Positions 1 to 64,000 of a stretch of 64,000 nucleotides of DNA are shown piece after piece (positions within the stretch are counted from its first letter, which is position 1; every line of letters begins with the position of its first letter). The notes under the pieces were generated by a model. That model had not been told where the DNA came from and did no database searches. It saw only the letters and a program-made list of their open reading frames with translations. The stretch is taken from NCBI RefSeq assembly GCF_900187265.1, contig NZ_LT906450.1, forward strand, positions 1,603,444 through 1,667,443. Direction: 5' to 3'. A program made the position numbers and the translations under genes. This DNA comes from Rhodococcus rhodochrous (lineage in GTDB: Bacteria > Actinomycetota > Actinomycetes > Mycobacteriales > Mycobacteriaceae).

Positions 1-809
1 TGGGTCTGCACCAGTCCTTCCACGCCGCGATCAGCCGTGCGGTGGACCCGGCGATCACCTTGGAGCGGGTGCGCACCTCCCTGAATGCGCCGGTCGACGG
101 CGGATTCCTGCTGGGCGACGTGATCGGCGGTTACGGCGTCGCGCAGGCCTGCATCGCCACCGCGAACGCGTACCGTTGGGCGCCGACCGAGACCACCGTC
201 GCGATCCAGGGGATCGGCACGATGGGTGGTGGCGCCGCCTGGTACCTGCACGAAGCGGGGATGCGCGTGACCGCGGTCGCCGATGCCGCCGGAACTCTGT
301 ATTGCGCTGACGGACTGGATATCCCGGCACTGCTCGACCTTCGCGACGAGTACGGGGAGGTCGATCGGTCCCGAGTCCCGTCGCATGTCGAGCAACTGCC
401 GCGCGACGCGGTGCTCGGCATTCCCGCCGACATCTTCGTTCCCGCCGCCATCTCCTACGCCATCACGGCGGAGAACGTCGGCCGGGTCGCCGGGCGGGTC
501 GTGATCGAAGCCGCGAACTCTGCGACGACGCCCGACGCCGAAGCCGTGCTCACCGCCCGCGGCGTCCCGGTGATCCCGGACTTCGTGGCCAACGCCGGCG
601 CGGTCGCGTGGGCATGGTGGGTGCTCCTCGGGTGGGTCGGGACCGATCCGGAGGATTCCTTCCAGCGTCTGCGCACCGAGATGCTCACCAAGATCACGCT
701 GCTGGTCGAGCGGTGGGCGCTCGATCATGTGCCGCCGCGGCAGACGGCACGGGAGCTCGCCGCGACCAATCACGGCGTGACGACATCGCGCACGGTCACC
801 ATCCCCTGA
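1..809 (+). CDS. Glu/Leu/Phe/Val dehydrogenase family, 3' part
   Basis: This is the C-terminal part of an amino-acid dehydrogenase; the reading frame is already open at base 3, so the gene begins left of the window. The first residues include SFHAAISRAV. A Rossmann NAD(P)-binding domain follows, with the glycine-rich turn GIGTMGGGA and, later, the conserved segment VIEAANSATTPDAEAV and then PDFVANAGAV, typical of the dimerisation and nucleotide domain of the leucine/valine/glutamate dehydrogenase family. The substrate cannot be assigned from this part alone. The family oxidatively deaminates an L-amino acid to its 2-oxo acid with NAD(P)+ in the cytoplasm. The gene looks intact at its 3' end, is followed by about 170 bases without a gene, and represents ordinary chromosomal background at the edge of the defence island. 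Confidence 0.85.
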   Translation, partial: GLHQSFHAAISRAVDPAITLERVRTSLNAPVDGGFLLGDVIGGYGVAQACIATANAYRWAPTETTVAIQGIGTMGGGAAWYLHEAGMRVTAVADAAGTLYCADGLDIPALLDLRDEYGEVDRSRVPSHVEQLPRDAVLGIPADIFVPAAISYAITAENVGRVAGRVVIEAANSATTPDAEAVLTARGVPVIPDFVANAGAVAWAWWVLLGWVGTDPEDSFQRLRTEMLTKITLLVERWALDHVPPRQTARELAATNHGVTTSRTVTIP

Positions 810-983
810 CGCCTCCACACAGCGCCGTCGCCGTCGATGCAGTTCAGCGCATCGGCGGCGACGGCGCGTCGAAGTGTCACGAGCGTCACGTGGGACCGGA
901 AACGGGCATGTCGATCGGTACTTCTAAGGTGGACATGCCCGTATCCGTCGACGGGCGGAAGGACGTCCGCAGGGGTGAGTGGA

Positions 984-3900
984 GTGCGAGTGGAGTCAGG
1001 CGAGCGCGAACCCGAATTGAGGGATCGCGTGCAGCGCCTGCTTGCCTTCCTGGCCGAGCTCGTCAAGGCCCGCAGCGCGCCCGTCCGTGTCGTCGACAAA
1101 CACCGTGCCGTGATGTCTCTCGAGGAGGGCAACATCAGGGCCGGCCTGCGTGCTCATGCCGCGTCGGGCGACATCGTCCTGCGTGCGCGTCGCGCCCAGC
1201 TCGAGGACCCGCCGCGCCCGTCCGCCGAGGTCGCGAAGTTCGTGCACGGCGACATCACGGATTCCGCCGTCGAGCCCGAACTCGACCCGCTGGCCATCGG
1301 CATCGACGGTGCCGACGCCTGGCTGACCGACTGGCGGACGTGGGCGGTCGTCGATCGTGAACGGCAGGCCGCCTCGCATCTGTACAGCTTCCTGCAGCGA
1401 GCGATGCTCGACCTCGAGGACCAGCCGGAATCGCTGGAGCTCGTCGTCGCGTCGGGTCTGCTGCACCTCTCCGAGGGCGTGGCGGGCGCGCGGGTCCACA
1501 CGCACCTGATCACGCAGACCGCGCTCATCGAGCGACAGGGCGACTCCGGTGACCTCGTGGTCCGGTTGAGTCCCAGCGCCGGACCGTCGCTCGAGGACGT
1601 CCAGCTCCTCACCGGACTGGAGGTCTTCGACCCCACGAGTGTCCGCGAACTGCACGACGCGCTCGTTACCCAGGTCGCGTCGCCCCTCGACCCCGCGGCC
1701 CGCGCGTTCCTGAAGAGCTGGGCCGAGCGTGCTCTCACTGTTCCGGTCGATGTCGTCGATCGTGCGGACGAAGCGTCGTCGTCGGATGCGTTCGTGACGC
1801 CGTCGCCGGTGCTCGTGCTGCGCAAGCGGGGCGCCCACGCACTCATCGAGTACTACAGCCGCATGACCGAGGCGGCCGCCGACGAGTCGAACCCGGTGCC
1901 GCTCGGGCTGGCGCAGCTCGTCGAAGCGATCGAACCGGCCGACCGCGTCGCATGGCTCGACCGCATCGGCACGCCCTCGACCGAGTTCACCGGCGAGCAG
2001 TTGCTGCCGCTGCCCGCGAACGAGGAACAGCGCGACATCATCGACCGGCTCGCCGGCGACAGCGGTGTCGTGGTGGAAGGACCTCCGGGTACGGGCAAGA
2101 CCCACACCATCGCCAACATCGTCGCGGCGCTGCTCGCGCGCGGACAGCGTGTGCTGGTCACCAGTGAGAAGGCGCAGGCGCTGCGTGTGCTCCGGGAGAA
2201 GCTCCCGTCCGAGCTGCAGGAACTGTGCGTGGCCGTCACCGACCCGGTGCACGGCGGCACCGTGGAACTCACCCGAAGTGTCAGCGAAATCGCCATCCGC
2301 AAAGCGCAATTCAATGTTCGGCGCGCGCAGGAACGCATCGACGAGCTCACCACGCACCGCAACGACGCCCTCGACCGTCGTGCGACGCTGATGGAACAGA
2401 TCCGGCAGGCGCGCGCGGAGGAGACCGAGGTCCACGCCGATGTCGCCGCCGGCTACGAGGGAACGGCCGCGTCGATCGTCCGGCGGGTCCGCGCGAACGA
2501 GGCCAAATACGCGTGGTTGCCCGCGCCTCTGCTCACCGACACCTCGCCGCTGACGGTCGACGAACTCGTCACCCTCCACTCGCTGCATCAGCGGTCGAGC
2601 GTCGAGCGGGCGCGCCGTCGCCAACAGCGCTTCCCCGAACTGTCCCTGCCCACCCAGAGAGAACTGCAGTACGCGTGCGCCGCCGTCTCCCAGGCATCGA
2701 GCGGCACGACCAACGGTGAGACGCAGGGATTGCTGCGGATCCTCGAGGGTGCGTCGCTCGAAGCACTCGGCCGTATCCGCGACCTGTGCGAGCAGCTGCA
2801 GGGTGCCCTCGAGGACACGGATCGACTCGACGCCCGGATCCGGCGCGTCGCCGACGACGTCCTGTCGGGCCGCGCCCAGCACCTGTGGGGGAAGACCGCC
2901 GAGCTCGCCAGGCTCGTGCAGGCCGCGCAGGAAGCCGACCGGATCGTCGGCGCCAGCTCCGTGGACATCTCCGTCACGGGACGACAGGCCTTCGAGGCGT
3001 ACGACGCGCTCGCCCGCAAGCTCGAGGCAGGCGACACGTGGCGCAGCGGATTCAGCCGGTTCCGACGCAGCGACGAGCAGTCCGCCGTCGAGGCGCTCGG
3101 TGAGATCGCGACCGTCGAGGGCGTCGCGGCCACCACCGCCCAGACGGCGCGCATCGTCGCCGAACACCTTCGTGCGCTCGAGGCGATCCGGGTCGCGCGG
3201 GTGGTCCTCCGCGACCTCGGTATCGACATCGAACTCGACGAGTCACGCAGCCGCGCGGTCGGCACCCTCGCGTTCCTCGACCGCGACCGTGCCATCGTCG
3301 ACAATCTCGTGGCTCGCGTGCACGACGTCGAAACTGCATTGCGCGAGGTTCATCCGGGGGCGCCGCGGATCACGAGCATCGAGCAGGCGCGGGCCACCGC
3401 CGAGTCGGCACGGACCATCGCCGCCGCGGGCACCGCGGAAGCGAGCAAGAACTGGCTCGAATCCATCGGCATGTACGTGCGGAGCCAGATCTCCGGGGGA
3501 GCGTCGCCCGAAGGACGCGCGCTGGCCCGTGCCTTCCACGACGCCGACTTCGACGCCATCAACGCGGCCCTGGACGCGTGGGACCGGGCGGCGGGGGAGC
3601 AGCGTGAGGAGCTGGAACTGGTCTCCCTCCACGCGCGCCTGACCTCCGCGGCACCCGCACTCGCTCAGACCCTCGCCGAGAATCCGCTGAGCCTGGCCTG
3701 GCCGGTTCGCCTCGCCGACATCGACGAGGCGTGGGCATGGCGACGCGCGGACGAGTGGGTGCGACGTTTCCACGAGCGCACCGACGACGGGCAATTCGAA
3801 CGCGACCTCGACGCACTCGAGAAGGACATCGCACGACTCACGACCGAGCTCGTCGAGGAGAAGGCGTGGAGCGCGTGTCTCGACCGCACCACCGCCGAGC

Positions 3901-5462
3901 AGGTCCAGGCGCTCCATTCGTACCGCGATCACATCGCGAGCATCGGTAAGGGCACCGGCCGCTATGCGGAGCGTTATCGGGCGGCAGCGCGCGAGGCCAT
4001 GCAGGTCGCGCAGGGTGCGGTGCCGGCATGGGTGATGCCGCTGCAGCAGGTGCTGGCTTCGATTCCACCCGAACAGAATTCGTTCGACGTCGTCATCGTC
4101 GACGAAGCGAGCCAGACCGACATCAGCAGCCTGTTCCTGCTGTGGCTGGCGCCGCGCGTGATCGTCGTCGGCGACGACAAGCAGTGTGCACCGAGCGCGG
4201 TGTCGCTGGGTGCGCTCGACGGGGTGTTCAGCCGTCTCGATTCGTATCTGCCCGACATCCCGAACTATCTGCGCGACAGCTTCACTCCGCGATCGAGTCT
4301 GTTCTCGTTGCTGCGGTCGCGGTTCGGCAGCATCGTCCGGCTGCGGGAGCACTTCCGGTCGATGCCGGAGATCATCGCGTGGTCGAGCGACCAGTTCTAC
4401 GCCGACGACCCTCTCGTGCCCATGCGGCAGTACGGCTCGGATCGTCTGCAGCCGTTGCGCACCACTCTCGTCGAGGACGGTGCCGTCACCGGGCAGAACT
4501 CGACGCTGACGAACTACGCCGAGGCGCACGCCCTCGTCGACACGCTCGTCAAGTGCGTCGAGGATCCCGCCTACGACGGCAAGACCTTCGGTGTCGTGGT
4601 ACTGCAGGGGCAGTTGCAGGTCGACATCATCCAGAACGAACTGCTCGAGCGGCTCACCCCGGAGCAGTGGGAAGAACGCAGGCTCCGCGTCGGCACGCCC
4701 CCGGACTTCCAGGGCGACGAACGGAACGTGGTGTTCCTGTCGATGGTCGTCGCGCCCGAACAGAACATCGCGGCGTTGACGCGGACCGAATACCAGCGAC
4801 GGTTCAACGTGGCGGCCTCGCGTGCCCAGGACCAGCTGTGGTTGTTCCACTCGCGGACCATCGACACGCTGCGCCGCACCGACCTGCGGTACTCGCTGCT
4901 CACCCACATGCGGACGACGTCCCCGCGGCCGGCCGAGCCGATGCCCGACGGCGTGACGCGCGACGAGCGGCACGAGGCGTTCGACAGCCTCTTCCAGCAG
5001 GACGTCTTCCTCGACATCGCCGCTCGCGGCTATCACGTGAATCCGCGGGTCGAGGTGAACGGCCACTTCATCGATCTGGTCGTGACCGGGGCGGCAGGCA
5101 AGCTGGCAGTTGCCTGCGACGACGAGCAGTGGCACACGAGCCCCGAACGGCAGAGCGCCGATCTGGAGCGAGAGCGCGAACTGCACCGCAGCGGCTGGAA
5201 GTTCTGGCGGGTCCGGGAATCGGAGTACTACCTCGACCCGGTCGCAACCCTGTCAGGGCTCTGGGAGGAGCTGGAGCGTCGCGGAATCACGCCCGGTCGC
5301 GTGGATACTTCTGCGCCCGCACTGTCCCGGCCGTCGATCGAGTTCCGGGCCGACGGGCAGTCGCACGAGTTCGTCGAATCCGTCGGCCGGACGGATGCGA
5401 GGGTCGTCGGTGAGATCGCTGATGTTGGGACGCGAATGAATGCGGTGACGGACGACCACTGA
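984..5462 (+). CDS. Large SF1 helicase with C-terminal Vsr/DUF559-like nuclease domain
   Basis: About 1,490 residues. The Walker A motif GPPGTGKTHTIANI lies near residue 360, the Walker B motif VDEASQTD near 1040, followed by GDDKQCAPS, and the late SF1 motifs (VGTPPDFQGDERNVVF, NVAASRAQDQLWLF) near 1230-1280; this order and wording fit the DNA2/NAM7/Upf1-like COG1112 helicases. A long helical insert separates Walker A from Walker B. The last 150 residues carry HFIDLVVTG...LAVACDDEQWH...RERELHRSGWKFWRVRE, a Vsr/DUF559-like PD-(D/E)XK fold. Such fusions are common in defence loci; the role is probably nucleic-acid unwinding plus cleavage, but the target is unknown. The frame is open upstream to 837; I chose GTG 984 because AGGGG lies about 8 bases before it and conserved-looking sequence begins there; GTG 975 is an alternative. 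It stands alone. Confidence 0.85.
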   Translation: MRVESGEREPELRDRVQRLLAFLAELVKARSAPVRVVDKHRAVMSLEEGNIRAGLRAHAASGDIVLRARRAQLEDPPRPSAEVAKFVHGDITDSAVEPELDPLAIGIDGADAWLTDWRTWAVVDRERQAASHLYSFLQRAMLDLEDQPESLELVVASGLLHLSEGVAGARVHTHLITQTALIERQGDSGDLVVRLSPSAGPSLEDVQLLTGLEVFDPTSVRELHDALVTQVASPLDPAARAFLKSWAERALTVPVDVVDRADEASSSDAFVTPSPVLVLRKRGAHALIEYYSRMTEAAADESNPVPLGLAQLVEAIEPADRVAWLDRIGTPSTEFTGEQLLPLPANEEQRDIIDRLAGDSGVVVEGPPGTGKTHTIANIVAALLARGQRVLVTSEKAQALRVLREKLPSELQELCVAVTDPVHGGTVELTRSVSEIAIRKAQFNVRRAQERIDELTTHRNDALDRRATLMEQIRQARAEETEVHADVAAGYEGTAASIVRRVRANEAKYAWLPAPLLTDTSPLTVDELVTLHSLHQRSSVERARRRQQRFPELSLPTQRELQYACAAVSQASSGTTNGETQGLLRILEGASLEALGRIRDLCEQLQGALEDTDRLDARIRRVADDVLSGRAQHLWGKTAELARLVQAAQEADRIVGASSVDISVTGRQAFEAYDALARKLEAGDTWRSGFSRFRRSDEQSAVEALGEIATVEGVAATTAQTARIVAEHLRALEAIRVARVVLRDLGIDIELDESRSRAVGTLAFLDRDRAIVDNLVARVHDVETALREVHPGAPRITSIEQARATAESARTIAAAGTAEASKNWLESIGMYVRSQISGGASPEGRALARAFHDADFDAINAALDAWDRAAGEQREELELVSLHARLTSAAPALAQTLAENPLSLAWPVRLADIDEAWAWRRADEWVRRFHERTDDGQFERDLDALEKDIARLTTELVEEKAWSACLDRTTAEQVQALHSYRDHIASIGKGTGRYAERYRAAAREAMQVAQGAVPAWVMPLQQVLASIPPEQNSFDVVIVDEASQTDISSLFLLWLAPRVIVVGDDKQCAPSAVSLGALDGVFSRLDSYLPDIPNYLRDSFTPRSSLFSLLRSRFGSIVRLREHFRSMPEIIAWSSDQFYADDPLVPMRQYGSDRLQPLRTTLVEDGAVTGQNSTLTNYAEAHALVDTLVKCVEDPAYDGKTFGVVVLQGQLQVDIIQNELLERLTPEQWEERRLRVGTPPDFQGDERNVVFLSMVVAPEQNIAALTRTEYQRRFNVAASRAQDQLWLFHSRTIDTLRRTDLRYSLLTHMRTTSPRPAEPMPDGVTRDERHEAFDSLFQQDVFLDIAARGYHVNPRVEVNGHFIDLVVTGAAGKLAVACDDEQWHTSPERQSADLERERELHRSGWKFWRVRESEYYLDPVATLSGLWEELERRGITPGRVDTSAPALSRPSIEFRADGQSHEFVESVGRTDARVVGEIADVGTRMNAVTDDH

Positions 5463-5610
5463 AACGACTCGGTCGCATCGATTTTCGATCGGGAACGTTA
5501 CTGTGCGTCTTTTCACATGCTTTCTTCAGCAAAGTAAACAGGTTCCTGATATTTATTGATGCGCAGCGAGTCTCGTTGCGTCGTAATTCCCTCTGTGACA
5601 GGAGTCCCCC

Positions 5611-5703
5611 ATGGAAGAAATCCAGACCCTCATCGAGCTGGCGAAACTGCTCGGCCCGTTCATGGAGCTCATCGGCAGCATCAGCAGCCTCAGCGGCCAG
5701 TAG
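5611..5703 (+). CDS. 30-residue amphipathic peptide
   Basis: An ATG preceded at 6 bases by CAGGAG opens a 30-codon frame whose product begins MEEIQTLIELAKLLGPFMEL and ends in a Ser/Gly-rich tail. It is acidic at the start and then alternates hydrophobic and polar residues as in an amphipathic helix. It is followed 17 bases later by a strong hairpin, so it looks like a complete monocistronic unit. No known domain is recognisable. By size and character it recalls the short PorA/PorH channel peptides of Corynebacteriales or the phenol-soluble modulins; a membrane-active toxin is another option. That is resemblance, not homology. Confidence 0.55.
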   Translation: MEEIQTLIELAKLLGPFMELIGSISSLSGQ

Positions 5704-5720
5704 TCCGCGAGCGACGAAGA

Positions 5721-5747
5721 ATCCCCGAAGGCATTGTCTTCGGGGAT
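5721..5747 (+). terminator. Hairpin terminator after the small peptide gene
   Basis: Arms ATCCCCGAAG (5721-5730) and CTTCGGGGAT (5738-5747) pair perfectly around a 7-base loop and are followed by CTTTCG. The stem can extend outward with one or two mismatches. Its position just after the stop codon at 5703 supports transcription of that short gene. Confidence 0.75.
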
Positions 5748-6316
5748 CTTTCGTGTATGTGGTGTCGGACTGCGGGAAGGTTCGGCGTGCTTGCCGGTCC
5801 CGGCCGGATGGACCGATCCACACGACTTACGTGCGCATGCGCGACACCTCTCCGCTGTGGGTCCGCGGCGACGAATTTCCGGTACCCGTGAATCGACGTA
5901 CTCCGGTTCGCATTCCTGTGTCGATTCGTGAGTGATATCGACGTTCTATCACGGGGCGGTGTGAGAAACGTGAAGGAAACTCGGTTGGGTCGGATTAAGG
6001 AGGAGGGTGAAATTGCGTCGTCATCCGCCCGACAGCAGTGCGTCGCACTTGCGGATGACCCACACGAGGAGCGCACCGATGCCGTAGTCCGTGATGACGC
6101 CTATGCCGGTCGTGAGGGCCTGCAGCTACCAGGGCGTGGAAGGTAGGGTGGCGACAGTGACCAGCAGCAGAACAGCAGCGCGACGGCCAACCATGGGATA
6201 AGACCGCCCAGCTACCGCAATGTTCCGGCCTTGATGCGAGTCGTGTCGTCTGCTCACCATGACCGTCAACGGTTTCGGCTGGTCGAAAAGCTGATCATCA
6301 GCATCAGCTCTTTGGC
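5748..6316. other. Gene-poor stretch
   Basis: No convincing gene in about 570 bases. On the minus strand around 6010-6200 there are two short stretches, in different frames and separated by a stop, that read like hydrophobic membrane segments (ITDYGIGALLVWVI and AAVLLLVTVATL). They could be the remnant of a small membrane protein gene but are too short to call. Confidence 0.4.
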
Positions 6317-6940
6317 ATGCTCGCAACTGTGACTGCGAGAAACTTGCCAGGTGTCATGTGCCTGGAGGGGGAATGGTCCGATGAGATCGAAAGTCGGATG
6401 AGCATCGAACCGGTACTTCGACTCATGGAGGCGAGTGGCACGCTGCGCTTGGTGCACAGAGATGTGGCAACGCGGACCGAGTTGGAGTTCCACCTGAATC
6501 GATGGCTCGGAAGAACAAAGGGGATGTCCCGGTACAACTTTTGTTACTTCGGCTTTCACGGCACTCCGAAGACGATCTATCTCGGGGAGGACGAACTCTC
6601 CCTGGACGACTTCGCGGAGATTTTGTCAGGCAAGTGCAGCGGCAAGGTGCTCTACTTCGCAGCGTGCAAAGTTCTCGCAGCATCCGATGACGTGCTGCAG
6701 GAGTTCTGCAAGACCACGGGAGCCAAAGCGGTCGTAGGCTACACACGTGATGTCGATTGGTTCGAAGCAGCGGCCTTCGAGCTTCTGATGATCTCCCACC
6801 TCATCCATTCGGTCAGAATGAAGTCTGCCTATAACAGTCTCACCAAGAAGTACCCCGACCTCACTGCGCAGCTGGGGTTTCGAATGGCTCATGCAACCTG
6901 GGCGTCCGACAGAGCAATTGCGCAGTCCGCAATCGAATAG
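6317..6940 (+). CDS. Caspase-like (CHAT/DUF6642-type) protein
   Basis: 207 residues. The core has a strand with FGFHGTPKTIYLG (His81) and then, about 35 residues later, VLYFAACKVL (Cys117), followed by VGYTRDVDWFEAAAFELL. A His then Cys at the ends of two neighbouring strands is the arrangement of the caspase/CHAT peptidase fold, and the overall layout (an opening CLEGEW, an LVHRDVATR strand, then the HG and C motifs) matches what I remember of DUF6642 proteins. It may be a protease or a related catalytic protein; no substrate is visible. There is no clear ribosome binding site before ATG 6317, and the conserved part begins at residue 14, so GTG 6329 or ATG 6356 are alternative starts. The next gene begins 7 bases after the stop, suggesting co-transcription with the glycosylase-like gene. 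Confidence 0.65.
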   Translation: MLATVTARNLPGVMCLEGEWSDEIESRMSIEPVLRLMEASGTLRLVHRDVATRTELEFHLNRWLGRTKGMSRYNFCYFGFHGTPKTIYLGEDELSLDDFAEILSGKCSGKVLYFAACKVLAASDDVLQEFCKTTGAKAVVGYTRDVDWFEAAAFELLMISHLIHSVRMKSAYNSLTKKYPDLTAQLGFRMAHATWASDRAIAQSAIE

Positions 6941-6947
6941 AGGAGTG

Positions 6948-7625
6948 GTGCGGCAGACGGCGTGCAAGCACTGTCGTGAGTTCGACGACCCGTATCCTGC
7001 GCTGGTGCAGATTCCGCGCTTCCCTCGTGCCATGAGACAGCCGAGCGTCCGTGCTGATCGGGCCGCTCACATCTATGCGCCGCATGTCGCACCGATCAAC
7101 AGGCTGGTCGACACGATCAGCAACGAGCGGCAGGTCGACAACTTGCCCTACATCGACCCGACATTCGGTGGTACGGAAGCGTCAGTACTTCTGATGCTGA
7201 AAGCACCCGAAGCCGACGCAGATCCGAGCCGATCCGGACCTCGCTTCCTCAGCCTCGACAACGACGACCCCGTGGCAGCACGGATCTTCGAGGCATGCAG
7301 CAAGGAGGGGATCGGCCGTTCCTCGTTGGTCGCGTGGAACATCTGCCCTTTCCCCATTGCCGGTTCGGCGCCGAATGCAGAAGAACTGAGGTGGGCGACG
7401 CCCTACAACAGGCAACTGTTGAGTCTGTTGCCCAAGCTGAAGGTTGTCGTCTTGCTCGGCGCGCCGGCCAAATCGGGCTGGAAGCGCTGCGGTTTCCGCG
7501 TGCCGGGAGCCGAGATCATCGAAGGAGCATCGCCATCTGCTCCCGGCATCAACCACCCTCGGAACCGAGAAGCTTTCGAGTCCGCCATGCGGAGCGCCGC
7601 GGAAGCGCTCGAGGGAGAAGATTGA
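6948..7625 (+). CDS. Uracil-DNA glycosylase-like protein
   Basis: About 225 residues. An N-terminal CKHCREF pair of cysteines and IPRFPRAMR precede the UDG-fold segments: VLLMLKAPEADADPSRSGPR near residue 80, then SLVAWNICPFPI (the strand carrying the conserved Asn), VVVLLGAPAKSGW, and near the end SAPGINHPRN, which occupies the position of the UDG motif with His. It probably belongs to the uracil-DNA glycosylase superfamily, which removes uracil or other damaged bases, although actual activity and base specificity are not shown. The start is uncertain: GTG 6948 keeps the cysteines and leaves a 7-base gap from the CHAT-like gene, while ATG 7032 would drop them. Coupling to a caspase-like protein is unusual for a repair enzyme. 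Confidence 0.7.
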   Translation: MRQTACKHCREFDDPYPALVQIPRFPRAMRQPSVRADRAAHIYAPHVAPINRLVDTISNERQVDNLPYIDPTFGGTEASVLLMLKAPEADADPSRSGPRFLSLDNDDPVAARIFEACSKEGIGRSSLVAWNICPFPIAGSAPNAEELRWATPYNRQLLSLLPKLKVVVLLGAPAKSGWKRCGFRVPGAEIIEGASPSAPGINHPRNREAFESAMRSAAEALEGED

Positions 7626-7663
7626 GGACCGGACCCGGAAGTGACCGGTAGACCTGCTTCGAG

Positions 7664-9406
7664 TTACTCGCCGTCATCGAGGTGTTCGACGGCCTCGGCG
7701 ATCCGCTGAGTGTCAGAGAGCGTCCACCCCTCGGGGGACGTCACCGCGGCCCACCCGTAGGGGATGAGGTCCTCGTAGTTGTGCCCGTGACCGACGGGTG
7801 GCGAGGTGCCGACCATGATGTCGGCCGCGACCTGAGCGAAGGTGACGATCGGGTACCACCGCATCGACGGTGAGCGATCCGCGCCCGGAGGTTCGGCGAG
7901 CCAGTCGGGTCGCTCGAACAGCACGCCCGGTCCCCACCACACCACCGGATCGGACGCGTGCTGTAGGTACAGCACCCGCGGGTCGTTCCACAGCCCCTGC
8001 TGATCTTCGAGCGTCCGCAGGTCGGAGGCGAACCGCATCGCGACGCCGTCCTCGTAGACGGGCAGGACCTCGGGGCTGCCGGGGTCGCGATGGTCGACGA
8101 TGCTGCGCCACAGCTGGTTCGAGTTCGGAGGTCCGACGAACAGCGCGCCGTCGATCTCGCTGCGCATGTCGGCGAGGTCGTCGAAGGCTGCCTCGGCGGA
8201 CTGCGAGCCGAGGCTCTCGCCGTAGACCACGAGCTTCGGTCGCTGCTCCTCCGGCAGTTGCGACCAGCGTTCGTGAACACCGTTGATCAGTGCATTGCCG
8301 GCTGCCTTGGCAGCGGAGCCGTCGACGAGGAAGGAGATCCAACTCGGTAGGAAGGAGTACTGGATCGCGGCGATCGCCGAGTTGCCGCTGTAGATCGCCT
8401 CGATCGAGTCGGCGGCGAACGGGTTCACCCACCCGGTTCCGGTGGTGCCGGCGACCACGAGGATTTCGCGCTCCCACGCCTTCGTCCGGTCGAGTTCGTC
8501 GAGGATCAACTGCACCTGTTCGTCGGTGGTGCCGTCTGCTTCGAGTCCCGCGTACACCCGTATGGGTTCGAGTGCCGGTGCGCCGTTCAGTTCGGCCAGT
8601 TCTTCGGCGTCCATCCCACCGGCGACGAACGTGCGCCCCTGACGACCGAGACTCTCCCACGACGACGCAGATGCCGGGCTGCCCGATCGCTCGGGAATCT
8701 GCGGCTGCTCCACGCCGGAATCGGTGCTGTTGTTGTCGTCGGCGAAGACGACGCGTGCCGCCATAGAACTGCTCGCGAGCAGAACCTGGTCGATGAACAC
8801 GACCACCGCAAGCACGAGGATCACCGGTGCGAGAACGCCGGCCGCGGCGACCGGAACGCGCAGGCGGGTCGCGAGGAACTCCGCGAAGCGTCGTCCGACC
8901 CACCGCAATCCACGCGCGACGTAGAGGAGGGCAGCGAAGATCGCGACGCTCACCAGACCGGTGCGGAGATACGCGAAGCCCGTCGTGGTTTCGATGCCCA
9001 TGAGTGCACGGACCTCGTTCTGCCATCCCGCCGCGGCGAGCAGGCTCCCCAGAAGTGTCCCTACCGCGATGAGGGCGACCAGCACTTCGGCGATGCGGCG
9101 GACTGTGTGGCGCCGTCGCCACCATGTGAGACGCGGAGCGATCCATCGCCGAGCGGGAAAGGCGATGAGCACACCGATGCCGTAACCGACGATGCCTGTT
9201 ACGCCACTGATGAGTCCCTGGAAATACCACTCGCGGGGGATGAGGGAGGGGCTCAGGCTCCACGCAAAGAAGAACAGGGCGACGACGAGGCCGACGAAGT
9301 CGAGGCCGAATACGGAGAGGTGGCGTCGGGTGCTTTCACTCGACTCGTCGGGTTCGATATGTGTGGCGGGAGCAGGCACGATGCGACAGTAACTGCCACG
9401 GAACAT
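7664..9406 (-). CDS. Membrane-anchored alpha/beta hydrolase (Abhydrolase_9 type)
   Basis: 580 residues. The N-terminal 200 residues hold four to five membrane segments (for example FVGLVVALFFFAWSL, ALIAVGTLLGSLLAAA, VLAPVILVLAVVVFI) with the signature LSPSLIPREWYFQG. An exported domain follows. It contains VVAGTTGTGWVNP and the nucleophile elbow VVYGESLGSQ, with catalytic Ser. Late acidic and His residues (SDPVVWWGP, GHGHNYEDL) could complete a triad. This two-part layout is the Abhydrolase_9 N-terminus plus Abhydrolase_9 family of Mycobacteriales, thought to be cell-envelope lipid hydrolases or transferases; the substrate is not known. ATG 9406 is the first start, but GTG codons slightly downstream are possible. 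It ends 38 bases from the convergent glycosylase-like gene and is chromosomal background rather than part of the defence genes. Confidence 0.85.
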   Translation of the reverse strand: MFRGSYCRIVPAPATHIEPDESSESTRRHLSVFGLDFVGLVVALFFFAWSLSPSLIPREWYFQGLISGVTGIVGYGIGVLIAFPARRWIAPRLTWWRRRHTVRRIAEVLVALIAVGTLLGSLLAAAGWQNEVRALMGIETTTGFAYLRTGLVSVAIFAALLYVARGLRWVGRRFAEFLATRLRVPVAAAGVLAPVILVLAVVVFIDQVLLASSSMAARVVFADDNNSTDSGVEQPQIPERSGSPASASSWESLGRQGRTFVAGGMDAEELAELNGAPALEPIRVYAGLEADGTTDEQVQLILDELDRTKAWEREILVVAGTTGTGWVNPFAADSIEAIYSGNSAIAAIQYSFLPSWISFLVDGSAAKAAGNALINGVHERWSQLPEEQRPKLVVYGESLGSQSAEAAFDDLADMRSEIDGALFVGPPNSNQLWRSIVDHRDPGSPEVLPVYEDGVAMRFASDLRTLEDQQGLWNDPRVLYLQHASDPVVWWGPGVLFERPDWLAEPPGADRSPSMRWYPIVTFAQVAADIMVGTSPPVGHGHNYEDLIPYGWAAVTSPEGWTLSDTQRIAEAVEHLDDGE

Positions 9407-9443
9407 TGTGGCCGGTCATGTTCGCGTGTCTCTACGGGTGCGA

Positions 9444-9761
9444 TTACGCCTTCGGGTACATCCGGTCGGCCCGATTCGCGACGGAGACCATATGCTCCCG
9501 GGCTTTCCGGAGCGCCCACAATGCGTCCGAGAGTTCGTCTGCGACCGTCTTCAGTACATCGGCCGTAGCCGTGTCCGACAGGGCGCCCAGTTCCGGATCG
9601 ATCGTCTGAATGCCGGCCGGATCGAGGGCACCGAACTGCGGGATCGCGAACTCGACGAGCATTTCGGCGGACTCGAGCGCATCCGCGGTGACGCGCATGT
9701 TGGCGGAAAGCTTGTCGATCTCGACGGGGGAGGGAATCGGATCTTCGTTCATCTCGGACAC
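9444..9761 (-). CDS. Small helical protein of unknown function
   Basis: 105 residues from a GTG start. The sequence is almost entirely helical and mildly acidic, with a leucine/alanine periodicity (EIDKLSANMRVTADALESAE, then VADELSDALWALRKAREHM). It has the size and character of WXG100/EspC-like secreted helical-hairpin proteins of Mycobacteriales but lacks a WXG motif, so this is only a resemblance. It lies 37 bases upstream of the alpha/beta hydrolase gene on the same strand and may share its transcript. Confidence 0.6.
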   Translation of the reverse strand: MSEMNEDPIPSPVEIDKLSANMRVTADALESAEMLVEFAIPQFGALDPAGIQTIDPELGALSDTATADVLKTVADELSDALWALRKAREHMVSVANRADRMYPKA

Positions 9762-10019
9762 GAGTGCATTACTACCCTATGTCGCGGACACGTAGGCACA
9801 GGGCAGGACGAATTGCTCCGTGATCGAGCGATGCGCGCAGTGGTGTTGTCCACTTCTTTCCTAAGACGAACTGCTCCTCGTAGGGATGCGTGGCGTATGA
9901 GCAACCCACATCAGTAGGGCTATGACACGCCGTATCGATAACCGCATGTCGTGGTCGCCTACTCACCGACTGCCCGCATGCCTTAAGTGCGGTCTACCGT
10001 GCCCTCGAAGCCTGGCGGA

Positions 10020-10024
10020 GCTCT
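10020..10024. repeat. Left copy of the IS21 target-site duplication
   Basis: GCTCT here is repeated at 12555-12559 immediately outside the right terminal repeat, marking the insertion site. Confidence 0.85.
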
Positions 10025-10098
10025 TGTCAACGGCCATCGTGGTGTCCCCGCTCTTGGCCAGGTGGAAGTCCCCGCCTCGTGGGTGTTCGGGGTTGGGG

Positions 10099-10887
10099 TC
10101 AGGGGCGTTCACCTCGTTCGTGTCGGGCCTGGCGCATCCGGTAGGACTCACCGTCGGTGAGCACGACGGTGGCGTGGTGCAAGAGCCGGTCGAGGATGCC
10201 GGCGGCGGTGGTGTGTTCGGGCAGGAACCGGCCCCACTGCTCGAACGGCCAGTGCGAGGCGACCGCCAGGGATCGGCGTTCGTAGGCGCCGGCGACGAGT
10301 CGGAACAGCAACTGGGTGCCGGTGTCGTCCAGCGGCGCGAACCCGACCTCGTCGACGATGATCAGATCTGCCCGCAACAGCGTGTCGATGGTCTTGCCGA
10401 CGGTGTTGTCGGCCAGGCCGCGGTAGAGGGTTTCGACGAGGTCGGCGGCGGTGAAATAGCGGACCTTGTGCCCGGCGTGCACGGCCGCGATCCCCAACCC
10501 GATCAGGGTGTGGGATTTTCCGGTCCCCGGCGGGCCGACCAGCGCCAGATTGGCGTGGGCACGAACCCATTCCAAACCGATCAGGTAGTCGAATGTGGCT
10601 GGTGGGATGGAGGACTCGGCGACGATGAAACTGTCGAGGGTCTTGGCGACGGGGAACGCGGCCGCTTTGAGTCGGGCGGCGATGTTGGAGGCGTCGCGGG
10701 CGGCCAACTCCGCTTCGATCAGGGTGCGCAGCACCTCCTCCGGAGTCCAGCGTTGGGTCTTGGCGGTCTGCAGGACCTCGGCGGCGGTGCGGCGGACGGT
10801 GGCGAGTTTGAGTCGGCGCAGACCGGCGTCGAGGTCGGCGGGCAACGCCGCGACCGCCGGCGGAACGGCGGTGCTCGAACTGCTCAT
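10099..10887 (-). CDS. istB: IS21-family ATP-binding helper protein IstB
   Basis: 262 residues, DnaC/DnaA-like AAA+ ATPase. Walker A is GPPGTGKSHTLIGLG near residue 122, Walker B is LIIVDEVGFAPLDDTG, and the arginine-rich ending follows. IstB decamerises on DNA and directs IstA to target sites. Its start codon overlaps the istA stop as ATGA, so the two are translationally coupled. Length is normal for the family and there is no damage. Confidence 0.93.
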   Translation of the reverse strand: MSSSSTAVPPAVAALPADLDAGLRRLKLATVRRTAAEVLQTAKTQRWTPEEVLRTLIEAELAARDASNIAARLKAAAFPVAKTLDSFIVAESSIPPATFDYLIGLEWVRAHANLALVGPPGTGKSHTLIGLGIAAVHAGHKVRYFTAADLVETLYRGLADNTVGKTIDTLLRADLIIVDEVGFAPLDDTGTQLLFRLVAGAYERRSLAVASHWPFEQWGRFLPEHTTAAGILDRLLHHATVVLTDGESYRMRQARHERGERP

Positions 10888-12383
10888 CGCGCGGTCTCCT
10901 CTCGGGTGACGGCGTAGGCGTCGAGAGATCGGGTCGGGGCGGTCGGCAAGTCCAGCACCAGCGCCTCACCGCCGGGGCGGGGTTGGGGAACCCCGGCGCC
11001 GGCGTCGAGGATGGACCGGACGTCGTCGGCGCGGAACCGCCGGAACGCCACCGCCCGGGTCAGGGCGGCGAGCAGGGCATCGGTGCCGTGCGCGGCCTGC
11101 AGATCCAGCAGCACCGCGAGTTCGGCGGGCAGGCGGGTGTTGGCGGCCGCGGCGGCACCGACGAGGAACTGTTCGGCGACCGGGCCGAGTGCGCAGAATC
11201 GTTTCTCGACTTCGGTTTTCGGTCGCGGACCGCGACTGGGAGCCTGTCGCGGGGTCGGGTAGTGCTCGTCGAGGATCGACGCGGTGCCCGGGGCGGTGAG
11301 CGCGTGCTCGGCGGCGACCTCCCCTGTGGCGGGGTCGGCGATCAGCAGTCGCCCCTCGCCGGCGGTGACGGTGACGGTGGCCCCGATCAGTCGGGTCGGC
11401 ACCGAATAGCGGGCCGAGCCGAAGCGGATGCAGGAGAGCTTGTCGACCTTGCGGGTCACCGGCGGCGGCCCGATCTGCAGGCGCAGCGACGGCAGCGGCC
11501 CGAGCACGGCCTGTTCCTCGCGCAGTCGCTGGGCGGGGACCGCGTCGATCTCGGTGTGCACCCGGGTGTTGACCTCGATGCACCAGGCCTTCGCGGCGGC
11601 GTTCGCGGCGGCCAGGTTCACCGGTCGGCCGGACAGGTCGGCGTCGGTGAGCAGCGGGACGACCAGGTCGCGTTGGGCGTAGCCGACGAGGTGTTCGACG
11701 ACGCCCTTCGACTCGGGGTCGGCGGCGTGGCAGAAGTCGGGACGGAACCCGTAGTGGGTGGCCATCCGCACGTAGTCCGGGGTCGGGACCACCACGTTCG
11801 CCACGACTGCGCCTTTGAGGCAGGCCATCCGGTCGGCCAGGACCTTGGTGGGCACCCCGCCGATCGCGGCGAGGGCCTCGGCGATCAACGTCAAGGTGGT
11901 GGCGGCGCGTTCGTCGGTGGCGAAGGCGACGAACCGCCACCGTGAATACGCCAGCACCGCGCAGAACAGGTGCAGACCGGCACCGAGGGTGGCCCAGTCG
12001 ATGACCAGGTATTCACCCGGTGTCCACACGGCGGGACGGCGGCCGCGGTGATTGTTTTTGCGCCACTTGGTTCTCTCGTCGGCGACGAGGCGGCGGAAGT
12101 TGCGGTCCGAGCCGGTGTATCCGGCGGCCGCGGCGATGGGGAGCAGGCGTTTGGCGGAGATTCTGCCTCGGGACGAGGCGATGCGTTCTGCGACGATCTC
12201 GGTGACGGTGTCGTAGTTGCGGGGGCGGGGTTGCCGTGGGGGCGGGGTGTCGCCGGCTTCGAATCGTTCGATGACACGGCGGACGGTTTTGTGGGTGGTG
12301 CCGCACATCTCGGCGGCGCCTCGGTAGGTGCCGACCTCGCGGTAGGCGGAAATGATGTCCATGCGGTCCTTCGCAGACTTCAA
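10884..12383 (-). CDS. istA: IS21-family DDE transposase IstA
   Basis: About 500 residues. An N-terminal helix-turn-helix (YREVGTYRGAAEMCGTTHKT) is followed by an RNase H-fold catalytic core with VIDWATLGAG, VLADRMACLKG and ADPESKGVVEHLVGYAQ, which supply the DDE residues; a C-terminal Mu-type domain ends the protein. The frame is open upstream to 12473, but that part overlaps the terminal repeats; TTG 12383, preceded by AGGGAG, is the more likely start. It catalyses strand transfer of the element. Confidence 0.9.
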   Translation of the reverse strand: MKSAKDRMDIISAYREVGTYRGAAEMCGTTHKTVRRVIERFEAGDTPPPRQPRPRNYDTVTEIVAERIASSRGRISAKRLLPIAAAAGYTGSDRNFRRLVADERTKWRKNNHRGRRPAVWTPGEYLVIDWATLGAGLHLFCAVLAYSRWRFVAFATDERAATTLTLIAEALAAIGGVPTKVLADRMACLKGAVVANVVVPTPDYVRMATHYGFRPDFCHAADPESKGVVEHLVGYAQRDLVVPLLTDADLSGRPVNLAAANAAAKAWCIEVNTRVHTEIDAVPAQRLREEQAVLGPLPSLRLQIGPPPVTRKVDKLSCIRFGSARYSVPTRLIGATVTVTAGEGRLLIADPATGEVAAEHALTAPGTASILDEHYPTPRQAPSRGPRPKTEVEKRFCALGPVAEQFLVGAAAAANTRLPAELAVLLDLQAAHGTDALLAALTRAVAFRRFRADDVRSILDAGAGVPQPRPGGEALVLDLPTAPTRSLDAYAVTREETAR

Positions 12384-12554
12384 TGGAACTCCCTGGGCGG
12401 TGACAGGTGACTGGGTGGCACCTTCACCTTCACCGCTCAGGCCTGGCGTTCCGGTGGGAATCACGACGAACACGAGGCGGGGACTTTCATCTGGCCACCA
12501 CCGGTGGGGACCGTTACTCGGCCACCAGTGGGGACTTTCTCATGGCCATGGACA

Positions 12555-13077
12555 GCTCTCTGGCCACCTTCGGCATACACGGCTACCTCGACCTGAACGC
12601 CACTCTGCGACAGCAATTCGGCGTGCCATCCGCTTGCTGACACCCCGACTACAGTCACAGGAGGAACACAGCTTCTCCAAGGCCCTTCACATCGGTGCTG
12701 CCGATCGGTTCCTCTGCCGCAGTGCACGCCGAGTCATTCTGAAACGAGCAGTTAGTGCACAGTGCGATCGGTCCGCCGCCAGGTGCATCAAGATCGCGGA
12801 GCTGCTCGTTCGCAGGTTCGGGCCGGGACCGTGGCGGATTCTGCGGCATGTGCACACTTTGGAGGAGTTCACCTGGGCGGGTTCCAACAGCGTTGGTCGC
12901 CTACGCATGAGTGCACGCGTGGAACCACAGGAAAGCCTTGATCGGTCGCTGCAGGAGCTGCCGAGGACACGAAACGTACCGAAAGGGCCCGCCCTGTCGG
13001 GGCTGATTAGTAACGTCCAAAAGCGGTGGAGCAAGTCGCGAAACATCAGGTCGCGACCAAGATGAAAGAGGCTGTTT
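12555..13077. other. Gene-free stretch between the IS21 element and the next gene
   Basis: About 520 bases. Removing the IS21 element joins 10024 to 12560 and opens short frames across the join, one of which ends at 12640 and another at 13065, but neither has a recognisable start, ribosome binding site or domain. I see no supported gene here. Confidence 0.4.
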
Positions 13078-14646
13078 GTGACTGTCCTGTACCGCGCAAT
13101 CTGGTCGGACGCGGAGACGATCGATCCTACGGCGGCTGTTCATCAGCTCGCGGGTATCGCAGCAAGCTGGGCCAAGGATTCGCCGAACTCTGCACCCCTC
13201 GCCGACGGACTGACCGAGGTGGAGATCCGGAGCCAACAAAGGTCGATCCGATCGCATCGCTTCGGGGACGAAGGGTTTGAGATCAATGTCCACGACCATA
13301 TGCGAGGGGGAGCCACAGACTGGACCACCTTGATCAAGGTCGTGAGGGTCGAGAATACGGTTCACTGTTTGGTCGAGAACGGTATGGAGTCCGCCAATCT
13401 CACACAACGTGTCACTTTTCGTCGGCCAAAAGTTGTGCACCAAATGCTAAGAGCGGCGACGAAACCGTGTCTCGGAGGTAGCGGCCTCCTCACCGAACCG
13501 CAAGCGATACCTGCCAACGGTATAGAGATTCTCACGAGCGTCCTGGCCAACCCGGCCCGTACTGTTCCGGTCATCGTCTGTTCGCAGCCGGCCGGCCCGC
13601 ACGATGCTGACTGGACGCCAGTTGCCTCCGACATCGCCGCCGGTGTCGAAGGTGTTGCCGTGGTATTCACGCTCGATCAGGACGCAGTAACCGCATTCAG
13701 AAAGGAACTGGGAGATCTCGCGATCTGGGGTGGCGGCGTTCGCATCTACCTGCCGAATCCGGTCTCGCCTGGCTCAGAGGGCTGGCGACACAGGTATTAC
13801 GTGCACAAACGTCTCCAGTTGGCGCGTCAAGCGACAGTGAACAGGATCATCTACTCGGTAGCCCAGCTCTCAGCGCGTCGCCGAGTACCCGACGTCTTCA
13901 ACGAGTTCAGCGATCAAGTGGAAGCAGCGTCGACGGGGAGCGCTGCAGAGCTCACAGAAGAGAGAGACTACTGGCAGTTTCAATACGAACTGTCCCTGGA
14001 GGAGCGGAGCGAACTCGAGAAGGAACTCGCGCAAGCGCGTGGGCACCTATCACGACTGAAGTTAGAACTCATCACCAAGAGACTCGACGACCTGGTCTGG
14101 GGGACCAAGGACGAGGACTCGACATCCATTCCGGACGAAGTGCAAGATACTTCCGAAGCTGTCATTGCCGCCCGGATGTACCTCTCGGACTGGCTCAATA
14201 TCCCCGACGCAGCTGAACGCGAACTCGAAGCCATCGACACGGCTCCAGAATCCTATGTGTGGGGCAACGCAGCCTGGCGAGGACTCCGGGCGCTGGCGGC
14301 GTACGCCAAGGACCGAGCCGGTGGTTGGGACAGAGGTGGCTTCTGGGAATGGTGCGCGAGCGGTCCTGTGGACGGCTGGCCGGCAACAGACAAGAAGCTG
14401 TCGATGACCGAGGGGGAAGGTGTACGGACTAGCAAGAAGCTCAGCCGGACAAGAGTATTCGACGTCGATCCAGCTGTCGATCCCACTGGCCGACTGACCA
14501 TGCTCGCACACCTCAAGGTCGCTGAGGGCGGTGGCAATATTGTCCCCCGGATCTACTTCCACGACGACACAGGTGGAAAGACGAGGAAAGTGCACGTCGG
14601 TTTCGTCGGTCCTCACTACCTCGTTCCGAACAAGTCCGCGAACTAG
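13078..14646 (+). CDS. Unknown protein, coiled coil and toxin-like C-terminal domain
   Basis: 522 residues from a GTG start. No known family is recognised with confidence. The N-terminal 230 residues are mixed alpha/beta (with VPVIVCSQPAG and GVAVVFTLDQDAV strands). Residues about 295-345 form a strongly charged coiled coil (LTEERDYWQFQYELSLEERS and on). The last 45 residues, IVPRIYFHDDTGGKTRKVHVGFVGPHYL, read like the strand-rich core and end of RelE/HigB-type proteins or of a recurrent C-terminal module of defence-associated proteins; this is an impression only. A hairpin terminator follows at 14688. It lies between mobile DNA and the defence genes, which makes a role in phage defence plausible but unproven. 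Confidence 0.75.
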   Translation: MTVLYRAIWSDAETIDPTAAVHQLAGIAASWAKDSPNSAPLADGLTEVEIRSQQRSIRSHRFGDEGFEINVHDHMRGGATDWTTLIKVVRVENTVHCLVENGMESANLTQRVTFRRPKVVHQMLRAATKPCLGGSGLLTEPQAIPANGIEILTSVLANPARTVPVIVCSQPAGPHDADWTPVASDIAAGVEGVAVVFTLDQDAVTAFRKELGDLAIWGGGVRIYLPNPVSPGSEGWRHRYYVHKRLQLARQATVNRIIYSVAQLSARRRVPDVFNEFSDQVEAASTGSAAELTEERDYWQFQYELSLEERSELEKELAQARGHLSRLKLELITKRLDDLVWGTKDEDSTSIPDEVQDTSEAVIAARMYLSDWLNIPDAAERELEAIDTAPESYVWGNAAWRGLRALAAYAKDRAGGWDRGGFWEWCASGPVDGWPATDKKLSMTEGEGVRTSKKLSRTRVFDVDPAVDPTGRLTMLAHLKVAEGGGNIVPRIYFHDDTGGKTRKVHVGFVGPHYLVPNKSAN

Positions 14647-14687
14647 TCGCTTGTAGTCACAAGCAGCCAGGAGCGTAAAGGAATCCG

Positions 14688-14723
14688 CGGTCTCGGGGTC
14701 GCTCGCCAGCGGCCCCGAGACCG
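14688..14723 (+). terminator. Hairpin terminator
   Basis: CGGTCTCGGGG (14688-14698) pairs perfectly with CCCCGAGACCG (14713-14723) over a 14-base loop, 42 bases after the stop codon of the gene at 13078-14646. No T-run follows, as is common in actinobacteria. Confidence 0.65.
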
Positions 14724-14834
14724 TTGCTGATGACCGGGCGTGGATACGGACGAGCACGTCGGGTCGCTGAAAGTGCTCTCGAGTGAGTCTCGCGTATCGC
14801 CTCTCGGAGCCCGAGCACCTACCTGAGGAGGATA

Positions 14835-16049
14835 ATGACGAAGCGTTTTCAAGCGCCACTGCCGCCTGTGCGGTGTTGTCGCTGCTGGCCCTTGCTGGCT
14901 GTCCGTCCGGCAGCGAAGCTGCGGCCGGCGCGACGGAGACCGTCGACATAGAACTCGTCCATCAGATGCCCCCTGCATCAGCGGGACTCGACGAGCTCCG
15001 TTGGTTCGCAACGGATCCACGTACATCGATTCCGCGCATCGACACGGCCGTTCTCGCTACGTTCGTCGCTGCCGCCACCCGGAATCTCGGACTCGTGGCG
15101 ACGTTGCCGACCTTTGCATACCACCCGTACCTCATGGCGCGCCTCATCGGTTCGCTCGATGCCGTGTCGAACGGACGCGGAGCTCGGAATGTGGTGACCG
15201 GAGCCCAGCCGCCGGCATTCCAGAACTTCGGCATGGAGATGGATCACGCCGTCGATCGCTACGCGCACGCAACCGAGTACGTCGAACTCGTCAAGCAGAT
15301 CTGGAACTCGTGGGATCCCGACTCCATCGTCGGCAAGGACGGAGTTTTCGCCGATCCCGCCAAGGTCCACAACGTCGAATTCCAGGGTGATTTCATCCAG
15401 CACTCTGGCACCGCCCTCATCTCCGGTCCGAGTCCCCAGGGTCGACCGGTGATCGCGTATCGAGTGTCGAAGGTATGAAGGACTATCGGAACTTCATCCG
15501 CGAGGAGATCCTGCGGCAGGGCCGCAATCCCGACGACACCAAGGTCCTCTTCCTCATCGCACCGATCGTGGGCGCGACCGAGGAGGAAGCGCAACTGCGA
15601 GCCAGGCTCCGCAACGAGCAGGCCCGCGAACGCGCAATCCAGACGCTGGCCGACACCGCCGATCGCATGAACGTCGACCTGGCGAAGCTGCCCCTCGACG
15701 AAGTGCTCGACGACGACGTGATCGACAGCACGTACACCGCCGCCAGCGTTCCTCGCTGGAGACGTTCAAGAAGCAATTGCGTGGCCGCACCATGCGTGAG
15801 CTCGGCGGACAGATGGGTGCTGCGAAATCGGAGTGGGTGGGCACGCCCGACCAGGTTGCGGGCCGGATGCAGGAGATCGCAGACGAAGTCGGCGGCGACG
15901 GGTTCATGATCACCGCTACGAAGGGCGGGCACACGAATCGGTTCGTCGCGGAGATCGTCGACGGGCTCGTGCCTGCACTGCAGGCGCGTGGTCCCGTCCG
16001 GGAGGAGTACGAGCACAGCACGCTGCGAGACAATCTTCAGGCGTTCTGA
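14835..16049 (+). pseudogene. Decayed lipoprotein/luciferase-like monooxygenase chimera
   Basis: A good start (GAGGAG, then ATG 14835) begins MTKRF and, after a frame change, ATAACAVLSLLALAGC, a lipoprotein signal peptide with lipobox as in ABC-transporter binding proteins. From about 14940 the frame reads as the interior of a flavin-dependent LLM monooxygenase of the NtaA/DszA type (LPTFAYHPYLMARLIGSLDA, SNGRGARNVVTG, ISGPSPQGRPVIAY), ends at 15478, restarts at 15475 (MKDYRNFIREEIL, LIAPIVGATEEEAQLRAR) and, after another frame change near 15765, finishes at 16049 with EWVGTPDQVAGRMQEIADEV. So the 5' end of a transporter gene has been joined to a monooxygenase gene lacking its N-terminus, with further indels. 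Together they look like the remains of a sulfur- or amine-scavenging locus. It is not functional. Confidence 0.75.
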
Positions 16050-16064
16050 TCGTGGAAGGCCCGT

Positions 16065-16095
16065 TGTGGTCCTGGGTGCAGCACCCAGGACCACA
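16065..16095 (+). terminator. Perfect 15-bp hairpin after the monooxygenase remnant
   Basis: TGTGGTCCTGGGTGC (16065-16079) and GCACCCAGGACCACA (16081-16095) are perfect complements separated by one base, so the physical loop is a few bases. It lies 15 bases after the old stop codon and is best read as the original terminator of the decayed operon. Confidence 0.7.
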
Positions 16096-16182
16096 CGGTG
16101 ATTTCCTCAAATTCTCTGTAGGGCGACTCGTCGACGTTCGCGGCAGCGCGTGCAGTGAGCCGTCGGATATCGAGCTATCGGT

Positions 16183-16623
16183 TCACAAGTCCCACACCTG
16201 ATCGGGATCGTCGAGCGCCGCGCGAATCTGCCCGAGATCACCGAGGTCGGCCAGGGGGGAGGTCTTGGCGATGTCGACGATCCCTCGCAGGACTTCGCTG
16301 ATCACCTGTGAGTTCTCTTGCTCCAGTGCCTGATCCAGTCGGGAGAACAAGGCATCGAAGGTTGTGCGGCGTTCGGCGAAGGACTGCTCGAAGTAGTCCC
16401 TGACGATGGACTCGGCCGACTTGATGCGCTGAACTTCTGCGGTTGCGTAGGTGTGCAGACGGGTGCGTTTCGTTTGTTCGACAGCGTGGATCTCGATGCA
16501 TTCCTGCGCGGCGGTGACCAGCTGCGAGAGCGCTGCGAAACCGTCGACCGCAGCAATTTTGCGTTTCACCGAGCCCAATACCTCGCCCTCGTGCACTTTC
16601 CGATCAGCCTTGTTCGGCGCCAC
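16183..16623 (-). CDS. Unknown helical protein, second gene of a pair
   Basis: 146 residues, predicted to be nearly all helical and rich in charged residues (VEQTKRTRLHTYATAEVQRI, SIVRDYFEQSFAERRTTFDA), ending in an acidic DDPDQVWDL tail. No family is recognised. Its start overlaps the end of the preceding gene (16604) by 20 bases, so the two are coupled and probably act together. With a membrane-type partner, a cytoplasmic regulatory or immunity role would be conceivable, but nothing in the sequence proves it. Confidence 0.7.
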   Translation of the reverse strand: MAPNKADRKVHEGEVLGSVKRKIAAVDGFAALSQLVTAAQECIEIHAVEQTKRTRLHTYATAEVQRIKSAESIVRDYFEQSFAERRTTFDALFSRLDQALEQENSQVISEVLRGIVDIAKTSPLADLGDLGQIRAALDDPDQVWDL

Positions 16624-17605
16624 GGCCGTCTCCTTCGGTCATCGGGCGGTACCGCACGGTCAGATTCGCACTGTTCTCGGTCAGCTCGCAGTCTTCGTCG
16701 AGAATGGGGGTCGCGGCGACGTCCCGGACGGCTACGGAAAGCGCCATCGCCTTCTGGAAGCGTGACGCATGAGCGCGTGCTTCGAAGGGCTCGGACTCGA
16801 GCACGTCCAGGGCTGCGATGGCCTTGACGGTCAGTGTGCCGAGCACGGAGCGCAATTCGTCGATGCGGTGGTCGACGGCGGTCAGGAGAGTGTCGGTGGT
16901 GCCCAATTCGGCATTCGCAATGTCGATCTTGGCTTGGAACTCGGCTGCTTCGGTGAGTGCCTTTTGGCCTTGCCCCTTGATGACGAATCCGCTGATCAAA
17001 AGAGCGGGACCGATCGTCACCACATTCAGCGCTGCCGCGCCGAGTGCCACACCGCCACCCCCGGCCGACAGTGCGCCTCCGCCGAGCCATGCCATTGCGG
17101 CGCTCTGTGCGGCTGCTCCCGAGAGACCGGATATGGCGGCGCCTGTGCTTGCAACACCGAAGCTCGTGGCAGCCGCCGATACTGCGGATGCGGTGCCGAC
17201 ACCGGTCGCAACCGATGCCATGGCTCCACCGAGCCAGCCTCCCAGATTCAGATCGAGGCCGTTCGGTCCGTCGACCTGCGTGATGCCGGCCTGGAGACCG
17301 TCGGCCAGCAGCCGCTCGTTCTCACGTACCTGCTTCTCGTGTCGACGCAAGAACTCCGCCATGCGGATGACAACGTCGGTCAACGCCTGTTGCTGCTGAC
17401 CGCCCAGCGTCTCGAGTTGGGCGTTGGTCTTCCCGACGCGCTCCACGATCGCGTCGCGGCGCTTGGTGTACTGCTCGTGGGCCCTGCGCAGTTGGTCCGC
17501 GGCCTTCTTGCGGTCGGTGATGCCTTTGCCGCTGAGCGCGACGCCGCCGCCGCCGGTCACGGCGCCGATGGCGATCAGCGCGGCCGGAATCAGAGGTAGG
17601 ACCAT
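16604..17605 (-). CDS. Unknown protein with coiled coil and glycine-rich hydrophobic centre
   Basis: About 333 residues from ATG 17605, chosen because AAGGAG lies 6 bases before it; the frame is open further upstream to 17764 but that part is not protein-like. It begins with a short hydrophobic, glycine-rich segment (LPLIPAALIAIGAVTGGGG), then a charged coiled coil of about 90 residues, then a long Gly/Ala/Ser-rich hydrophobic region (residues roughly 120-220, GLSGAAAQSAAMAWLGGGAL and ALNVVTIGPALLISGFVIKG) resembling glycine-zipper membrane segments, then a second helical region. This could be a membrane-active or pore-like protein. It forms a two-gene operon with the downstream helical protein; function unknown. 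Confidence 0.75.
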   Translation of the reverse strand: MVLPLIPAALIAIGAVTGGGGVALSGKGITDRKKAADQLRRAHEQYTKRRDAIVERVGKTNAQLETLGGQQQQALTDVVIRMAEFLRRHEKQVRENERLLADGLQAGITQVDGPNGLDLNLGGWLGGAMASVATGVGTASAVSAAATSFGVASTGAAISGLSGAAAQSAAMAWLGGGALSAGGGGVALGAAALNVVTIGPALLISGFVIKGQGQKALTEAAEFQAKIDIANAELGTTDTLLTAVDHRIDELRSVLGTLTVKAIAALDVLESEPFEARAHASRFQKAMALSVAVRDVAATPILDEDCELTENSANLTVRYRPMTEGDGRGAEQG

Positions 17606-18180
17606 GAGCTCTCCTTTGTGTGGTCGGCACAGTGTGCCACTCGACCCGGACAAATCAACCACCGTCCCGACTGAATGGCACGGACGGTCGGGTGGGGAGG
17701 AGCAGGCGGATCGTCGAGCTCTCGGCGTCCGCAGGGGCCAAATCCTTTGCATCGGCGGGACCAACGGCGCACGATATTACGTTGGGGTAACGATCCCATT
17801 AGCGCCCGTAACGGGCTATGAGCGTCCCCCGATTGAAGGATCAATATCTCCGATGCCTGCCGGGATGTGCCTGCCCAGGGATCGGTCCGAAGCTAGCCTC
17901 GAGAGGAGCCCGTGCAGTCACCGTCCGACCCGTTCGATTTCAGCAAGTACTCGAGTGCGCGAGACGGGATAGACACACCAGGGACGACCCCGAGTGACCA
18001 TTCGGCGCTATGTGAAGAAGCGAACCGCCCCCTCCCGGCGATTGACGATGAAGGTCATTTCGTCGCATACTGTCTGGCTCTCTCCCGAGGGCCACGCGTA
18101 GTTGGGCAGGCCGCAACGCGTTGCTGAGAAGTCGTGTGGTCCCATTGGGGGTATCTGCACCGGAAGGCGGAAGGTGAGAA
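17606..18180. other. Divergent intergenic region upstream of the Druantia-like operon
   Basis: About 575 bases between a minus-strand operon start (17605) and the TTG start at 18181. It should hold promoters in both directions, but I could not pick convincing -10/-35 pairs. A short inverted repeat AGCGCCCGTAACGGGCT lies near 17801-17817. Just before 18181, GGAAGGTGAG is the ribosome binding site that fixes the TTG start. No gene is seen. Confidence 0.45.
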
Positions 18181-20244
18181 TTGGCGAAGTCGTCAGCGGG
18201 GGAGTGTAAATCGGCCGATCGTGCCGATTCGTGGTCGTATCTGGAATGGCAACGCCGAATCTTCGAGAACATCCTCGGGCCGCAGGCTGGGGGACGTTCT
18301 GTTTCGCTCTTCATCGACGGTGCCGAGCTGGAACGCATCTGTCGCTGCGACGCTGACGTGGCCAAGAAGTCGCTTGTGACTGCAGTAGCCTCGCAGTTTT
18401 CCTGGAGAGGCGGAGGGCGCTTGTTCGAGCCCATCGAGCGTCAAATCGCAAAGTGGAGGTCGGATGACCAGGCCGAGCCTCCTCCGGTGCTGCCGCTTCT
18501 GGCGGTGTCCGTGCTCGCGGCTACCGAATTCGATTCAACGCAGAAGTTCAATCCGAATGCCTATTATCCGCGGCTTGCGGACCTGTTCTCGCGGTACGGA
18601 TACGAGGTATCACCCAAAGAGCTATTGTCGGCGTTCGATGATATGGACTCATTCTGGGAATTGTTGGCCAACTGGGTAAAGAATGATTCCAGATTCGAGT
18701 CGTTTCCTCTGGTGGCGATGAGCCGTCTCAGGCGAATCGGGTATTCCCTTACACAGGCTGTTGTTCGGGCTACCGATCGAGCGAGACTCACGGCGTTCTT
18801 CGATGCCATTGCCCTCGATCCTGAGAACGTCCCAGATGAAGGTGAGTTGCTCCGGGCACTTCGGATCTGGGCTGCGCGTGAACGTGGATTGTCGTCCAGG
18901 TTTGTCGAGATTCTCCGAGGAAACGACGCCCGTCAGCTGTTGATGCCTACCTTGATGAACCTTGCCTCTCGGTGGGACAAGCGAGTGGTTGAGGCAACTG
19001 GAAGGAATCTTCTCTCGGTCCTTCTTGCACTTGATCTCGACGACGCGCACGCAGAATGGGTGGTGCCTGTTCGCAAAGAAGTCCAACATGAGACGCTGAC
19101 GAATGATGCATTCGGCTCGATCGAGATCTCCCAGCCGGACTACGGCTCGCTGTATGAGCTTTCTACGGCACTACCGGCCGTATCTGCCACCATCGATAGG
19201 AAGTTCTCCTTTTCGGGCGAGTTCAGCATCGCAGTGCACCGCCCAAAGCCGGTATACGTCCTGACGTTCGACGAACTGGCCGGCAAGTGGGTCGAATGCG
19301 GCGGCATCGAGCCGTTCGACGAACACGTAATCGCCGTAGCCTCGAGCGTGGCTCAGCAGGTGCGTAAAGTGATCAGGCAGGCTGCCGACACGGGCTGGCG
19401 GGTCGTGAGGCAACCCCAGACACACTTGATTCTTCGGGGATACGCCATCTATGAATCCGTTGTTTTCTCGGACAAGGATGCGTTCGCATCCGCGCTGGAG
19501 GGTGCCCCTCATATCGGGGCCAATCTTCGCCCGGATAGACCTCCCGTGCCCCATTTGGTGAACGGGCTACGCCTCCCCGTGGAAAAGATCGGGGGCCGTC
19601 ATCATTACCTAGAGGGTGGTGAGCCCGATCTGGTCCTTCCGAAGGGCGAGGCACCCGAGCAGGTTCGCGTTTCGTTGGATGGCATCTCTCAAATATTGTG
19701 GACAAGCGACTTTCCCGTGCCGCTGCGGGCAAGTCCTCCATTGGTGTCCGGGACTCATGTACTCGAAGTCGGCAACCGCAAGCTGGAGTTCCAGGTCCAC
19801 GAGGGCCTACCGAAGCTGTCTTTCGGTCGAACTCGTGAAGATGAGGAAGAAGCGGAGTCTTGGGTCCACACTCTGGACGAGTCGCTTGAGGCCGACATCT
19901 GGACCTTGCCTCGAGGGAAGACGGAATGCTGGGTGATCGACTATGGCGGTCAGCTACGTTCCATTGAAAAGCCGGAAGTTCCTGAATGGATCGCCGAGGC
20001 AGGACTTCTAGAGCCCTCCCGATTCACGCCGGTTCTCTACCCGAACGACGTGTGGTTGGTCCGCACAGCGGGAACGCTTGTCGTCGACGTGCAAAAGGTG
20101 GGCGTCAGCAGTCCTGTGCCCACCGTTCGTGATGAATTCTCCGACGAATTTCTTCAGCGGCTCGCGGACTCCAACCACGCATTGTCGAATCCTGAGCTGC
20201 AGATCTATCTGTCTGTATGGCGAGCCGGAGGGAGTATCGAATGA
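18181..20244 (+). CDS. druF: Probable Druantia type II protein DruF
   Basis: 687 residues from TTG 18181 (GGAAGGTGAG upstream). No enzymatic motif is visible: there is no P-loop and no obvious nuclease signature. The first third is helical (SYLEWQRRIFENILGP, RLADLFSRYGYEVSPKELLS); the second half is strand-rich, with repeated beta segments such as YVLTFDELAGKWVECGG, QTHLILRGYAIYES and LVSGTHVLEVGNRKLEF, suggesting beta-sandwich domains. The assignment to DruF comes from position: first of a three-gene overlapping set whose last member is a giant DUF1998 helicase, with a cytosine methyltransferase nearby, which is the published gene content of Druantia type II (druM, druF, druG, druE). Its stop overlaps the next start as ATGA, so it is translationally coupled. 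Confidence 0.65.
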   Translation: MAKSSAGECKSADRADSWSYLEWQRRIFENILGPQAGGRSVSLFIDGAELERICRCDADVAKKSLVTAVASQFSWRGGGRLFEPIERQIAKWRSDDQAEPPPVLPLLAVSVLAATEFDSTQKFNPNAYYPRLADLFSRYGYEVSPKELLSAFDDMDSFWELLANWVKNDSRFESFPLVAMSRLRRIGYSLTQAVVRATDRARLTAFFDAIALDPENVPDEGELLRALRIWAARERGLSSRFVEILRGNDARQLLMPTLMNLASRWDKRVVEATGRNLLSVLLALDLDDAHAEWVVPVRKEVQHETLTNDAFGSIEISQPDYGSLYELSTALPAVSATIDRKFSFSGEFSIAVHRPKPVYVLTFDELAGKWVECGGIEPFDEHVIAVASSVAQQVRKVIRQAADTGWRVVRQPQTHLILRGYAIYESVVFSDKDAFASALEGAPHIGANLRPDRPPVPHLVNGLRLPVEKIGGRHHYLEGGEPDLVLPKGEAPEQVRVSLDGISQILWTSDFPVPLRASPPLVSGTHVLEVGNRKLEFQVHEGLPKLSFGRTREDEEEAESWVHTLDESLEADIWTLPRGKTECWVIDYGGQLRSIEKPEVPEWIAEAGLLEPSRFTPVLYPNDVWLVRTAGTLVVDVQKVGVSSPVPTVRDEFSDEFLQRLADSNHALSNPELQIYLSVWRAGGSIE

Positions 20245-21221
20245 TCGGTTCAGGTGATCTTCTCCTGCGATGGATGAGCGAAGTCGGATCGGGTGCGGTC
20301 CAGAATCTTCGTACTCACATCGCGTGGGTGAACCGTACGAACTCTCAGGCCGATCACGCACAGGACGTCTCGGAGAATGATCTTCGGATGCGCTCCGGTC
20401 GATGGTTGCGTGACCAGATCACTGTCGGGCACATCGACGTGGAATGGGACAGAGGGAAGGCACGGTGGCGGACTGCGCCCCCCGTGCTCACCACTATCCC
20501 TGGTGGATTCGGATACGCACTGTTGACCGGGGGCCGTCCTGCACGACTGGACGATGCCCTGACAGAAAACGAGGCGATCGTCCACAGAATCTGTCGCCCG
20601 TTCACGGACAACGACTTCGATCCGCCGACAGCCGTCTACATCTCGTACCAGTCGGGCGCCGATCTTGCCGACATTGCGAGTGGACTTGGAGTCGGGTTCG
20701 TGCCCGATGCTGCGCAGCGACTGGCCGAGTCGTTGGAGCGCATTGCCCCGGGCCCGCCGTGTGCTCCGCCAGTGATGGACGGAAGCCCGGTAGAGAAGTG
20801 GAACCCAGGGAAACTGCGGTTCGATCGTGTCGACTTGTCATCGGTGAGGACGCCTGGAATGTATCGTCAGAAAGTTCTTGGTCGGCAACGGCATATGCTC
20901 CGTCTCAATGACGCTTGGTTCTTGACGAGTCGTGTCGAAGGTGCCTATCTCGCGGCACATCCCCTCGCGAATCATATTCGGTGGCGCCGAGATCCTGCGT
21001 CGCAAGAAGATATCGGCACGGTTTTCATCGACGCGGGTATGTCTCTCCCCGATCCTCAAAGGAGGGTACTGGGACTGTGCACCGGTCTCGGTCCCAAGGT
21101 CGGCAAACAGTCCAGAAATACCCGCTACGACAATGTTCCGAGATCTGTGGCCGATGTTGTGGCGGCGTCCCTGAGGCAGAAGCTTTCTACTCTGAGTTCT
21201 GATGAAGAGGAAATGGTATGA
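20241..21221 (+). CDS. druG: Probable Druantia type II protein DruG
   Basis: 326 residues from ATG 20241, which overlaps the upstream stop (ATGA) and has GGAGGGA eight bases before. The protein has no motif I can name. It begins with GDLLLRWMSEVGSGAVQNLR, suggestive of a helical domain, and contains aromatic-rich strands (TAVYISYQSGADLADIAS, VEGAYLAAHPLANHIRWRRD) and a late Arg-rich segment. Position and size fit DruG of Druantia type II, whose biochemical role is not established. It also overlaps druE by ATGA at 21218, so DruF, DruG and DruE should be made in step from one message. Confidence 0.62.
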   Translation: MIGSGDLLLRWMSEVGSGAVQNLRTHIAWVNRTNSQADHAQDVSENDLRMRSGRWLRDQITVGHIDVEWDRGKARWRTAPPVLTTIPGGFGYALLTGGRPARLDDALTENEAIVHRICRPFTDNDFDPPTAVYISYQSGADLADIASGLGVGFVPDAAQRLAESLERIAPGPPCAPPVMDGSPVEKWNPGKLRFDRVDLSSVRTPGMYRQKVLGRQRHMLRLNDAWFLTSRVEGAYLAAHPLANHIRWRRDPASQEDIGTVFIDAGMSLPDPQRRVLGLCTGLGPKVGKQSRNTRYDNVPRSVADVVAASLRQKLSTLSSDEEEMV

Positions 21222-24200
21222 GCTCTGAAGTGCATTCACTCGACGCTATCGGGTCCTTCGAGGCCCTGCGCGAAGCGTTTTTTCGCTATTACGACTCGCC
21301 GTTCGGCCTTGCAGAGGGACAGCTCGAAAATGAACGCCGGGCTCTCCTCGACAAGCCCGGTGGCATCTATCAGAGGCCGTTGATCGAAGCTCGTCCCCAG
21401 TATCGGTCGACAGGGCGTTCGCTTGAAGAATCGGTGAGTGTTGCGGGGCTGAAAGCCGAGGCAGCAGCGTTTCTTCGTGCCGGCGGCATGCCAGAACAGC
21501 TTTACATGCACCAGGAGCAAGCGCTGCGTGCTGGTACGACTCCGGGCCGGAATGTCGTAATTACCGCAGGAACCGGATCGGGTAAGACTGAGTCGTTCTT
21601 GCTGCCCGTGATTGCGGGACTGATCGACGAATCTCGTACCTGGGAGGGATCGGGAGCCGACGCTATCCGGCGGTGGTGGACCCATCCGGAGCAAGGGTTC
21701 CAAGCGCAACGGAACGGCGAGCAAGGTCGCCGCGCTGCGGTTCGCGCGATGATCATGTACCCCATGAATGCGCTGGTCGACGATCAGCTCGTTCGGTTAC
21801 GCCGTGCGCTGGATAGTGCTGACGCTCGGGACTGGCTCGACCGGAATCGGAATGGTCACCGCTTCTACTTCGGCCGGTACACCGGTGCGACACCCGTCAG
21901 TGGCAGCTCTGAGAACGGCTTGGCCAGGAGTGAACTGGCGAAGTTCTTCTCGGAGACAGAGAAAGTGTCCGCTGCTGCAGCGAAGCTGCCAGACCCGGAT
22001 CACCGGTACTTCGTTCCACGGATCGGCGGTGCCGAGATGCTGTCGCGGTGGGATATGGCAGAGTTCCCGCCCGACATCATGATCACCAACTACTCGATGT
22101 TGAACGTGATGCTGCTGCGTCCGTCGGACGCGGGGTTCTTCGAAGCGACCAGGAAGTGGCTGTTCGAGGACGAGTCGAATCGCTTCACCCTCGTAGTGGA
22201 CGAGCTGCACTCCTATCGTGGTACGGCAGGAACCGAGGTGGCGCTCCTGCTTCGGAATCTGAAGCACCGACTCGGAATCTCCGATCGTCCCGACAAGATC
22301 CGAGTCCTCGCAGCGTCCGCATCACTCGACCCGGAACGAGACAAGGCATATCTGGGCGAGTTCTTCGGCCTCGATGCAGATTCCTTCGAGTTCCTCCCGG
22401 GTGAGTTGGTTGTACCCGAAAGCGATTCGCTCGACGTCTGGCGTGACCCCAAGGTTGCACTGGCCAATGCCTTCCGCGTGCGCTCCGGCGGAAAAATGGC
22501 CGATGCACCGGAGGCCAAGTCCGAAGACGAACTCGGTGAGCTTCTGTATCGGGATCAGTCGATCGGAGAGCGTCGTCGATCCGTGCGAGAACTCCTGAAC
22601 AAGGCATCTTCGGAAGACGGTTGGCCTCGTTTGCGCAGCCACTACTTCTTCCGGAATGTCCCCGGTATGTGGGCGTGCACGGATCCCAACTGCAGCAAGC
22701 TTTACGGGGAGAGCCTCTTCCCTGACCGGACGGTGGGGTGCCTCTATGCGGAGCCCCGCTCGCGGTGCGATTGCGGCGCGCGTGTCCTCGAACTCCTCTA
22801 CTGCCAGAACTGCGGCGATGTTCTCTTGGGAGGCTTCACGGCCGAAGGTGCCCCTCAGAGAGCTCAAGTCAAAGCACTGCTGCTTGCCGACGTCCCCGAT
22901 CTGGGACGAATTCCGGATCAGGTCAACAACGATCGGCTCGCGACGAACTACATGGTGTACTGGCCGCGCAAGGACAAGCCCGAGGCTGGGGACGGGGATC
23001 CTCAATGGGAAGTCGAGGGGGTCACATTCGGGTACTTCCCGGCACGACTTGACCCCGCCAATGGATTGCTTGCCGCTGGTAAACCCAGCACTGGCTGGGG
23101 GTTCCGGGTCAAGGCCGGCGGAGGGAAGAAATCCGGCCGGAAGAAGCCTGTAGAACTATCGCGATTGGCTGGACTTCCTACCCAATGTCCGAACTGCGGC
23201 GACGACTGGGAGGTGAAGCAAACCAGGAAGGGGGTTGTTCCTCTCTCCGATCCGACACGGTTGCGGTCGCCGATCCGCACCATGCGCACCGGTTTCGAGA
23301 AGATCAACCAGATTCTGGTGACGGAATTAGCTCAGCAGCTTCGAGATGCCGAGCGAAAGTTGATCGTGTTCACCGACAGCCGTCAGGACGCGGCGAAATT
23401 GTCCTCCGGTATTGCTCTGAGGCACTACCAGGACCTCGTGCGAATTCTCCTGTTGGAGTCGTTGGGCGGGAACGAAGAGGTCGGCGACGATCTTGTCTCG
23501 CTTGCAAGAGCATGGGTACAGGACGGAGTGAGAACCGACGAGGCCAAGGCAGCGCGGAAGACGCTACGAGACAGAGATCGTGACACGTTCGACAGACTGG
23601 TCGACATCTGGTCAGGTGATGAAGAGCCCCAGGAAGGGGAGTTGGAAGTCCTCGAGGGGCGTTTCAGCCGCCCTCCGACCCTTATTTCTCTCAGGACCAA
23701 GGTCCGGGATGAGCTCCTGAAAATCGGAGTCAATCCAGGTGGACCCGCCCCTTCGCTGAATGTCGTGTCCAAGGGGCGAAACAGTTCGGTTCGCTGGTCA
23801 GAGCTGTACTCCTGGCCGAAGTCTGGGGTACCTAAGCCGCGGGCTCTTTCGGACGACGCCGAACGTGAACTCGTGGCACGCATCGACGACGAGTTCCGCA
23901 AGCAGTTCCTCGAGGGAATCTATTCCGGGGCGGGCCGAGATTTCGAGTCGCTCGGGCTCGGGTGGATAGCGCTCGAGCTCGATAATGCGCTCGATGACGT
24001 GGAACCGGACAGCGACGCGGCGCTGGCACGATCGAGTCTGCGGGTGCTGGGAGATATGAGGAGGTTCTTCGGACTGCGGAACCCGAACGATCGCGCGCCC
24101 AAGAAGCTCCGGGAGCACTGGGAAGCGCTGGCCAAACATTTCGGGCTACCGGTCGAAGATGTCGAGGACCGTGTGCGTCGCTACTGGGGTCCTGCGGTCG

Positions 24201-26641
24201 TCGAATTCCTTATCGACGACAGCAAGGTGGCTGTGCGAAAGCCTAGAGGGGTGTGGTGGGTCTGCCAGATGTGCCGACGCCCGCACCTTCACAGGGGCAC
24301 CACGCTATGCACGCGATGCGGACGCCGTCTGCCGGAGAACCCGGAAGCCATTACGCTGACCGACGACTACTACGCGTGGAAGGCATCCGAGGCGATCGGG
24401 CGATTCCGGATGAATGCGGCCGAACTGACCGGTCAGACCGACCGGATCGATGCACAGTCCAGGCAGGCGCGATTCCAGGGGGTCTTCCTGGACGAGTCGC
24501 AGAACGACCGTCCTGACGGAGTGGACCTGCTGTCCGTTACGACCACGATGGAAGCTGGTGTCGACATCGGCTCGCTCGAGGCGGTGGTCCTCGGCAACAT
24601 GCCTCCCAGCCGCTTCAACTATCAGCAGCGAGTCGGTCGTGCTGGGCGCCGCAGCTCGAGGGTCGCGATTGCGATGACCGTTTGCCGGGGCCGTAGTCAT
24701 GACGAGTACTATTTCGATCGGCCGACGCGGATTACCAACGATCCGACACCTCCGCCCTATCTCGCGCTCGACCAAGAGTCGATCTTCAAACGCGTGCTTG
24801 CGTCGGAAACGCTTCGGATGGCGTTCGCTGCATGCGGCGACGCCCTCACTTCGGAAATCGGCGACTACAGTGGCACAGGCACGAATACTCACGGTCAGTT
24901 CGGTCGGGCTGACGAATGGCGTCTTGCAAAGCCTGCAATCAACGCATGGTTAGAGCGCAATGGCGATGAAATCGATAGGACGGCAAAAGCGCTGGCCGTA
25001 AACACTGGACTCGAGGCGAAGGTCGATGAAATCGTCGACGAGCTCGAGAAGCGTCTGATCGGCCGAGTCGACAAAGCTGTAGAGCGAACCAGTGGAGCTG
25101 AAGATCTCAGCCAGCGGCTGGCTGAGAATGGGATTCTACCGATGTTCGGCTTCCCCACTAAAGTCCGGAATCTGTACCTGAAGAAGCCGACGAGCACCTA
25201 TCCGTGGCCACCTAAGAATCTGATCGACCGTGACGCTGCGATGGCTGTTTCGCAGTTCGCGCCAGGAGCTGAGCTGGTTCGAGACGGTACCGTTTTCCCA
25301 GCCGCCGGAGTAGCCGCCTACAAGCGAGTAGGCAAGACGGTGGTTCCCGAGGCAGAGCCCTTTGGTGTAGAGCGGATGATCGATATCTGCCGCCGGTGCT
25401 CTTACTTGCATGAGAACGAGTCGAAAGCGTCTGACCCCACAGCTTCATGCCCGCGTTGTGGGGCGGAGCCGGGGACATTCGAGAGCATCATGATGGCTGA
25501 GCCGATTGGCTATCTGACCGGTAAGACACGCGATTTCGACGGAATGTTCGCGTGGAGTTCAAGGTCGTCTTCCGCCAAGGCACATGCCGATTTGGAGGAT
25601 CTTAAGAAGACGACGTGTGAAGGTGTCCTTGCTTACTCGGGGCCTGGCGAACGGTACGTCATCAACGATCGTGGAGGTGAGCTTTTCAGATTCCAGCCTG
25701 TGAAACCCGGGCAGTACTGGCAGGGCGGATACGTCAGCCTCGAGGCAGTGTCAGCGGGCCTTGTACGTGACGATATTTCGGCGGGCTCAGTGAAGGAACT
25801 TGCGCTGGGCTCGGTGCAGCCTACGGACTTGCTGTTTATCGGCAGCTCAGCGCCGGTCCGCAAGGACGAAGGACTGCGTCTCAACCTCGACGGAAGCAAG
25901 CTTCAGCCGTCGGGAGTCCCGGACCGATCCGAGGGACGTCGAGCTGCATGGTATTCGCTGGCGTTCCTGCTGCGCACAGCAGCAGCGACATTTCTTGACG
26001 TTCAACCTCCCGAGCTGACGGCCGGCTTGTACTCGGGGGAAGTCGAAGGGGAGGCAGCTCTCTTCGCGTTCGTGGCCGACACGCTCGAGAACGGTGCGGG
26101 GTTCAGTACGCGACTCGGGCAGCCTGACGTCTTCCCGGATTTCCTGGCTGCTGTGCGGGCGTATCTCAAGGAATTGGGGCAGGACTGGCATGCGGGCGAG
26201 TGTTCGTCGTCGTGTTACCGCTGCCTCAGGGACTACGGGAATATGGCGTTCCATGCGTTCCTCGACTGGAGGCTTGCGCGTGACCTCCTCGCGGTACTGG
26301 AGAACCGCACGCTCGTACCCGATGTCGAGCACGAACGGCAGATGGTTGCTAAGTGGTGTGATGCTTACAACGCGACACCCCTCACCGACCTCCGCGCGAA
26401 CATCGCCGCCGCGATCTGGGAGGGAAGTCATGTCGGGAAGATCGGATTGATCGCTCGTCATCCCCTGGAAGCAGCGGAGAGTGGGGACGATGGTGTAGTA
26501 GCCACTCGCCTGTCGGACGGAATTGCAGAGCTGGAGTCTCGTTTGGGCGACGGAGCTCCGGTCATCGTTGTCGACAGCTTCGTCCTGGACAGAGACCCCG
26601 CAGCCGTAGTTGCGCTCTCTGACATGCTCGCTGCGGAGTAG
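21218..26641 (+). CDS. druE: Druantia-type giant helicase DruE (DEAD/DEAH with DUF1998)
   Basis: 1,807 residues. Walker A TAGTGSGKTESFLLP near residue 115, ARAxxxYPMNALVDDQ-like motif Ia near 185, DELHSYRGTAG (motif II) near 328 and a C-terminal helicase core with TTMEAGVDIGSLEAVV and QQRVGRAGRR near 1110-1150. Cysteine clusters sit at about 486-545 (CTDPNCSK, CDCGARVLELLYCQNCGD), 650 (CPNCGDDW), 1015 (CQMCRRPHLH...CTRCGRR) and 1390-1415 (CRRCSYL...CPRCGAE). Near 1660 CSSSCYRCLRDYGNMAFHAF is the DUF1998 signature. A short PLD-like or other fold may end the protein. Size, DUF1998 and neighbours match DruE, the one gene common to all Druantia types; other DUF1998 helicases (DrmB partners, MrfA) are smaller. 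It probably translocates on DNA during anti-phage defence. Confidence 0.82.
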   Translation: MSSEVHSLDAIGSFEALREAFFRYYDSPFGLAEGQLENERRALLDKPGGIYQRPLIEARPQYRSTGRSLEESVSVAGLKAEAAAFLRAGGMPEQLYMHQEQALRAGTTPGRNVVITAGTGSGKTESFLLPVIAGLIDESRTWEGSGADAIRRWWTHPEQGFQAQRNGEQGRRAAVRAMIMYPMNALVDDQLVRLRRALDSADARDWLDRNRNGHRFYFGRYTGATPVSGSSENGLARSELAKFFSETEKVSAAAAKLPDPDHRYFVPRIGGAEMLSRWDMAEFPPDIMITNYSMLNVMLLRPSDAGFFEATRKWLFEDESNRFTLVVDELHSYRGTAGTEVALLLRNLKHRLGISDRPDKIRVLAASASLDPERDKAYLGEFFGLDADSFEFLPGELVVPESDSLDVWRDPKVALANAFRVRSGGKMADAPEAKSEDELGELLYRDQSIGERRRSVRELLNKASSEDGWPRLRSHYFFRNVPGMWACTDPNCSKLYGESLFPDRTVGCLYAEPRSRCDCGARVLELLYCQNCGDVLLGGFTAEGAPQRAQVKALLLADVPDLGRIPDQVNNDRLATNYMVYWPRKDKPEAGDGDPQWEVEGVTFGYFPARLDPANGLLAAGKPSTGWGFRVKAGGGKKSGRKKPVELSRLAGLPTQCPNCGDDWEVKQTRKGVVPLSDPTRLRSPIRTMRTGFEKINQILVTELAQQLRDAERKLIVFTDSRQDAAKLSSGIALRHYQDLVRILLLESLGGNEEVGDDLVSLARAWVQDGVRTDEAKAARKTLRDRDRDTFDRLVDIWSGDEEPQEGELEVLEGRFSRPPTLISLRTKVRDELLKIGVNPGGPAPSLNVVSKGRNSSVRWSELYSWPKSGVPKPRALSDDAERELVARIDDEFRKQFLEGIYSGAGRDFESLGLGWIALELDNALDDVEPDSDAALARSSLRVLGDMRRFFGLRNPNDRAPKKLREHWEALAKHFGLPVEDVEDRVRRYWGPAVVEFLIDDSKVAVRKPRGVWWVCQMCRRPHLHRGTTLCTRCGRRLPENPEAITLTDDYYAWKASEAIGRFRMNAAELTGQTDRIDAQSRQARFQGVFLDESQNDRPDGVDLLSVTTTMEAGVDIGSLEAVVLGNMPPSRFNYQQRVGRAGRRSSRVAIAMTVCRGRSHDEYYFDRPTRITNDPTPPPYLALDQESIFKRVLASETLRMAFAACGDALTSEIGDYSGTGTNTHGQFGRADEWRLAKPAINAWLERNGDEIDRTAKALAVNTGLEAKVDEIVDELEKRLIGRVDKAVERTSGAEDLSQRLAENGILPMFGFPTKVRNLYLKKPTSTYPWPPKNLIDRDAAMAVSQFAPGAELVRDGTVFPAAGVAAYKRVGKTVVPEAEPFGVERMIDICRRCSYLHENESKASDPTASCPRCGAEPGTFESIMMAEPIGYLTGKTRDFDGMFAWSSRSSSAKAHADLEDLKKTTCEGVLAYSGPGERYVINDRGGELFRFQPVKPGQYWQGGYVSLEAVSAGLVRDDISAGSVKELALGSVQPTDLLFIGSSAPVRKDEGLRLNLDGSKLQPSGVPDRSEGRRAAWYSLAFLLRTAAATFLDVQPPELTAGLYSGEVEGEAALFAFVADTLENGAGFSTRLGQPDVFPDFLAAVRAYLKELGQDWHAGECSSSCYRCLRDYGNMAFHAFLDWRLARDLLAVLENRTLVPDVEHERQMVAKWCDAYNATPLTDLRANIAAAIWEGSHVGKIGLIARHPLEAAESGDDGVVATRLSDGIAELESRLGDGAPVIVVDSFVLDRDPAAVVALSDMLAAE

Positions 26642-27646
26642 TTGTTGACCGGTTGGTGGATGACGCCCACGAGTGCCTCGGCCCTTATTTCGTGTCCGGC
26701 ACGAGAGCCCTCGTGGGCGCCACCGACCGACGCTCCGACTCGCCCGGGTACGGACATAGGCTCGTTGGCGCACCAGGCCATCGAGCAGTGGCTTGTGTCG
26801 GGCGACTGGCAATGCAGGGGAGCACAAGATGCGTTGACGAAGCGATTTATCGCCCTCGCAAGGCCTGATCAAGCAAACACCGCACGAGCACGTCTCGTGG
26901 TAAGTCGGTTGCGGGCACGAGCTGACGAGCTCGGTTCGTTCCTGGAAACATGGGAGAACCCTCGAGTCCGTATCGAGCAAGTATTCATGGATCGTCAGCG
27001 TGGATTGTGGGGTCGGGCAGATATCCTCATCACTTCTCAGGACCGAATCGGCCTGATCGAGGTCAAGACGGGTGAGCACGAATCAGCTGGTACAACGCTC
27101 AATGAGCACGAAATCAGACAGGTCCTGTTCTATGCACACCTGATGGCCCGCGACGCAGGACGGGTTCCCGACGTAGCCAGGTTGTTCAGTCTCAAGCGAG
27201 GTTTGATCGAGGTGCCTGTTACCGAAGAAAAGGTAGCTCGTGTAATAGAGGAGGCGGTGCGAGCCAGGGACAGGTGGGTGGCCGGGAACCGGGAGGAACG
27301 TCCTGCGCCGGAGGTGTGCAAGTTCTGTCCTCGACGGCTGCACTGCTCCCCGAGTTGGGATGCTCTGCCTTCGTGGCCGAATCGCGACGGGGTCGAGGGC
27401 GTTGTTCATCGTCTCGATGAGGCAGCGAGTGGCCGCGTATCACTTGTCGTCCGGGGGGACTCCGCAACGGTGGTCATCTCCGGACTCGTCCGAAAGCAGA
27501 TAGGCAGGGCACAAGTTGGAGACCGGGTACGTGTACTCGGTCTCCAACGGTCACCCGGTCGGCGGGGGTACGAGTCCTTTGCGGCTCGTAGTGACGCTCA
27601 ACTACTTGTCGTTCAACGTCGCCTAGAAGTCGAAAAGTGGGCGTGA
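26642..27646 (+). CDS. Fe-S PD-(D/E)XK nuclease (Cas4/AddB/RecB-like)
   Basis: 334 residues starting with TTG directly after the druE stop, GGAG upstream. An N-terminal SCP (Cys18) and HQAIEQWLVS helix lead to the nuclease core: GRADILITSQDRIGLIEVKTG (residues about 125-145) gives the D...E-V-K triad, followed by Q...YAHLM. A C-terminal CKFCPRRLHC (Cys about 226, 229, 235) with Cys18 makes the four-cysteine [4Fe-4S] arrangement of Cas4 and AddB. The last 90 residues form a small beta domain (VEGVVHRLDEAASGRVSLVV). No CRISPR genes are near. It is co-transcribed with DruE, so it is likely an extra nuclease subunit of this Druantia-like locus. Its 3' end overlaps the convergent methyltransferase gene by 34 bases. 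Confidence 0.78.
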   Translation: MLTGWWMTPTSASALISCPAREPSWAPPTDAPTRPGTDIGSLAHQAIEQWLVSGDWQCRGAQDALTKRFIALARPDQANTARARLVVSRLRARADELGSFLETWENPRVRIEQVFMDRQRGLWGRADILITSQDRIGLIEVKTGEHESAGTTLNEHEIRQVLFYAHLMARDAGRVPDVARLFSLKRGLIEVPVTEEKVARVIEEAVRARDRWVAGNREERPAPEVCKFCPRRLHCSPSWDALPSWPNRDGVEGVVHRLDEAASGRVSLVVRGDSATVVISGLVRKQIGRAQVGDRVRVLGLQRSPGRRGYESFAARSDAQLLVVQRRLEVEKWA

Positions 27647-28872
27647 CGCGGATGTTCTCCTTGACCGACGAAAGCCCGGAAGTTGCCGAGCCGGTATGCG
27701 ACTCCGTGCTCCGTTTCAACTTCCTCGATCTCGAAGTCCTTCGACAGTCGATCGAGATGGGCTGATACCCCGGTTGGTGAGAGTTCTAGGCCCGACTTAT
27801 GTGCCAATTCGGACAAGAGGACGAAATCGCCGCGATCCCGCAGGATCCGGTAGACAGGATCGTGCCGTGTCTCGAGGATGCGGGATGCAGGCTTGGTCTC
27901 ACGAAGGATAGCCGCCCGAATGGCGCGCCCGAGTGCTTCGGCGACCGGGGGCGGGAAGGCATTGCCGATCTGCCGATAGGTCGATGTCTTCTTTCCGACG
28001 AACTTCCACTTGTAGTTCTTGTCGTCCCACCCTTGGATTCTTGCAACCATCTCGTTCGTGAGGCGTGGACCGATTTCGAACTTGTCGCCGGGACCGGGTG
28101 CCTCATCGGCAACTCCGTGTGCATCGACGCTCAGTTTCGCCCATGCGCGTTTGGCGCCTGTGGGGCCCAGGTCCGCACCACCGTGTTTGGTGGAGCCGCC
28201 GACAATCGTCGGCGCAATGTCCTCGGCCTTATTCGCCCATGCGTCCGCGCCCTCCCACTCCCTCTTGCTCATCAGGTCGTAAAGTACTCTTCCGACCGTA
28301 GGCGGCTTCTCACCACTCGGCTCGGGCCAATGAAAGTGTTGAAAGTACTCGGGCAGCATTGCGATCAGCACGAACCGAGGTCGTACCTGAGGAACACCGA
28401 AGCCGGATGCATGGATCAGTCTCCATTCGGCTTGGTAACCGAACTCGTGGAAGCGGTCGAGCACGAACTGCCGATACCCGGCGAATCTAGGTGTGCTCAG
28501 CCCACGTACGTTTTCGAGAAGAACTGCGCGAGGAGCAATGATCGGAGTCTGCTCGACCGCCCAGGCGAACAAGTCTCGTTCGTCTGCCGAGCCGAGCCGT
28601 TTACCCGCAATACTGAAGGGCGGACAAGGTACGCCGCCGGCGAAGAGATCTATCTGTTCGCCACGAGCATCGGGTGAATAGTCTGCCGGCTTCCAGATAG
28701 CCGGGTCCGCCGCGTCTCCGGCCTCCGCGAGGTTCCAGTGAGGCCGGTTCTTCTTCAACGTCGCGAGGGCATCCTTGTTCATCTCCACAGCAAGGACATG
28801 CTCGAATCCAGCCCGCTCAAGACCGAGTGCCTGGCCGCCTGCGCCGGCACAGATCTCGATTACGCCCGCCAC
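27613..28872 (-). CDS. druM: C5-cytosine DNA methyltransferase, probable DruM
   Basis: 419 residues. Motif I EICAGAGGQALGLERAGF starts at residue 6; the catalytic PCPPFS loop with Cys is near 82; ENVRGL, QVRPRFVLIA and the late RQIGNAFPPPVAEALG complete the family motifs. The variable target-recognition region is short (about residues 190-265). After motif X an extra C-terminal domain (HDPVYRILRDRGDFVLLSEL...LSPTGVSAHLDRL) looks like a winged helix and might read DNA or regulate transcription. Druantia type II carries such a methyltransferase as DruM, presumably marking self DNA. It runs convergent to druE and the nuclease gene, and divergent from vsr, which begins 69 bases from its start. 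Confidence 0.85.
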   Translation of the reverse strand: MAGVIEICAGAGGQALGLERAGFEHVLAVEMNKDALATLKKNRPHWNLAEAGDAADPAIWKPADYSPDARGEQIDLFAGGVPCPPFSIAGKRLGSADERDLFAWAVEQTPIIAPRAVLLENVRGLSTPRFAGYRQFVLDRFHEFGYQAEWRLIHASGFGVPQVRPRFVLIAMLPEYFQHFHWPEPSGEKPPTVGRVLYDLMSKREWEGADAWANKAEDIAPTIVGGSTKHGGADLGPTGAKRAWAKLSVDAHGVADEAPGPGDKFEIGPRLTNEMVARIQGWDDKNYKWKFVGKKTSTYRQIGNAFPPPVAEALGRAIRAAILRETKPASRILETRHDPVYRILRDRGDFVLLSELAHKSGLELSPTGVSAHLDRLSKDFEIEEVETEHGVAYRLGNFRAFVGQGEHPRHAHFSTSRRR

Positions 28873-28940
28873 GAGCTACTCCTTCTACGATCGGATGAAT
28901 ACTGGAACACTTCCGGATGCCGCGAGGGAGGAACCGAACC

Positions 28941-29393
28941 GTGACACGCGGACCCGAGGACAGCGAAGGACAGGCGACCAAACATCCCATCCCCTTGAAC
29001 GAGGGCCGTGCACGCAACATGCGCGCGAACCGGCGAGTGGACTCCAAACCGGAGATCCGGCTGCGTAAAGCGCTCCACAGCCAGGGACTCCGCTTCCGGA
29101 AAGACTACCGGATGGATATCAACGGGCTTCGCGTCCGTCCGGACATCGTGTTCACCCGGCGGAAGGTTGCGGTCTTCGTCGACGGCTGCTTCTGGCACGT
29201 GTGCCCGATTCACGGTCGGCAGCCCACTCGGAACGAGTGGTACTGGACGCCGAAGCTTCGCCGGAACATGGAGCGAGACAGGGCCGCGGACGAAGCCCTC
29301 ACAGATGCAGGCTGGACAGTGGTGCGGATCTGGGAGCACGAGGACCAAGGTGCCGCGGTCGATGCCGTCATCAGGGCACTCGGCGCCGGCTGA
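28941..29393 (+). CDS. vsr: Very short patch repair endonuclease
   Basis: 150 residues from GTG 28941 (GGGAGG upstream; the ATG at 28917 has none). Core motifs: MRANRRVDSKPEIRLRKALH, DINGLRVRPDIVF with the catalytic Asp, VAVFVDGCFWHVCPIHG and the RNMERDRAADEALTDAGWTV segment, all as in Vsr. Vsr nicks beside the T of T:G mismatches that arise when 5-methylcytosine deaminates. It is placed head-to-head with the C5-methyltransferase gene, the usual arrangement with the enzyme whose mutations it repairs. Length is normal for the family. Confidence 0.92.
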   Translation: MTRGPEDSEGQATKHPIPLNEGRARNMRANRRVDSKPEIRLRKALHSQGLRFRKDYRMDINGLRVRPDIVFTRRKVAVFVDGCFWHVCPIHGRQPTRNEWYWTPKLRRNMERDRAADEALTDAGWTVVRIWEHEDQGAAVDAVIRALGAG

Positions 29394-29434
29394 GCACACC
29401 GATGCGAGGGCCAGAACACATGGCCGGGTTGAGT

Positions 29435-29484
29435 CTCGGGGCCGCCCCACCGATTGAGAGGACAATCGGTGGGGCGACCCCGAG
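29435..29484. terminator. Bidirectional terminator between vsr and the DUF499 gene
   Basis: 21-base arms (29435-29455 and 29464-29484) pair with a single mismatch around an 8-base loop; the inner stem is GCCCCACCGATT/AATCGGTGGGGC. It lies between two convergent genes that end at 29393 and 29488 and separates the Druantia-like locus from the next module. Confidence 0.85.
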
Positions 29485-29487
29485 TGG

Positions 29488-32400
29488 TTACTCTTCTTCG
29501 AAGCCTGCCTGCTCGAACTTCAGAACGGTTGCGTTCTCGCTGACTGTCCTAACCTTGCTGTCGTCGAACCCCTTGGGGGTACTCGCAGTGATCTCGACGC
29601 GAACCTCCAGATGTACTCCGTCGGCTGCCGCGAGGTGCTGGATCATCTCGTTGGTGATCTTGTTGAAGTCGCGAACGTAGAAGTCCGGATTCAGCGCGGT
29701 GGATCCGAAGAACCGCGTTTTCAGCGGCGCACCCCCGCCTGTCCCGTTGCCGGATCCGGTGCTACCCGAACTCGATTTGCCGGTCCCGGTCCCTGATCCA
29801 GCATCGCCGGTTCCGTTTCCATCTGATCCGACATCGCCGGTTCCACCGCCCAGATCCTCGACTTCACGTTCGCGTTGCGCTTCGGCGCGGTCGGGCTGAA
29901 CGAGGAGAAGAGCATCGGTGACTTGCGGGGGAGTAACTCGATCCGACGGAAGAGTCAGGCCGACGTAATTTTCGCCGTCCCATTCCGTTGCGAGGGCAAA
30001 GCCGGTCTGCTGCCAGAGCATCTCGTCGAATACCGACAGCACCCCGTTCTCGAGCACGGTGCGATCGCGCATCCGACTCAAGTAAGGGTAAGTGGTGTAG
30101 TAGTCCCACAACTGTCCGAAGCTGATGTGACCATCGCGATCCCATGCAGTTTTCAGGCGCCCGGACAGGTCATGACGGATCAGGCTCGCGTTTCGCTGTA
30201 GTACGAGCAGCGATTCGTTGCGAAGTTTTCCTGCCGCCCTTGCAGCCAGATCTGTAGTGGTTCCGTCTGCCTTGAACGCCTCGATTTCGAGCGGCCGGGT
30301 CGGGTCGTACTGGGTGGGGATCAACACCCAATGGTAGGTCTGCAAGAGACGATCGGCGACTGCCTGGTTGTGGGTAGCCGCCCGGTCGATGGCTTGTTGT
30401 CGTTGCGCGGCCGTCAGATTGAGGTCCTTGTCGGCATTGTCGCGGATGAAGGACCACGCTAGGAAGTCACGCACCGCACTCTCAAGCTCGCTCCAGCGCG
30501 CCTCGTCGGCAGCGAGAAAAGAGACCATGTTTCGATGCGTACGCGCAGCAGTCCCACGGTGCTCGACGATATCCCTTGCCCAGACCGCAGCCGGGGATTC
30601 TGCCTTCGCCTTGCGCTCGTGCAGATATGCCGGTGGTACGACAACCAGCCGGGCTTCTTGCACGTCCGGAACATCCGCAGACGACTCAGGCGCGATATGC
30701 ACGCCGGTGAACCCATCATCAGCAGTTCGCCGGTGATTCTGTAGACGTCGCACCACCTCGGCCCATACGTCCTCCCTGTGAAGGCGCTCGGCGTAGTCGC
30801 GGGCAGTGCGGGTGGTGTTTGCCTGAGTGTCGTACCAGTACAGCGACCCCGAGTTGTAGAAGTAGGTGGCGGTATTGGCCAGGTGGTTCAGCGCCGAATG
30901 GAAGTTGCCCGGAACATCGCCTGGAAGCGCGGTCCCCAGGAAGATCCGCTGCTTATCGATGCCCTTGTGTGCCGAGGTCAACGTGGGAGTAGCGCCCATG
31001 AAAACGGTGCGAGCCAGTCGCTGCGTGGTCAGACGTTGGCCGAGCAGCTGATTACCGTTGTCGACCTGAGCGGGTGCAGAATTCGGTCCGTCGACGTCGG
31101 TGTCGATGAGCGCTTTCCACTGATCGTCAAGGTATTGGGTGAGTTCGGTGACGACCTTATCGGCGCGCAGAGGAACCGAACCGGGCATGATGAGGGGTGC
31201 TGTGTCGTTGTCGCGCCAGAGCTGGCCGACGATGACGTTCATAAGGCGTAGGACACCACGAGTGCGTTGGAAGCGCTCGAGTGTGGACCAGTCCTGGTAC
31301 AGCCGGTCGAACAGCTCGGGGTGGATGGGATAGCAGCGACGGATTCGTTCCTCGTAGTCGAGCTCCCGGACCTCCCGAGGAAAGTCGTTGCTGTTCTTGA
31401 CATAGAACGCCACCAACGCCTTGGCCGTAGCGTTGATCTTTGCCAGGGCCGTGGCATCCGGCGTTTCGAACAATCGCCGCCGAACGATGTGGAAGCTCTC
31501 TTCAGCGTTGGCTGCGCGCCACTGGTCGGCGACGCGACCGACGGCCTTACGCAGCATCCGTAGTGCTTCGCGGCCGTTCTGGCCGCCTACTTCTTCCTCG
31601 TCCCCGACGTACTCGCCGTCCTTCATCTCCGCCGAAGCAGGTATGGAGATGAGAACCAGCGTGCCGGGCACGGCTTTGGCGGCTTCAGTCAGGGCTTGAG
31701 CGAAGGTGAACTGGGCATCGAAGGTCCCGTCGGGAAGATCGTCACGGCCGACGAGCTGGCGAGCGTAGGCAACCCACTCATCTATGAGAACAACAGCTGG
31801 CCCGAACCGGGTGAACAGTTCGCGGAGCGCTTCACCGCCAGGATTGAGGCGGTTGGCGTCGGATTCGGCGACCATTGCGTAGCCTTCGGCACCACCGAGG
31901 CGCCAGGCCAACAACCCTCCGATTGTGTTGATCCGGGTGCCATCGGGCATCACCTTCACTTCGCCGGCCTTGATGTCGGTACCGACGATCGCGACTCGCT
32001 TGGCCCTTGGAAGCTCAGTGCCGGCGAACAGGTCCTGAACTTCCTGAGGATAGTCCGACAAGGGGCGCCCTGAGGCAAGATGCCAGACCGCGAGCATGGA
32101 GTGTGTCTTACCGCCGCCGAAGTTAGTCTGCAGGTTGATGATGGGCGCCGCGTTCGGGTCGCCTGCCAATCGCTGCATCGCGGGTACCAGCAGGTATTTC
32201 AAACCGTCGGTGAGATAGGTGCGAGCGAAAAATTCTACTGGATCGGTGTATTCGGGGTCGCCTTCCTCTCGGGACACCATGGCCAAGTCTGCGGCAAATT
32301 CAGCTGCGTGGAAGTTGCCGCTCTGCACATCTTCATGCGGTTTGAGAACGAGACGCCATGGTTCGAGACCATCGGCGCCGATCTCTGCAGCGGCGTTGGT

Positions 32401-32883
32401 CTTGACAACCTTGCGATCCTGCCTTTCGGAGCTCAGACGCATCAGTTCGACGCGTGAACGCCGGACTTCATCGGCTTCGTCGATTGCGCCGATCGCCTTG
32501 AGGAACCGTTCAGCGGTGTCGAGGGCCCGGTATGCGTCATCCGCTGAGAACGAGCCGTTATGAGCCCAGGTGTTGCGGACGTCCCGCAACTCGGTAGCCC
32601 AGGACTGTTCTGTGCGAGACAGGTGCTCACGGAACGGATACCAGCCCTTGCGGACCTGATTCGGAATCTGTTCGGTTATCATGCGCAGACCGTTCTGCGG
32701 GTCGGTTCGCACATAGGTCTTGGGGGCACCAGATCCCTTAGCCTTGTCGCGCACCGCTATCAGCGCGGTCCAGTCCTCGCCAGCCGGTAGTTCCTTACCT
32801 ACGACGTAGTTGTGGAACTCATCCAGCGCAGGACCGAGAAGCTCGAAGATCCGACCGATCCGGTCGCGGTTGCTCACAGCCAT
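29488..32883 (-). CDS. DUF499 ATPase with N-terminal Swt1-type HEPN domain
   Basis: 1,131 residues. The first 130 form a Swt1-family HEPN-like domain with RNTWAH (Arg103-x4-His108), the R-x4-H motif of HEPN ribonucleases. Then the DUF499 P-loop domain: NLQTNFGGGKTHSMLAVWH near residue 250, Walker B VVLIDEWVAYARQL near 365, and a helical central region. A Gly/Ser/Thr linker of about 45 residues (near 1005-1050) precedes a small C-terminal alpha/beta domain. DUF499 ATPases occur beside DUF1156 methylases in defence islands of bacteria and archaea and resemble the large ATPases of BREX. It starts 13 bases after the methylase gene stop, so it is the last gene of that operon. Whether the HEPN motif cleaves RNA is inferred. 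Confidence 0.85.
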   Translation of the reverse strand: MAVSNRDRIGRIFELLGPALDEFHNYVVGKELPAGEDWTALIAVRDKAKGSGAPKTYVRTDPQNGLRMITEQIPNQVRKGWYPFREHLSRTEQSWATELRDVRNTWAHNGSFSADDAYRALDTAERFLKAIGAIDEADEVRRSRVELMRLSSERQDRKVVKTNAAAEIGADGLEPWRLVLKPHEDVQSGNFHAAEFAADLAMVSREEGDPEYTDPVEFFARTYLTDGLKYLLVPAMQRLAGDPNAAPIINLQTNFGGGKTHSMLAVWHLASGRPLSDYPQEVQDLFAGTELPRAKRVAIVGTDIKAGEVKVMPDGTRINTIGGLLAWRLGGAEGYAMVAESDANRLNPGGEALRELFTRFGPAVVLIDEWVAYARQLVGRDDLPDGTFDAQFTFAQALTEAAKAVPGTLVLISIPASAEMKDGEYVGDEEEVGGQNGREALRMLRKAVGRVADQWRAANAEESFHIVRRRLFETPDATALAKINATAKALVAFYVKNSNDFPREVRELDYEERIRRCYPIHPELFDRLYQDWSTLERFQRTRGVLRLMNVIVGQLWRDNDTAPLIMPGSVPLRADKVVTELTQYLDDQWKALIDTDVDGPNSAPAQVDNGNQLLGQRLTTQRLARTVFMGATPTLTSAHKGIDKQRIFLGTALPGDVPGNFHSALNHLANTATYFYNSGSLYWYDTQANTTRTARDYAERLHREDVWAEVVRRLQNHRRTADDGFTGVHIAPESSADVPDVQEARLVVVPPAYLHERKAKAESPAAVWARDIVEHRGTAARTHRNMVSFLAADEARWSELESAVRDFLAWSFIRDNADKDLNLTAAQRQQAIDRAATHNQAVADRLLQTYHWVLIPTQYDPTRPLEIEAFKADGTTTDLAARAAGKLRNESLLVLQRNASLIRHDLSGRLKTAWDRDGHISFGQLWDYYTTYPYLSRMRDRTVLENGVLSVFDEMLWQQTGFALATEWDGENYVGLTLPSDRVTPPQVTDALLLVQPDRAEAQREREVEDLGGGTGDVGSDGNGTGDAGSGTGTGKSSSGSTGSGNGTGGGAPLKTRFFGSTALNPDFYVRDFNKITNEMIQHLAAADGVHLEVRVEITASTPKGFDDSKVRTVSENATVLKFEQAGFEEE

Positions 32884-32896
32884 GACAAGGTTCCTT

Positions 32897-35686
32897 CTAG
32901 GTGTCCAGCATCAGCTGGGTTGAGGCATTGTGGGACTCAGCGACGATGTCGTTCCATGCCGTGCCGAGAGAGTTGAATTCGATCGCAACCTGGGTACGCT
33001 TCGAGTCCTCAGCGATAGTAAACAGCAGGAACGCCAGCTCCTTGCATAAGTCTCGATCGATCGACTCCGGCACCCGGGACAACAACGCAGCCGCGGCCGG
33101 TACACCCTTCTCCGTCAACGCCCGGGATAGATGCATGACCACTTCCCAGGTGCTGATGTGCAGGTCGGTAGCGGGATCGTATTCTCTGTCTGCGTACGCC
33201 TCTCCCAACGCAGTAGGCGAAAGAAGCGCGACCTTACCGGCGCGGCTTATAAGGATGCCGGAACGTTCCAGATGCTCAAGAGAGGCGTTGCGAGCGCGGG
33301 CCATGTTGTCGGCATCACCGAACATGCCAGCGTCGAATCCGTGCTGACGGAACCAGGCGATCGCGAAACGGCTGTCCGGGTCGAAGTCGCCTTCCTGTTC
33401 GACAAGCACCTCGTCGAGAATTTCATTAATACGAGCCAATGCGGCCCGCACGGTCATCTTCGACCCGTCATCGGCCAGCACACCAGCAAAGCGAGAGAAC
33501 ACCGCCATCCCAGGCCCGATCGCTGCTTGCGGCAGATCCACCGGGGCGATCGCACCCTGCTGCAGCTCCCGCAGTGCATCGGGCAATTCGTCCTTAAGTG
33601 CGTTGATGAAACCTCGCCGATCGATTGTCGGCGCATCGTCAGGACGTGGACGTAGGGCTAGGACAATGGAAGAGGCGAGGGCATTGGTGCCCTGGGACAT
33701 CATGCGGTTGCCAAGTTCGCTGCGCATCGGCCAGGTAGCGGTGATCGCCCAGCCGGAACGGATCATCCCCTCCAGCAGTGTTTCCCACCCGGTTGATGCC
33801 TCACCTGCGGTGTCGGTGTCCTGCTGCTTGAATGCGTAATACACAGTGATCGGGAAATCAGGCAATGCGGATTCACGGGCCCTCCGGAAGACTTCACGGA
33901 ATCCTTCCTCAAAGAACCTCTGCGCGCCCTCTTTCCCGCCGTGCCGGTAGGAGTTCGCGACCAACTCTTCAGCCTTGGGCACCAGCATCGAGCCCATCAA
34001 CTCCGGATGAATTGAGTGCATCGAACGGCGCAGCCACACGTAAAAGAAATCAGACAGATCAGAATATCCGATGTTGTCGTAGTAGGGCGGATCGGTGGAA
34101 ATGAGAGCATTCCCTTGCAGTCCGGATGTCGCGTTCCGTTGCAACACACGCCCCGGTGTACTGGGAACGAGTCGATCAAGAGATTTTGAGATCCAAGTCC
34201 ATTGGTCGCGCATATTGCCGGAGGACGAGGAAAGAGGGTTTCCCTCGCAGAAATCCCAAATCATCGGTATTGCCTGTCGAGCAAACAAATGTCCGACACC
34301 CTCATTTTTTGGGTCGCTTCGCCACGAACATAGAGAATTATGATAATCAACTGCTTTTGAGATGCCGAAGCCCAAGTAAGTCGCTACCGCGTCCGCGTAT
34401 GCTTCCGCGCCTTCTCCGTCAGCCTCAAGGCGCGCTCCCTTTGGCATACCTGCCGCGAGCGCATCGACGCGAACACGCTCACGAGCCTCACCGACAAGGT
34501 CACTGAAGCTGGTCAGTGCCGTGAGTTGGCGCGCGGTGAACAGGTCGGCATAAGTGGTCATCCCGTAATTTGGAGTCTTGAAGTCACGCGGGTTGTTCGG
34601 GAGGTCTCCGTCGGGCACGTCTACTGGATGTGCGACTTGCGCTGCTGCCTCATGTTTCGGCGACGGCTCCAGATAGATGCGTGTCCGTTTCCCTTCGGCG
34701 ACGGTGGCCATCAGCTGTGAGCCCATGCGACCGGACCGTCCTTCGGCACGGATGTACTTCAGATCAACCGCAGCACCACAACCGATACACACAGCACCGG
34801 TACGTCCAACTGTTCCGTCGATTTCCTTTGTCGGCGCCTTCTTCGGGTCATGGCCGATGCTGAACTCGACCTGGCCGCCCACAACCGATGGGACGACATA
34901 GGCTTCCTTGCCTCTCTTCTTGCCAAGCCACCAGGAGCGAACGAGGGGCATAGCGATACCGCAGGCGGGGTTGGGGCAGGTAACGGTACGGGCCCAGATC
35001 CACGCAATGACGGTGGCTTCTGATCCGTCTGGCAACTGCGCCTTCGGATACAGGTGCCCGATACGCTTTTCCGCTTCGCCGCGCATCCACTGTCCATACC
35101 GGCGGACATCCTCGGCCAGTCCAGTAGCACGCGGCCAGGTAGTGATCTGCGCGTCCGCCGCACCGGGGAACACGGGTGGGCGTCCGGCGAACTTTGGGGG
35201 TATCTCGATCAGGGCCTTGTTAATGAGCACTGCCACCGGGTTCAGATCCGATGCATGAGCTTCCAGACCAAGCCGCTGGGCTTCGAGGGGTATGGTGCCG
35301 CCGCCGGCGAACGGGTCGAGGATCGGCGGCGGGTTGCCATCAGTAGAGGCGAGGATCTCTTCGCGAGCACGGCGCAGTAGGTTCTCGTCGCCGGCGTTCT
35401 CCCACACCACCAGCTGTTCGATGATCTCGTGGAGTCGCTTGCGTTCTCTCGCGACAGCTTCATCAGTAGGAAACCGGTCCGGAAACGACGACGGGTCGTC
35501 GACGAGCTGGGCGAACAGGACCGCGCGGGCGGCGGCGAGGGGCCGGCGGGCCCACCACAGGTGCAGTGTGGAGGGGTGGCCGTGGCGGATGGACTTCTCG
35601 CGCGCCGATTCGGCGTTGATCTTCTCGAGCGGGAGCGCGACCTCGATGAGCTTGCGACGGGGAACAGTGGTGGTGTCGGTGGTCAC
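32897..35686 (-). CDS. DUF1156 adenine-specific DNA methyltransferase
   Basis: 929 residues. The N-terminus carries the DUF1156 signature (KLIEVALPLEKINAESAREK, then HPSTLHLWWARRPLAAARAV). Methylase motif I DPFAGGGTIPLEAQRLGLEA lies near residue 122, and the catalytic motif DPPYYDNIGYSDLSDFFYVW near 530; D-P-P-Y is typical of N6-adenine or N4-cytosine methylation. Two cysteine pairs (CPNPACG, CIGCG) between residues 235 and 305 form a zinc ribbon inserted between the motifs. This corresponds to the COG1743 type of large methylases. It sits between the helicase gene (119 bases upstream) and the DUF499 gene (13 bases downstream), and probably supplies the self mark of the module. Confidence 0.88.
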   Translation of the reverse strand: MTTDTTTVPRRKLIEVALPLEKINAESAREKSIRHGHPSTLHLWWARRPLAAARAVLFAQLVDDPSSFPDRFPTDEAVARERKRLHEIIEQLVVWENAGDENLLRRAREEILASTDGNPPPILDPFAGGGTIPLEAQRLGLEAHASDLNPVAVLINKALIEIPPKFAGRPPVFPGAADAQITTWPRATGLAEDVRRYGQWMRGEAEKRIGHLYPKAQLPDGSEATVIAWIWARTVTCPNPACGIAMPLVRSWWLGKKRGKEAYVVPSVVGGQVEFSIGHDPKKAPTKEIDGTVGRTGAVCIGCGAAVDLKYIRAEGRSGRMGSQLMATVAEGKRTRIYLEPSPKHEAAAQVAHPVDVPDGDLPNNPRDFKTPNYGMTTYADLFTARQLTALTSFSDLVGEARERVRVDALAAGMPKGARLEADGEGAEAYADAVATYLGFGISKAVDYHNSLCSWRSDPKNEGVGHLFARQAIPMIWDFCEGNPLSSSSGNMRDQWTWISKSLDRLVPSTPGRVLQRNATSGLQGNALISTDPPYYDNIGYSDLSDFFYVWLRRSMHSIHPELMGSMLVPKAEELVANSYRHGGKEGAQRFFEEGFREVFRRARESALPDFPITVYYAFKQQDTDTAGEASTGWETLLEGMIRSGWAITATWPMRSELGNRMMSQGTNALASSIVLALRPRPDDAPTIDRRGFINALKDELPDALRELQQGAIAPVDLPQAAIGPGMAVFSRFAGVLADDGSKMTVRAALARINEILDEVLVEQEGDFDPDSRFAIAWFRQHGFDAGMFGDADNMARARNASLEHLERSGILISRAGKVALLSPTALGEAYADREYDPATDLHISTWEVVMHLSRALTEKGVPAAAALLSRVPESIDRDLCKELAFLLFTIAEDSKRTQVAIEFNSLGTAWNDIVAESHNASTQLMLDT

Positions 35687-35805
35687 GAGGCGGGGTCCTT
35701 CTCTACGTACATCGGTGCTTCTGGAGCGTGGTTACGGGAAACAGTAGTGGTCGGGCGTGCCAGGATCCGGCGGCGGTGCCCGATCAGGTCGGGACGGTGA
35801 GATTG

Positions 35806-39309
<3,504 letters not shown>

Positions 39310-39340
39310 GCGGCCTCCCTCCCACTTCAATCACGCATCA

Positions 39341-39371
39341 GTGACATCGTTCGCGGATCGAAGAATGTCAC
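39341..39371. promoter_or_regulatory. Inverted repeat in divergent promoter region
   Basis: GTGACAT (39341-39347) and ATGTCAC (39365-39371) form a 7-bp inverted repeat with a 17-base spacer, inside the 150-base gap between the divergent helicase and endonuclease genes. It could be an operator shared by both; no regulator gene is next to it. Confidence 0.35.
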
Positions 39372-39460
39372 ATCCCCCGGACATGGCTCCTCAGGCCGCC
39401 ACGACGATCGCAGGGAGGAGCAACCAATACTGTCGTCGAGATCGTCTAGGGTCCCCTTCC

Positions 39461-40615
39461 GTGCAGCATGAAAGCCGAACCGTGCCGTTCGATGAACTCG
39501 ATGACACCGACCTCCATGTAGGGGACATTTATCTCGGAGGTGGCAAGGGAAACGCGGGTGACGACCCCCTGGCGAAACTCCTTCATGTCGGGAACCAGGG
39601 TGGATTCCGCTACAGAGGTTCGCCTACTCAGCGAGCCGTTCGGCTGGCTGTGCTATACACCAGCGGTGCCGAGGAAGAATGGCCCGACAGATTGGATCCT
39701 GTTGCCGGAGTATTCACCTATTTCGGTGACAACCGAAAGCCTGGACGGGATCTTCTCGATACCACCCGCAAGGGGAATGTTCTGCTCAAAGACACCTTCG
39801 AGCTTGTATATGGAACAGGGGGTGATCGCGCAACTATTCCGCCGTTCTTCTTGTTCGAAAAGGCCGGGGTGGGACGTGCAGTGCGCTTTCTCGGACTTCT
39901 GGCCCCCGGAAGTCCTGACGGAGACCCGGCAGTCGATCTGGCGATTGTCCGACACCGGGCTCCTGGGGGAGAGTTCGAGAACTATCGTGCACGTTTCACA
40001 GTCCTGCAGACGAAGCATGTGAGCCGGGAATGGCTGCGTCAGCTCCTCGCTGGATCTGGAACGGTGAGTTCAGCAGCTCCTGCAGAGTGGTTGCAATGGA
40101 TCGAACGTGGTCCCGGTTTCGTCGCCCAGTCGAGCGAAACCGATTCGGAAATTGCCGAGGAATTCGGAAGGCGTCCCAGCTCGCCGACCGTGACGGACAT
40201 TTCTCCCGAAAGCAGGGTTTCCGAACAGTTCGAGCGTGACGTGCCCGATCCGGTAGTCGCAGAACGCCGTGAGTCGGTCTTGCAAGAGCGTTACCAGGAT
40301 TTCCTGACGAAGAAGGGGCACGTGGTATGTCGGCAGAGGGTCGATGTGCCCGGCGCGACGCATCCTCTCTACACAGACATCTTCGACGCCACTACAAGGG
40401 AACTGGTCGAGGTGAAGTCGGAATGCGGACGTGCCACGGTCCGTCTGGCGCTGGGGCAGATCTTGGATTACGCCCGGTACGTCGACCCTAAGTCGATGGC
40501 TGTCCTGCTTCCGGACAAGCCTGCTGAGGACCTTCTCACGCTGCTGTCCACATACAACGTCGCAGCTGTGTGGGAGTCCACGGAGGGAGTGTTCGAGCGT
40601 CTCGATCCCCAATAG
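39461..40615 (+). CDS. AspBHI-like modification-dependent restriction endonuclease
   Basis: 384 residues from GTG 39461. The N-terminal half opens with VPFDELDDTDLHVGDIYLGG and contains DDPLAKLLHVGNQGGFRYRG, AVLYTSGAEEEWPDRLDP and YFGDNRKPG, matching the N-terminal SRA-like domain of AspBHI-type enzymes, which bind 5-methylcytosine DNA. The C-terminal 110 residues form a PD-(D/E)XK nuclease: ERYQDFLTKKGHVV, TDIFDATTRELVEVKSE (catalytic D...E-V-K near residues 306-320), then LALGQILDYARYV. It would cut foreign DNA carrying cytosine modification. The frame is open upstream to 39029, but that part lies inside the divergent helicase gene. No partner gene is adjacent downstream; a transposase remnant follows. 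Confidence 0.75.
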   Translation: MQHESRTVPFDELDDTDLHVGDIYLGGGKGNAGDDPLAKLLHVGNQGGFRYRGSPTQRAVRLAVLYTSGAEEEWPDRLDPVAGVFTYFGDNRKPGRDLLDTTRKGNVLLKDTFELVYGTGGDRATIPPFFLFEKAGVGRAVRFLGLLAPGSPDGDPAVDLAIVRHRAPGGEFENYRARFTVLQTKHVSREWLRQLLAGSGTVSSAAPAEWLQWIERGPGFVAQSSETDSEIAEEFGRRPSSPTVTDISPESRVSEQFERDVPDPVVAERRESVLQERYQDFLTKKGHVVCRQRVDVPGATHPLYTDIFDATTRELVEVKSECGRATVRLALGQILDYARYVDPKSMAVLLPDKPAEDLLTLLSTYNVAAVWESTEGVFERLDPQ

Positions 40616-40682
40616 GGAATACAGCGGCATGTCCCGGCCGTCGGTGAAACACTGAATCGCCCCGAGTTCGGCGGAGACTCGG

Positions 40683-41760
40683 TTATCTGGTTCCGGCTTC
40701 AGCGAGGACCGGTGTCTCACCGTAGTCCACCGCCGTGTGATTCGCCCAGTAGGCGGCCTCATACTCGGCAGGCGGAACGTGGTCGATCTCGCCATGCAAC
40801 CGGCGGTGATTGAACCAGTCGATGTACTCGGCGACCGCCCACTCGACCTTCCCAATGCTTCGCCGGCCACCGTGTGGCCGCATCACAGGGTTGCGGATGC
40901 ACTTGGCCTTGAACAACGAGTTGAACGCTTCGCCATTGTGTTGTCATACGAATCCCTTGGACCCAACGGAAGACACCGCATCGCACTCATCGAGGCGTTC
41001 GGTGTAGCGCACCGTTCGATACTGGGCGTCGCGGTCGCTGGGGTACAGCCCTGCACGAAGTGCTAGGGGGAGGGTGAATCAACCCGGCGACGTCCTGGTT
41101 GACCCGTCGGCGCGTCCACAGGCCCCATATCCAAGGCGTCGAGAGCCAGATCGGTACGCCTCGACGTCGAGACCTGCCACCCGACGATCATCCGGGGGAC
41201 TCCCCCAAGGACTACGTCCAGGGAGGTACCCCCACGTCGAGGACGAACGCGGCGTATACCCACCCCGAGTGCGTGCGAATATAGGTCAGATCCGCCACCC
41301 ACAACACGTTGGGTGCGTCGGCGGTGAACTGCCGCTGCACTCGATCCGTCGGCCGCGGAGTCTCGGCCCCGTCACTGTGCGTAGTCCTCCGACCCTTCAA
41401 ACCGTGATATTCCCTGTAGCCCATCTGCTTTCATCAATCGTTCCACGGTGCGCCGGGCCACCGCCATTCCCTCCCGTTCGAGACCGCGTGTACCTTGCGG
41501 GCCCCGTACACCCCGAGATTGTCGGCGTGAATCGCCCGGATCTCGGCCAGCACTTCGCGGTTACGCACCGCACGTGCCGATTCGGTCCGTTGTGGGTCAG
41601 GTGAGTTCGGGCCGTGGACGTTGCGATCTGGGCAGCTGTCTCGCGTAAGGCCGCGCAGATCGGAACGACCGAAGTGTTCGTCGCGGTGAGCGGTGACGAA
41701 CTCCACGATCACCGCTGTGGGCGTGGGGTACCTCCCGCGTGCGGGGGACGATCTCCGCAA
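40683..41760 (-). pseudogene. IS3-family transposase remnant
   Basis: Pieces of one OrfB-type integrase are readable on the minus strand in changing frames: VIVEFVTAHRDEHFG and AEIRAIHADNLGVYGARKVH (near 41700-41480), RQFTADAPNVLWVADLTYIR (near 41330, with the first catalytic Asp) and the C-terminus VEWAVAEYIDWFNHRRLHGE (near 40840). Several frameshifts separate them, so it is dead. The parent differs from the IS3 element at 42353-45177. Ends were not identified. Confidence 0.75.
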
Positions 41761-42403
41761 TGCTTCTATGTCAAGCCGCCGCCAAGAGCGCGTTCGCGAC
41801 CTTTTCCAGGCTCGGTTTCGTCAGCACGCAAGACCTGGAACACGCGGTCGGAGATACGGCGCCGGGAGCAGCCGCACCGTCTCTCGTCGAGTTTTCCCGC
41901 AGCCTGCAGTTTGGCCACGTAGTCCTTGCCCGGGCCACCGCGAGCGACCTGGGCGGCGCTAATGAACTTTCCGCCATTCAGTTCGAGAAGACGCGACACC
42001 ACGGGAATTGCGTACCGACCCATCAAGACTCGGTCATGGTCGAGACCGAGGAGGCCGGAGACCGTGTCCAGGAACGTACCGACGTGCGCAACCGACGACG
42101 TGAGGGAGCGTTCGAACTCGTCCGCTTCACATTGCTCAGTGCTGTGAACAGTTCACTACCCGTTGCCACGGCCGTGGCGTTGCGAAGCAGCCAGTCCAGC
42201 GTGAAATCGGAGCCAGCCTTCTTCCAGACCGTGAGGTGATCGCGCATCTCCTGTCGAGCCGGTGGCCACTGAGCACATAAAGATGCGAGGGCGAGGTCGC
42301 CCTTGGACAACTTCGCGCCGCCGGAATTCACACGGTTGAAGATGTCCACGACTGAACCGTCTCGGGTTTGATGCCGCCTCCTTTCTTGAGGAGGATGCAC
42401 ATC

Positions 42404-42715
42404 ATGTCCAAGCGTTACCCCGCCGAGCAGCGTGAACGAGCGGTGAAGATGGTCCTCGACCACCTCGACGAATATTCTTCGCCGTTCGCGGCGTGCAAAG
42501 CCATCGCCCCGAAGCTCGGCGTCGGTGTCGAGTCGCTGCGCACCTGGACCCGCCAGGCTCTGATCGATGCCGACAAGACACCCGGCGTGACCACCGCTGA
42601 ACAGCAACGAATCAAAGAGCTCGAACGCGAAGTCCGAGACCTCCGTGAGGCCAACGAAATCTTGAAATCGGCCTCGATTTTCTTCGCGAGGGAGCTCGAC
42701 CCTCGCCGCCGCTGA
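42404..42715 (+). CDS. IS3-family OrfA
   Basis: 103 residues beginning MSKRYPAEQRERAVKMVLDH. Helix-turn-helix in the first half (FAACKAIAPKLGVGVESLRT) and a leucine-zipper-like helix at the end (IKELEREVRDLREANEILKS). Normally OrfA is joined to OrfB by a programmed -1 frameshift near its end. It is intact, but its partner is interrupted. Confidence 0.88.
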   Translation: MSKRYPAEQRERAVKMVLDHLDEYSSPFAACKAIAPKLGVGVESLRTWTRQALIDADKTPGVTTAEQQRIKELEREVRDLREANEILKSASIFFARELDPRRR

Positions 42716-43338
42716 TCTGCCAGTTCATCGACCAGATGCGTGCACAAGGACACCGGGTCGAGTCGATCTGCGCCGTGCTCACCGAGCGTGGCGTCAAGGT
42801 CGCCCCACGCACGTATCGGAACTGGAAAACTGCTTCTCCATCCCGCCGGACCGTCGCCGATGCACATCTGACGAACGCTCTGCGTGAGACCGTCGGCACC
42901 GCCGAAGGTCTCTATGGTCGCCGGAAGATGACCGTGCACCTGCGCAGACACGGCCACGACGTCGCGGCATGCACCGTCGACCGGTTGATGCGTGATGAAG
43001 GGCTGTCCGGAGCGGTCCGGGGCCGTCGGCACCGCACCACCATGCCCGGCGGCTCGGACAGCCGCCGCGCCCCTGACCTGGTCGATCGTGATTTCACCGC
43101 CGAGGTTCCGAATCGGAAGTGGGTCACCGACTTCACCTATTGCCGCACCTGGGCGGGGTTCGTCTATGTCGCGTTCGTGATCGACTGCTTCTCGCGGGCG
43201 ATCGTCGGCTGGCATGCCGCCACCGTCAAGGACACCGCGATGGTCACCACCGCCTTGAAGATGGCATTGTGGCGACGTGACCACACGGGCCACCCGGTCG
43301 GCTCAGGGTTGATCCACCATAGCGATGCCGGCAGTCAG

Positions 43339-44826
43339 GGTGGATTCAATCGGTCGTCGCAACACCTCGATGACGGAGGTGTGCGATGGGACGCAGCAAC
43401 AAGCAGACACGCCAGGCGCCGGTGGGTGCCCGACGGCAGTGGGCGGCGGATCGGGCGTTGCGCCCGTCGATGCGGTCACCGGGGAGACCGGAACCCTCGC
43501 GTGCGGTGCAGCGCGATTTCTGGCGGCGGATCGCCTCAGGAGCGACGACTGCCGACGCCGCGGAGGCCGTCGGCGTGTCGTGGCCGGTCGGGTCCCGGTG
43601 GTTCCGTCACGCTGGCGGCATGCCGCCGATCAGCCTGGACGAGCCCACGGGCCGCTACCTGTCGTTCACCGAGCGTGAGGAGATCGCACTGTTGCGCGCC
43701 CAGGATGTCGGCGTGCGGGAGATCGCCCGTCGGATCGGACGCGACCCGGGGACGATCTCACGCGAGCTGCGCCGCAACGCGGCGACCCGCAGCGGCACGC
43801 AGGTCTACCGAGCCGGAGTGGCGCAGTGGAAAGCGCAACAAGCCGCGAAACGCCCGAAAACGGCGAAGCTGTTAGACAACGACAGGTTGCGTGAGTATGT
43901 GCAGGAGCGGCTCTCCGCGGCCGTCCGCCGGCCCGACGGCACCGCCGTCGCAGGCCCCGACACGCCCGCGTGGAAAGGACTGAACAAGCCGCATCGGCAG
44001 GACCGACGGTGGGCGACGGCATGGAGCCCGGAACAGATCTCGCACCGGCTGAAAGTTGATTTCCCGGAGGATGAGTCCATGCGCATCAGTCACGAGGCGA
44101 TCTACCAATCGTTGTACATCGAAGGTCGAGGCGCCCTGACACGGGAGTTGGTCACATGCCTGCGCACCGGCCGGGCACTGCGGGTGCCCCGTAGCCGATC
44201 GCAGAACAAGCCGCAGGGACATGTCACCGCGGACGTGGTGATCAGCGAACGCCCCGCCGAAGCCGAAGACCGTGCTGTCCCAGGGCATTGGGAAGGCGAC
44301 TTGATCATCGGGACCGGCCGGTCCGCGATCGGCACGCTCGTCGAGCGCAGCAGCCGCTCCACGATCCTGGTGCACCTGCCTCGATTGGAGGGGTGGGGCG
44401 AGAGGCCGCCTGTGAAGAACGGTCCGTCCCTCGGTGGCTACGGCGCCGCCGCGATGAACGCCGCGCTGACGACATCGATGACCACGCTTCCCGAGCAGCT
44501 CCGCAAGACCTTGACCTGGGACCGCGGAAAGGAGCTGTCCGGTCATGCCCGGTTCGCTCTCAAGACCGGCACGAGAGTGTTCTTCGCCGACCCGCACTCG
44601 CCCTGGCAACGACCGACGAACGAGAACACGAACGGCCTGCTGCGCCAGTATTTCCCGAAGGGTACCGATCTGTCCCGGTGGTCCGCCGAGGACCTCGACG
44701 CCGTCGCTCTGGCGATCAACAACAGGCCACGCAAGGTCCTCGGCTGGCGAACCCCGGCCGAGGTCTTCGCCGAGCAGCTACGCTCCCTGCAGTAGCCCGG
44801 TGTTGCATCGACCGGTTGAACTCGCC
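43339..44826 (+). mobile_element. IS30-family element
   Basis: Imperfect terminal inverted repeats begin GGTGGATTCAATCGGTC at 43339 and, on the opposite strand, GGCGAGTTCAACCGGTC from 44826; both continue into G(T/A)(C/T)GCAACACC-like sequence. CAG is duplicated on both sides (43336-43338 and 44827-44829). Length 1,488 bp with one intact gene: probably a young, active copy. Confidence 0.9.
43386..44795 (+). CDS. IS30-family DDE transposase
   Basis: 469 residues. An N-terminal helix-turn-helix (RIASGATTADAAEAVGVSWP) precedes the family HTH_38 (YLSFTEREEIALLRAQDVGV, REIARRIGRDPGTISRELRR). The catalytic core has GHWEGDLIIGTG (Asp), TLTWDRGKEL (Asp) and SPWQRPTNENTNGLLRQYFP (Glu), then the ending ALAINNRPRKVLGWRTPAEV. 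It cuts and joins the IS30 ends. No defect is seen. Confidence 0.93.
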   Translation: MGRSNKQTRQAPVGARRQWAADRALRPSMRSPGRPEPSRAVQRDFWRRIASGATTADAAEAVGVSWPVGSRWFRHAGGMPPISLDEPTGRYLSFTEREEIALLRAQDVGVREIARRIGRDPGTISRELRRNAATRSGTQVYRAGVAQWKAQQAAKRPKTAKLLDNDRLREYVQERLSAAVRRPDGTAVAGPDTPAWKGLNKPHRQDRRWATAWSPEQISHRLKVDFPEDESMRISHEAIYQSLYIEGRGALTRELVTCLRTGRALRVPRSRSQNKPQGHVTADVVISERPAEAEDRAVPGHWEGDLIIGTGRSAIGTLVERSSRSTILVHLPRLEGWGERPPVKNGPSLGGYGAAAMNAALTTSMTTLPEQLRKTLTWDRGKELSGHARFALKTGTRVFFADPHSPWQRPTNENTNGLLRQYFPKGTDLSRWSAEDLDAVALAINNRPRKVLGWRTPAEVFAEQLRSLQ

Positions 44827-45768
44827 CAGTACACTTCCATCTCTTTCGCGGAAACCCTTGTGCTGGAGGGTATTGCCGCGTCGATTGGCAGCGTCGGAGA
44901 CGCATACGACAACGCTCTGGCCGAGAGCACGATCGGGTTGTTCAAGACCGAAGTGATCACCAAGGGAAACCCGTTCCATCCGGGTCCCTACAAGTCCGTC
45001 GAGGACGTCGAGTACGCCACGATGGAGTGGGTCGACTGGTTCAATCGCAGTCGCCTGCACAGCCGTCTCGGATACGTCCCGCCGGATGAATTCGAGGCGG
45101 CGTACTACGCTCACCTGTCGACTCCACAACCGGAGCCGTCACCGATATAGGAGCGGCAAGAAACCCGAGACGGTTCAGACCTCGTCGACGGACTTGTCGG
45201 AACCGGTGATCTTCTCCATGTTGAACTCGCGCTGCGTGATCTGGAACAGCGTGTTCAGGCAGTCGAGATAGGTGCTTGCTTTGTCGCCGTAGTCCGTAAA
45301 GGACGTGAAGAACGGCTTCAAACCCTCGCGGAACAATTGGGTTACGTTGATCCAGCATGGAGCGTCGGCCATTTCGTCGGCATGTAGAACTCGAACAACT
45401 GCAAGTCGACGTTGAAATACAGGCCTGTGAATGCGGTGGCGTCATCTTCGAAGAAGGGCGGCGGAGTCCCTCACACCACGCCGTACAGGGTGGTGACGCG
45501 CTGCTGCCCGTCCAGGAGAAGCCGACGGACACCACCCCTGGTGGTCTCCCCGCGGACGGCGACATCGCTGGTGCTGGTCTCCCACATCAGCAGACCGCCA
45601 ACCTGATAATCGCGGTAGAGCGACCGCATCAAACCACGGACCTGGTCGCGGTTCCAGACGTAGCCCCGCTGGAACTCGGGAAGGAGGACGGTGCCCAAAT
45701 CGATCTCATCGAGCAGGGCGGACAATCTCGGCATTCGTAACCTCTCAGGAAACTGATCTAACCGACGC

Positions 45769-47862
45769 TCAGAGGATCGGCACGAGGAACGGGCTGGGAT
45801 CGCCGTGCCAGGTCACGAGCAGCTGTTCACGCGCGCGAGTACACGCGACGAAAAGCAGCGAGCGCTCTCGCTGCAGATCCCGCTCGTGTGTGTGCTCGTC
45901 CTCGCTTGCCGGAGTGACGCCATAAGGTGCCGGAAGCTGACGGTCCGTCACCGCGCCCACTACCAAGCACCGGAATTCGAGGCCTTTCATGCGGTGCATC
46001 GTTCCGATCGCGACATTGTCTGTGTCATCGCGCGAATCGGAAAGGTTGGAGGTCGGAATATTGTACTTGCTCAGGGCAACTGCGAGGGCCTCGCAGAGTT
46101 TCTTGGAACGAGCCGCGATACCGATCTCGGACGGAGACACTCCGCTGTCGAGCCAGTCTCGAACCTTCTCAGCGATGTACGTGAATTCTGCATCGCGGGT
46201 GCTGAAACCCCTGACCTCGGGAGCGTCACCGTGAATGTCGGAACGGCAGCCGGCGATCGAGTCGAGGTTGTCGTTCATGTCGTCGATGCGGCACCCTCGC
46301 ATCAGGCCCAGGCTCCATCGAAGGATCTCTGCCGTGGTGCGGTAGTTGATGGACAGGCGGCTCGACCGCCCGGTCACGTTGACGCCGAGCTCACGCAGGC
46401 TGACGTGGTTGTTGTAGATGCGCTGGTGGGTGTCGCCGGCGAGGAACAGATCATCGGGGCCATCGGCCACCGCCGCACGCAAGAGCCGCCACTGATCAGG
46501 ACTCAGGTCTTGCGCTTCGTCGACCACTATGTGCCGATACGGCTTGTCGGTCTGCTGCTCGAGGATACGGGTTGCTTCTCGCCGGATAGTGTCATGAGTG
46601 TGCAATTTCCGGGTCTTCAGTGCTTCCTCGAACTCCCAGACCACTTGCCACACCTGAGCTTTCTGCGTGGCGCCGAGACGCCGACCCCGGCCCGTCCGCT
46701 TGGCTGCGAGATACTCGGAAGCGGAACTCACGCGTTGGGCGAGAATGACCTGCCGCCATTCCTCGCCGAGGAACGCTTCGGAGAAATCGATGGCGAAATC
46801 GTCGATGATGCTGCGCCATATCTTCTTCTCGTCGACGGGGCTGAGTATTCGTGGGTTGCCGTGTTCCTCTCGGAACACGCGGTGAGCGAGTCGATCCACA
46901 TGCTGGACGACGATGCGGGACATGACATCAGGATCCTTCACTAGCATCCCGATGCCGTCCTTGAGCGAGTCGGCCAAGGTGGAGGTGAAGGTGGTCACGA
47001 GAACCGGACCCTCGCCGCGTGCGGCCAGTCGCCGCGCCCGGTGCAGGGCGACCACCGTCTTCCCGGTTCCGGGGCCACCAGCTACGCGGGAGGGTCCGCG
47101 GTAGGCGGCATCGACGACGGACTGCTGAGCCGGATGCAGGTAGATCCGCCAGAGCGCGAAAGGGTTGGCGAAGACCGCCATCATCTCCGCAGGACCGTCG
47201 ACGAGCAGGACGCGATCCGAACTACGTTTGATCGCGGTGTCGAGGTCGTTCGTGTCGACCGGGCCGTCAAGAATAGCTGCCCCAAGGTCCGCCCATACTT
47301 CGTCGGGCGTCATGCCAGCGGCCAGACCGTAGAGGACCTGCCACTGGATGCTGGGGAAGAAGGGCTGGGCAGCTTCGAGTTGAGAGTCGTCGGTGAGAAG
47401 CCGGGCGAAACGGATGGCCTTGTCATCGAGACCGAGGCGCACCAGTTCGCTGTCTTTGATGTGCTCGAAGAGATAACGGGTAGAGAAATTTCGTGGCTGA
47501 TGGTCGAGCTGCGCAAGCTGTTCGTCGAAGGTAATGTCGTCGCGGACCTCAATCCGACCGTTCACTCTGTTTACGGATATGTTGCGGCGCTCTGCCCACA
47601 CGTAAGCATCGTCGTGGGGGAGAACCTTCAGCAGGGTGTAGACATCGCCCTTCTGGGGTGCGAGGACGATACCGCGCCAGAATTGTGTGATGCGGATGGA
47701 TCGGAAGTGCGGGTTACGTGCGTTCTTGATTTTTTCCAGGTGGAGCCCGGCGTGTGTGGCAGCGTCGAATTTCCCGAACACTTCATATACCCGACTCTGG
47801 ACTGTTTGATCGAGTTCTGCGAAGTCGAGAAGAAAGTCCTTGTCGATCGCAAGTGACGCCAC
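45769..47862 (-). CDS. RelE/ParE-like domain fused to UvrD/Rep helicase
   Basis: About 697 residues from GTG 47862, preceded by GGGGAGGAAAACGA; an ATG at 47919 lies in frame but lacks such a site. The first 95 residues read like a RelE/ParE-family toxin fold (DKDFLLDFAELDQTVQSRVY, then PHFRSIRITQFWRGIVLAP and LPHDDAYVWAERR). The helicase follows: GGPGTGKTVVALHRARRLAA near residue 260, VVDEAQDLSPDQWRLLRAAV near 445, SINYRTTAEILRW, and AIGTMHRMKGLEFRCLVVGA near 620, with LFVACTRAREQLLVTWHG at the end. SF1A helicases of this kind act on 3' tails in repair or defence. Whether the RelE-like part cleaves RNA, or only binds, is unknown. Single gene, no antitoxin seen beside it. Confidence 0.85.
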   Translation of the reverse strand: MASLAIDKDFLLDFAELDQTVQSRVYEVFGKFDAATHAGLHLEKIKNARNPHFRSIRITQFWRGIVLAPQKGDVYTLLKVLPHDDAYVWAERRNISVNRVNGRIEVRDDITFDEQLAQLDHQPRNFSTRYLFEHIKDSELVRLGLDDKAIRFARLLTDDSQLEAAQPFFPSIQWQVLYGLAAGMTPDEVWADLGAAILDGPVDTNDLDTAIKRSSDRVLLVDGPAEMMAVFANPFALWRIYLHPAQQSVVDAAYRGPSRVAGGPGTGKTVVALHRARRLAARGEGPVLVTTFTSTLADSLKDGIGMLVKDPDVMSRIVVQHVDRLAHRVFREEHGNPRILSPVDEKKIWRSIIDDFAIDFSEAFLGEEWRQVILAQRVSSASEYLAAKRTGRGRRLGATQKAQVWQVVWEFEEALKTRKLHTHDTIRREATRILEQQTDKPYRHIVVDEAQDLSPDQWRLLRAAVADGPDDLFLAGDTHQRIYNNHVSLRELGVNVTGRSSRLSINYRTTAEILRWSLGLMRGCRIDDMNDNLDSIAGCRSDIHGDAPEVRGFSTRDAEFTYIAEKVRDWLDSGVSPSEIGIAARSKKLCEALAVALSKYNIPTSNLSDSRDDTDNVAIGTMHRMKGLEFRCLVVGAVTDRQLPAPYGVTPASEDEHTHERDLQRERSLLFVACTRAREQLLVTWHGDPSPFLVPIL

Positions 47863-48261
47863 TCGTTTTCCTCCCCGGTCGACGGAACCGCAGAAATGCG
47901 GATCCGCTGTGCCTGTCATTTCGACACCGGGAGACCTTACCTGTGTGGGGAGCCACCTCTGCGACCGCGTTCCGACCTAATGGGTGCTACCGACCCCACG
48001 ACTGTGGCAAGGTTCGGTGTTGGTGGCGACCGGTGGGATAACCCTCTCAAGACCAGGCGTGGCCGTCCCCGAGCAGTCGGGCTGATGCCTGAACTCAGAC
48101 CGTGTACCCGCCGGTCGTGAGGGAAGCGGTGATCGCTGATGGGATGACGTACCCCGATGCCGCGCGTGTCGGTGAGTACTCGAGCCATTAGGTCGACGAC
48201 TGCTTTCCTCCGCTACCGGACCGAAAAATAGTGGATAGCAGCCTGTTCGGAGAAGCACTCC
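47863..48261. other. Non-coding stretch upstream of the IS110 transposase
   Basis: About 400 bases without a gene. The part nearest 48262 is presumably the left end of the IS110 element, where this family encodes a structured guide (bridge) RNA. I see short complementary blocks (for example GGTGCTACCGACCCC and GGTGGCGACCGG near 47986-48045) but could not fold the region or place the element end. Confidence 0.35.
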
Positions 48262-49503
48262 ATGTTGTTCATCGGCGATGACTGGGCGGAAGGCCATCAC
48301 GACATCGAGGTCGAAGACGACGTCGGCCGCCGGTTGGCGCGGATACGGCTGCCCGAGGGCGTGGAGGGGCAGGCCCGATTGCACGAGATGGTGGCCGAAC
48401 ATCTCGGTCCTGACAGCACCGGCAGCAGTGACCTCCCCGAGGATGCAGTCGTGGTCGGGATCGAAACCGATCGTGGGGTGTGGGTGTCGGCGCTGCTCGC
48501 CTGCGGATACCAGGTCTATGCGATCAACCCGATGTCGGCGGCACCATATCGGGAACGGCACGGCACCTCGGGAACCAAATCCGACGCCGGCGACGCTCAC
48601 GTTCTCGCCGAGATCGTCCGGCTCGACCGCGGCCATCACCGCCAGATCGCAGGGGACTCCCCGCAGGTCGAAGCCCTGAAATTGCTTGCCCGGGCCCACC
48701 AAGGCCTGATCTGGGACCGGACCCGGCACCTGCAGCGGATGCGGTCGGCGCTCCGCGAGTACTTCCCGGCCGCATTGACCGCGTTCGACAACCTCGCCGC
48801 CCCGGACACCCTGGCATTGCTGCGCAAGGCTCCCGATCCGGATCGCGCAGCACGACTGACCACCGCGCAAATCACCGCGGAACTGGCCCGGGCGCATCGG
48901 CGCGGGGACCGCACCGCCACGGCCACCCGCATCCGCGATGCGCTGCGGGCACCGTCGCTGCGGCAGCCGGCTGCAATCGAACATGCCTACGAGGTCGTCG
49001 TGGCCGGACACGCGGGCATGCTCGAGCACCTGGCCGAGCAGATCGAGGAGCTCGAGCAGGAGGTCAAGCGCAGTTTTCATAGGCACCTGGCCGCTGAGAT
49101 CGTCCGCAGCTGTCCCGGACTGGGGGATGTCCTGGGCGCCCGGGTGCTGGCAGAATTCGGCGACGATCCGCACCGATACCGCAATGCCAAAGCCCGCAAG
49201 AACTACGCCGGGACCTCCCCGATTACCCGAGTATCAGGAAAGAGGAAGACGGTGTCGGCGAGCTACGCCCGCAACAAGCACCTGGCCGATGCGTGTCATC
49301 AGTGGGCGTTCTGCTCGATGAATACCTCACCGGGCGCACGGGCTTATTACGACGCTCTGCGGGCCCGGGAGGTCGGCCACCATGGCGCGCTTCGTTAACT
49401 CGGTAACCGGCTCGTCGGGATCCTCCACGGATGTCTCGAGACCGGCACGATCTACGACGAAAGCACCGCCTGGCCCCAAGTTCCCACACAAGCCGCGGTT
49501 TGA
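48262..49503 (+). pseudogene. IS110-family DEDD transposase with late nonsense codon
   Basis: The frame from ATG 48262 to 49398 encodes 378 residues: a RuvC-like DEDD domain (FIGDDWAEGHHDIEV, VVGIETDRGVWVSALLACGY, GTKSDAGDAHVLAEIVRLDR) and a Tnp_20 domain (RSCPGLGDVLGARVLAEFGD, YAGTSPITRVSGKRK). TAA at 49396 then interrupts a sequence that continues in frame for 34 more residues (LGNRLVGILHGCLETGTIYD and on) to TGA 49501, as in full-length relatives. The loss is small and after the catalytic residues, so partial function cannot be excluded. IS110 enzymes insert without target duplication, guided by an element-encoded RNA. Confidence 0.8.
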
Positions 49504-49918
49504 CAGCGCTCAGGGAAGATTCAGATGTGCTGCGCGGTGCGGTCGCCGACATCCGAGCCGCCGGATCCAACTTGTCCTCCCAATGCGGAGCCTTCCGTCG
49601 CCAGGTGCCGTGGACCCGTATCGAAGAACTACTCGCCGAGCGCGACCGAATTCGGAGGAAGGGGCGTCGGTGGTCGCTTTCCGGAAGCCGTCGGGGCGCC
49701 GCGGCGAGCGATTTCCGACGTGATGCTCCGCCGGCGGAGTAGGGCACGGTGCTTATCGTAGGTCGGGGGTTCGTGCGTTCCACGCGAGCCCCGGTGTTCG
49801 ATTCTTTGAGAGTATGGGACACGCTGCGCAGTAACAGTTCTCGCATCCGAAGCGATGCTGGAAGCGTGTCGTCTCGATATCTACTCGGTGACTGGGGAAG
49901 CTCGTCGCGCAGGGCCTA
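49504..49918. other. Intergenic or decayed stretch
   Basis: About 415 bases. Up to 49742 one plus-strand frame stays open (SDVLRGAVADIRAAG and EELLAERDRIRRKG look protein-like) but lacks a start and is not recognisable; it may be the remnant of a gene cut by the IS110 element. Nothing else supported. Confidence 0.35.
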
Positions 49919-50110
49919 TTGTCGCGGCGGGATATCCACAAGTTGTTCGACATCGGTCTTCTCGTCGTTGACGGTGTCGTCGACATCGCTGAAGAAGTTC
50001 GTGCTTATCCTGCCTACGAGGCGCTCTGCGGCCGCCGCGTGGATATCGAATTCGACCCGAGGCAGAGCGAGCGGGTGAGATTGCACCGGGAGCAATGGCG
50101 GAGTCGATGA
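49919..50110 (+). pseudogene. C-terminal fragment of an HNH endonuclease
   Basis: The frame reads RRDIHKLFDIGLLVVDGVVD and later EEVRAYPAYEALCGRRVDIE, ending RVRLHREQWRSR. This is the typical end of HNH restriction-type proteins, where an R-x-D-x-H-x-L-F-D segment follows the HNH core. The core itself is missing, and upstream sequence is out of frame, so this is a remnant. Confidence 0.6.
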
Positions 50111-50221
50111 AAAGGAAACGCGCGAATCGTGCTGCGGCTTCCTTCTAGAGAGCCCGAGTGCCTAGCGCTTCGGCCTACGGGTTTTACGGACCTTCGAAAA
50201 GTAGGCAGGAGATAGTAAGAG

Positions 50222-50980
50222 ATGGTGTTCGAGGTGCGCGCCAGCCATGCGGTGACCTCCACAGGGGTACGGGCGTGTGAGGTGCATCCCGACGTTTTCG
50301 TCGATGAAACGGGACGGGTGTTCTGGACAGGGGGTGGGGCGGCGAGAATTTGGCCGGACGTGCCGGTCGACGTTACCTCGATCGAGTCCGGAGAGGAAAA
50401 CGACATCTTCGTGGTCGAGGATGAAGTTGTCGAGGTTGCGGTCGACTGGGTCGAAATGCTCCGGGGTGACCGACAGGCCGAAGAGTGGATCGCGCAGCGG
50501 CGTCGCTGTCGCTGGTCTCTGCCGGCTGAGTCGGTGACGGACGCTCTCCTCGACGTCGAGGGTCGTTTGAGATCGCGGGATAAGCGAACGGTGGAGTTCG
50601 AGGTGCGGGCTTCCCTTTATCTCCGTTCAGGTCGTGAACTGGTGTGTGAGGTCTACCCTCACGTATTCGTCGTCAGCGGGGTGGCGCGATATCGCGGTAT
50701 GCCGGCATGGCTATGCAGCAACCCGGTGACATCGTCGCAGCGTTGCCTCCCGGTACTCAGAAGTGGATCCGGATCAGAGGTCTGCAGCAGGCTGCGGGCT
50801 GGGTGTCGACGGTGGCAAACATTGGGGACAGTTTCTGGCTCAAGCAGCACGGTGCCAAAAAGCGCTCTTCGGCACCGCCCATCGGTCCGGTGGGGCCGGC
50901 AGCTTCAGGGCGTCGGCGACTGGCGGGCTGATCGAGGATCCGGACGAACGCCGGGGGCGTTCGCTGCCGGAACCGACTGA
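50222..50980 (+). CDS. Unknown protein with two related N-terminal segments
   Basis: 252 residues from ATG 50222. Two segments resemble each other: VFEVRASHAVTSTGVRACEV-HPDVFVD near residue 2 and VEFEVRASLYLRSGRELVCE-VYPHVFVV near residue 123, about 120 residues apart, suggesting a tandem duplication of a small domain. After residue 155 the frame becomes less protein-like (many Ser/Arg), while another frame from ATG 50707 (MAMQQPGDIVAALPPGTQKW, then WVSTVANIGDSFWLKQHGAK, ending 50931) looks better. So a frameshift around 50690, or two overlapping genes, is likely. No family is recognised. Confidence 0.45.
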   Translation: MVFEVRASHAVTSTGVRACEVHPDVFVDETGRVFWTGGGAARIWPDVPVDVTSIESGEENDIFVVEDEVVEVAVDWVEMLRGDRQAEEWIAQRRRCRWSLPAESVTDALLDVEGRLRSRDKRTVEFEVRASLYLRSGRELVCEVYPHVFVVSGVARYRGMPAWLCSNPVTSSQRCLPVLRSGSGSEVCSRLRAGCRRWQTLGTVSGSSSTVPKSALRHRPSVRWGRQLQGVGDWRADRGSGRTPGAFAAGTD

Positions 50981-51017
50981 ACAGCTTGCGACACGACCGG
51001 AGTCGTCCGTTGCCCCC

Positions 51018-51788
51018 TCATGCCGCCTGACGTGCTCGGCAGGGACACCTCACCGCCCTGCCGTGCGCGTCGTCCGGTAGCCACCCGTACTCGTCGCACG
51101 CACTGCACTTCGCCGGTCGGATCCGTGGAACGGACAGTCCCTGCCATATCGGTAGCCACGCGTGCGCGTACCGCATCGGATCGCTGGGCCGGTGCGCTGC
51201 CTTCGCTGCGGCCACCAGCGTCGGGACACCGTGCGTTGAGATCAACGCTTCGATCGTGGCTACGGCATCCGGCTTGAGGTACGCGAATGTTGCTGTCAGC
51301 CCGGATTGCTTGCATGCCGCCGACAACCGGGCGACCTCGGGACTGTGCGATGCGTTCGAGACCTGGGACGTGCGGTTGGTTTCCGTCCTTGGTGAATCAG
51401 TACTTAAAAGACAGCCTGGTTCTCCGACGTCCGCGCTGCCGCGGGTCGGATTTTCAGGCCCCGGCTGGACGTGCGGCTCCTCGTAGATCGTCTGAATGGT
51501 GATCCACTGGCCGCGCTCGTTCTGGATCTTCTCGCGGATCAGGTAGCCGAGCTCGGCGAGCTCACGAAGGGCAGAGCGGATGGCGTCGCGGCCTTCCTTC
51601 GGCGACTGGCCGGCGATCGAGTCGGATCGGGTACGCCAGTCGTCCGGCTTGGACAGCAACCAGATGAGAACACCGCGTGCTCGGAAGGACAGGCGCTCGT
51701 CGTTGATGCCGGCGTTGCTGAGGATGGTGAAGTTGCTGGCCAGGCGCGGTCCACGACGCACGCCGCCAGCCAGGGTATTCTGGCCCAC
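51018..51788 (-). CDS. Winged-helix protein with C-terminal zinc-finger-like cysteines
   Basis: 256 residues. An N-terminal winged helix-turn-helix (NDERLSFRARGVLIWLLSKP, then GRDAIRSALRELAELGYLIR) resembles the replication-initiation or helix-turn-helix proteins common on actinobacterial phages and plasmids. A Pro/Ser linker leads to a second helical domain (VATIEALISTHGVPTLVAAA) and a C-terminal CSACDEYGW...CPCR cluster that could bind zinc. It may be a plasmid or prophage replication or regulatory protein left by an integrated element. It ends the cluster before the Hsp70 operon and is transcribed in the same direction, 240 bases downstream. Confidence 0.7.
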   Translation of the reverse strand: MGQNTLAGGVRRGPRLASNFTILSNAGINDERLSFRARGVLIWLLSKPDDWRTRSDSIAGQSPKEGRDAIRSALRELAELGYLIREKIQNERGQWITIQTIYEEPHVQPGPENPTRGSADVGEPGCLLSTDSPRTETNRTSQVSNASHSPEVARLSAACKQSGLTATFAYLKPDAVATIEALISTHGVPTLVAAAKAAHRPSDPMRYAHAWLPIWQGLSVPRIRPAKCSACDEYGWLPDDAHGRAVRCPCRARQAA

Positions 51789-51968
51789 GTTCGACTCCCT
51801 ATAAGTCGGACATCCGGCCCGTCGGGAGTTGCCGCTCCTGGCGGGCCTTCTTCACTTGTGAGGTCACGCGGATCGGTGACGATCTCGAGATCTTGTCATC
51901 ACTCGAACAAGTGTGCAAGAGAATTCTTGAAAGTCGCTCAGCGTCAAGAATACTCCCGACGAACCAAT

Positions 51969-52024
51969 GCATCCGGCCGCGGAGGGTTGGCGTCATTGCT
52001 GACCAGCCCGCCGCGGCCGGATGC
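51969..52024 (-). terminator. Large inverted repeat just after the Hsp70 gene
   Basis: GCATCCGGCCGCGG (51969-51982) and CCGCGGCCGGATGC (52011-52024) are perfect 14-base complements around a 28-base spacer, beginning 4 bases beyond the Hsp70 stop. No T-run follows on the minus strand; it may be a terminator of the four-gene operon or an operator for the winged-helix gene downstream. Confidence 0.6.
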
Positions 52025-52027
52025 CGA

Positions 52028-53791
52028 TTATTTGGATCCGCAGCGACACTCAGGATCGTTCGACCGACGCTTACATACCCCGCAGGGCTGGTAGTAGAGG
52101 CGTTCGTCGACCTGGACCTGCGGAGGATTCTTCGCGCGACTGAAGTACGTCGAGTTGTATGTGTACAGCAGCTCGCCGGGCACGTACGAGTCATCCTTCT
52201 TATCAGCGATGTTGGCGCGGATCACGACCGCACCACGCTCAGAAGCTTCTTCCCTGGCCTCTACCGGCGGACCCGGATCGTCTGCAATTCCGGACACCGC
52301 ACTTGCCGAGCCAAGGGAGATGCCGAACTCCAGATCGTGGAGTGACACCGTCTCGGGGACTTTTCGCAGCTCTGATCTTCCGGTCGCATGCAGCACGCCG
52401 TCGGCATCGACGACAGTTCGTAGCGTCAAGCGCTCGATGAAAGGCCTCGCATGCTTGTCGACATCGATACTGAGGTTCCCAAGTTCGTCGCGGGGATCCG
52501 ACCGCTGCGCATTGCCCCCTGGACGGCTCGGGGTGCAGAACTGGAACTTGGCATGGCCGTCCCGAGGATCAGCGCAGTACAGCTCCACGGCATTGCCCGA
52601 CAGTTCCTGTCCTTCGAACGGCACCTGAGTACCGGCGCGTAGCAACCGATGATAGGAACCACGAGCCAAGCGAACCTCGATGTCCTTCGCCAACTGCAGC
52701 TGCTGCCGGTCGTAGGCGATCCACGCTGCGCCCTGAGCGATGAGCGTGCCGCTGTTCTTCGAAACTTCGACGCGGTGTGCCCCGAAGAACTCCCTGAGTC
52801 GAGCTGCGATCGCCGGCATCCTGGACATGCCCCCGGTGACCAGGCATAGCGCGACCTGCGAGTCGCTGATATGCGCCGCATCCAGCAGGGAGACCACATG
52901 GTCCATTGCTCGATCGATGAGCGGCTTCGAGATGGTCTCGAGGTCGGATCGGGTCACTTGGTGCATCAACGCGGCTCCAGTGTCCGGATTGAAGTTCCGG
53001 ATGTAGAGCGTTGCAGATTCTTCCTCGGACAGCGCAATTTTCAGATTCTCACACTTGTGGCGAAGCTGTCGTCGACGATCTGGGTCCACATCACCAGGCT
53101 CGTCGGTGGCGTGCATGAGCACCCAGTTCCGAAGAGCGTCATCGAAGATGTCGCCACCCAATGCGCCGGTGCCACTGTTCTGGAGCTGGACGACCCGCCC
53201 GTCTTCGAGTCGACACAACGTGAGGTCGAAAGTGCCGCCACCCCAGTCGACTACCAGGATGTTCTTCCGGTCGAATCGGCGGACAAAATCAGTTCCCAGT
53301 TTGGGTCGGAAGTGTCCGTAAAGCGCTGCGAACGGTTCGTGGACGAACTGGACGACTCGAATCCCTGCGCGGGCGTATGCCTCGCGCAGTGCGCGACGAC
53401 GGTGGCCATTCATATCGACCGGGATCGTCGCGACAGCGTCCGAAATGGTGGATAAGAATCCGGGATTTCTGGTGGAAGCGAGAGCGCGGTCCTTCACGTG
53501 CTCGATGACATCGTGCGCCACGTCGACCGGGCTCATCTCGACCCCACCTACCGTGATGGTCTCGTCACCCAGATATGTCTTGGGCGACTTCACGAAATCG
53601 CCGTGTACTCCGAGGCCGCTGGCGTCCAGGGCAAGTTTGGCCTCTTCGCCGACCAACTTCTGGACGCCCTCGTACTTCACAATCGAAGGCGTCGGTTGCC
53701 CCTGGTCATCGAGAAGTTCATGGACCTTCTCCGAGTCGACAACGCACACCAAGCTGTTCGTAGTGCCGAAGTCGAAACCTACAACAGTCAT
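52028..53791 (-). CDS. Hsp70/DnaK paralogue with cysteine-rich tail
   Basis: 587 residues. The actin-like ATPase domain is complete: GFDFGTTNSLVCVVD (phosphate 1) at residue 4, AVATIPVDMNGHRRRALREA, FVHEPFAALYGHF, ILVVDWGGGTFDLTLC (phosphate 2) near 188 and LVTGGMSRMPAIAARLREFF (adenosine) near 315. The substrate-binding part is shorter and more divergent than in DnaK, and there is no lid or EEVD-like end; instead the protein finishes CGVCKRRSNDPECRCGSK, a C-x2-C...C-x-C cluster likely to bind zinc. So this is a specialised Hsp70, not the housekeeping chaperone. Its start is 9 bases after the stop of the preceding disordered protein, the last gene of a four-gene operon. Confidence 0.88.
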   Translation of the reverse strand: MTVVGFDFGTTNSLVCVVDSEKVHELLDDQGQPTPSIVKYEGVQKLVGEEAKLALDASGLGVHGDFVKSPKTYLGDETITVGGVEMSPVDVAHDVIEHVKDRALASTRNPGFLSTISDAVATIPVDMNGHRRRALREAYARAGIRVVQFVHEPFAALYGHFRPKLGTDFVRRFDRKNILVVDWGGGTFDLTLCRLEDGRVVQLQNSGTGALGGDIFDDALRNWVLMHATDEPGDVDPDRRRQLRHKCENLKIALSEEESATLYIRNFNPDTGAALMHQVTRSDLETISKPLIDRAMDHVVSLLDAAHISDSQVALCLVTGGMSRMPAIAARLREFFGAHRVEVSKNSGTLIAQGAAWIAYDRQQLQLAKDIEVRLARGSYHRLLRAGTQVPFEGQELSGNAVELYCADPRDGHAKFQFCTPSRPGGNAQRSDPRDELGNLSIDVDKHARPFIERLTLRTVVDADGVLHATGRSELRKVPETVSLHDLEFGISLGSASAVSGIADDPGPPVEAREEASERGAVVIRANIADKKDDSYVPGELLYTYNSTYFSRAKNPPQVQVDERLYYQPCGVCKRRSNDPECRCGSK

Positions 53792-53800
53792 ACTGTGTCC

Positions 53801-56113
53801 CTACTTGTCCTCTACCGCGTCGGGCTGGAGGGCATTCAAGCCCTTCCGGAACTTGATCACCGAGCGAGACACGAATTCGTCGGTGACTTGGGTATGTCCG
53901 TGCTTGAGAGCATCGAGTGCGTCTTCGAGTACCTCGATCTGATCGGCGATCAGCTTCGCCGTGTCAACTCGAAGAATCTCGAACGAGTTCGTGGAGCTCA
54001 TTCGTTCACTTCTGCGCGCGTTGACTTCTTCGTCGAGAGCTGCGCGGACCCCTGACAACTCGAGTTCGAGTTCCTTCACTCGACCGCGAACGGTCGCCAG
54101 TTCGTCCATGAGCCGCGCATTCTCGGCGTGGGCGATGTCGACTCGGGCAAGTGCGGAATCGCGCTCCGATTCGACTGCACGAATACGCTCGCGCGCAGAG
54201 CCAACGATTACCGCTGCCGCTCGGCGCGTGCTCTTCGGGATCGTCGCGAGCTTCTCTCGATCAGCCGTCGTACCGGACTGAACAGACGGGGCATCCCAGA
54301 CCTCGTCTGCCAGTGCGTCGATGTACTGCGAGAGATCCCATTGTGCGGCGGAACCGGCAAGAAGGACCACAATGTGAACGGCGTTGTCCTGCAATGCCTG
54401 CAAGGTGGGTGCCTTCAACGACTCTCGCCCGTCGAATGGACGGCCCACGAGGTTCTCGACCCGTACGACGGTCTGTGAAAGCGTCTCCGTATCGGCCGTT
54501 TCGGTGCGGAGTAGTTCCACTCGGTCCTGGAGCGGTTCGTCGCCGATGAACGCTGGGTGCTGTGTCAGGATTCGGGCTGCCAGCTCTGCAATATTCTTCC
54601 GCGCTGTACCGCTCAGCTCCGATTTCTCGGTTGTGAGTAGCAACGCGAGGGCGGTCGCGAGCTTGGTGTCGCGCGCAGCGACGGCTGCGATACGGTCCTG
54701 AAGCGGCGTCAAGTCGATCGGCTTGGCGACAGCGATGCGTGCGGGAGTGCTCCGTCGCATCTCGAACGGTTTGAGGTCGCCGTCGAGTTCCTCGAGGTAT
54801 CGGAGAAAGTCACTGAACGATTCGACAGCATCGAGCGTCAGTTTCTCAGCGGCCTCGCTCGGAGCAGACGCGACGTCGGTCGGCTTCTGGTTGGGCTCGG
54901 ATGCTCCCACCTCGACGACTGGCAGCGGGTCATCCGTCGGATTGGTCGCCGGCGCACCGGAGGCCTCCTCAGTCGGTTCCGCGTCAACTTTCTCGGTTTC
55001 CGAGGCGCCCTCATCGTTACTCGAGCTCGCTACGGAAGCTGCTGTCTCGTCGGTTGACGGAGCGACGGCGGTCGCTTTGCTGTTCGGAACCGAGGTGGCC
55101 ACGTAGTCGGCCGGCTCGGATCCTTCGGCAACCGGTTCCGTTGTGGCGGTTGTGTCGCCTTCCGGAACCTCGATTTCGGAGTCCGTGCCTGTAGCTTTGT
55201 CCAGGGTGCGCTCGGCGTTGACCACGTCGGAGGACGGCGACGTCGTCTCAACAGCGGGAGACTGCTCGTCTACTGTGACTAGCGAGACGGCATGTGTTGG
55301 TTCGGAAACCAACTCTGGTGCGGCCGATTCTTCGCCGGCTTCAGTGACTGGCGAGAAGGGAGTGGCGACTCCCACCTCCGCAACCTCGGTGGTCTCGGAT
55401 TGCGTGGATGTTGTTTCGTCCGACGACGCCGGGGCGTCCGTCGGCTCTGTATGCGGCGATGCCGCCGACACCTCCGACGAGGGACCCGTCATCGTGATTT
55501 CGACTTCCGCCACGGCAGGAGTCGGTCCAGCAACGGACCTGTGCTCGGCCGACTCTCCGTCGGTTTCGGTGCCTTTGACGGGGTGCTGGACGTCAGCGCG
55601 TTTGCTGATGTCTCCCACGGGGGTGTATCGGCGATTCTGGTTGTCCTTGCGTCGGCGCCGGCCCGGCCCGAGAGCGTTGGTTCGAGGTTCTCGGTCGGCG
55701 GAACGGTCGGTTCCAGGAAGACCGGAGGAGCTGGCCGCGGCCGAGGGCTTCGATTTGTTCCTGTGGTTCGGCCGTTGGCGCCTGTCCTCGCCGTTTCCGC
55801 GGGGACCGGCTGTCCCGTTGTCGGGACGGCTCCCGTGCGGCTGTTCGACGTTTCGCTGTTCCTTCGCGGAGTAGGAGTGCTTGTCGGAGTGTTTGCGCTG
55901 GTGGTGCCCGCCGGAGTGCGTCGCTCCGTGCTTCTTGACGGTTCGCTTGGCGCGTTGGCCTGCCCCTTGACGTTGGGCATCCTGCGATTCGGCGTGCTGT
56001 CGTCCGTCGTGCTCGCCTTTCCGCTCGCCGGAGCGGCCTTCGTTGTCTTGCGGCTGTGCGTGATTCGCATTCCGCCGCTTACGGGAGTGGTTGTTGCCGG
56101 AGCCGTGTTCCAT
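53801..56113 (-). CDS. Disordered/coiled-coil protein, GrpE-like position before Hsp70
   Basis: 770 residues if started at ATG 56113 (AAGGA five bases upstream), or 563 from ATG 55492, which overlaps the upstream stop as ATGA. The first 200 residues are Arg/Lys/His/Gly-rich and disordered; residues about 205-445 are acidic, Thr/Ser/Glu/Ala-rich and also disordered. The folded part (about 445-770) is helical: FSDFLRYLEELDGDLKPFEM, TPLQDRIAAVAARDTKLATA, then a clear coiled coil (ESERDSALARVDIAHAENAR onward, LKELELELSG-like heptads) and a final helical segment ending in AVEDK. No family is known to me. Directly followed by the Hsp70 paralogue, so a nucleotide-exchange or adaptor role is conceivable. 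Confidence 0.75.
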   Translation of the reverse strand: MEHGSGNNHSRKRRNANHAQPQDNEGRSGERKGEHDGRQHAESQDAQRQGAGQRAKRTVKKHGATHSGGHHQRKHSDKHSYSAKEQRNVEQPHGSRPDNGTAGPRGNGEDRRQRPNHRNKSKPSAAASSSGLPGTDRSADREPRTNALGPGRRRRKDNQNRRYTPVGDISKRADVQHPVKGTETDGESAEHRSVAGPTPAVAEVEITMTGPSSEVSAASPHTEPTDAPASSDETTSTQSETTEVAEVGVATPFSPVTEAGEESAAPELVSEPTHAVSLVTVDEQSPAVETTSPSSDVVNAERTLDKATGTDSEIEVPEGDTTATTEPVAEGSEPADYVATSVPNSKATAVAPSTDETAASVASSSNDEGASETEKVDAEPTEEASGAPATNPTDDPLPVVEVGASEPNQKPTDVASAPSEAAEKLTLDAVESFSDFLRYLEELDGDLKPFEMRRSTPARIAVAKPIDLTPLQDRIAAVAARDTKLATALALLLTTEKSELSGTARKNIAELAARILTQHPAFIGDEPLQDRVELLRTETADTETLSQTVVRVENLVGRPFDGRESLKAPTLQALQDNAVHIVVLLAGSAAQWDLSQYIDALADEVWDAPSVQSGTTADREKLATIPKSTRRAAAVIVGSARERIRAVESERDSALARVDIAHAENARLMDELATVRGRVKELELELSGVRAALDEEVNARRSERMSSTNSFEILRVDTAKLIADQIEVLEDALDALKHGHTQVTDEFVSRSVIKFRKGLNALQPDAVEDK

Positions 56114-57207
56114 GGGGGTCCTTCATCGGTAATGCAATCCAAACGGGCGTTCACCCAATGGTCGGGCAGACCATTCTTACTACCCGCGCGTACGAGCGGT
56201 GCGGCGCGGGGGTCTCCTGTCGCCAGATGATGTTCCGTGATGAAGAGCGCTGCCTTGGTCAGGTCGTATCCGTCCACCGTCGCAAGGTCGAAGTTGGAGA
56301 CCTCCGCAGAGCTTGCGCTGGACAACGGGAGACTGCACAACTTGATGAGATCTCGGGTCCGATCATCCGCGAGCAACTGTTCGAGGTGTGAAGGTGTGCC
56401 GGGAATCTCGATCAAGTCTGCTGGGGTCGTCCGGACCGTCAGCATCCGGCCCAGGCGTTCCGCAACCATCCCAAGGTGTGGGCTGAGGGCGCGATGCGCG
56501 GCCTCACCGAACTGATTGAAGTGGAACGAGATCAGGCTGGTGACGGCCAGGGAAGCCGGGCGGTGGAGGTCGCGCAGCATGTCGGCAGCCTTGTTGAGCT
56601 TTTCACGATTTCGGACCTCGGCTGTGGCGTCGAGGACCTGCCCGCGCCCTGCGAGCCAATAGAGGTACTCGGTAATTCCTCCGGCGTAGTTCCGGGCTGT
56701 CGGGAAGGCGAGAGTCCGCTCGAAAAATGCGTTGATCGAACTCGAGTTGACAACTCCGTCTGCGATGAAGCGAGCAAGCTCCTCCTCTACGCCGCGAAGA
56801 TCCGCTTCCTCAGCGATAGCGAAGTCGAACTCGTATTCTCTCTGCGACCGGTCGTTGCCCAGTCGCACTTCGACTATCCCTCGATCGACGGACAGAAGAC
56901 GACCGACCTCGTCAGGGTCGACGTCGATTCCGTTCAGGTGTGCCCTCGTGCAGTTCGTGAGCGACCAGTCCGCCGGGTCGGTTCGGACCTGAACCAGCTC
57001 CCGTCTGTTCCCGCACGGTCTTCCTCTCAGGAGCAGAACGGGGTGAGCAACGGGATGTGCCACGAACACGTGCTCCCGCAGGTCTGCGAGCGTAGTGAAG
57101 GTTGCGTGGCAGTCGGAGCACGGCAGCGCCGGTGGTGTTACAGGGCGAGGAGGAGCTGCGTACAGCTCCTCATGGAAGTCCGCGTATCCGGAAGACCAAT
57201 GGGCCAA
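55489..57207 (-). CDS. C2H2 zinc-finger protein of unknown function
   Basis: 572 residues. Near residue 29 it has CSDCHATFTTLADLREHVFV followed by AH, i.e. C-x2-C-x12-H-x4-H, a classical C2H2 finger, rare in bacteria. Next comes a strand-rich domain (ELVQVRTDPADWSLTNCTRA, VDRGIVEVRLGNDRSQREYE), then a helical domain (residues about 130-360: NREKLNKAADMLRDLHRPAS, LEQLLADDRTRDLIKLCSLP). From about residue 365 the sequence is Thr/Pro/Ser/Arg-rich and disordered; this last 200 residues overlaps the next gene in another frame for 625 bases. The gene starts 78 bases after the stop of the giant helicase and belongs to the same operon. Function unknown; nucleic-acid or protein recognition is likely for the finger. 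Confidence 0.75.
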   Translation of the reverse strand: MAHWSSGYADFHEELYAAPPRPVTPPALPCSDCHATFTTLADLREHVFVAHPVAHPVLLLRGRPCGNRRELVQVRTDPADWSLTNCTRAHLNGIDVDPDEVGRLLSVDRGIVEVRLGNDRSQREYEFDFAIAEEADLRGVEEELARFIADGVVNSSSINAFFERTLAFPTARNYAGGITEYLYWLAGRGQVLDATAEVRNREKLNKAADMLRDLHRPASLAVTSLISFHFNQFGEAAHRALSPHLGMVAERLGRMLTVRTTPADLIEIPGTPSHLEQLLADDRTRDLIKLCSLPLSSASSAEVSNFDLATVDGYDLTKAALFITEHHLATGDPRAAPLVRAGSKNGLPDHWVNARLDCITDEGPPWNTAPATTTPVSGGMRITHSRKTTKAAPASGKASTTDDSTPNRRMPNVKGQANAPSEPSRSTERRTPAGTTSANTPTSTPTPRRNSETSNSRTGAVPTTGQPVPAETARTGANGRTTGTNRSPRPRPAPPVFLEPTVPPTENLEPTLSGRAGADARTTRIADTPPWETSANALTSSTPSKAPKPTESRPSTGPLLDRLLPWRKSKSR

Positions 57208-57285
57208 AGGTTGATCCTGTCTACGTCAAATCCGATTGGAATTACTCGACATTCGGGGACGCTCCCCGCATGCACAGGACTGCAC

Positions 57286-60200
57286 TCACGCTCCCGCGCG
57301 AATCGTCCTTCCTACCTGAATGAGCCGGCCGTTCGCCAGGCCGAGATCGAGGCACGCTTCGAGACGATCTCGGCTGGGCCCGCCGAGTCGACTCTGGTTG
57401 AAGAGAGCCATAGTCTCCCGAATGAGGGTCTCGACATCGAGTTCCCGTCCCATACAAGCTGCATTCATTGCGTTGACGATCTCCTCGGGCGCGATCTCGT
57501 TGAGTGAGCGGGTCACATCGTCAGGCGTCGTGCGGAACCCGCGCCAGGTGGTTCGGTCCAACTGACGAGGCCATACGAAGCTGCCCAACGGGGTGGCGTG
57601 AATCAATTCGGGTGGTACGCACTCGCCGACGAACGCCTTCCGTGCTGCCTTGACTCGCTCGAACCCGAAACGTCTCGCGACGACCCGTGTCAATCTGTCC
57701 AGCAGAATCGGACCTTCGATCTCCACCGTTTCACGCACCGCGTCGGTGATGACCCGTCGCACCGAAGCGGAGTTGACGCGATCGAGATCGTCGCGTTCTC
57801 CGAGGGGAGTGGTCGGGGCACAGGTATATGCGACGCCGCGACCGTGCCAGTCGCGTTCGGTGGAGGACGGCACCACATCTTCGTCGAAGTGAAGTGCCGG
57901 GGCTGTCATCGTCGCGGCACCTGCGACGAGCTCGTGCCGTTCCTCCAACGCCGCGCCGGCTTCAGGCATGTGCTCGGGCTCGTCCTTCTCGAAGGTGAGA
58001 TCGGCCAGCACATCGAGGTTTTCGACGACGACCTCTTCTGCGGCGCGCGCTTCCGACTCCGCGATCTCGATCGCGCGCGCTTCGGCTTCCCTTGCGAGCT
58101 GCTCTTCGTACTGACGCCGTCGTTCACGTGCTGTATCGACAGCAGTATCGATGCGATCGAGCACCGCTCCGGGATTCTCGATCCACTCGGGAAGCCACAC
58201 CCGCACCGATGAACCCCAGTGCATCAGAGTTTCGAGCAGGCGGGGAGTGAGGTCGCGGTCGGACACCGTCGGGCGACCGGCCCAACGCGGGCCGTCCAGC
58301 ATCACCGCAACCTGCCAATGCGCGGAATCGGGCTCTCGCACAACGATGTCGAGAACGAACTCGGACAGTCCGTAGTTCGTGGTCACCTCATACCCGCGGT
58401 CGGCGAGGGCCGTGCAGATGCTGCGCTGGACGGCGTCGACGTTGTCGTTCGTGGTTACCGACGGGCGGGGCGCCACCCGCTGCGCCGCCATTTCCAGGTA
58501 GCCCCGGAGGTGTGCGAGTCCCACGGACTTGGTGCGCGACAGATCGATGTCGGACGGATCGAACGATGTGAAGATGACGACCTTGCGACGCGCCCGCGTG
58601 ATGGCGACGTTGAAGCGCTTTTCGCCACCCGACCGGCTCAGCGGACCGAACTGGAGCGGAAGCTGGGACTCACCGGGCTTCTTCGAGAACGCTGTGGTGA
58701 ACAGGATGACGTCGCGTTCGTCGCCCTGGACGTTCTCGAGGTTCTTGACGAAGATGCCCTCTTCCTTGTCCGGCCGGAGCTGCTCGCGGACGAGGGGGTC
58801 GTCGCATGCCTCCAGGAGATCCTGAACGAGGACGCGTTGCTGGAGGTTGAAAGTGACAACGCCGATGCTCTGACCCGCCAGGCGAGGGGTTGCGAGCCGC
58901 GTGCGGATCTCCTCGACGATGGCTTCTGCTTCGACGCGGTTGGTGCGATATCCGTCCTTGCGATTCTCGCGATTGAAGTGACCGCTGACGCGTCGCCACT
59001 CGACACCTGCCGTGTCGTCCCCGCCGGGAGACGGCAGGCTGGCGAGGCGCCCCTCGTAGTACTTCTGGTTCGAGAAGTTGATGAGCGTCTCGTCCTGACT
59101 GCGGTAATGCCACGACAACCACAGACGTGGAACTCCGGACTCGACGCACTCGGTGAGAATGCTCTCGAGATCCTCCGGTGCGATCGTCCCGTCCTCGTCC
59201 ACCTCGTCGTCGTCGACTGCACTGACCTGGCCGAACGTAGACGGCGGCATCTGCTGCGAATCACCGACGATGACGGCCGCGCGGCCCCGGCCGAGCGCCC
59301 CGATGGCCTGTGCGACGGTCACCTGAGACGCCTCGTCGAACACGACCAGGTCGAACGTGGCCGAGCCCGGCGGGATGAACTGAGCCAACGACGTCGGACT
59401 GACGAAAACGCAGGGCGTCGCAGCGAGAATGTGGCGTGCATACCGGGCCATGAGGTTACGGAAGGTCGCGCCACCGCGTTTACGTTCGAGTGCCCGGCGC
59501 AGTTCGCCGACTTCACCCTGCAACGCACCGGCCTGGAACGGCCGCCGGGACAGCAACGCGGCCGGCAGTGCCCGGACCTGCTCGTCGCGCAGCGCCTCTG
59601 CGCTCCGCACGAAATCCGAGATCTCACCGTCACGCAGGGCGGTGGTGAAGTTGACGACGCCGGTGGTGCGTCGCCGCTCTTCGAGCGAAGCGCGCGCCGC
59701 GCCGCGAATGAAGGCGACAGGTGCCACTGCCGCCGGGATCCGTCCGGTGAGCAGGGCTTCGACGAAGTCGTGTAGTTCTGCGCGACGCAGGGGCTCGAGA
59801 TATGCGGACATCCGTGACCACGCGAGAAAACGCTGACAACCGCCGTATTGCGCCTCTTCTCGCACTGCGTGGCTGTCCCGCTGCCACGCCGCGAGCCAGT
59901 GGTCGCCGTTCACCCAACGGGCCACATCAGCATCGGACGATCCGAGAGTTGAACGCAGACTCACCCAAGCGCCGGCGGTTTCGTCGAGTGCCCGAATCTC
60001 GGGTTCAGTCAGGAAACCGGCGGATTCGAGCTCCTTCCACAGCCCCGGTGCTTCGTCGACGAAACGGATGGTGTCGTCGATGTATTCGAACACCGGCCGC
60101 AGATCGTCGGCGCATGTGGGGGCGAGCGGATTCCAGGTGGCCGGAGCAAAAGGGCCGAGGAGGTCGCGCACGGCTGCGCGGAGGTGGGCGACCTGCTCGC

Positions 60201-63200
60201 GGGCCATGGGGATCATCCGCAGCAACGGAAGCACGGCCTGGGGTGCGAGGTCTGCATCCGGGTGGGCGAACGGTGCGAGGCTCCGCTGGAACTGCTCGGC
60301 CTTCTTCTTCTTACCGAAGAGGCCCTTGTCGCACTCCTCTGCCTCGGCGATGAAGAACTCGATGTCGCCCGACTCCAAGAACATCGGAACGAAGGTGCGC
60401 AACACGGGCGCGCAATTCTGATGTGCACGGTCGATGTCGACGAAGAGCGCTTCACGTCCGGCCGCGAACTGCGGGCTACGCATCCACGCGAGCGTCGCCG
60501 CGTCGGGAATCTGACGGCCGAGCTGACGGCGCGCCTGGGGGAGCAGCGCGACGACATCGTCCGGTGCCTGTACCCGTTCGAGAAGTGCGCGCGTACGAGA
60601 ACTCGTCAACGCTGCGTCGATGGCATCCGCGAAGCGGAGCACCGCGAGAGACACGTGCTGGTCTTCGATTCCGGGCGGAATCGACCCGGCCAGCGACCAC
60701 GGAGAACCCAGGCGGATCTCCAGGGAATGAGCGGCACGAGAGAAGAGCTCGAGAGTGTCTCGAATCGTGGCCCAAGGCTGAGTGGGTCGTGCGACATACC
60801 AGGCGGGGATCGGCGCAATCGGTCCGTCGCCGACCTCGAGGACGGATTCGAAGGCGCGCCACAAGGACTGATCGATGCCGTTGCGGCTGTGGATCTTGTT
60901 CGGGTAGTCGGCCAGGGGCGCCAACTTCGACCTGTATTCGGCAACCTTCGCGTCCCAGTTGTGGGAGTTGTAGTACAGGTTGTTGTCGATGGCCGTTTTG
61001 AGCTGTTCACGGATTGCGCTCGGGCTCTGGCTCTTCCCGTGCAGATCGAGCGTGAAGTTGCTCAGGCCGACCTTCGAGATGCGCTTCTTGACCACGTCCA
61101 GCGCGGCCTGCTTCTCCGCTACGAACAAGACGGTCTTTCCGCGCTCGAGCGCGTGAGCGATCAGATTGGTGATGGTCTGGGACTTGCCGGTTCCGGGAGG
61201 GCCTTCGATGACGAATGTGCGTCCGGATGCGGCCAGCGAGACCGCCCGTAGTTGCGATCCATCTGCAGGGATGGGGACGGGAACGGACGCCTCGTCCACC
61301 TTCACACTGTCGAGGCTCTCGTTGCCGAGCGGGTCGCGGAACGACTCTCCGGCATGGTGTGTGAGGTGCCGGACGATGGGGCTCTGCTCGAGGATGTCCC
61401 AGTGCTCGTTGAGGTCCTTCCACATCCCGAAGGTGCCGAACTGGCAGATCGCGACGGTGGCAACCTCGTCGACCCGCAGGTCGATGTTGTTCTCGACGAG
61501 CGCAGCCCGGATACCGCGGAGGGCATGATCGATGTCGAGGCCGCTGTCGTCCAGTTTCGGGGACTCGAGAGCGTCGATCGACACGTTGTGTTTGAGGCGA
61601 AGCCATTCGACGAGGCAATGGTTGGGAGTCGCCACCTCGGTGGTGTCGACCGTGATCTGAAACGGCTTCCGCCCGGTTCCGCCGACGATACGGATCGGCA
61701 ACAAGAAGAGGGGAGCGCGGGCTTCCGCGCCCGTGGACGTGCGGTGGATCAGCGCACCGAGCGTCAGATAGAGGTTGGCGCTGCCGGTTTCCTCGAGCAT
61801 GGTGCGTGCCGTGCGAGAGAGTTCTTTGAACCGCTTCGCGTACAGGTCGCGTGAAATCGCGCCGTACATACGACGGTCGTCGGTCAGATAGGACAGCAAC
61901 ACATCGGATTCGATCTCGGAGGCGCGCCGTGCACCCTGCAGTTCGTGGATCGACGCCAGTTCGTCGTGCGGGACGAGAGTGATCGCGTGGCCGGAATGGA
62001 TGATGTCGTCGAGCTCTGAAAGCCCGCCCTGAGGTACGTGAAGATCGATGACCTGGGCCGACGGCCGCAGGTTCAACAGGCGGTTTCGGGTACTCAGATC
62101 GAGCAGGGCACGCTTCCACTTGCGAACCCTCGGGGGCGAGTGATCGGTGGTATCGAGAACCAGGTCGTCGGCATTCCTGCCGGCCGTCAGCTCGTCGGGA
62201 AGGGTGAGAACGACGTCGTGAAGATCCGCCGGACGAGGCTGAGGTGTCGGCGCAACCTCATCGGTCGAGGGCAGTGGACGAATGCCACTCTTCCTCGCCG
62301 CGACGATGTCGACAACACCGTTCAGCTTTTCGGGAGTTGCAAAGTACTCCCGAGCCCGCTTCATCGCACCCTTGAAGTCTCCGGCTTCGGCCTGGTTGTA
62401 GTAGACGGCATCCACTGCTACGGCTTTGCCCGACTCGACGAGATTGACGAGTGCGTTCGGCTCGGTCATGGTCGGATGGGGGAGGGACACGTCGCCACTC
62501 AGGAACCCGGCGAATGCATGACCGTCGACGAGCCAGAGCAACGGCCGGAGCCCGACCTCTTCGAGGCACGCGGCGTAGGTGACCGCCAAGTCGATGCAGG
62601 TACCGAAGCTCTGTTCGAGGACCTGCGCCGTGGTGCGAACCTTCTGTCCGGTGTTCTCGAACGAGGCCGGAGGATCGATGTATCGGATTCCTCGGGCGCG
62701 CAGCGATTCGTAGATGGCTGCGGCGATGAGCGCAGCTCGTTCCGGACCGTTCTGGTACCCCTCCAGCGACGAACTGCCGGTGTTCGCGCGCAGTAGCTCG
62801 GCAGCATCGCCGAGAACCGACTGCACGGCCGACGTGTTGGGCTGGACGAACGCAGCCAGGCTGTCGTAGAAGATCGGGGCGTTGAACCACTCGTTGTGTG
62901 CGAGGACCCGAATCGGAATCGTCAGATGAAGATCGGGTGCCCACATCGTCGACACGGTGACTGCAATGGTCGCCGGGTGCGCTTCGTTCAGTGCACGCAG
63001 ATAGGGGATCGCAGGGACGAAGCCCGTAAAGTCGTCCCAGTAGGTCTCGGCGCCGTCGAGAAGGTCGCCGTCGTGTGTCCGGGTCCAGACCGGCGCGAGC
63101 TCCTCACCATTGCCGAGCATGCGGACGGTGACGGTCGTGTCGACCGCGGGCCTACCGGATGCGTTCGTGACGCGAAGCTCCGAGATCATCGGGACGGAGT

Positions 63201-63300
63201 TGTGGACCAGTGCCAGGTTGACTGCCGGCTGGAAGAGTATCCGAACCCGGAGCCCGGACTGTTCGTCGGTCTTCTCTTGCCACAACGAGTCGTGTCTCAC
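57286..63300 (-). CDS. Giant DUF4011 SF1 helicase with nuclease-like and DUF3320 domains
   Basis: 2,004 residues. A beta-rich N-terminus leads to a transglutaminase-like domain with GTCIDLAVTYAACLEEVG (Cys235) and WLVDGHAFAGF (His261). DUF4011 begins near 391 (RVRKWKRALLDLSTRNRLLN). The SF1 motor has IEGPPGTGKSQTITNLIA near 700, LVVFDEASQVTVAQAIGALG near 1320, VGDSQQMPPSTFG, and NVENVQGDERDVI-like and RFNVAITRARRKVVIFTS motifs near 1530-1580. A DUF559/Vsr-like domain (GYEVTTNYGLSEFVLDIVVR) lies near 1635, a charged coiled coil near 1720-1770, and DUF3320 near 1890-1960 (GSFVWPRQLDRTTWRGFR). The DUF4011-helicase-Vsr architecture has been reported as a single-gene anti-phage defence (Hhe). Here it heads a four-gene operon. 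Confidence 0.88.
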   Translation of the reverse strand: MRHDSLWQEKTDEQSGLRVRILFQPAVNLALVHNSVPMISELRVTNASGRPAVDTTVTVRMLGNGEELAPVWTRTHDGDLLDGAETYWDDFTGFVPAIPYLRALNEAHPATIAVTVSTMWAPDLHLTIPIRVLAHNEWFNAPIFYDSLAAFVQPNTSAVQSVLGDAAELLRANTGSSSLEGYQNGPERAALIAAAIYESLRARGIRYIDPPASFENTGQKVRTTAQVLEQSFGTCIDLAVTYAACLEEVGLRPLLWLVDGHAFAGFLSGDVSLPHPTMTEPNALVNLVESGKAVAVDAVYYNQAEAGDFKGAMKRAREYFATPEKLNGVVDIVAARKSGIRPLPSTDEVAPTPQPRPADLHDVVLTLPDELTAGRNADDLVLDTTDHSPPRVRKWKRALLDLSTRNRLLNLRPSAQVIDLHVPQGGLSELDDIIHSGHAITLVPHDELASIHELQGARRASEIESDVLLSYLTDDRRMYGAISRDLYAKRFKELSRTARTMLEETGSANLYLTLGALIHRTSTGAEARAPLFLLPIRIVGGTGRKPFQITVDTTEVATPNHCLVEWLRLKHNVSIDALESPKLDDSGLDIDHALRGIRAALVENNIDLRVDEVATVAICQFGTFGMWKDLNEHWDILEQSPIVRHLTHHAGESFRDPLGNESLDSVKVDEASVPVPIPADGSQLRAVSLAASGRTFVIEGPPGTGKSQTITNLIAHALERGKTVLFVAEKQAALDVVKKRISKVGLSNFTLDLHGKSQSPSAIREQLKTAIDNNLYYNSHNWDAKVAEYRSKLAPLADYPNKIHSRNGIDQSLWRAFESVLEVGDGPIAPIPAWYVARPTQPWATIRDTLELFSRAAHSLEIRLGSPWSLAGSIPPGIEDQHVSLAVLRFADAIDAALTSSRTRALLERVQAPDDVVALLPQARRQLGRQIPDAATLAWMRSPQFAAGREALFVDIDRAHQNCAPVLRTFVPMFLESGDIEFFIAEAEECDKGLFGKKKKAEQFQRSLAPFAHPDADLAPQAVLPLLRMIPMAREQVAHLRAAVRDLLGPFAPATWNPLAPTCADDLRPVFEYIDDTIRFVDEAPGLWKELESAGFLTEPEIRALDETAGAWVSLRSTLGSSDADVARWVNGDHWLAAWQRDSHAVREEAQYGGCQRFLAWSRMSAYLEPLRRAELHDFVEALLTGRIPAAVAPVAFIRGAARASLEERRRTTGVVNFTTALRDGEISDFVRSAEALRDEQVRALPAALLSRRPFQAGALQGEVGELRRALERKRGGATFRNLMARYARHILAATPCVFVSPTSLAQFIPPGSATFDLVVFDEASQVTVAQAIGALGRGRAAVIVGDSQQMPPSTFGQVSAVDDDEVDEDGTIAPEDLESILTECVESGVPRLWLSWHYRSQDETLINFSNQKYYEGRLASLPSPGGDDTAGVEWRRVSGHFNRENRKDGYRTNRVEAEAIVEEIRTRLATPRLAGQSIGVVTFNLQQRVLVQDLLEACDDPLVREQLRPDKEEGIFVKNLENVQGDERDVILFTTAFSKKPGESQLPLQFGPLSRSGGEKRFNVAITRARRKVVIFTSFDPSDIDLSRTKSVGLAHLRGYLEMAAQRVAPRPSVTTNDNVDAVQRSICTALADRGYEVTTNYGLSEFVLDIVVREPDSAHWQVAVMLDGPRWAGRPTVSDRDLTPRLLETLMHWGSSVRVWLPEWIENPGAVLDRIDTAVDTARERRRQYEEQLAREAEARAIEIAESEARAAEEVVVENLDVLADLTFEKDEPEHMPEAGAALEERHELVAGAATMTAPALHFDEDVVPSSTERDWHGRGVAYTCAPTTPLGERDDLDRVNSASVRRVITDAVRETVEIEGPILLDRLTRVVARRFGFERVKAARKAFVGECVPPELIHATPLGSFVWPRQLDRTTWRGFRTTPDDVTRSLNEIAPEEIVNAMNAACMGRELDVETLIRETMALFNQSRLGGPSRDRLEACLDLGLANGRLIQVGRTIRAGA

Positions 63301-63734
63301 TACTTCGTTCCACCCCTTCTGTGCACCTGCAGACGTATATCAGCCGGAACCGACGGATCGCCTACTCGCCCCTATCGCTGCGGAACGGCCGAACGTGACA
63401 TTCGGCAGCTGACGTTGGCGGATGACGTTACTGGAGGCGTGGATACTCTTCCGCCAGGACCGGATCGCGCAGTGAAGACATTCTGCTACCCAATCGACGT
63501 GTGTACGCCGCGGAAGGTTACTGTGCACGTTCGTCGCCGCCGACGCGGTGGTGCTCAAAGTTTGCGAGAACGACTGGGTGGTCAACGCCTTTTCGGAACT
63601 TGGTCCCGCTTCGGTCCGCACACACGCAGTCGCGCGCCAGGCGGCTCGGCTGCATACGTGTTTTCTGATGATCTTCGTGTCCGCTGCCTGCGGTACCTTC
63701 TGGCAGTCGGGCCTGGGTATGGAAAGGGTGGGGT
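63301..63734. other. Divergent intergenic region
   Basis: About 430 bases between the giant helicase start (63300, minus; AAGGGGTGG precedes it on that strand) and a plus-strand gene start at 63735. It should hold promoters for both. No gene or clear operator was identified. Confidence 0.45.
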
Positions 63735-64000
63735 GTGGGACTCAAGGTCGTGTTTCTTCATGGGATCGGTGATGGCGATCCGCGTGCCGGCTGGTTGGAG
63801 GGTCTGAATCGAGGTCTGACGCAGGCAGGATACGAACCTCTCAGCCGGGCGGAAACTCTTGCTCCGCGCTACAGTGCGATCCTGTCCACGGACGGGATCG
63901 GCGCAAAGATGCCGCCGGTCACCTATCGCGCGAAGGACGACGCATCGGCGCGAATCGAGTTCGCGCGACGGCAAGCCCGTATCCAACGAGCGGTCGGACT
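63735..64000 (+). CDS. Alpha/beta hydrolase-like protein, 5' part
   Basis: The first 88 residues from GTG 63735 (GGAAAGGG upstream) before the window ends. It begins MGLKVVFLHGIGDGDPRAGW, whose strand-HGIG turn is the oxyanion-hole segment of alpha/beta hydrolases, followed by LEGLNRGLTQAGYEPLSR. The nucleophile and remainder lie outside the window, so no activity can be assigned. Confidence 0.65.
   Translation, partial: MGLKVVFLHGIGDGDPRAGWLEGLNRGLTQAGYEPLSRAETLAPRYSAILSTDGIGAKMPPVTYRAKDDASARIEFARRQARIQRAVG

Follow-up and report, generated by a model that had tools for sequence, protein, structure and literature searches.

Hsp70 domains have already been tied to bacterial restriction. In CoCoNuT and related McrBC systems, as set out in the accessible part of PMC11090510, Hsp70 NBD/SBD regions are associated with restriction and with coiled coils; they are fused to McrB- or McrC-type proteins, with degenerate Walker A-like motifs, and the systems form superoperons with type I restriction-modification (RM) and BREX. 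The same part of that paper describes the TerY-P triad, a three-gene cassette of a vWA protein, a phosphatase, and a kinase that accompanies several restriction systems, TerY-P-like modules also acting alone. GTPase-centric conflict systems include chaperone-based versions with HSP70 and GrpE (PMC7159879, accessible part). Among helicases, Hhe (DUF4011-helicase-Vsr) and PDC-S37, a PADLOC candidate model without a name, combine helicase, DUF4011, and nuclease regions.

We compared with these systems a locus in a 64,000-nucleotide stretch of the Rhodococcus rhodochrous genome (the window), where a first-pass annotation had proposed a four-gene operon with a chaperone, linked to defense and without prior description. 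The four minus-strand genes lie at 52028-63300 as reported there, spaced by a gap of 78 bases, a 4-base ATGA overlap, and a gap of 9 bases, within a dense defense island:

57286..63300, minus strand: ProA-family helicase of 2004 aa, with DUF4011, SF1 helicase, MTES_1575 nuclease-type domain, and DUF3320
55489..57207, minus strand: C2H2 zinc-finger protein of 572 aa, TTG start, with one finger (C30, C33, H46, H51)
53801..55492, minus strand: coiled-coil protein of 563 aa, with a low-complexity N-terminal half, a coiled coil, and a conserved C-terminal segment
52028..53791, minus strand: Hsp70 of 587 aa, with a DnaK-like ATPase domain, a partly SBD-beta-like region, and a C-terminal C-x2-C...C-x-C cysteine cluster

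The longest reading frame of the coiled-coil gene begins at 56113 (770 aa). The ATG at 55492 shares bases with the stop codon of the zinc-finger gene, and overlaps of 4 or 8 bases recur at this junction in many related loci, whose gene starts are longest-ORF starts; 55492, rather than 56113, is therefore the likely start.

The helicase proved to be no new kind of protein. Its Pfam matches are DUF4011, SF1-type AAA_11/AAA_12, MTES_1575 (a restriction-endonuclease fold), and DUF3320, and the supposed transglutaminase-like part gave no Pfam match at E 0.1. Residues 28-1971 align with positions 1-1903 of 1903 of the NCBIfam model NF058533, "anti-phage protein ProA," at 1581 bits (cut-off, 1500), so the helicase falls in a named family, which the first-pass annotation had missed. 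It has helicase, DUF4011, and nuclease regions in common with Hhe and PDC-S37, and it misses the Hhe cut-off (NF042953; 514 versus 2000 bits). No expansion of the name ProA turned up in print; our guess, from the accessible parts of PMC12846349 and PMC12629846, is that ProA is tied to the system named "Prometheus" there.

The conserved part of the locus is its other three genes. A scan of 84,980 genomes used the Hsp70 tail (C terminus) alone as the query, so that neighboring genes were unselected, and it returned 46 loci from seven or more phyla. In 43 of them the zinc-finger, coiled-coil, and Hsp70 genes follow one another in the same order on one strand; of the remaining three, two are truncated at a contig end and one has an unassigned 333-aa ORF at the coiled-coil position. 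Such repetition in loci found by the Hsp70 tail alone is an arrangement beyond chance. The distance matrices of the three proteins agree (r = 0.840, 0.918, and 0.894; n = 43), with none of 1,000 permutations reaching as high a value in any comparison, and a separate zinc-finger profile search matched 2 of 396 genomes of the phylum, both Hsp70-positive. These three genes form the conserved module, zinc finger-coiled coil-Hsp70 (the triad), which is inherited as one piece and occurs in at least seven phyla.

ProA is a partner gene outside this module. It lies directly upstream of the triad in the window and in 2 of the 46 scanned loci (L050 and L052), the upstream stretch being cut close in a few loci such as L054, L056, L063, L067, and L095; in L058 one ProA is present at the triad locus but convergent. 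The four-gene operon thus does recur, in the window and two Nocardia loci, where the helicases are full length and 68% and 64% identical to that of the window. The original idea of the four genes as a unit stands for the triad and not for the helicase, which elsewhere seldom lies directly upstream of the triad. Ten other ProA-like loci of 20 kb each, six above the family cut-off and four below, contained neither the zinc finger (0/10) nor the coiled coil (0/10), and one contained an Hsp70, a distant one; since they have no neighbor family in common except ProA, a constant partner for ProA was rejected.

The Hsp70, first described as divergent, does match the Pfam HSP70 family and falls far below the equivalog cut-offs for HscA (TIGR01991; 154.8 versus 708.55 bits) and DnaK (TIGR02350; 145.4 versus 822.55 bits). 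Its residues were checked by alignment with the DnaK of the window's own genome. The equivalents of the ATPase residues D8, K70, E171, D194, and T199 (E. coli numbering) are each kept in 47/47 sequences. At R167, N170, and the linker D393, the positions that answer J-proteins, the equivalents are Q in 43/47, H in 47/47, and K in 47/47, respectively. By these residues the triad Hsp70 belongs to the Hsp70 superfamily and is not a canonical J-protein-driven Hsp70. With the whole-protein profile, alignments to DnaK and other Hsp70 chains extend at the longest to about position 491-562 of 594, and no alpha lid was seen in these alignments; the tail profile alone matches the DnaK substrate domain weakly (E 0.34).

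No profile tied the companion proteins to the usual co-chaperones. For the coiled-coil protein, a profile search of the PDB returned matches to coiled-coil segments alone, with no effector or co-chaperone fold recognized, no profile support for GrpE, and no HPD motif in 45 proteins. The C2H2 finger noted at first pass is upheld by the pattern C-x2-C-x12-H-x3-5-H in 45/45 family members, the finger of the window protein, taken by itself, scoring under the Pfam cut-off (16.7 versus 25.2 bits). The core of the window protein extends to about residue 365, followed by a low-complexity tail of ~200 residues with a basic end; the core gave one PDB match (E 0.24) and no recognized fold. A role for the zinc-finger protein as a J-protein found no profile support, HPD occurring in only 1/45. 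Like DnaK/DnaJ/GrpE, the triad combines an Hsp70 ATPase core with a three-protein team; it differs in its replaced J-contact positions, the near absence of HPD, the lack of a visible lid, and the cysteine-cluster tail.

What might join the triad to ProA? Where ProA lies immediately upstream (three loci), the zinc-finger protein is 568, 572, or 574 aa long, compared with 356 to 381 aa and no long tail in the other 42 of 45. All three tails end at a stop codon that is no more than 8 bases from an in-frame ATG of the coiled-coil gene, and they have a DTPPW[E/K]T motif in common (DTPPWET in the window). Column identity across the tails is 30/237, 28/241, and 17/224 by frame and does not single out the coding frame. 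Because the long tail is limited to ProA-linked loci, it points to the zinc-finger protein as a putative connector to ProA, a link drawn from three related nocardial loci whose order within their clade is not settled by the tree.

The triad fits none of the described systems in the sources searched. PADLOC-DB 2.0.0 recognized none of the 12 proteins of four triads (window, L084, L092, and L057; best E 6e-4). Searches of the open-access literature, several of them broad and with unrelated results, found no description of the triad, and neither "Hsp70" nor "chaperone" occurs in the main text of a BREX survey (PMC12839542, NAR 2026). As far as these searches go, the first-pass annotation was right that the chaperone-containing unit lacks a prior description. 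In contrast to the CoCoNuT/McrBC Hsp70 in the accessible part of PMC11090510, the triad Hsp70 is free-standing, keeps the five checked ATPase residues, and has two companion proteins; the window's four proteins include no McrB-like GTPase or McrC homolog, and a McrBC-family gene lies near one triad copy, L091. No GTPase, tubulin, GrpE, or DnaJ was recognized in the triad, unlike the GTPase-centric conflict systems in the accessible part of PMC7159879, and its zinc finger, coiled coil, and Hsp70 differ from the vWA, phosphatase, and kinase of TerY-P (PMC11090510, accessible part).

For the neighborhoods of the triad, 49 stretches (46 loci, L044, L045, and the window) were considered out to 6 kb, where they contain 334 ORFs of ≥150 aa. 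Thirty-five proteins from the 46 loci, picked as large or adjacent, and five from L044 and L047 were scanned; the remaining assignments are similarity clusters, and the following tallies are raw counts. Wherever pglX and pglZ-brxL clusters were seen (7/7 loci), the triad lies between them, in some BREX loci with gaps of only a few bases to the neighboring genes. In L092 and L094, the order is hsdM-hsdS-triad-other genes-hsdR; the triad adjoins an FRG-domain gene in L092, and genes for an ankyrin-repeat protein and a NERD helicase in L094. In L091 the order is hsdM-hsdS-hsdR-triad-x-McrC family. A type III Res gene immediately precedes the triad in L081, and DISARM-, Druantia-, and Hma-like genes lie near L073 (DrmA), L051 (DruE-like), and L057 (HmaC). 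Sister loci L081 (type III) and L082 (BREX) join with an SH-aLRT of 100, a partner swap; the BREX label requires five changes on the tree, four of them forced by well-supported branches, with as few changes in 22 of 500 shufflings and with L093 (BREX) on a long branch. In L054, L069, L070, L076, L079, L080, and L090, no neighbor was scanned or linkable to a scanned protein. The triad is thus found repeatedly inside or beside different defense operons; its partner in the window is a helicase-nuclease of the ProA type.

Large restriction machines must spare host DNA and yet switch on against phage. On the protein features and gene contexts above, we tentatively favor, at a little under an even chance, the reading that the triad is a partner-swapping, ATP-driven accessory module that gates or remodels nucleic-acid-restricting machines. 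The zinc-finger protein would be an adaptor binding the partner or the partner's nucleic acid; the coiled-coil protein might hold the machine together or be the Hsp70's own cofactor, replacing J-protein and GrpE; and the ATP cycle of the Hsp70 would keep the partner inactive, or free and recycle it upon infection. In the window, the adaptor tail with its DTPPW[E/K]T motif and basic end probably docks on ProA, and we infer, in line with the initial proposal, that the Hsp70 may gate the helicase effector. A wider version, possible though somewhat doubtful, is a general "immune chaperone": a J-protein-free Hsp70 machine equipped with a dedicated zinc-finger adaptor and coiled-coil partner. Through exchangeable adaptor ends it would plug into BREX, type I/III restriction, and systems of the DISARM, Druantia, Hma, and ProA types, and it would decide when they act. 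If so, immunity in many bacterial phyla would have a control layer in common, a single ATP-driven module placed inside the operons of these machines, and a housekeeping Hsp70 would have been recruited for immunity and freed from J-protein control. The triad also offers a search handle through which more defense operons may surface.

A doubtful but possible alternative is that the triad is itself a complete defense system, traveling with and slotted into other defense operons as BrxU-type nucleases are. In other BREX loci, BrxU lies between pglX and pglZ. Five copies (L060-L063 and L066) stand, by eye, amid housekeeping-looking genes without a recognized defense neighbor, which speaks for a stand-alone system and against an accessory one; L060 and L063 also have, again by eye, a PLD-like and a DUF4062-like ORF within about 4 kb. 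The diversity of partners fits too, as does a gene between Hsp70 and pglZ in L086, which clusters with an L082 gene matching PADLOC Orf5/HEC-06 and with a GmrSD gene of L044. However, neither the window triad nor, in PADLOC, three other triads showed a recognizable nuclease, toxin, or other effector domain; the long tail of the zinc-finger protein goes with ProA; and in actinobacterial loci the triad is followed by a fourth and further genes. If the triad did stand alone, it would be a defense system without a recognized effector.

It is unlikely that the triad guards the restriction system in which it is embedded and fires a second line once phages inhibit that system, as might be supposed by analogy with PrrC in EcoprrI. 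The placement between hsdS and hsdR in L092 and L094, beside FRG-domain or ankyrin-repeat and NERD-helicase genes, would suit such a guard. Phage sensing by bNACHT25 requires host DnaJ (PMC12169576, accessible part), an example of a chaperone with a role in sensing. Against a guard, no effector was recognized within the triad, no constant effector gene adjoins it, and some copies lack a recognized defense neighbor.

A single obligate system of the window's four genes with ProA as its core is very unlikely: a full-length ProA helicase does immediately precede the triad in the window, L050, and L052, and the long zinc-finger tail is limited to these loci, but the zinc finger and coiled coil are absent from all ten other ProA-like loci, 44 of 46 triad loci (a few cut close upstream) have no ProA directly upstream, and N. 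elegans (L051) carries the triad in a genome without a ProA match at E 1e-50. An ordinary stress chaperone cassette, near defense genes merely because both are mobile, is highly improbable, since its Hsp70 kinship, copies amid housekeeping-looking genes, and IS elements beside some copies are set against its few-base gaps to the genes of the BREX and type I operons that enclose it, altered J-protein contact positions, and a rare, patchy distribution (1/151 genomes of the family at E 1e-60 and 2/394 of the class at E 1e-50, the window's own genome counted in both).

As to carriers, a virus-borne triad was rejected, as none of 36 pattern matches in viral_contigs was related to the Hsp70 tail, and copies in E. 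coli were rejected on a single query, Buttiauxella Hsp70 DNA, which had no match in 20,395 records. Plasmid copies were found with Halomonas- and Shewanella-type Hsp70 queries (E 1e-60), on two Paenarthrobacter plasmids only.

Reading the window bears out the four genes and the spacing that the first-pass annotation described, in a host genome of 5.27 Mb on one contig (window at 1603444-1667443):

57286..63300, minus strand, helicase, 2004 aa
55489..57207, minus strand, C2H2 zinc-finger protein
53801..55492, minus strand, coiled-coil protein
52028..53791, minus strand, Hsp70

The likeliest start of the coiled-coil gene is 55492, whose ATG overlaps the zinc-finger stop. By its sequence the helicase is a member of a known family: NCBIfam NF058533 ("anti-phage protein ProA") covers residues 28-1971 and scores 1581 bits (cut-off 1500), so the proposal that this helicase operon lies outside named systems fails for the helicase itself; its match to the Hhe profile falls far under the Hhe cut-off. 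Among 296 phylum genomes, 118 have some match to the ProA profile (E 0.001) and 6, including the window's own, exceed the cut-off. Ten further ProA-like loci from nine genomes, six of them scoring above the cut-off and four below, have neither zinc finger nor coiled coil in the 20-kb stretch around each (0/10), and no other neighbour family recurs there at the limits used. The claim that all four genes form a conserved unit survives only in part: ProA lies directly upstream in three nocardial loci, and the unit is the triad of zinc finger, coiled coil and Hsp70. A distant Hsp70 (E 5.5e-24; L035, 532-2187, minus strand) lies near one ProA-like gene, where zinc finger and coiled coil are likewise missing; it is the sole Hsp70 case of the ten.

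A scan of 84,980 genomes with the Hsp70 C-terminal part only, aligned from three members, yielded 46 loci, a lower bound that is uninformative on frequency because the scan requires exact short patterns. Their titles place them in Actinomycetota, Pseudomonadota, Acidobacteriota, Binatota, Nitrospirota, Gemmatimonadota and Latescibacterota, plus one unclassified. All three triad genes occur in a single order on the same strand in 43 of the 46; L056 and L063 end at contig ends, and L095 has a 333-aa ORF of no assigned family in the coiled-coil position. In drawn samples, own genome counted, the Hsp70 is found in 1/151 family genomes (E 1e-60) and 2/394 class genomes (E 1e-50), and the zinc finger in 2/396 phylum genomes, identical to the two Hsp70-positive ones. 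The closest relatives of the window Hsp70 among the loci found are from Nocardia (identity up to 76%). Median identity among triads is 47% for Hsp70, 27% for the zinc finger and 20% for the coiled coil, and the three distance matrices correlate (r 0.840, 0.918 and 0.894; n=43), with 0/1000 permutations as high. Two Paenarthrobacter plasmids carry the triad in the window's order, and the plasmid stretches covered here have no match to the window helicase. We are nearly certain that these three genes form a genuine unit, inherited together and often associated with defence.

On each of the two plasmids the zinc-finger gene is interrupted by an IS3-family transposase gene, and in L045 the fourth gene is also split (L044, 10001-12392; L045, 8338-10792 and 13710-16311). 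This uncharacterised coiled-coil gene, Pa4, follows the Hsp70 in 11/46 loci (L070-L072, L074-L080, L090), all actinobacterial, and in both plasmids (L044, 15310-16650, plus strand), and is absent from nocardial loci; PADLOC-DB has no model recognising it (best E 4.5e-4). Three Streptomyces loci, L074 (12231-16639), L071 and L075, have two more genes after Pa4, of 584 aa (no family) and 885 aa, with no Pfam match at E 0.001; the L047 version of the 885-aa protein has a sub-threshold PLD match.

In 7/7 loci where the PglX, PglZ and BrxL clusters are present (assigned by way of L084), pglX and pglZ flank the triad, in some cases with extra genes in that interval. With longest-ORF starts, it begins 10 bases past pglX and overlaps pglZ by 13 bases in L084, lies 6 and 54 bases from pglX and pglZ in L089, and follows pglX by 2 bases in L093. 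In L092 and L094 it stands right behind hsdS and ahead of hsdR, with one ORF (FRG) or three (ankyrin, small ORF, NERD-UvrD), respectively, before hsdR, and in L091 hsdR precedes the triad, which is followed by a gene of 656 aa and then by one of the McrBC family. Other triad loci have these neighbours:

L081, type III Res gene directly before the triad; DpdF/GajB-like protein downstream
L073, DrmA; L083, relatives of the L073 DrmA gene
L051, DruE-like and SNF2-type genes
L057, HmaC and SNF2-type gene
L055, SNF2-type and type IIG
L078, TmtA-like and type I genes
L071 and L075, LeoBC-like GTPases
L064, RAMP gene

PADLOC matched 21/26 neighbour proteins at the limits used (9/10, 8/8 and 4/8 in three sets), which is not a rate because neighbours were picked as large or adjacent. 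Five surroundings (L060-L063, L066) read by eye as housekeeping (enolase, Era, transporters, sulfatases), with a PLD-like and a DUF4062-like ORF, also by eye, within about 4 kb in L060 and L063. The scanned neighbours and their similarity links come from triad loci other than the seven L054, L069, L070, L076, L079, L080 and L090. The window itself also holds these genes:

837-5462, plus strand, second helicase, 1541 aa, related to PDC-S37/Hhe/MkoA
18181-27646, plus strand, Druantia-type set by PADLOC: DruF, DruL4, DruE4 (2423 bits), DruK
29488-39330, minus strand, Hma-type set: HmaC (29488-32883) and HmaB (32897-35686) by PADLOC
45769-47919, minus strand, GajB-like/NERD-UvrD-type helicase beside the operon
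48262-49398, plus strand, IS110-type transposase beside the operon (by eye)

A SNF2/Helicase_C/NOV_C protein (35806-39330, minus strand) occupies the place expected for HmaA.

A rapid maximum-likelihood tree built from 47 Hsp70 proteins, with L093 and L095 as long branches, suggests that triad partners swap. L081 and L082, which are sisters (support 100), differ in partner: type III in the former, BREX in the latter. Placing the BREX label on the tree takes five changes, four of them forced by well-supported branches (22/500 shuffles as few), and placing the ProA label takes three. The window clade comprises five nocardial loci (support 100; branching inside not settled); ProA immediately precedes the triad in three of them, and the other two have SNF2-cluster genes. 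The N. elegans genome (L051) has no ProA match at E 1e-50; those of L050 and L052 encode full-length helicases 68% and 64% identical to the window's.

The zinc-finger protein, measured from the start nearest the profile start, is 356-381 aa long in 42/45 loci, and the long ones (568, 572 and 574 aa) come from exactly those three loci in which ProA immediately precedes the triad; in the two nearest nocardial relatives lacking it there, the protein is 366 and 371 aa long. The three tails are low-complexity, have DTPPW[E/K]T in common and finish with tryptophan and basic residues. In the window the tail stop overlaps the ATG of the coiled-coil gene, and in L050 and L052 it lies 8 bases ahead of an in-frame ATG; column identity alone is no proof of the reading frame, and the three tailed loci are related to each other. 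In L058, where ProA is on the other strand, the zinc-finger protein has no tail. We infer that the tail may be a docking arm for ProA. A single C2H2 pattern is present in 45/45, and the search for a solved relative of the core gave no convincing hit (single match, E 0.24).

Aligned to DnaK of the window's own genome, 47/47 triad Hsp70s retain the five checked ATPase residues (D8, K70, E171, D194, T199). At the equivalents of R167, N170 and D393 (E. coli numbering), three positions by which DnaK responds to J-proteins, they have Q (43/47), H (47/47) and K (47/47), and the triad Hsp70 may be outside J-protein control. In the phosphate-2 loop W replaces L in 47/47, and the resulting DWGGGT has invariant glycines in the 40 proteins compared. 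The Hsp70 profile aligns with DnaK over the ATPase domain and partway into the beta substrate domain; the tail alone shows weak likeness (E 0.34) and ends in a conserved cysteine cluster (C570, C573 and C582 in 45/47, two gaps each; C584 in 41/47). The coiled-coil profile matches coiled-coil segments only.

The simplest reading, which we hold tentatively at somewhat under even odds, is that the triad is an accessory ATP machine for restriction complexes. It has no recognised effector, is placed in the reading order of effector-bearing systems, changes partners and has a partner-linked tail in one lineage. The zinc finger would be an adaptor, the coiled coil a scaffold or co-factor, and the Hsp70 a motor holding, releasing or recycling the restriction complex. 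The chief alternative, with perhaps one chance in three, is a self-sufficient system that does no more than occupy these operon slots.

What appears new is the three-gene system as a whole; the Hsp70 in it belongs to a known superfamily, as ProA does to a known family. No PADLOC-DB model recognises it (12 proteins from four triads, best E 6e-4), and in open-access literature we found no description, the chaperone links reported being for other systems. The triad matches none of those arrangements: the fusion of Hsp70 with a McrB- or McrC-type protein that CoCoNuT and its relatives have (PMC11090510), the pairing of HSP70 and GrpE in GTPase systems (PMC7159879), and the host DnaJ required by bNACHT25 (PMC12169576). 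Accessory triads, TerY-P among them, come nearest in kind.
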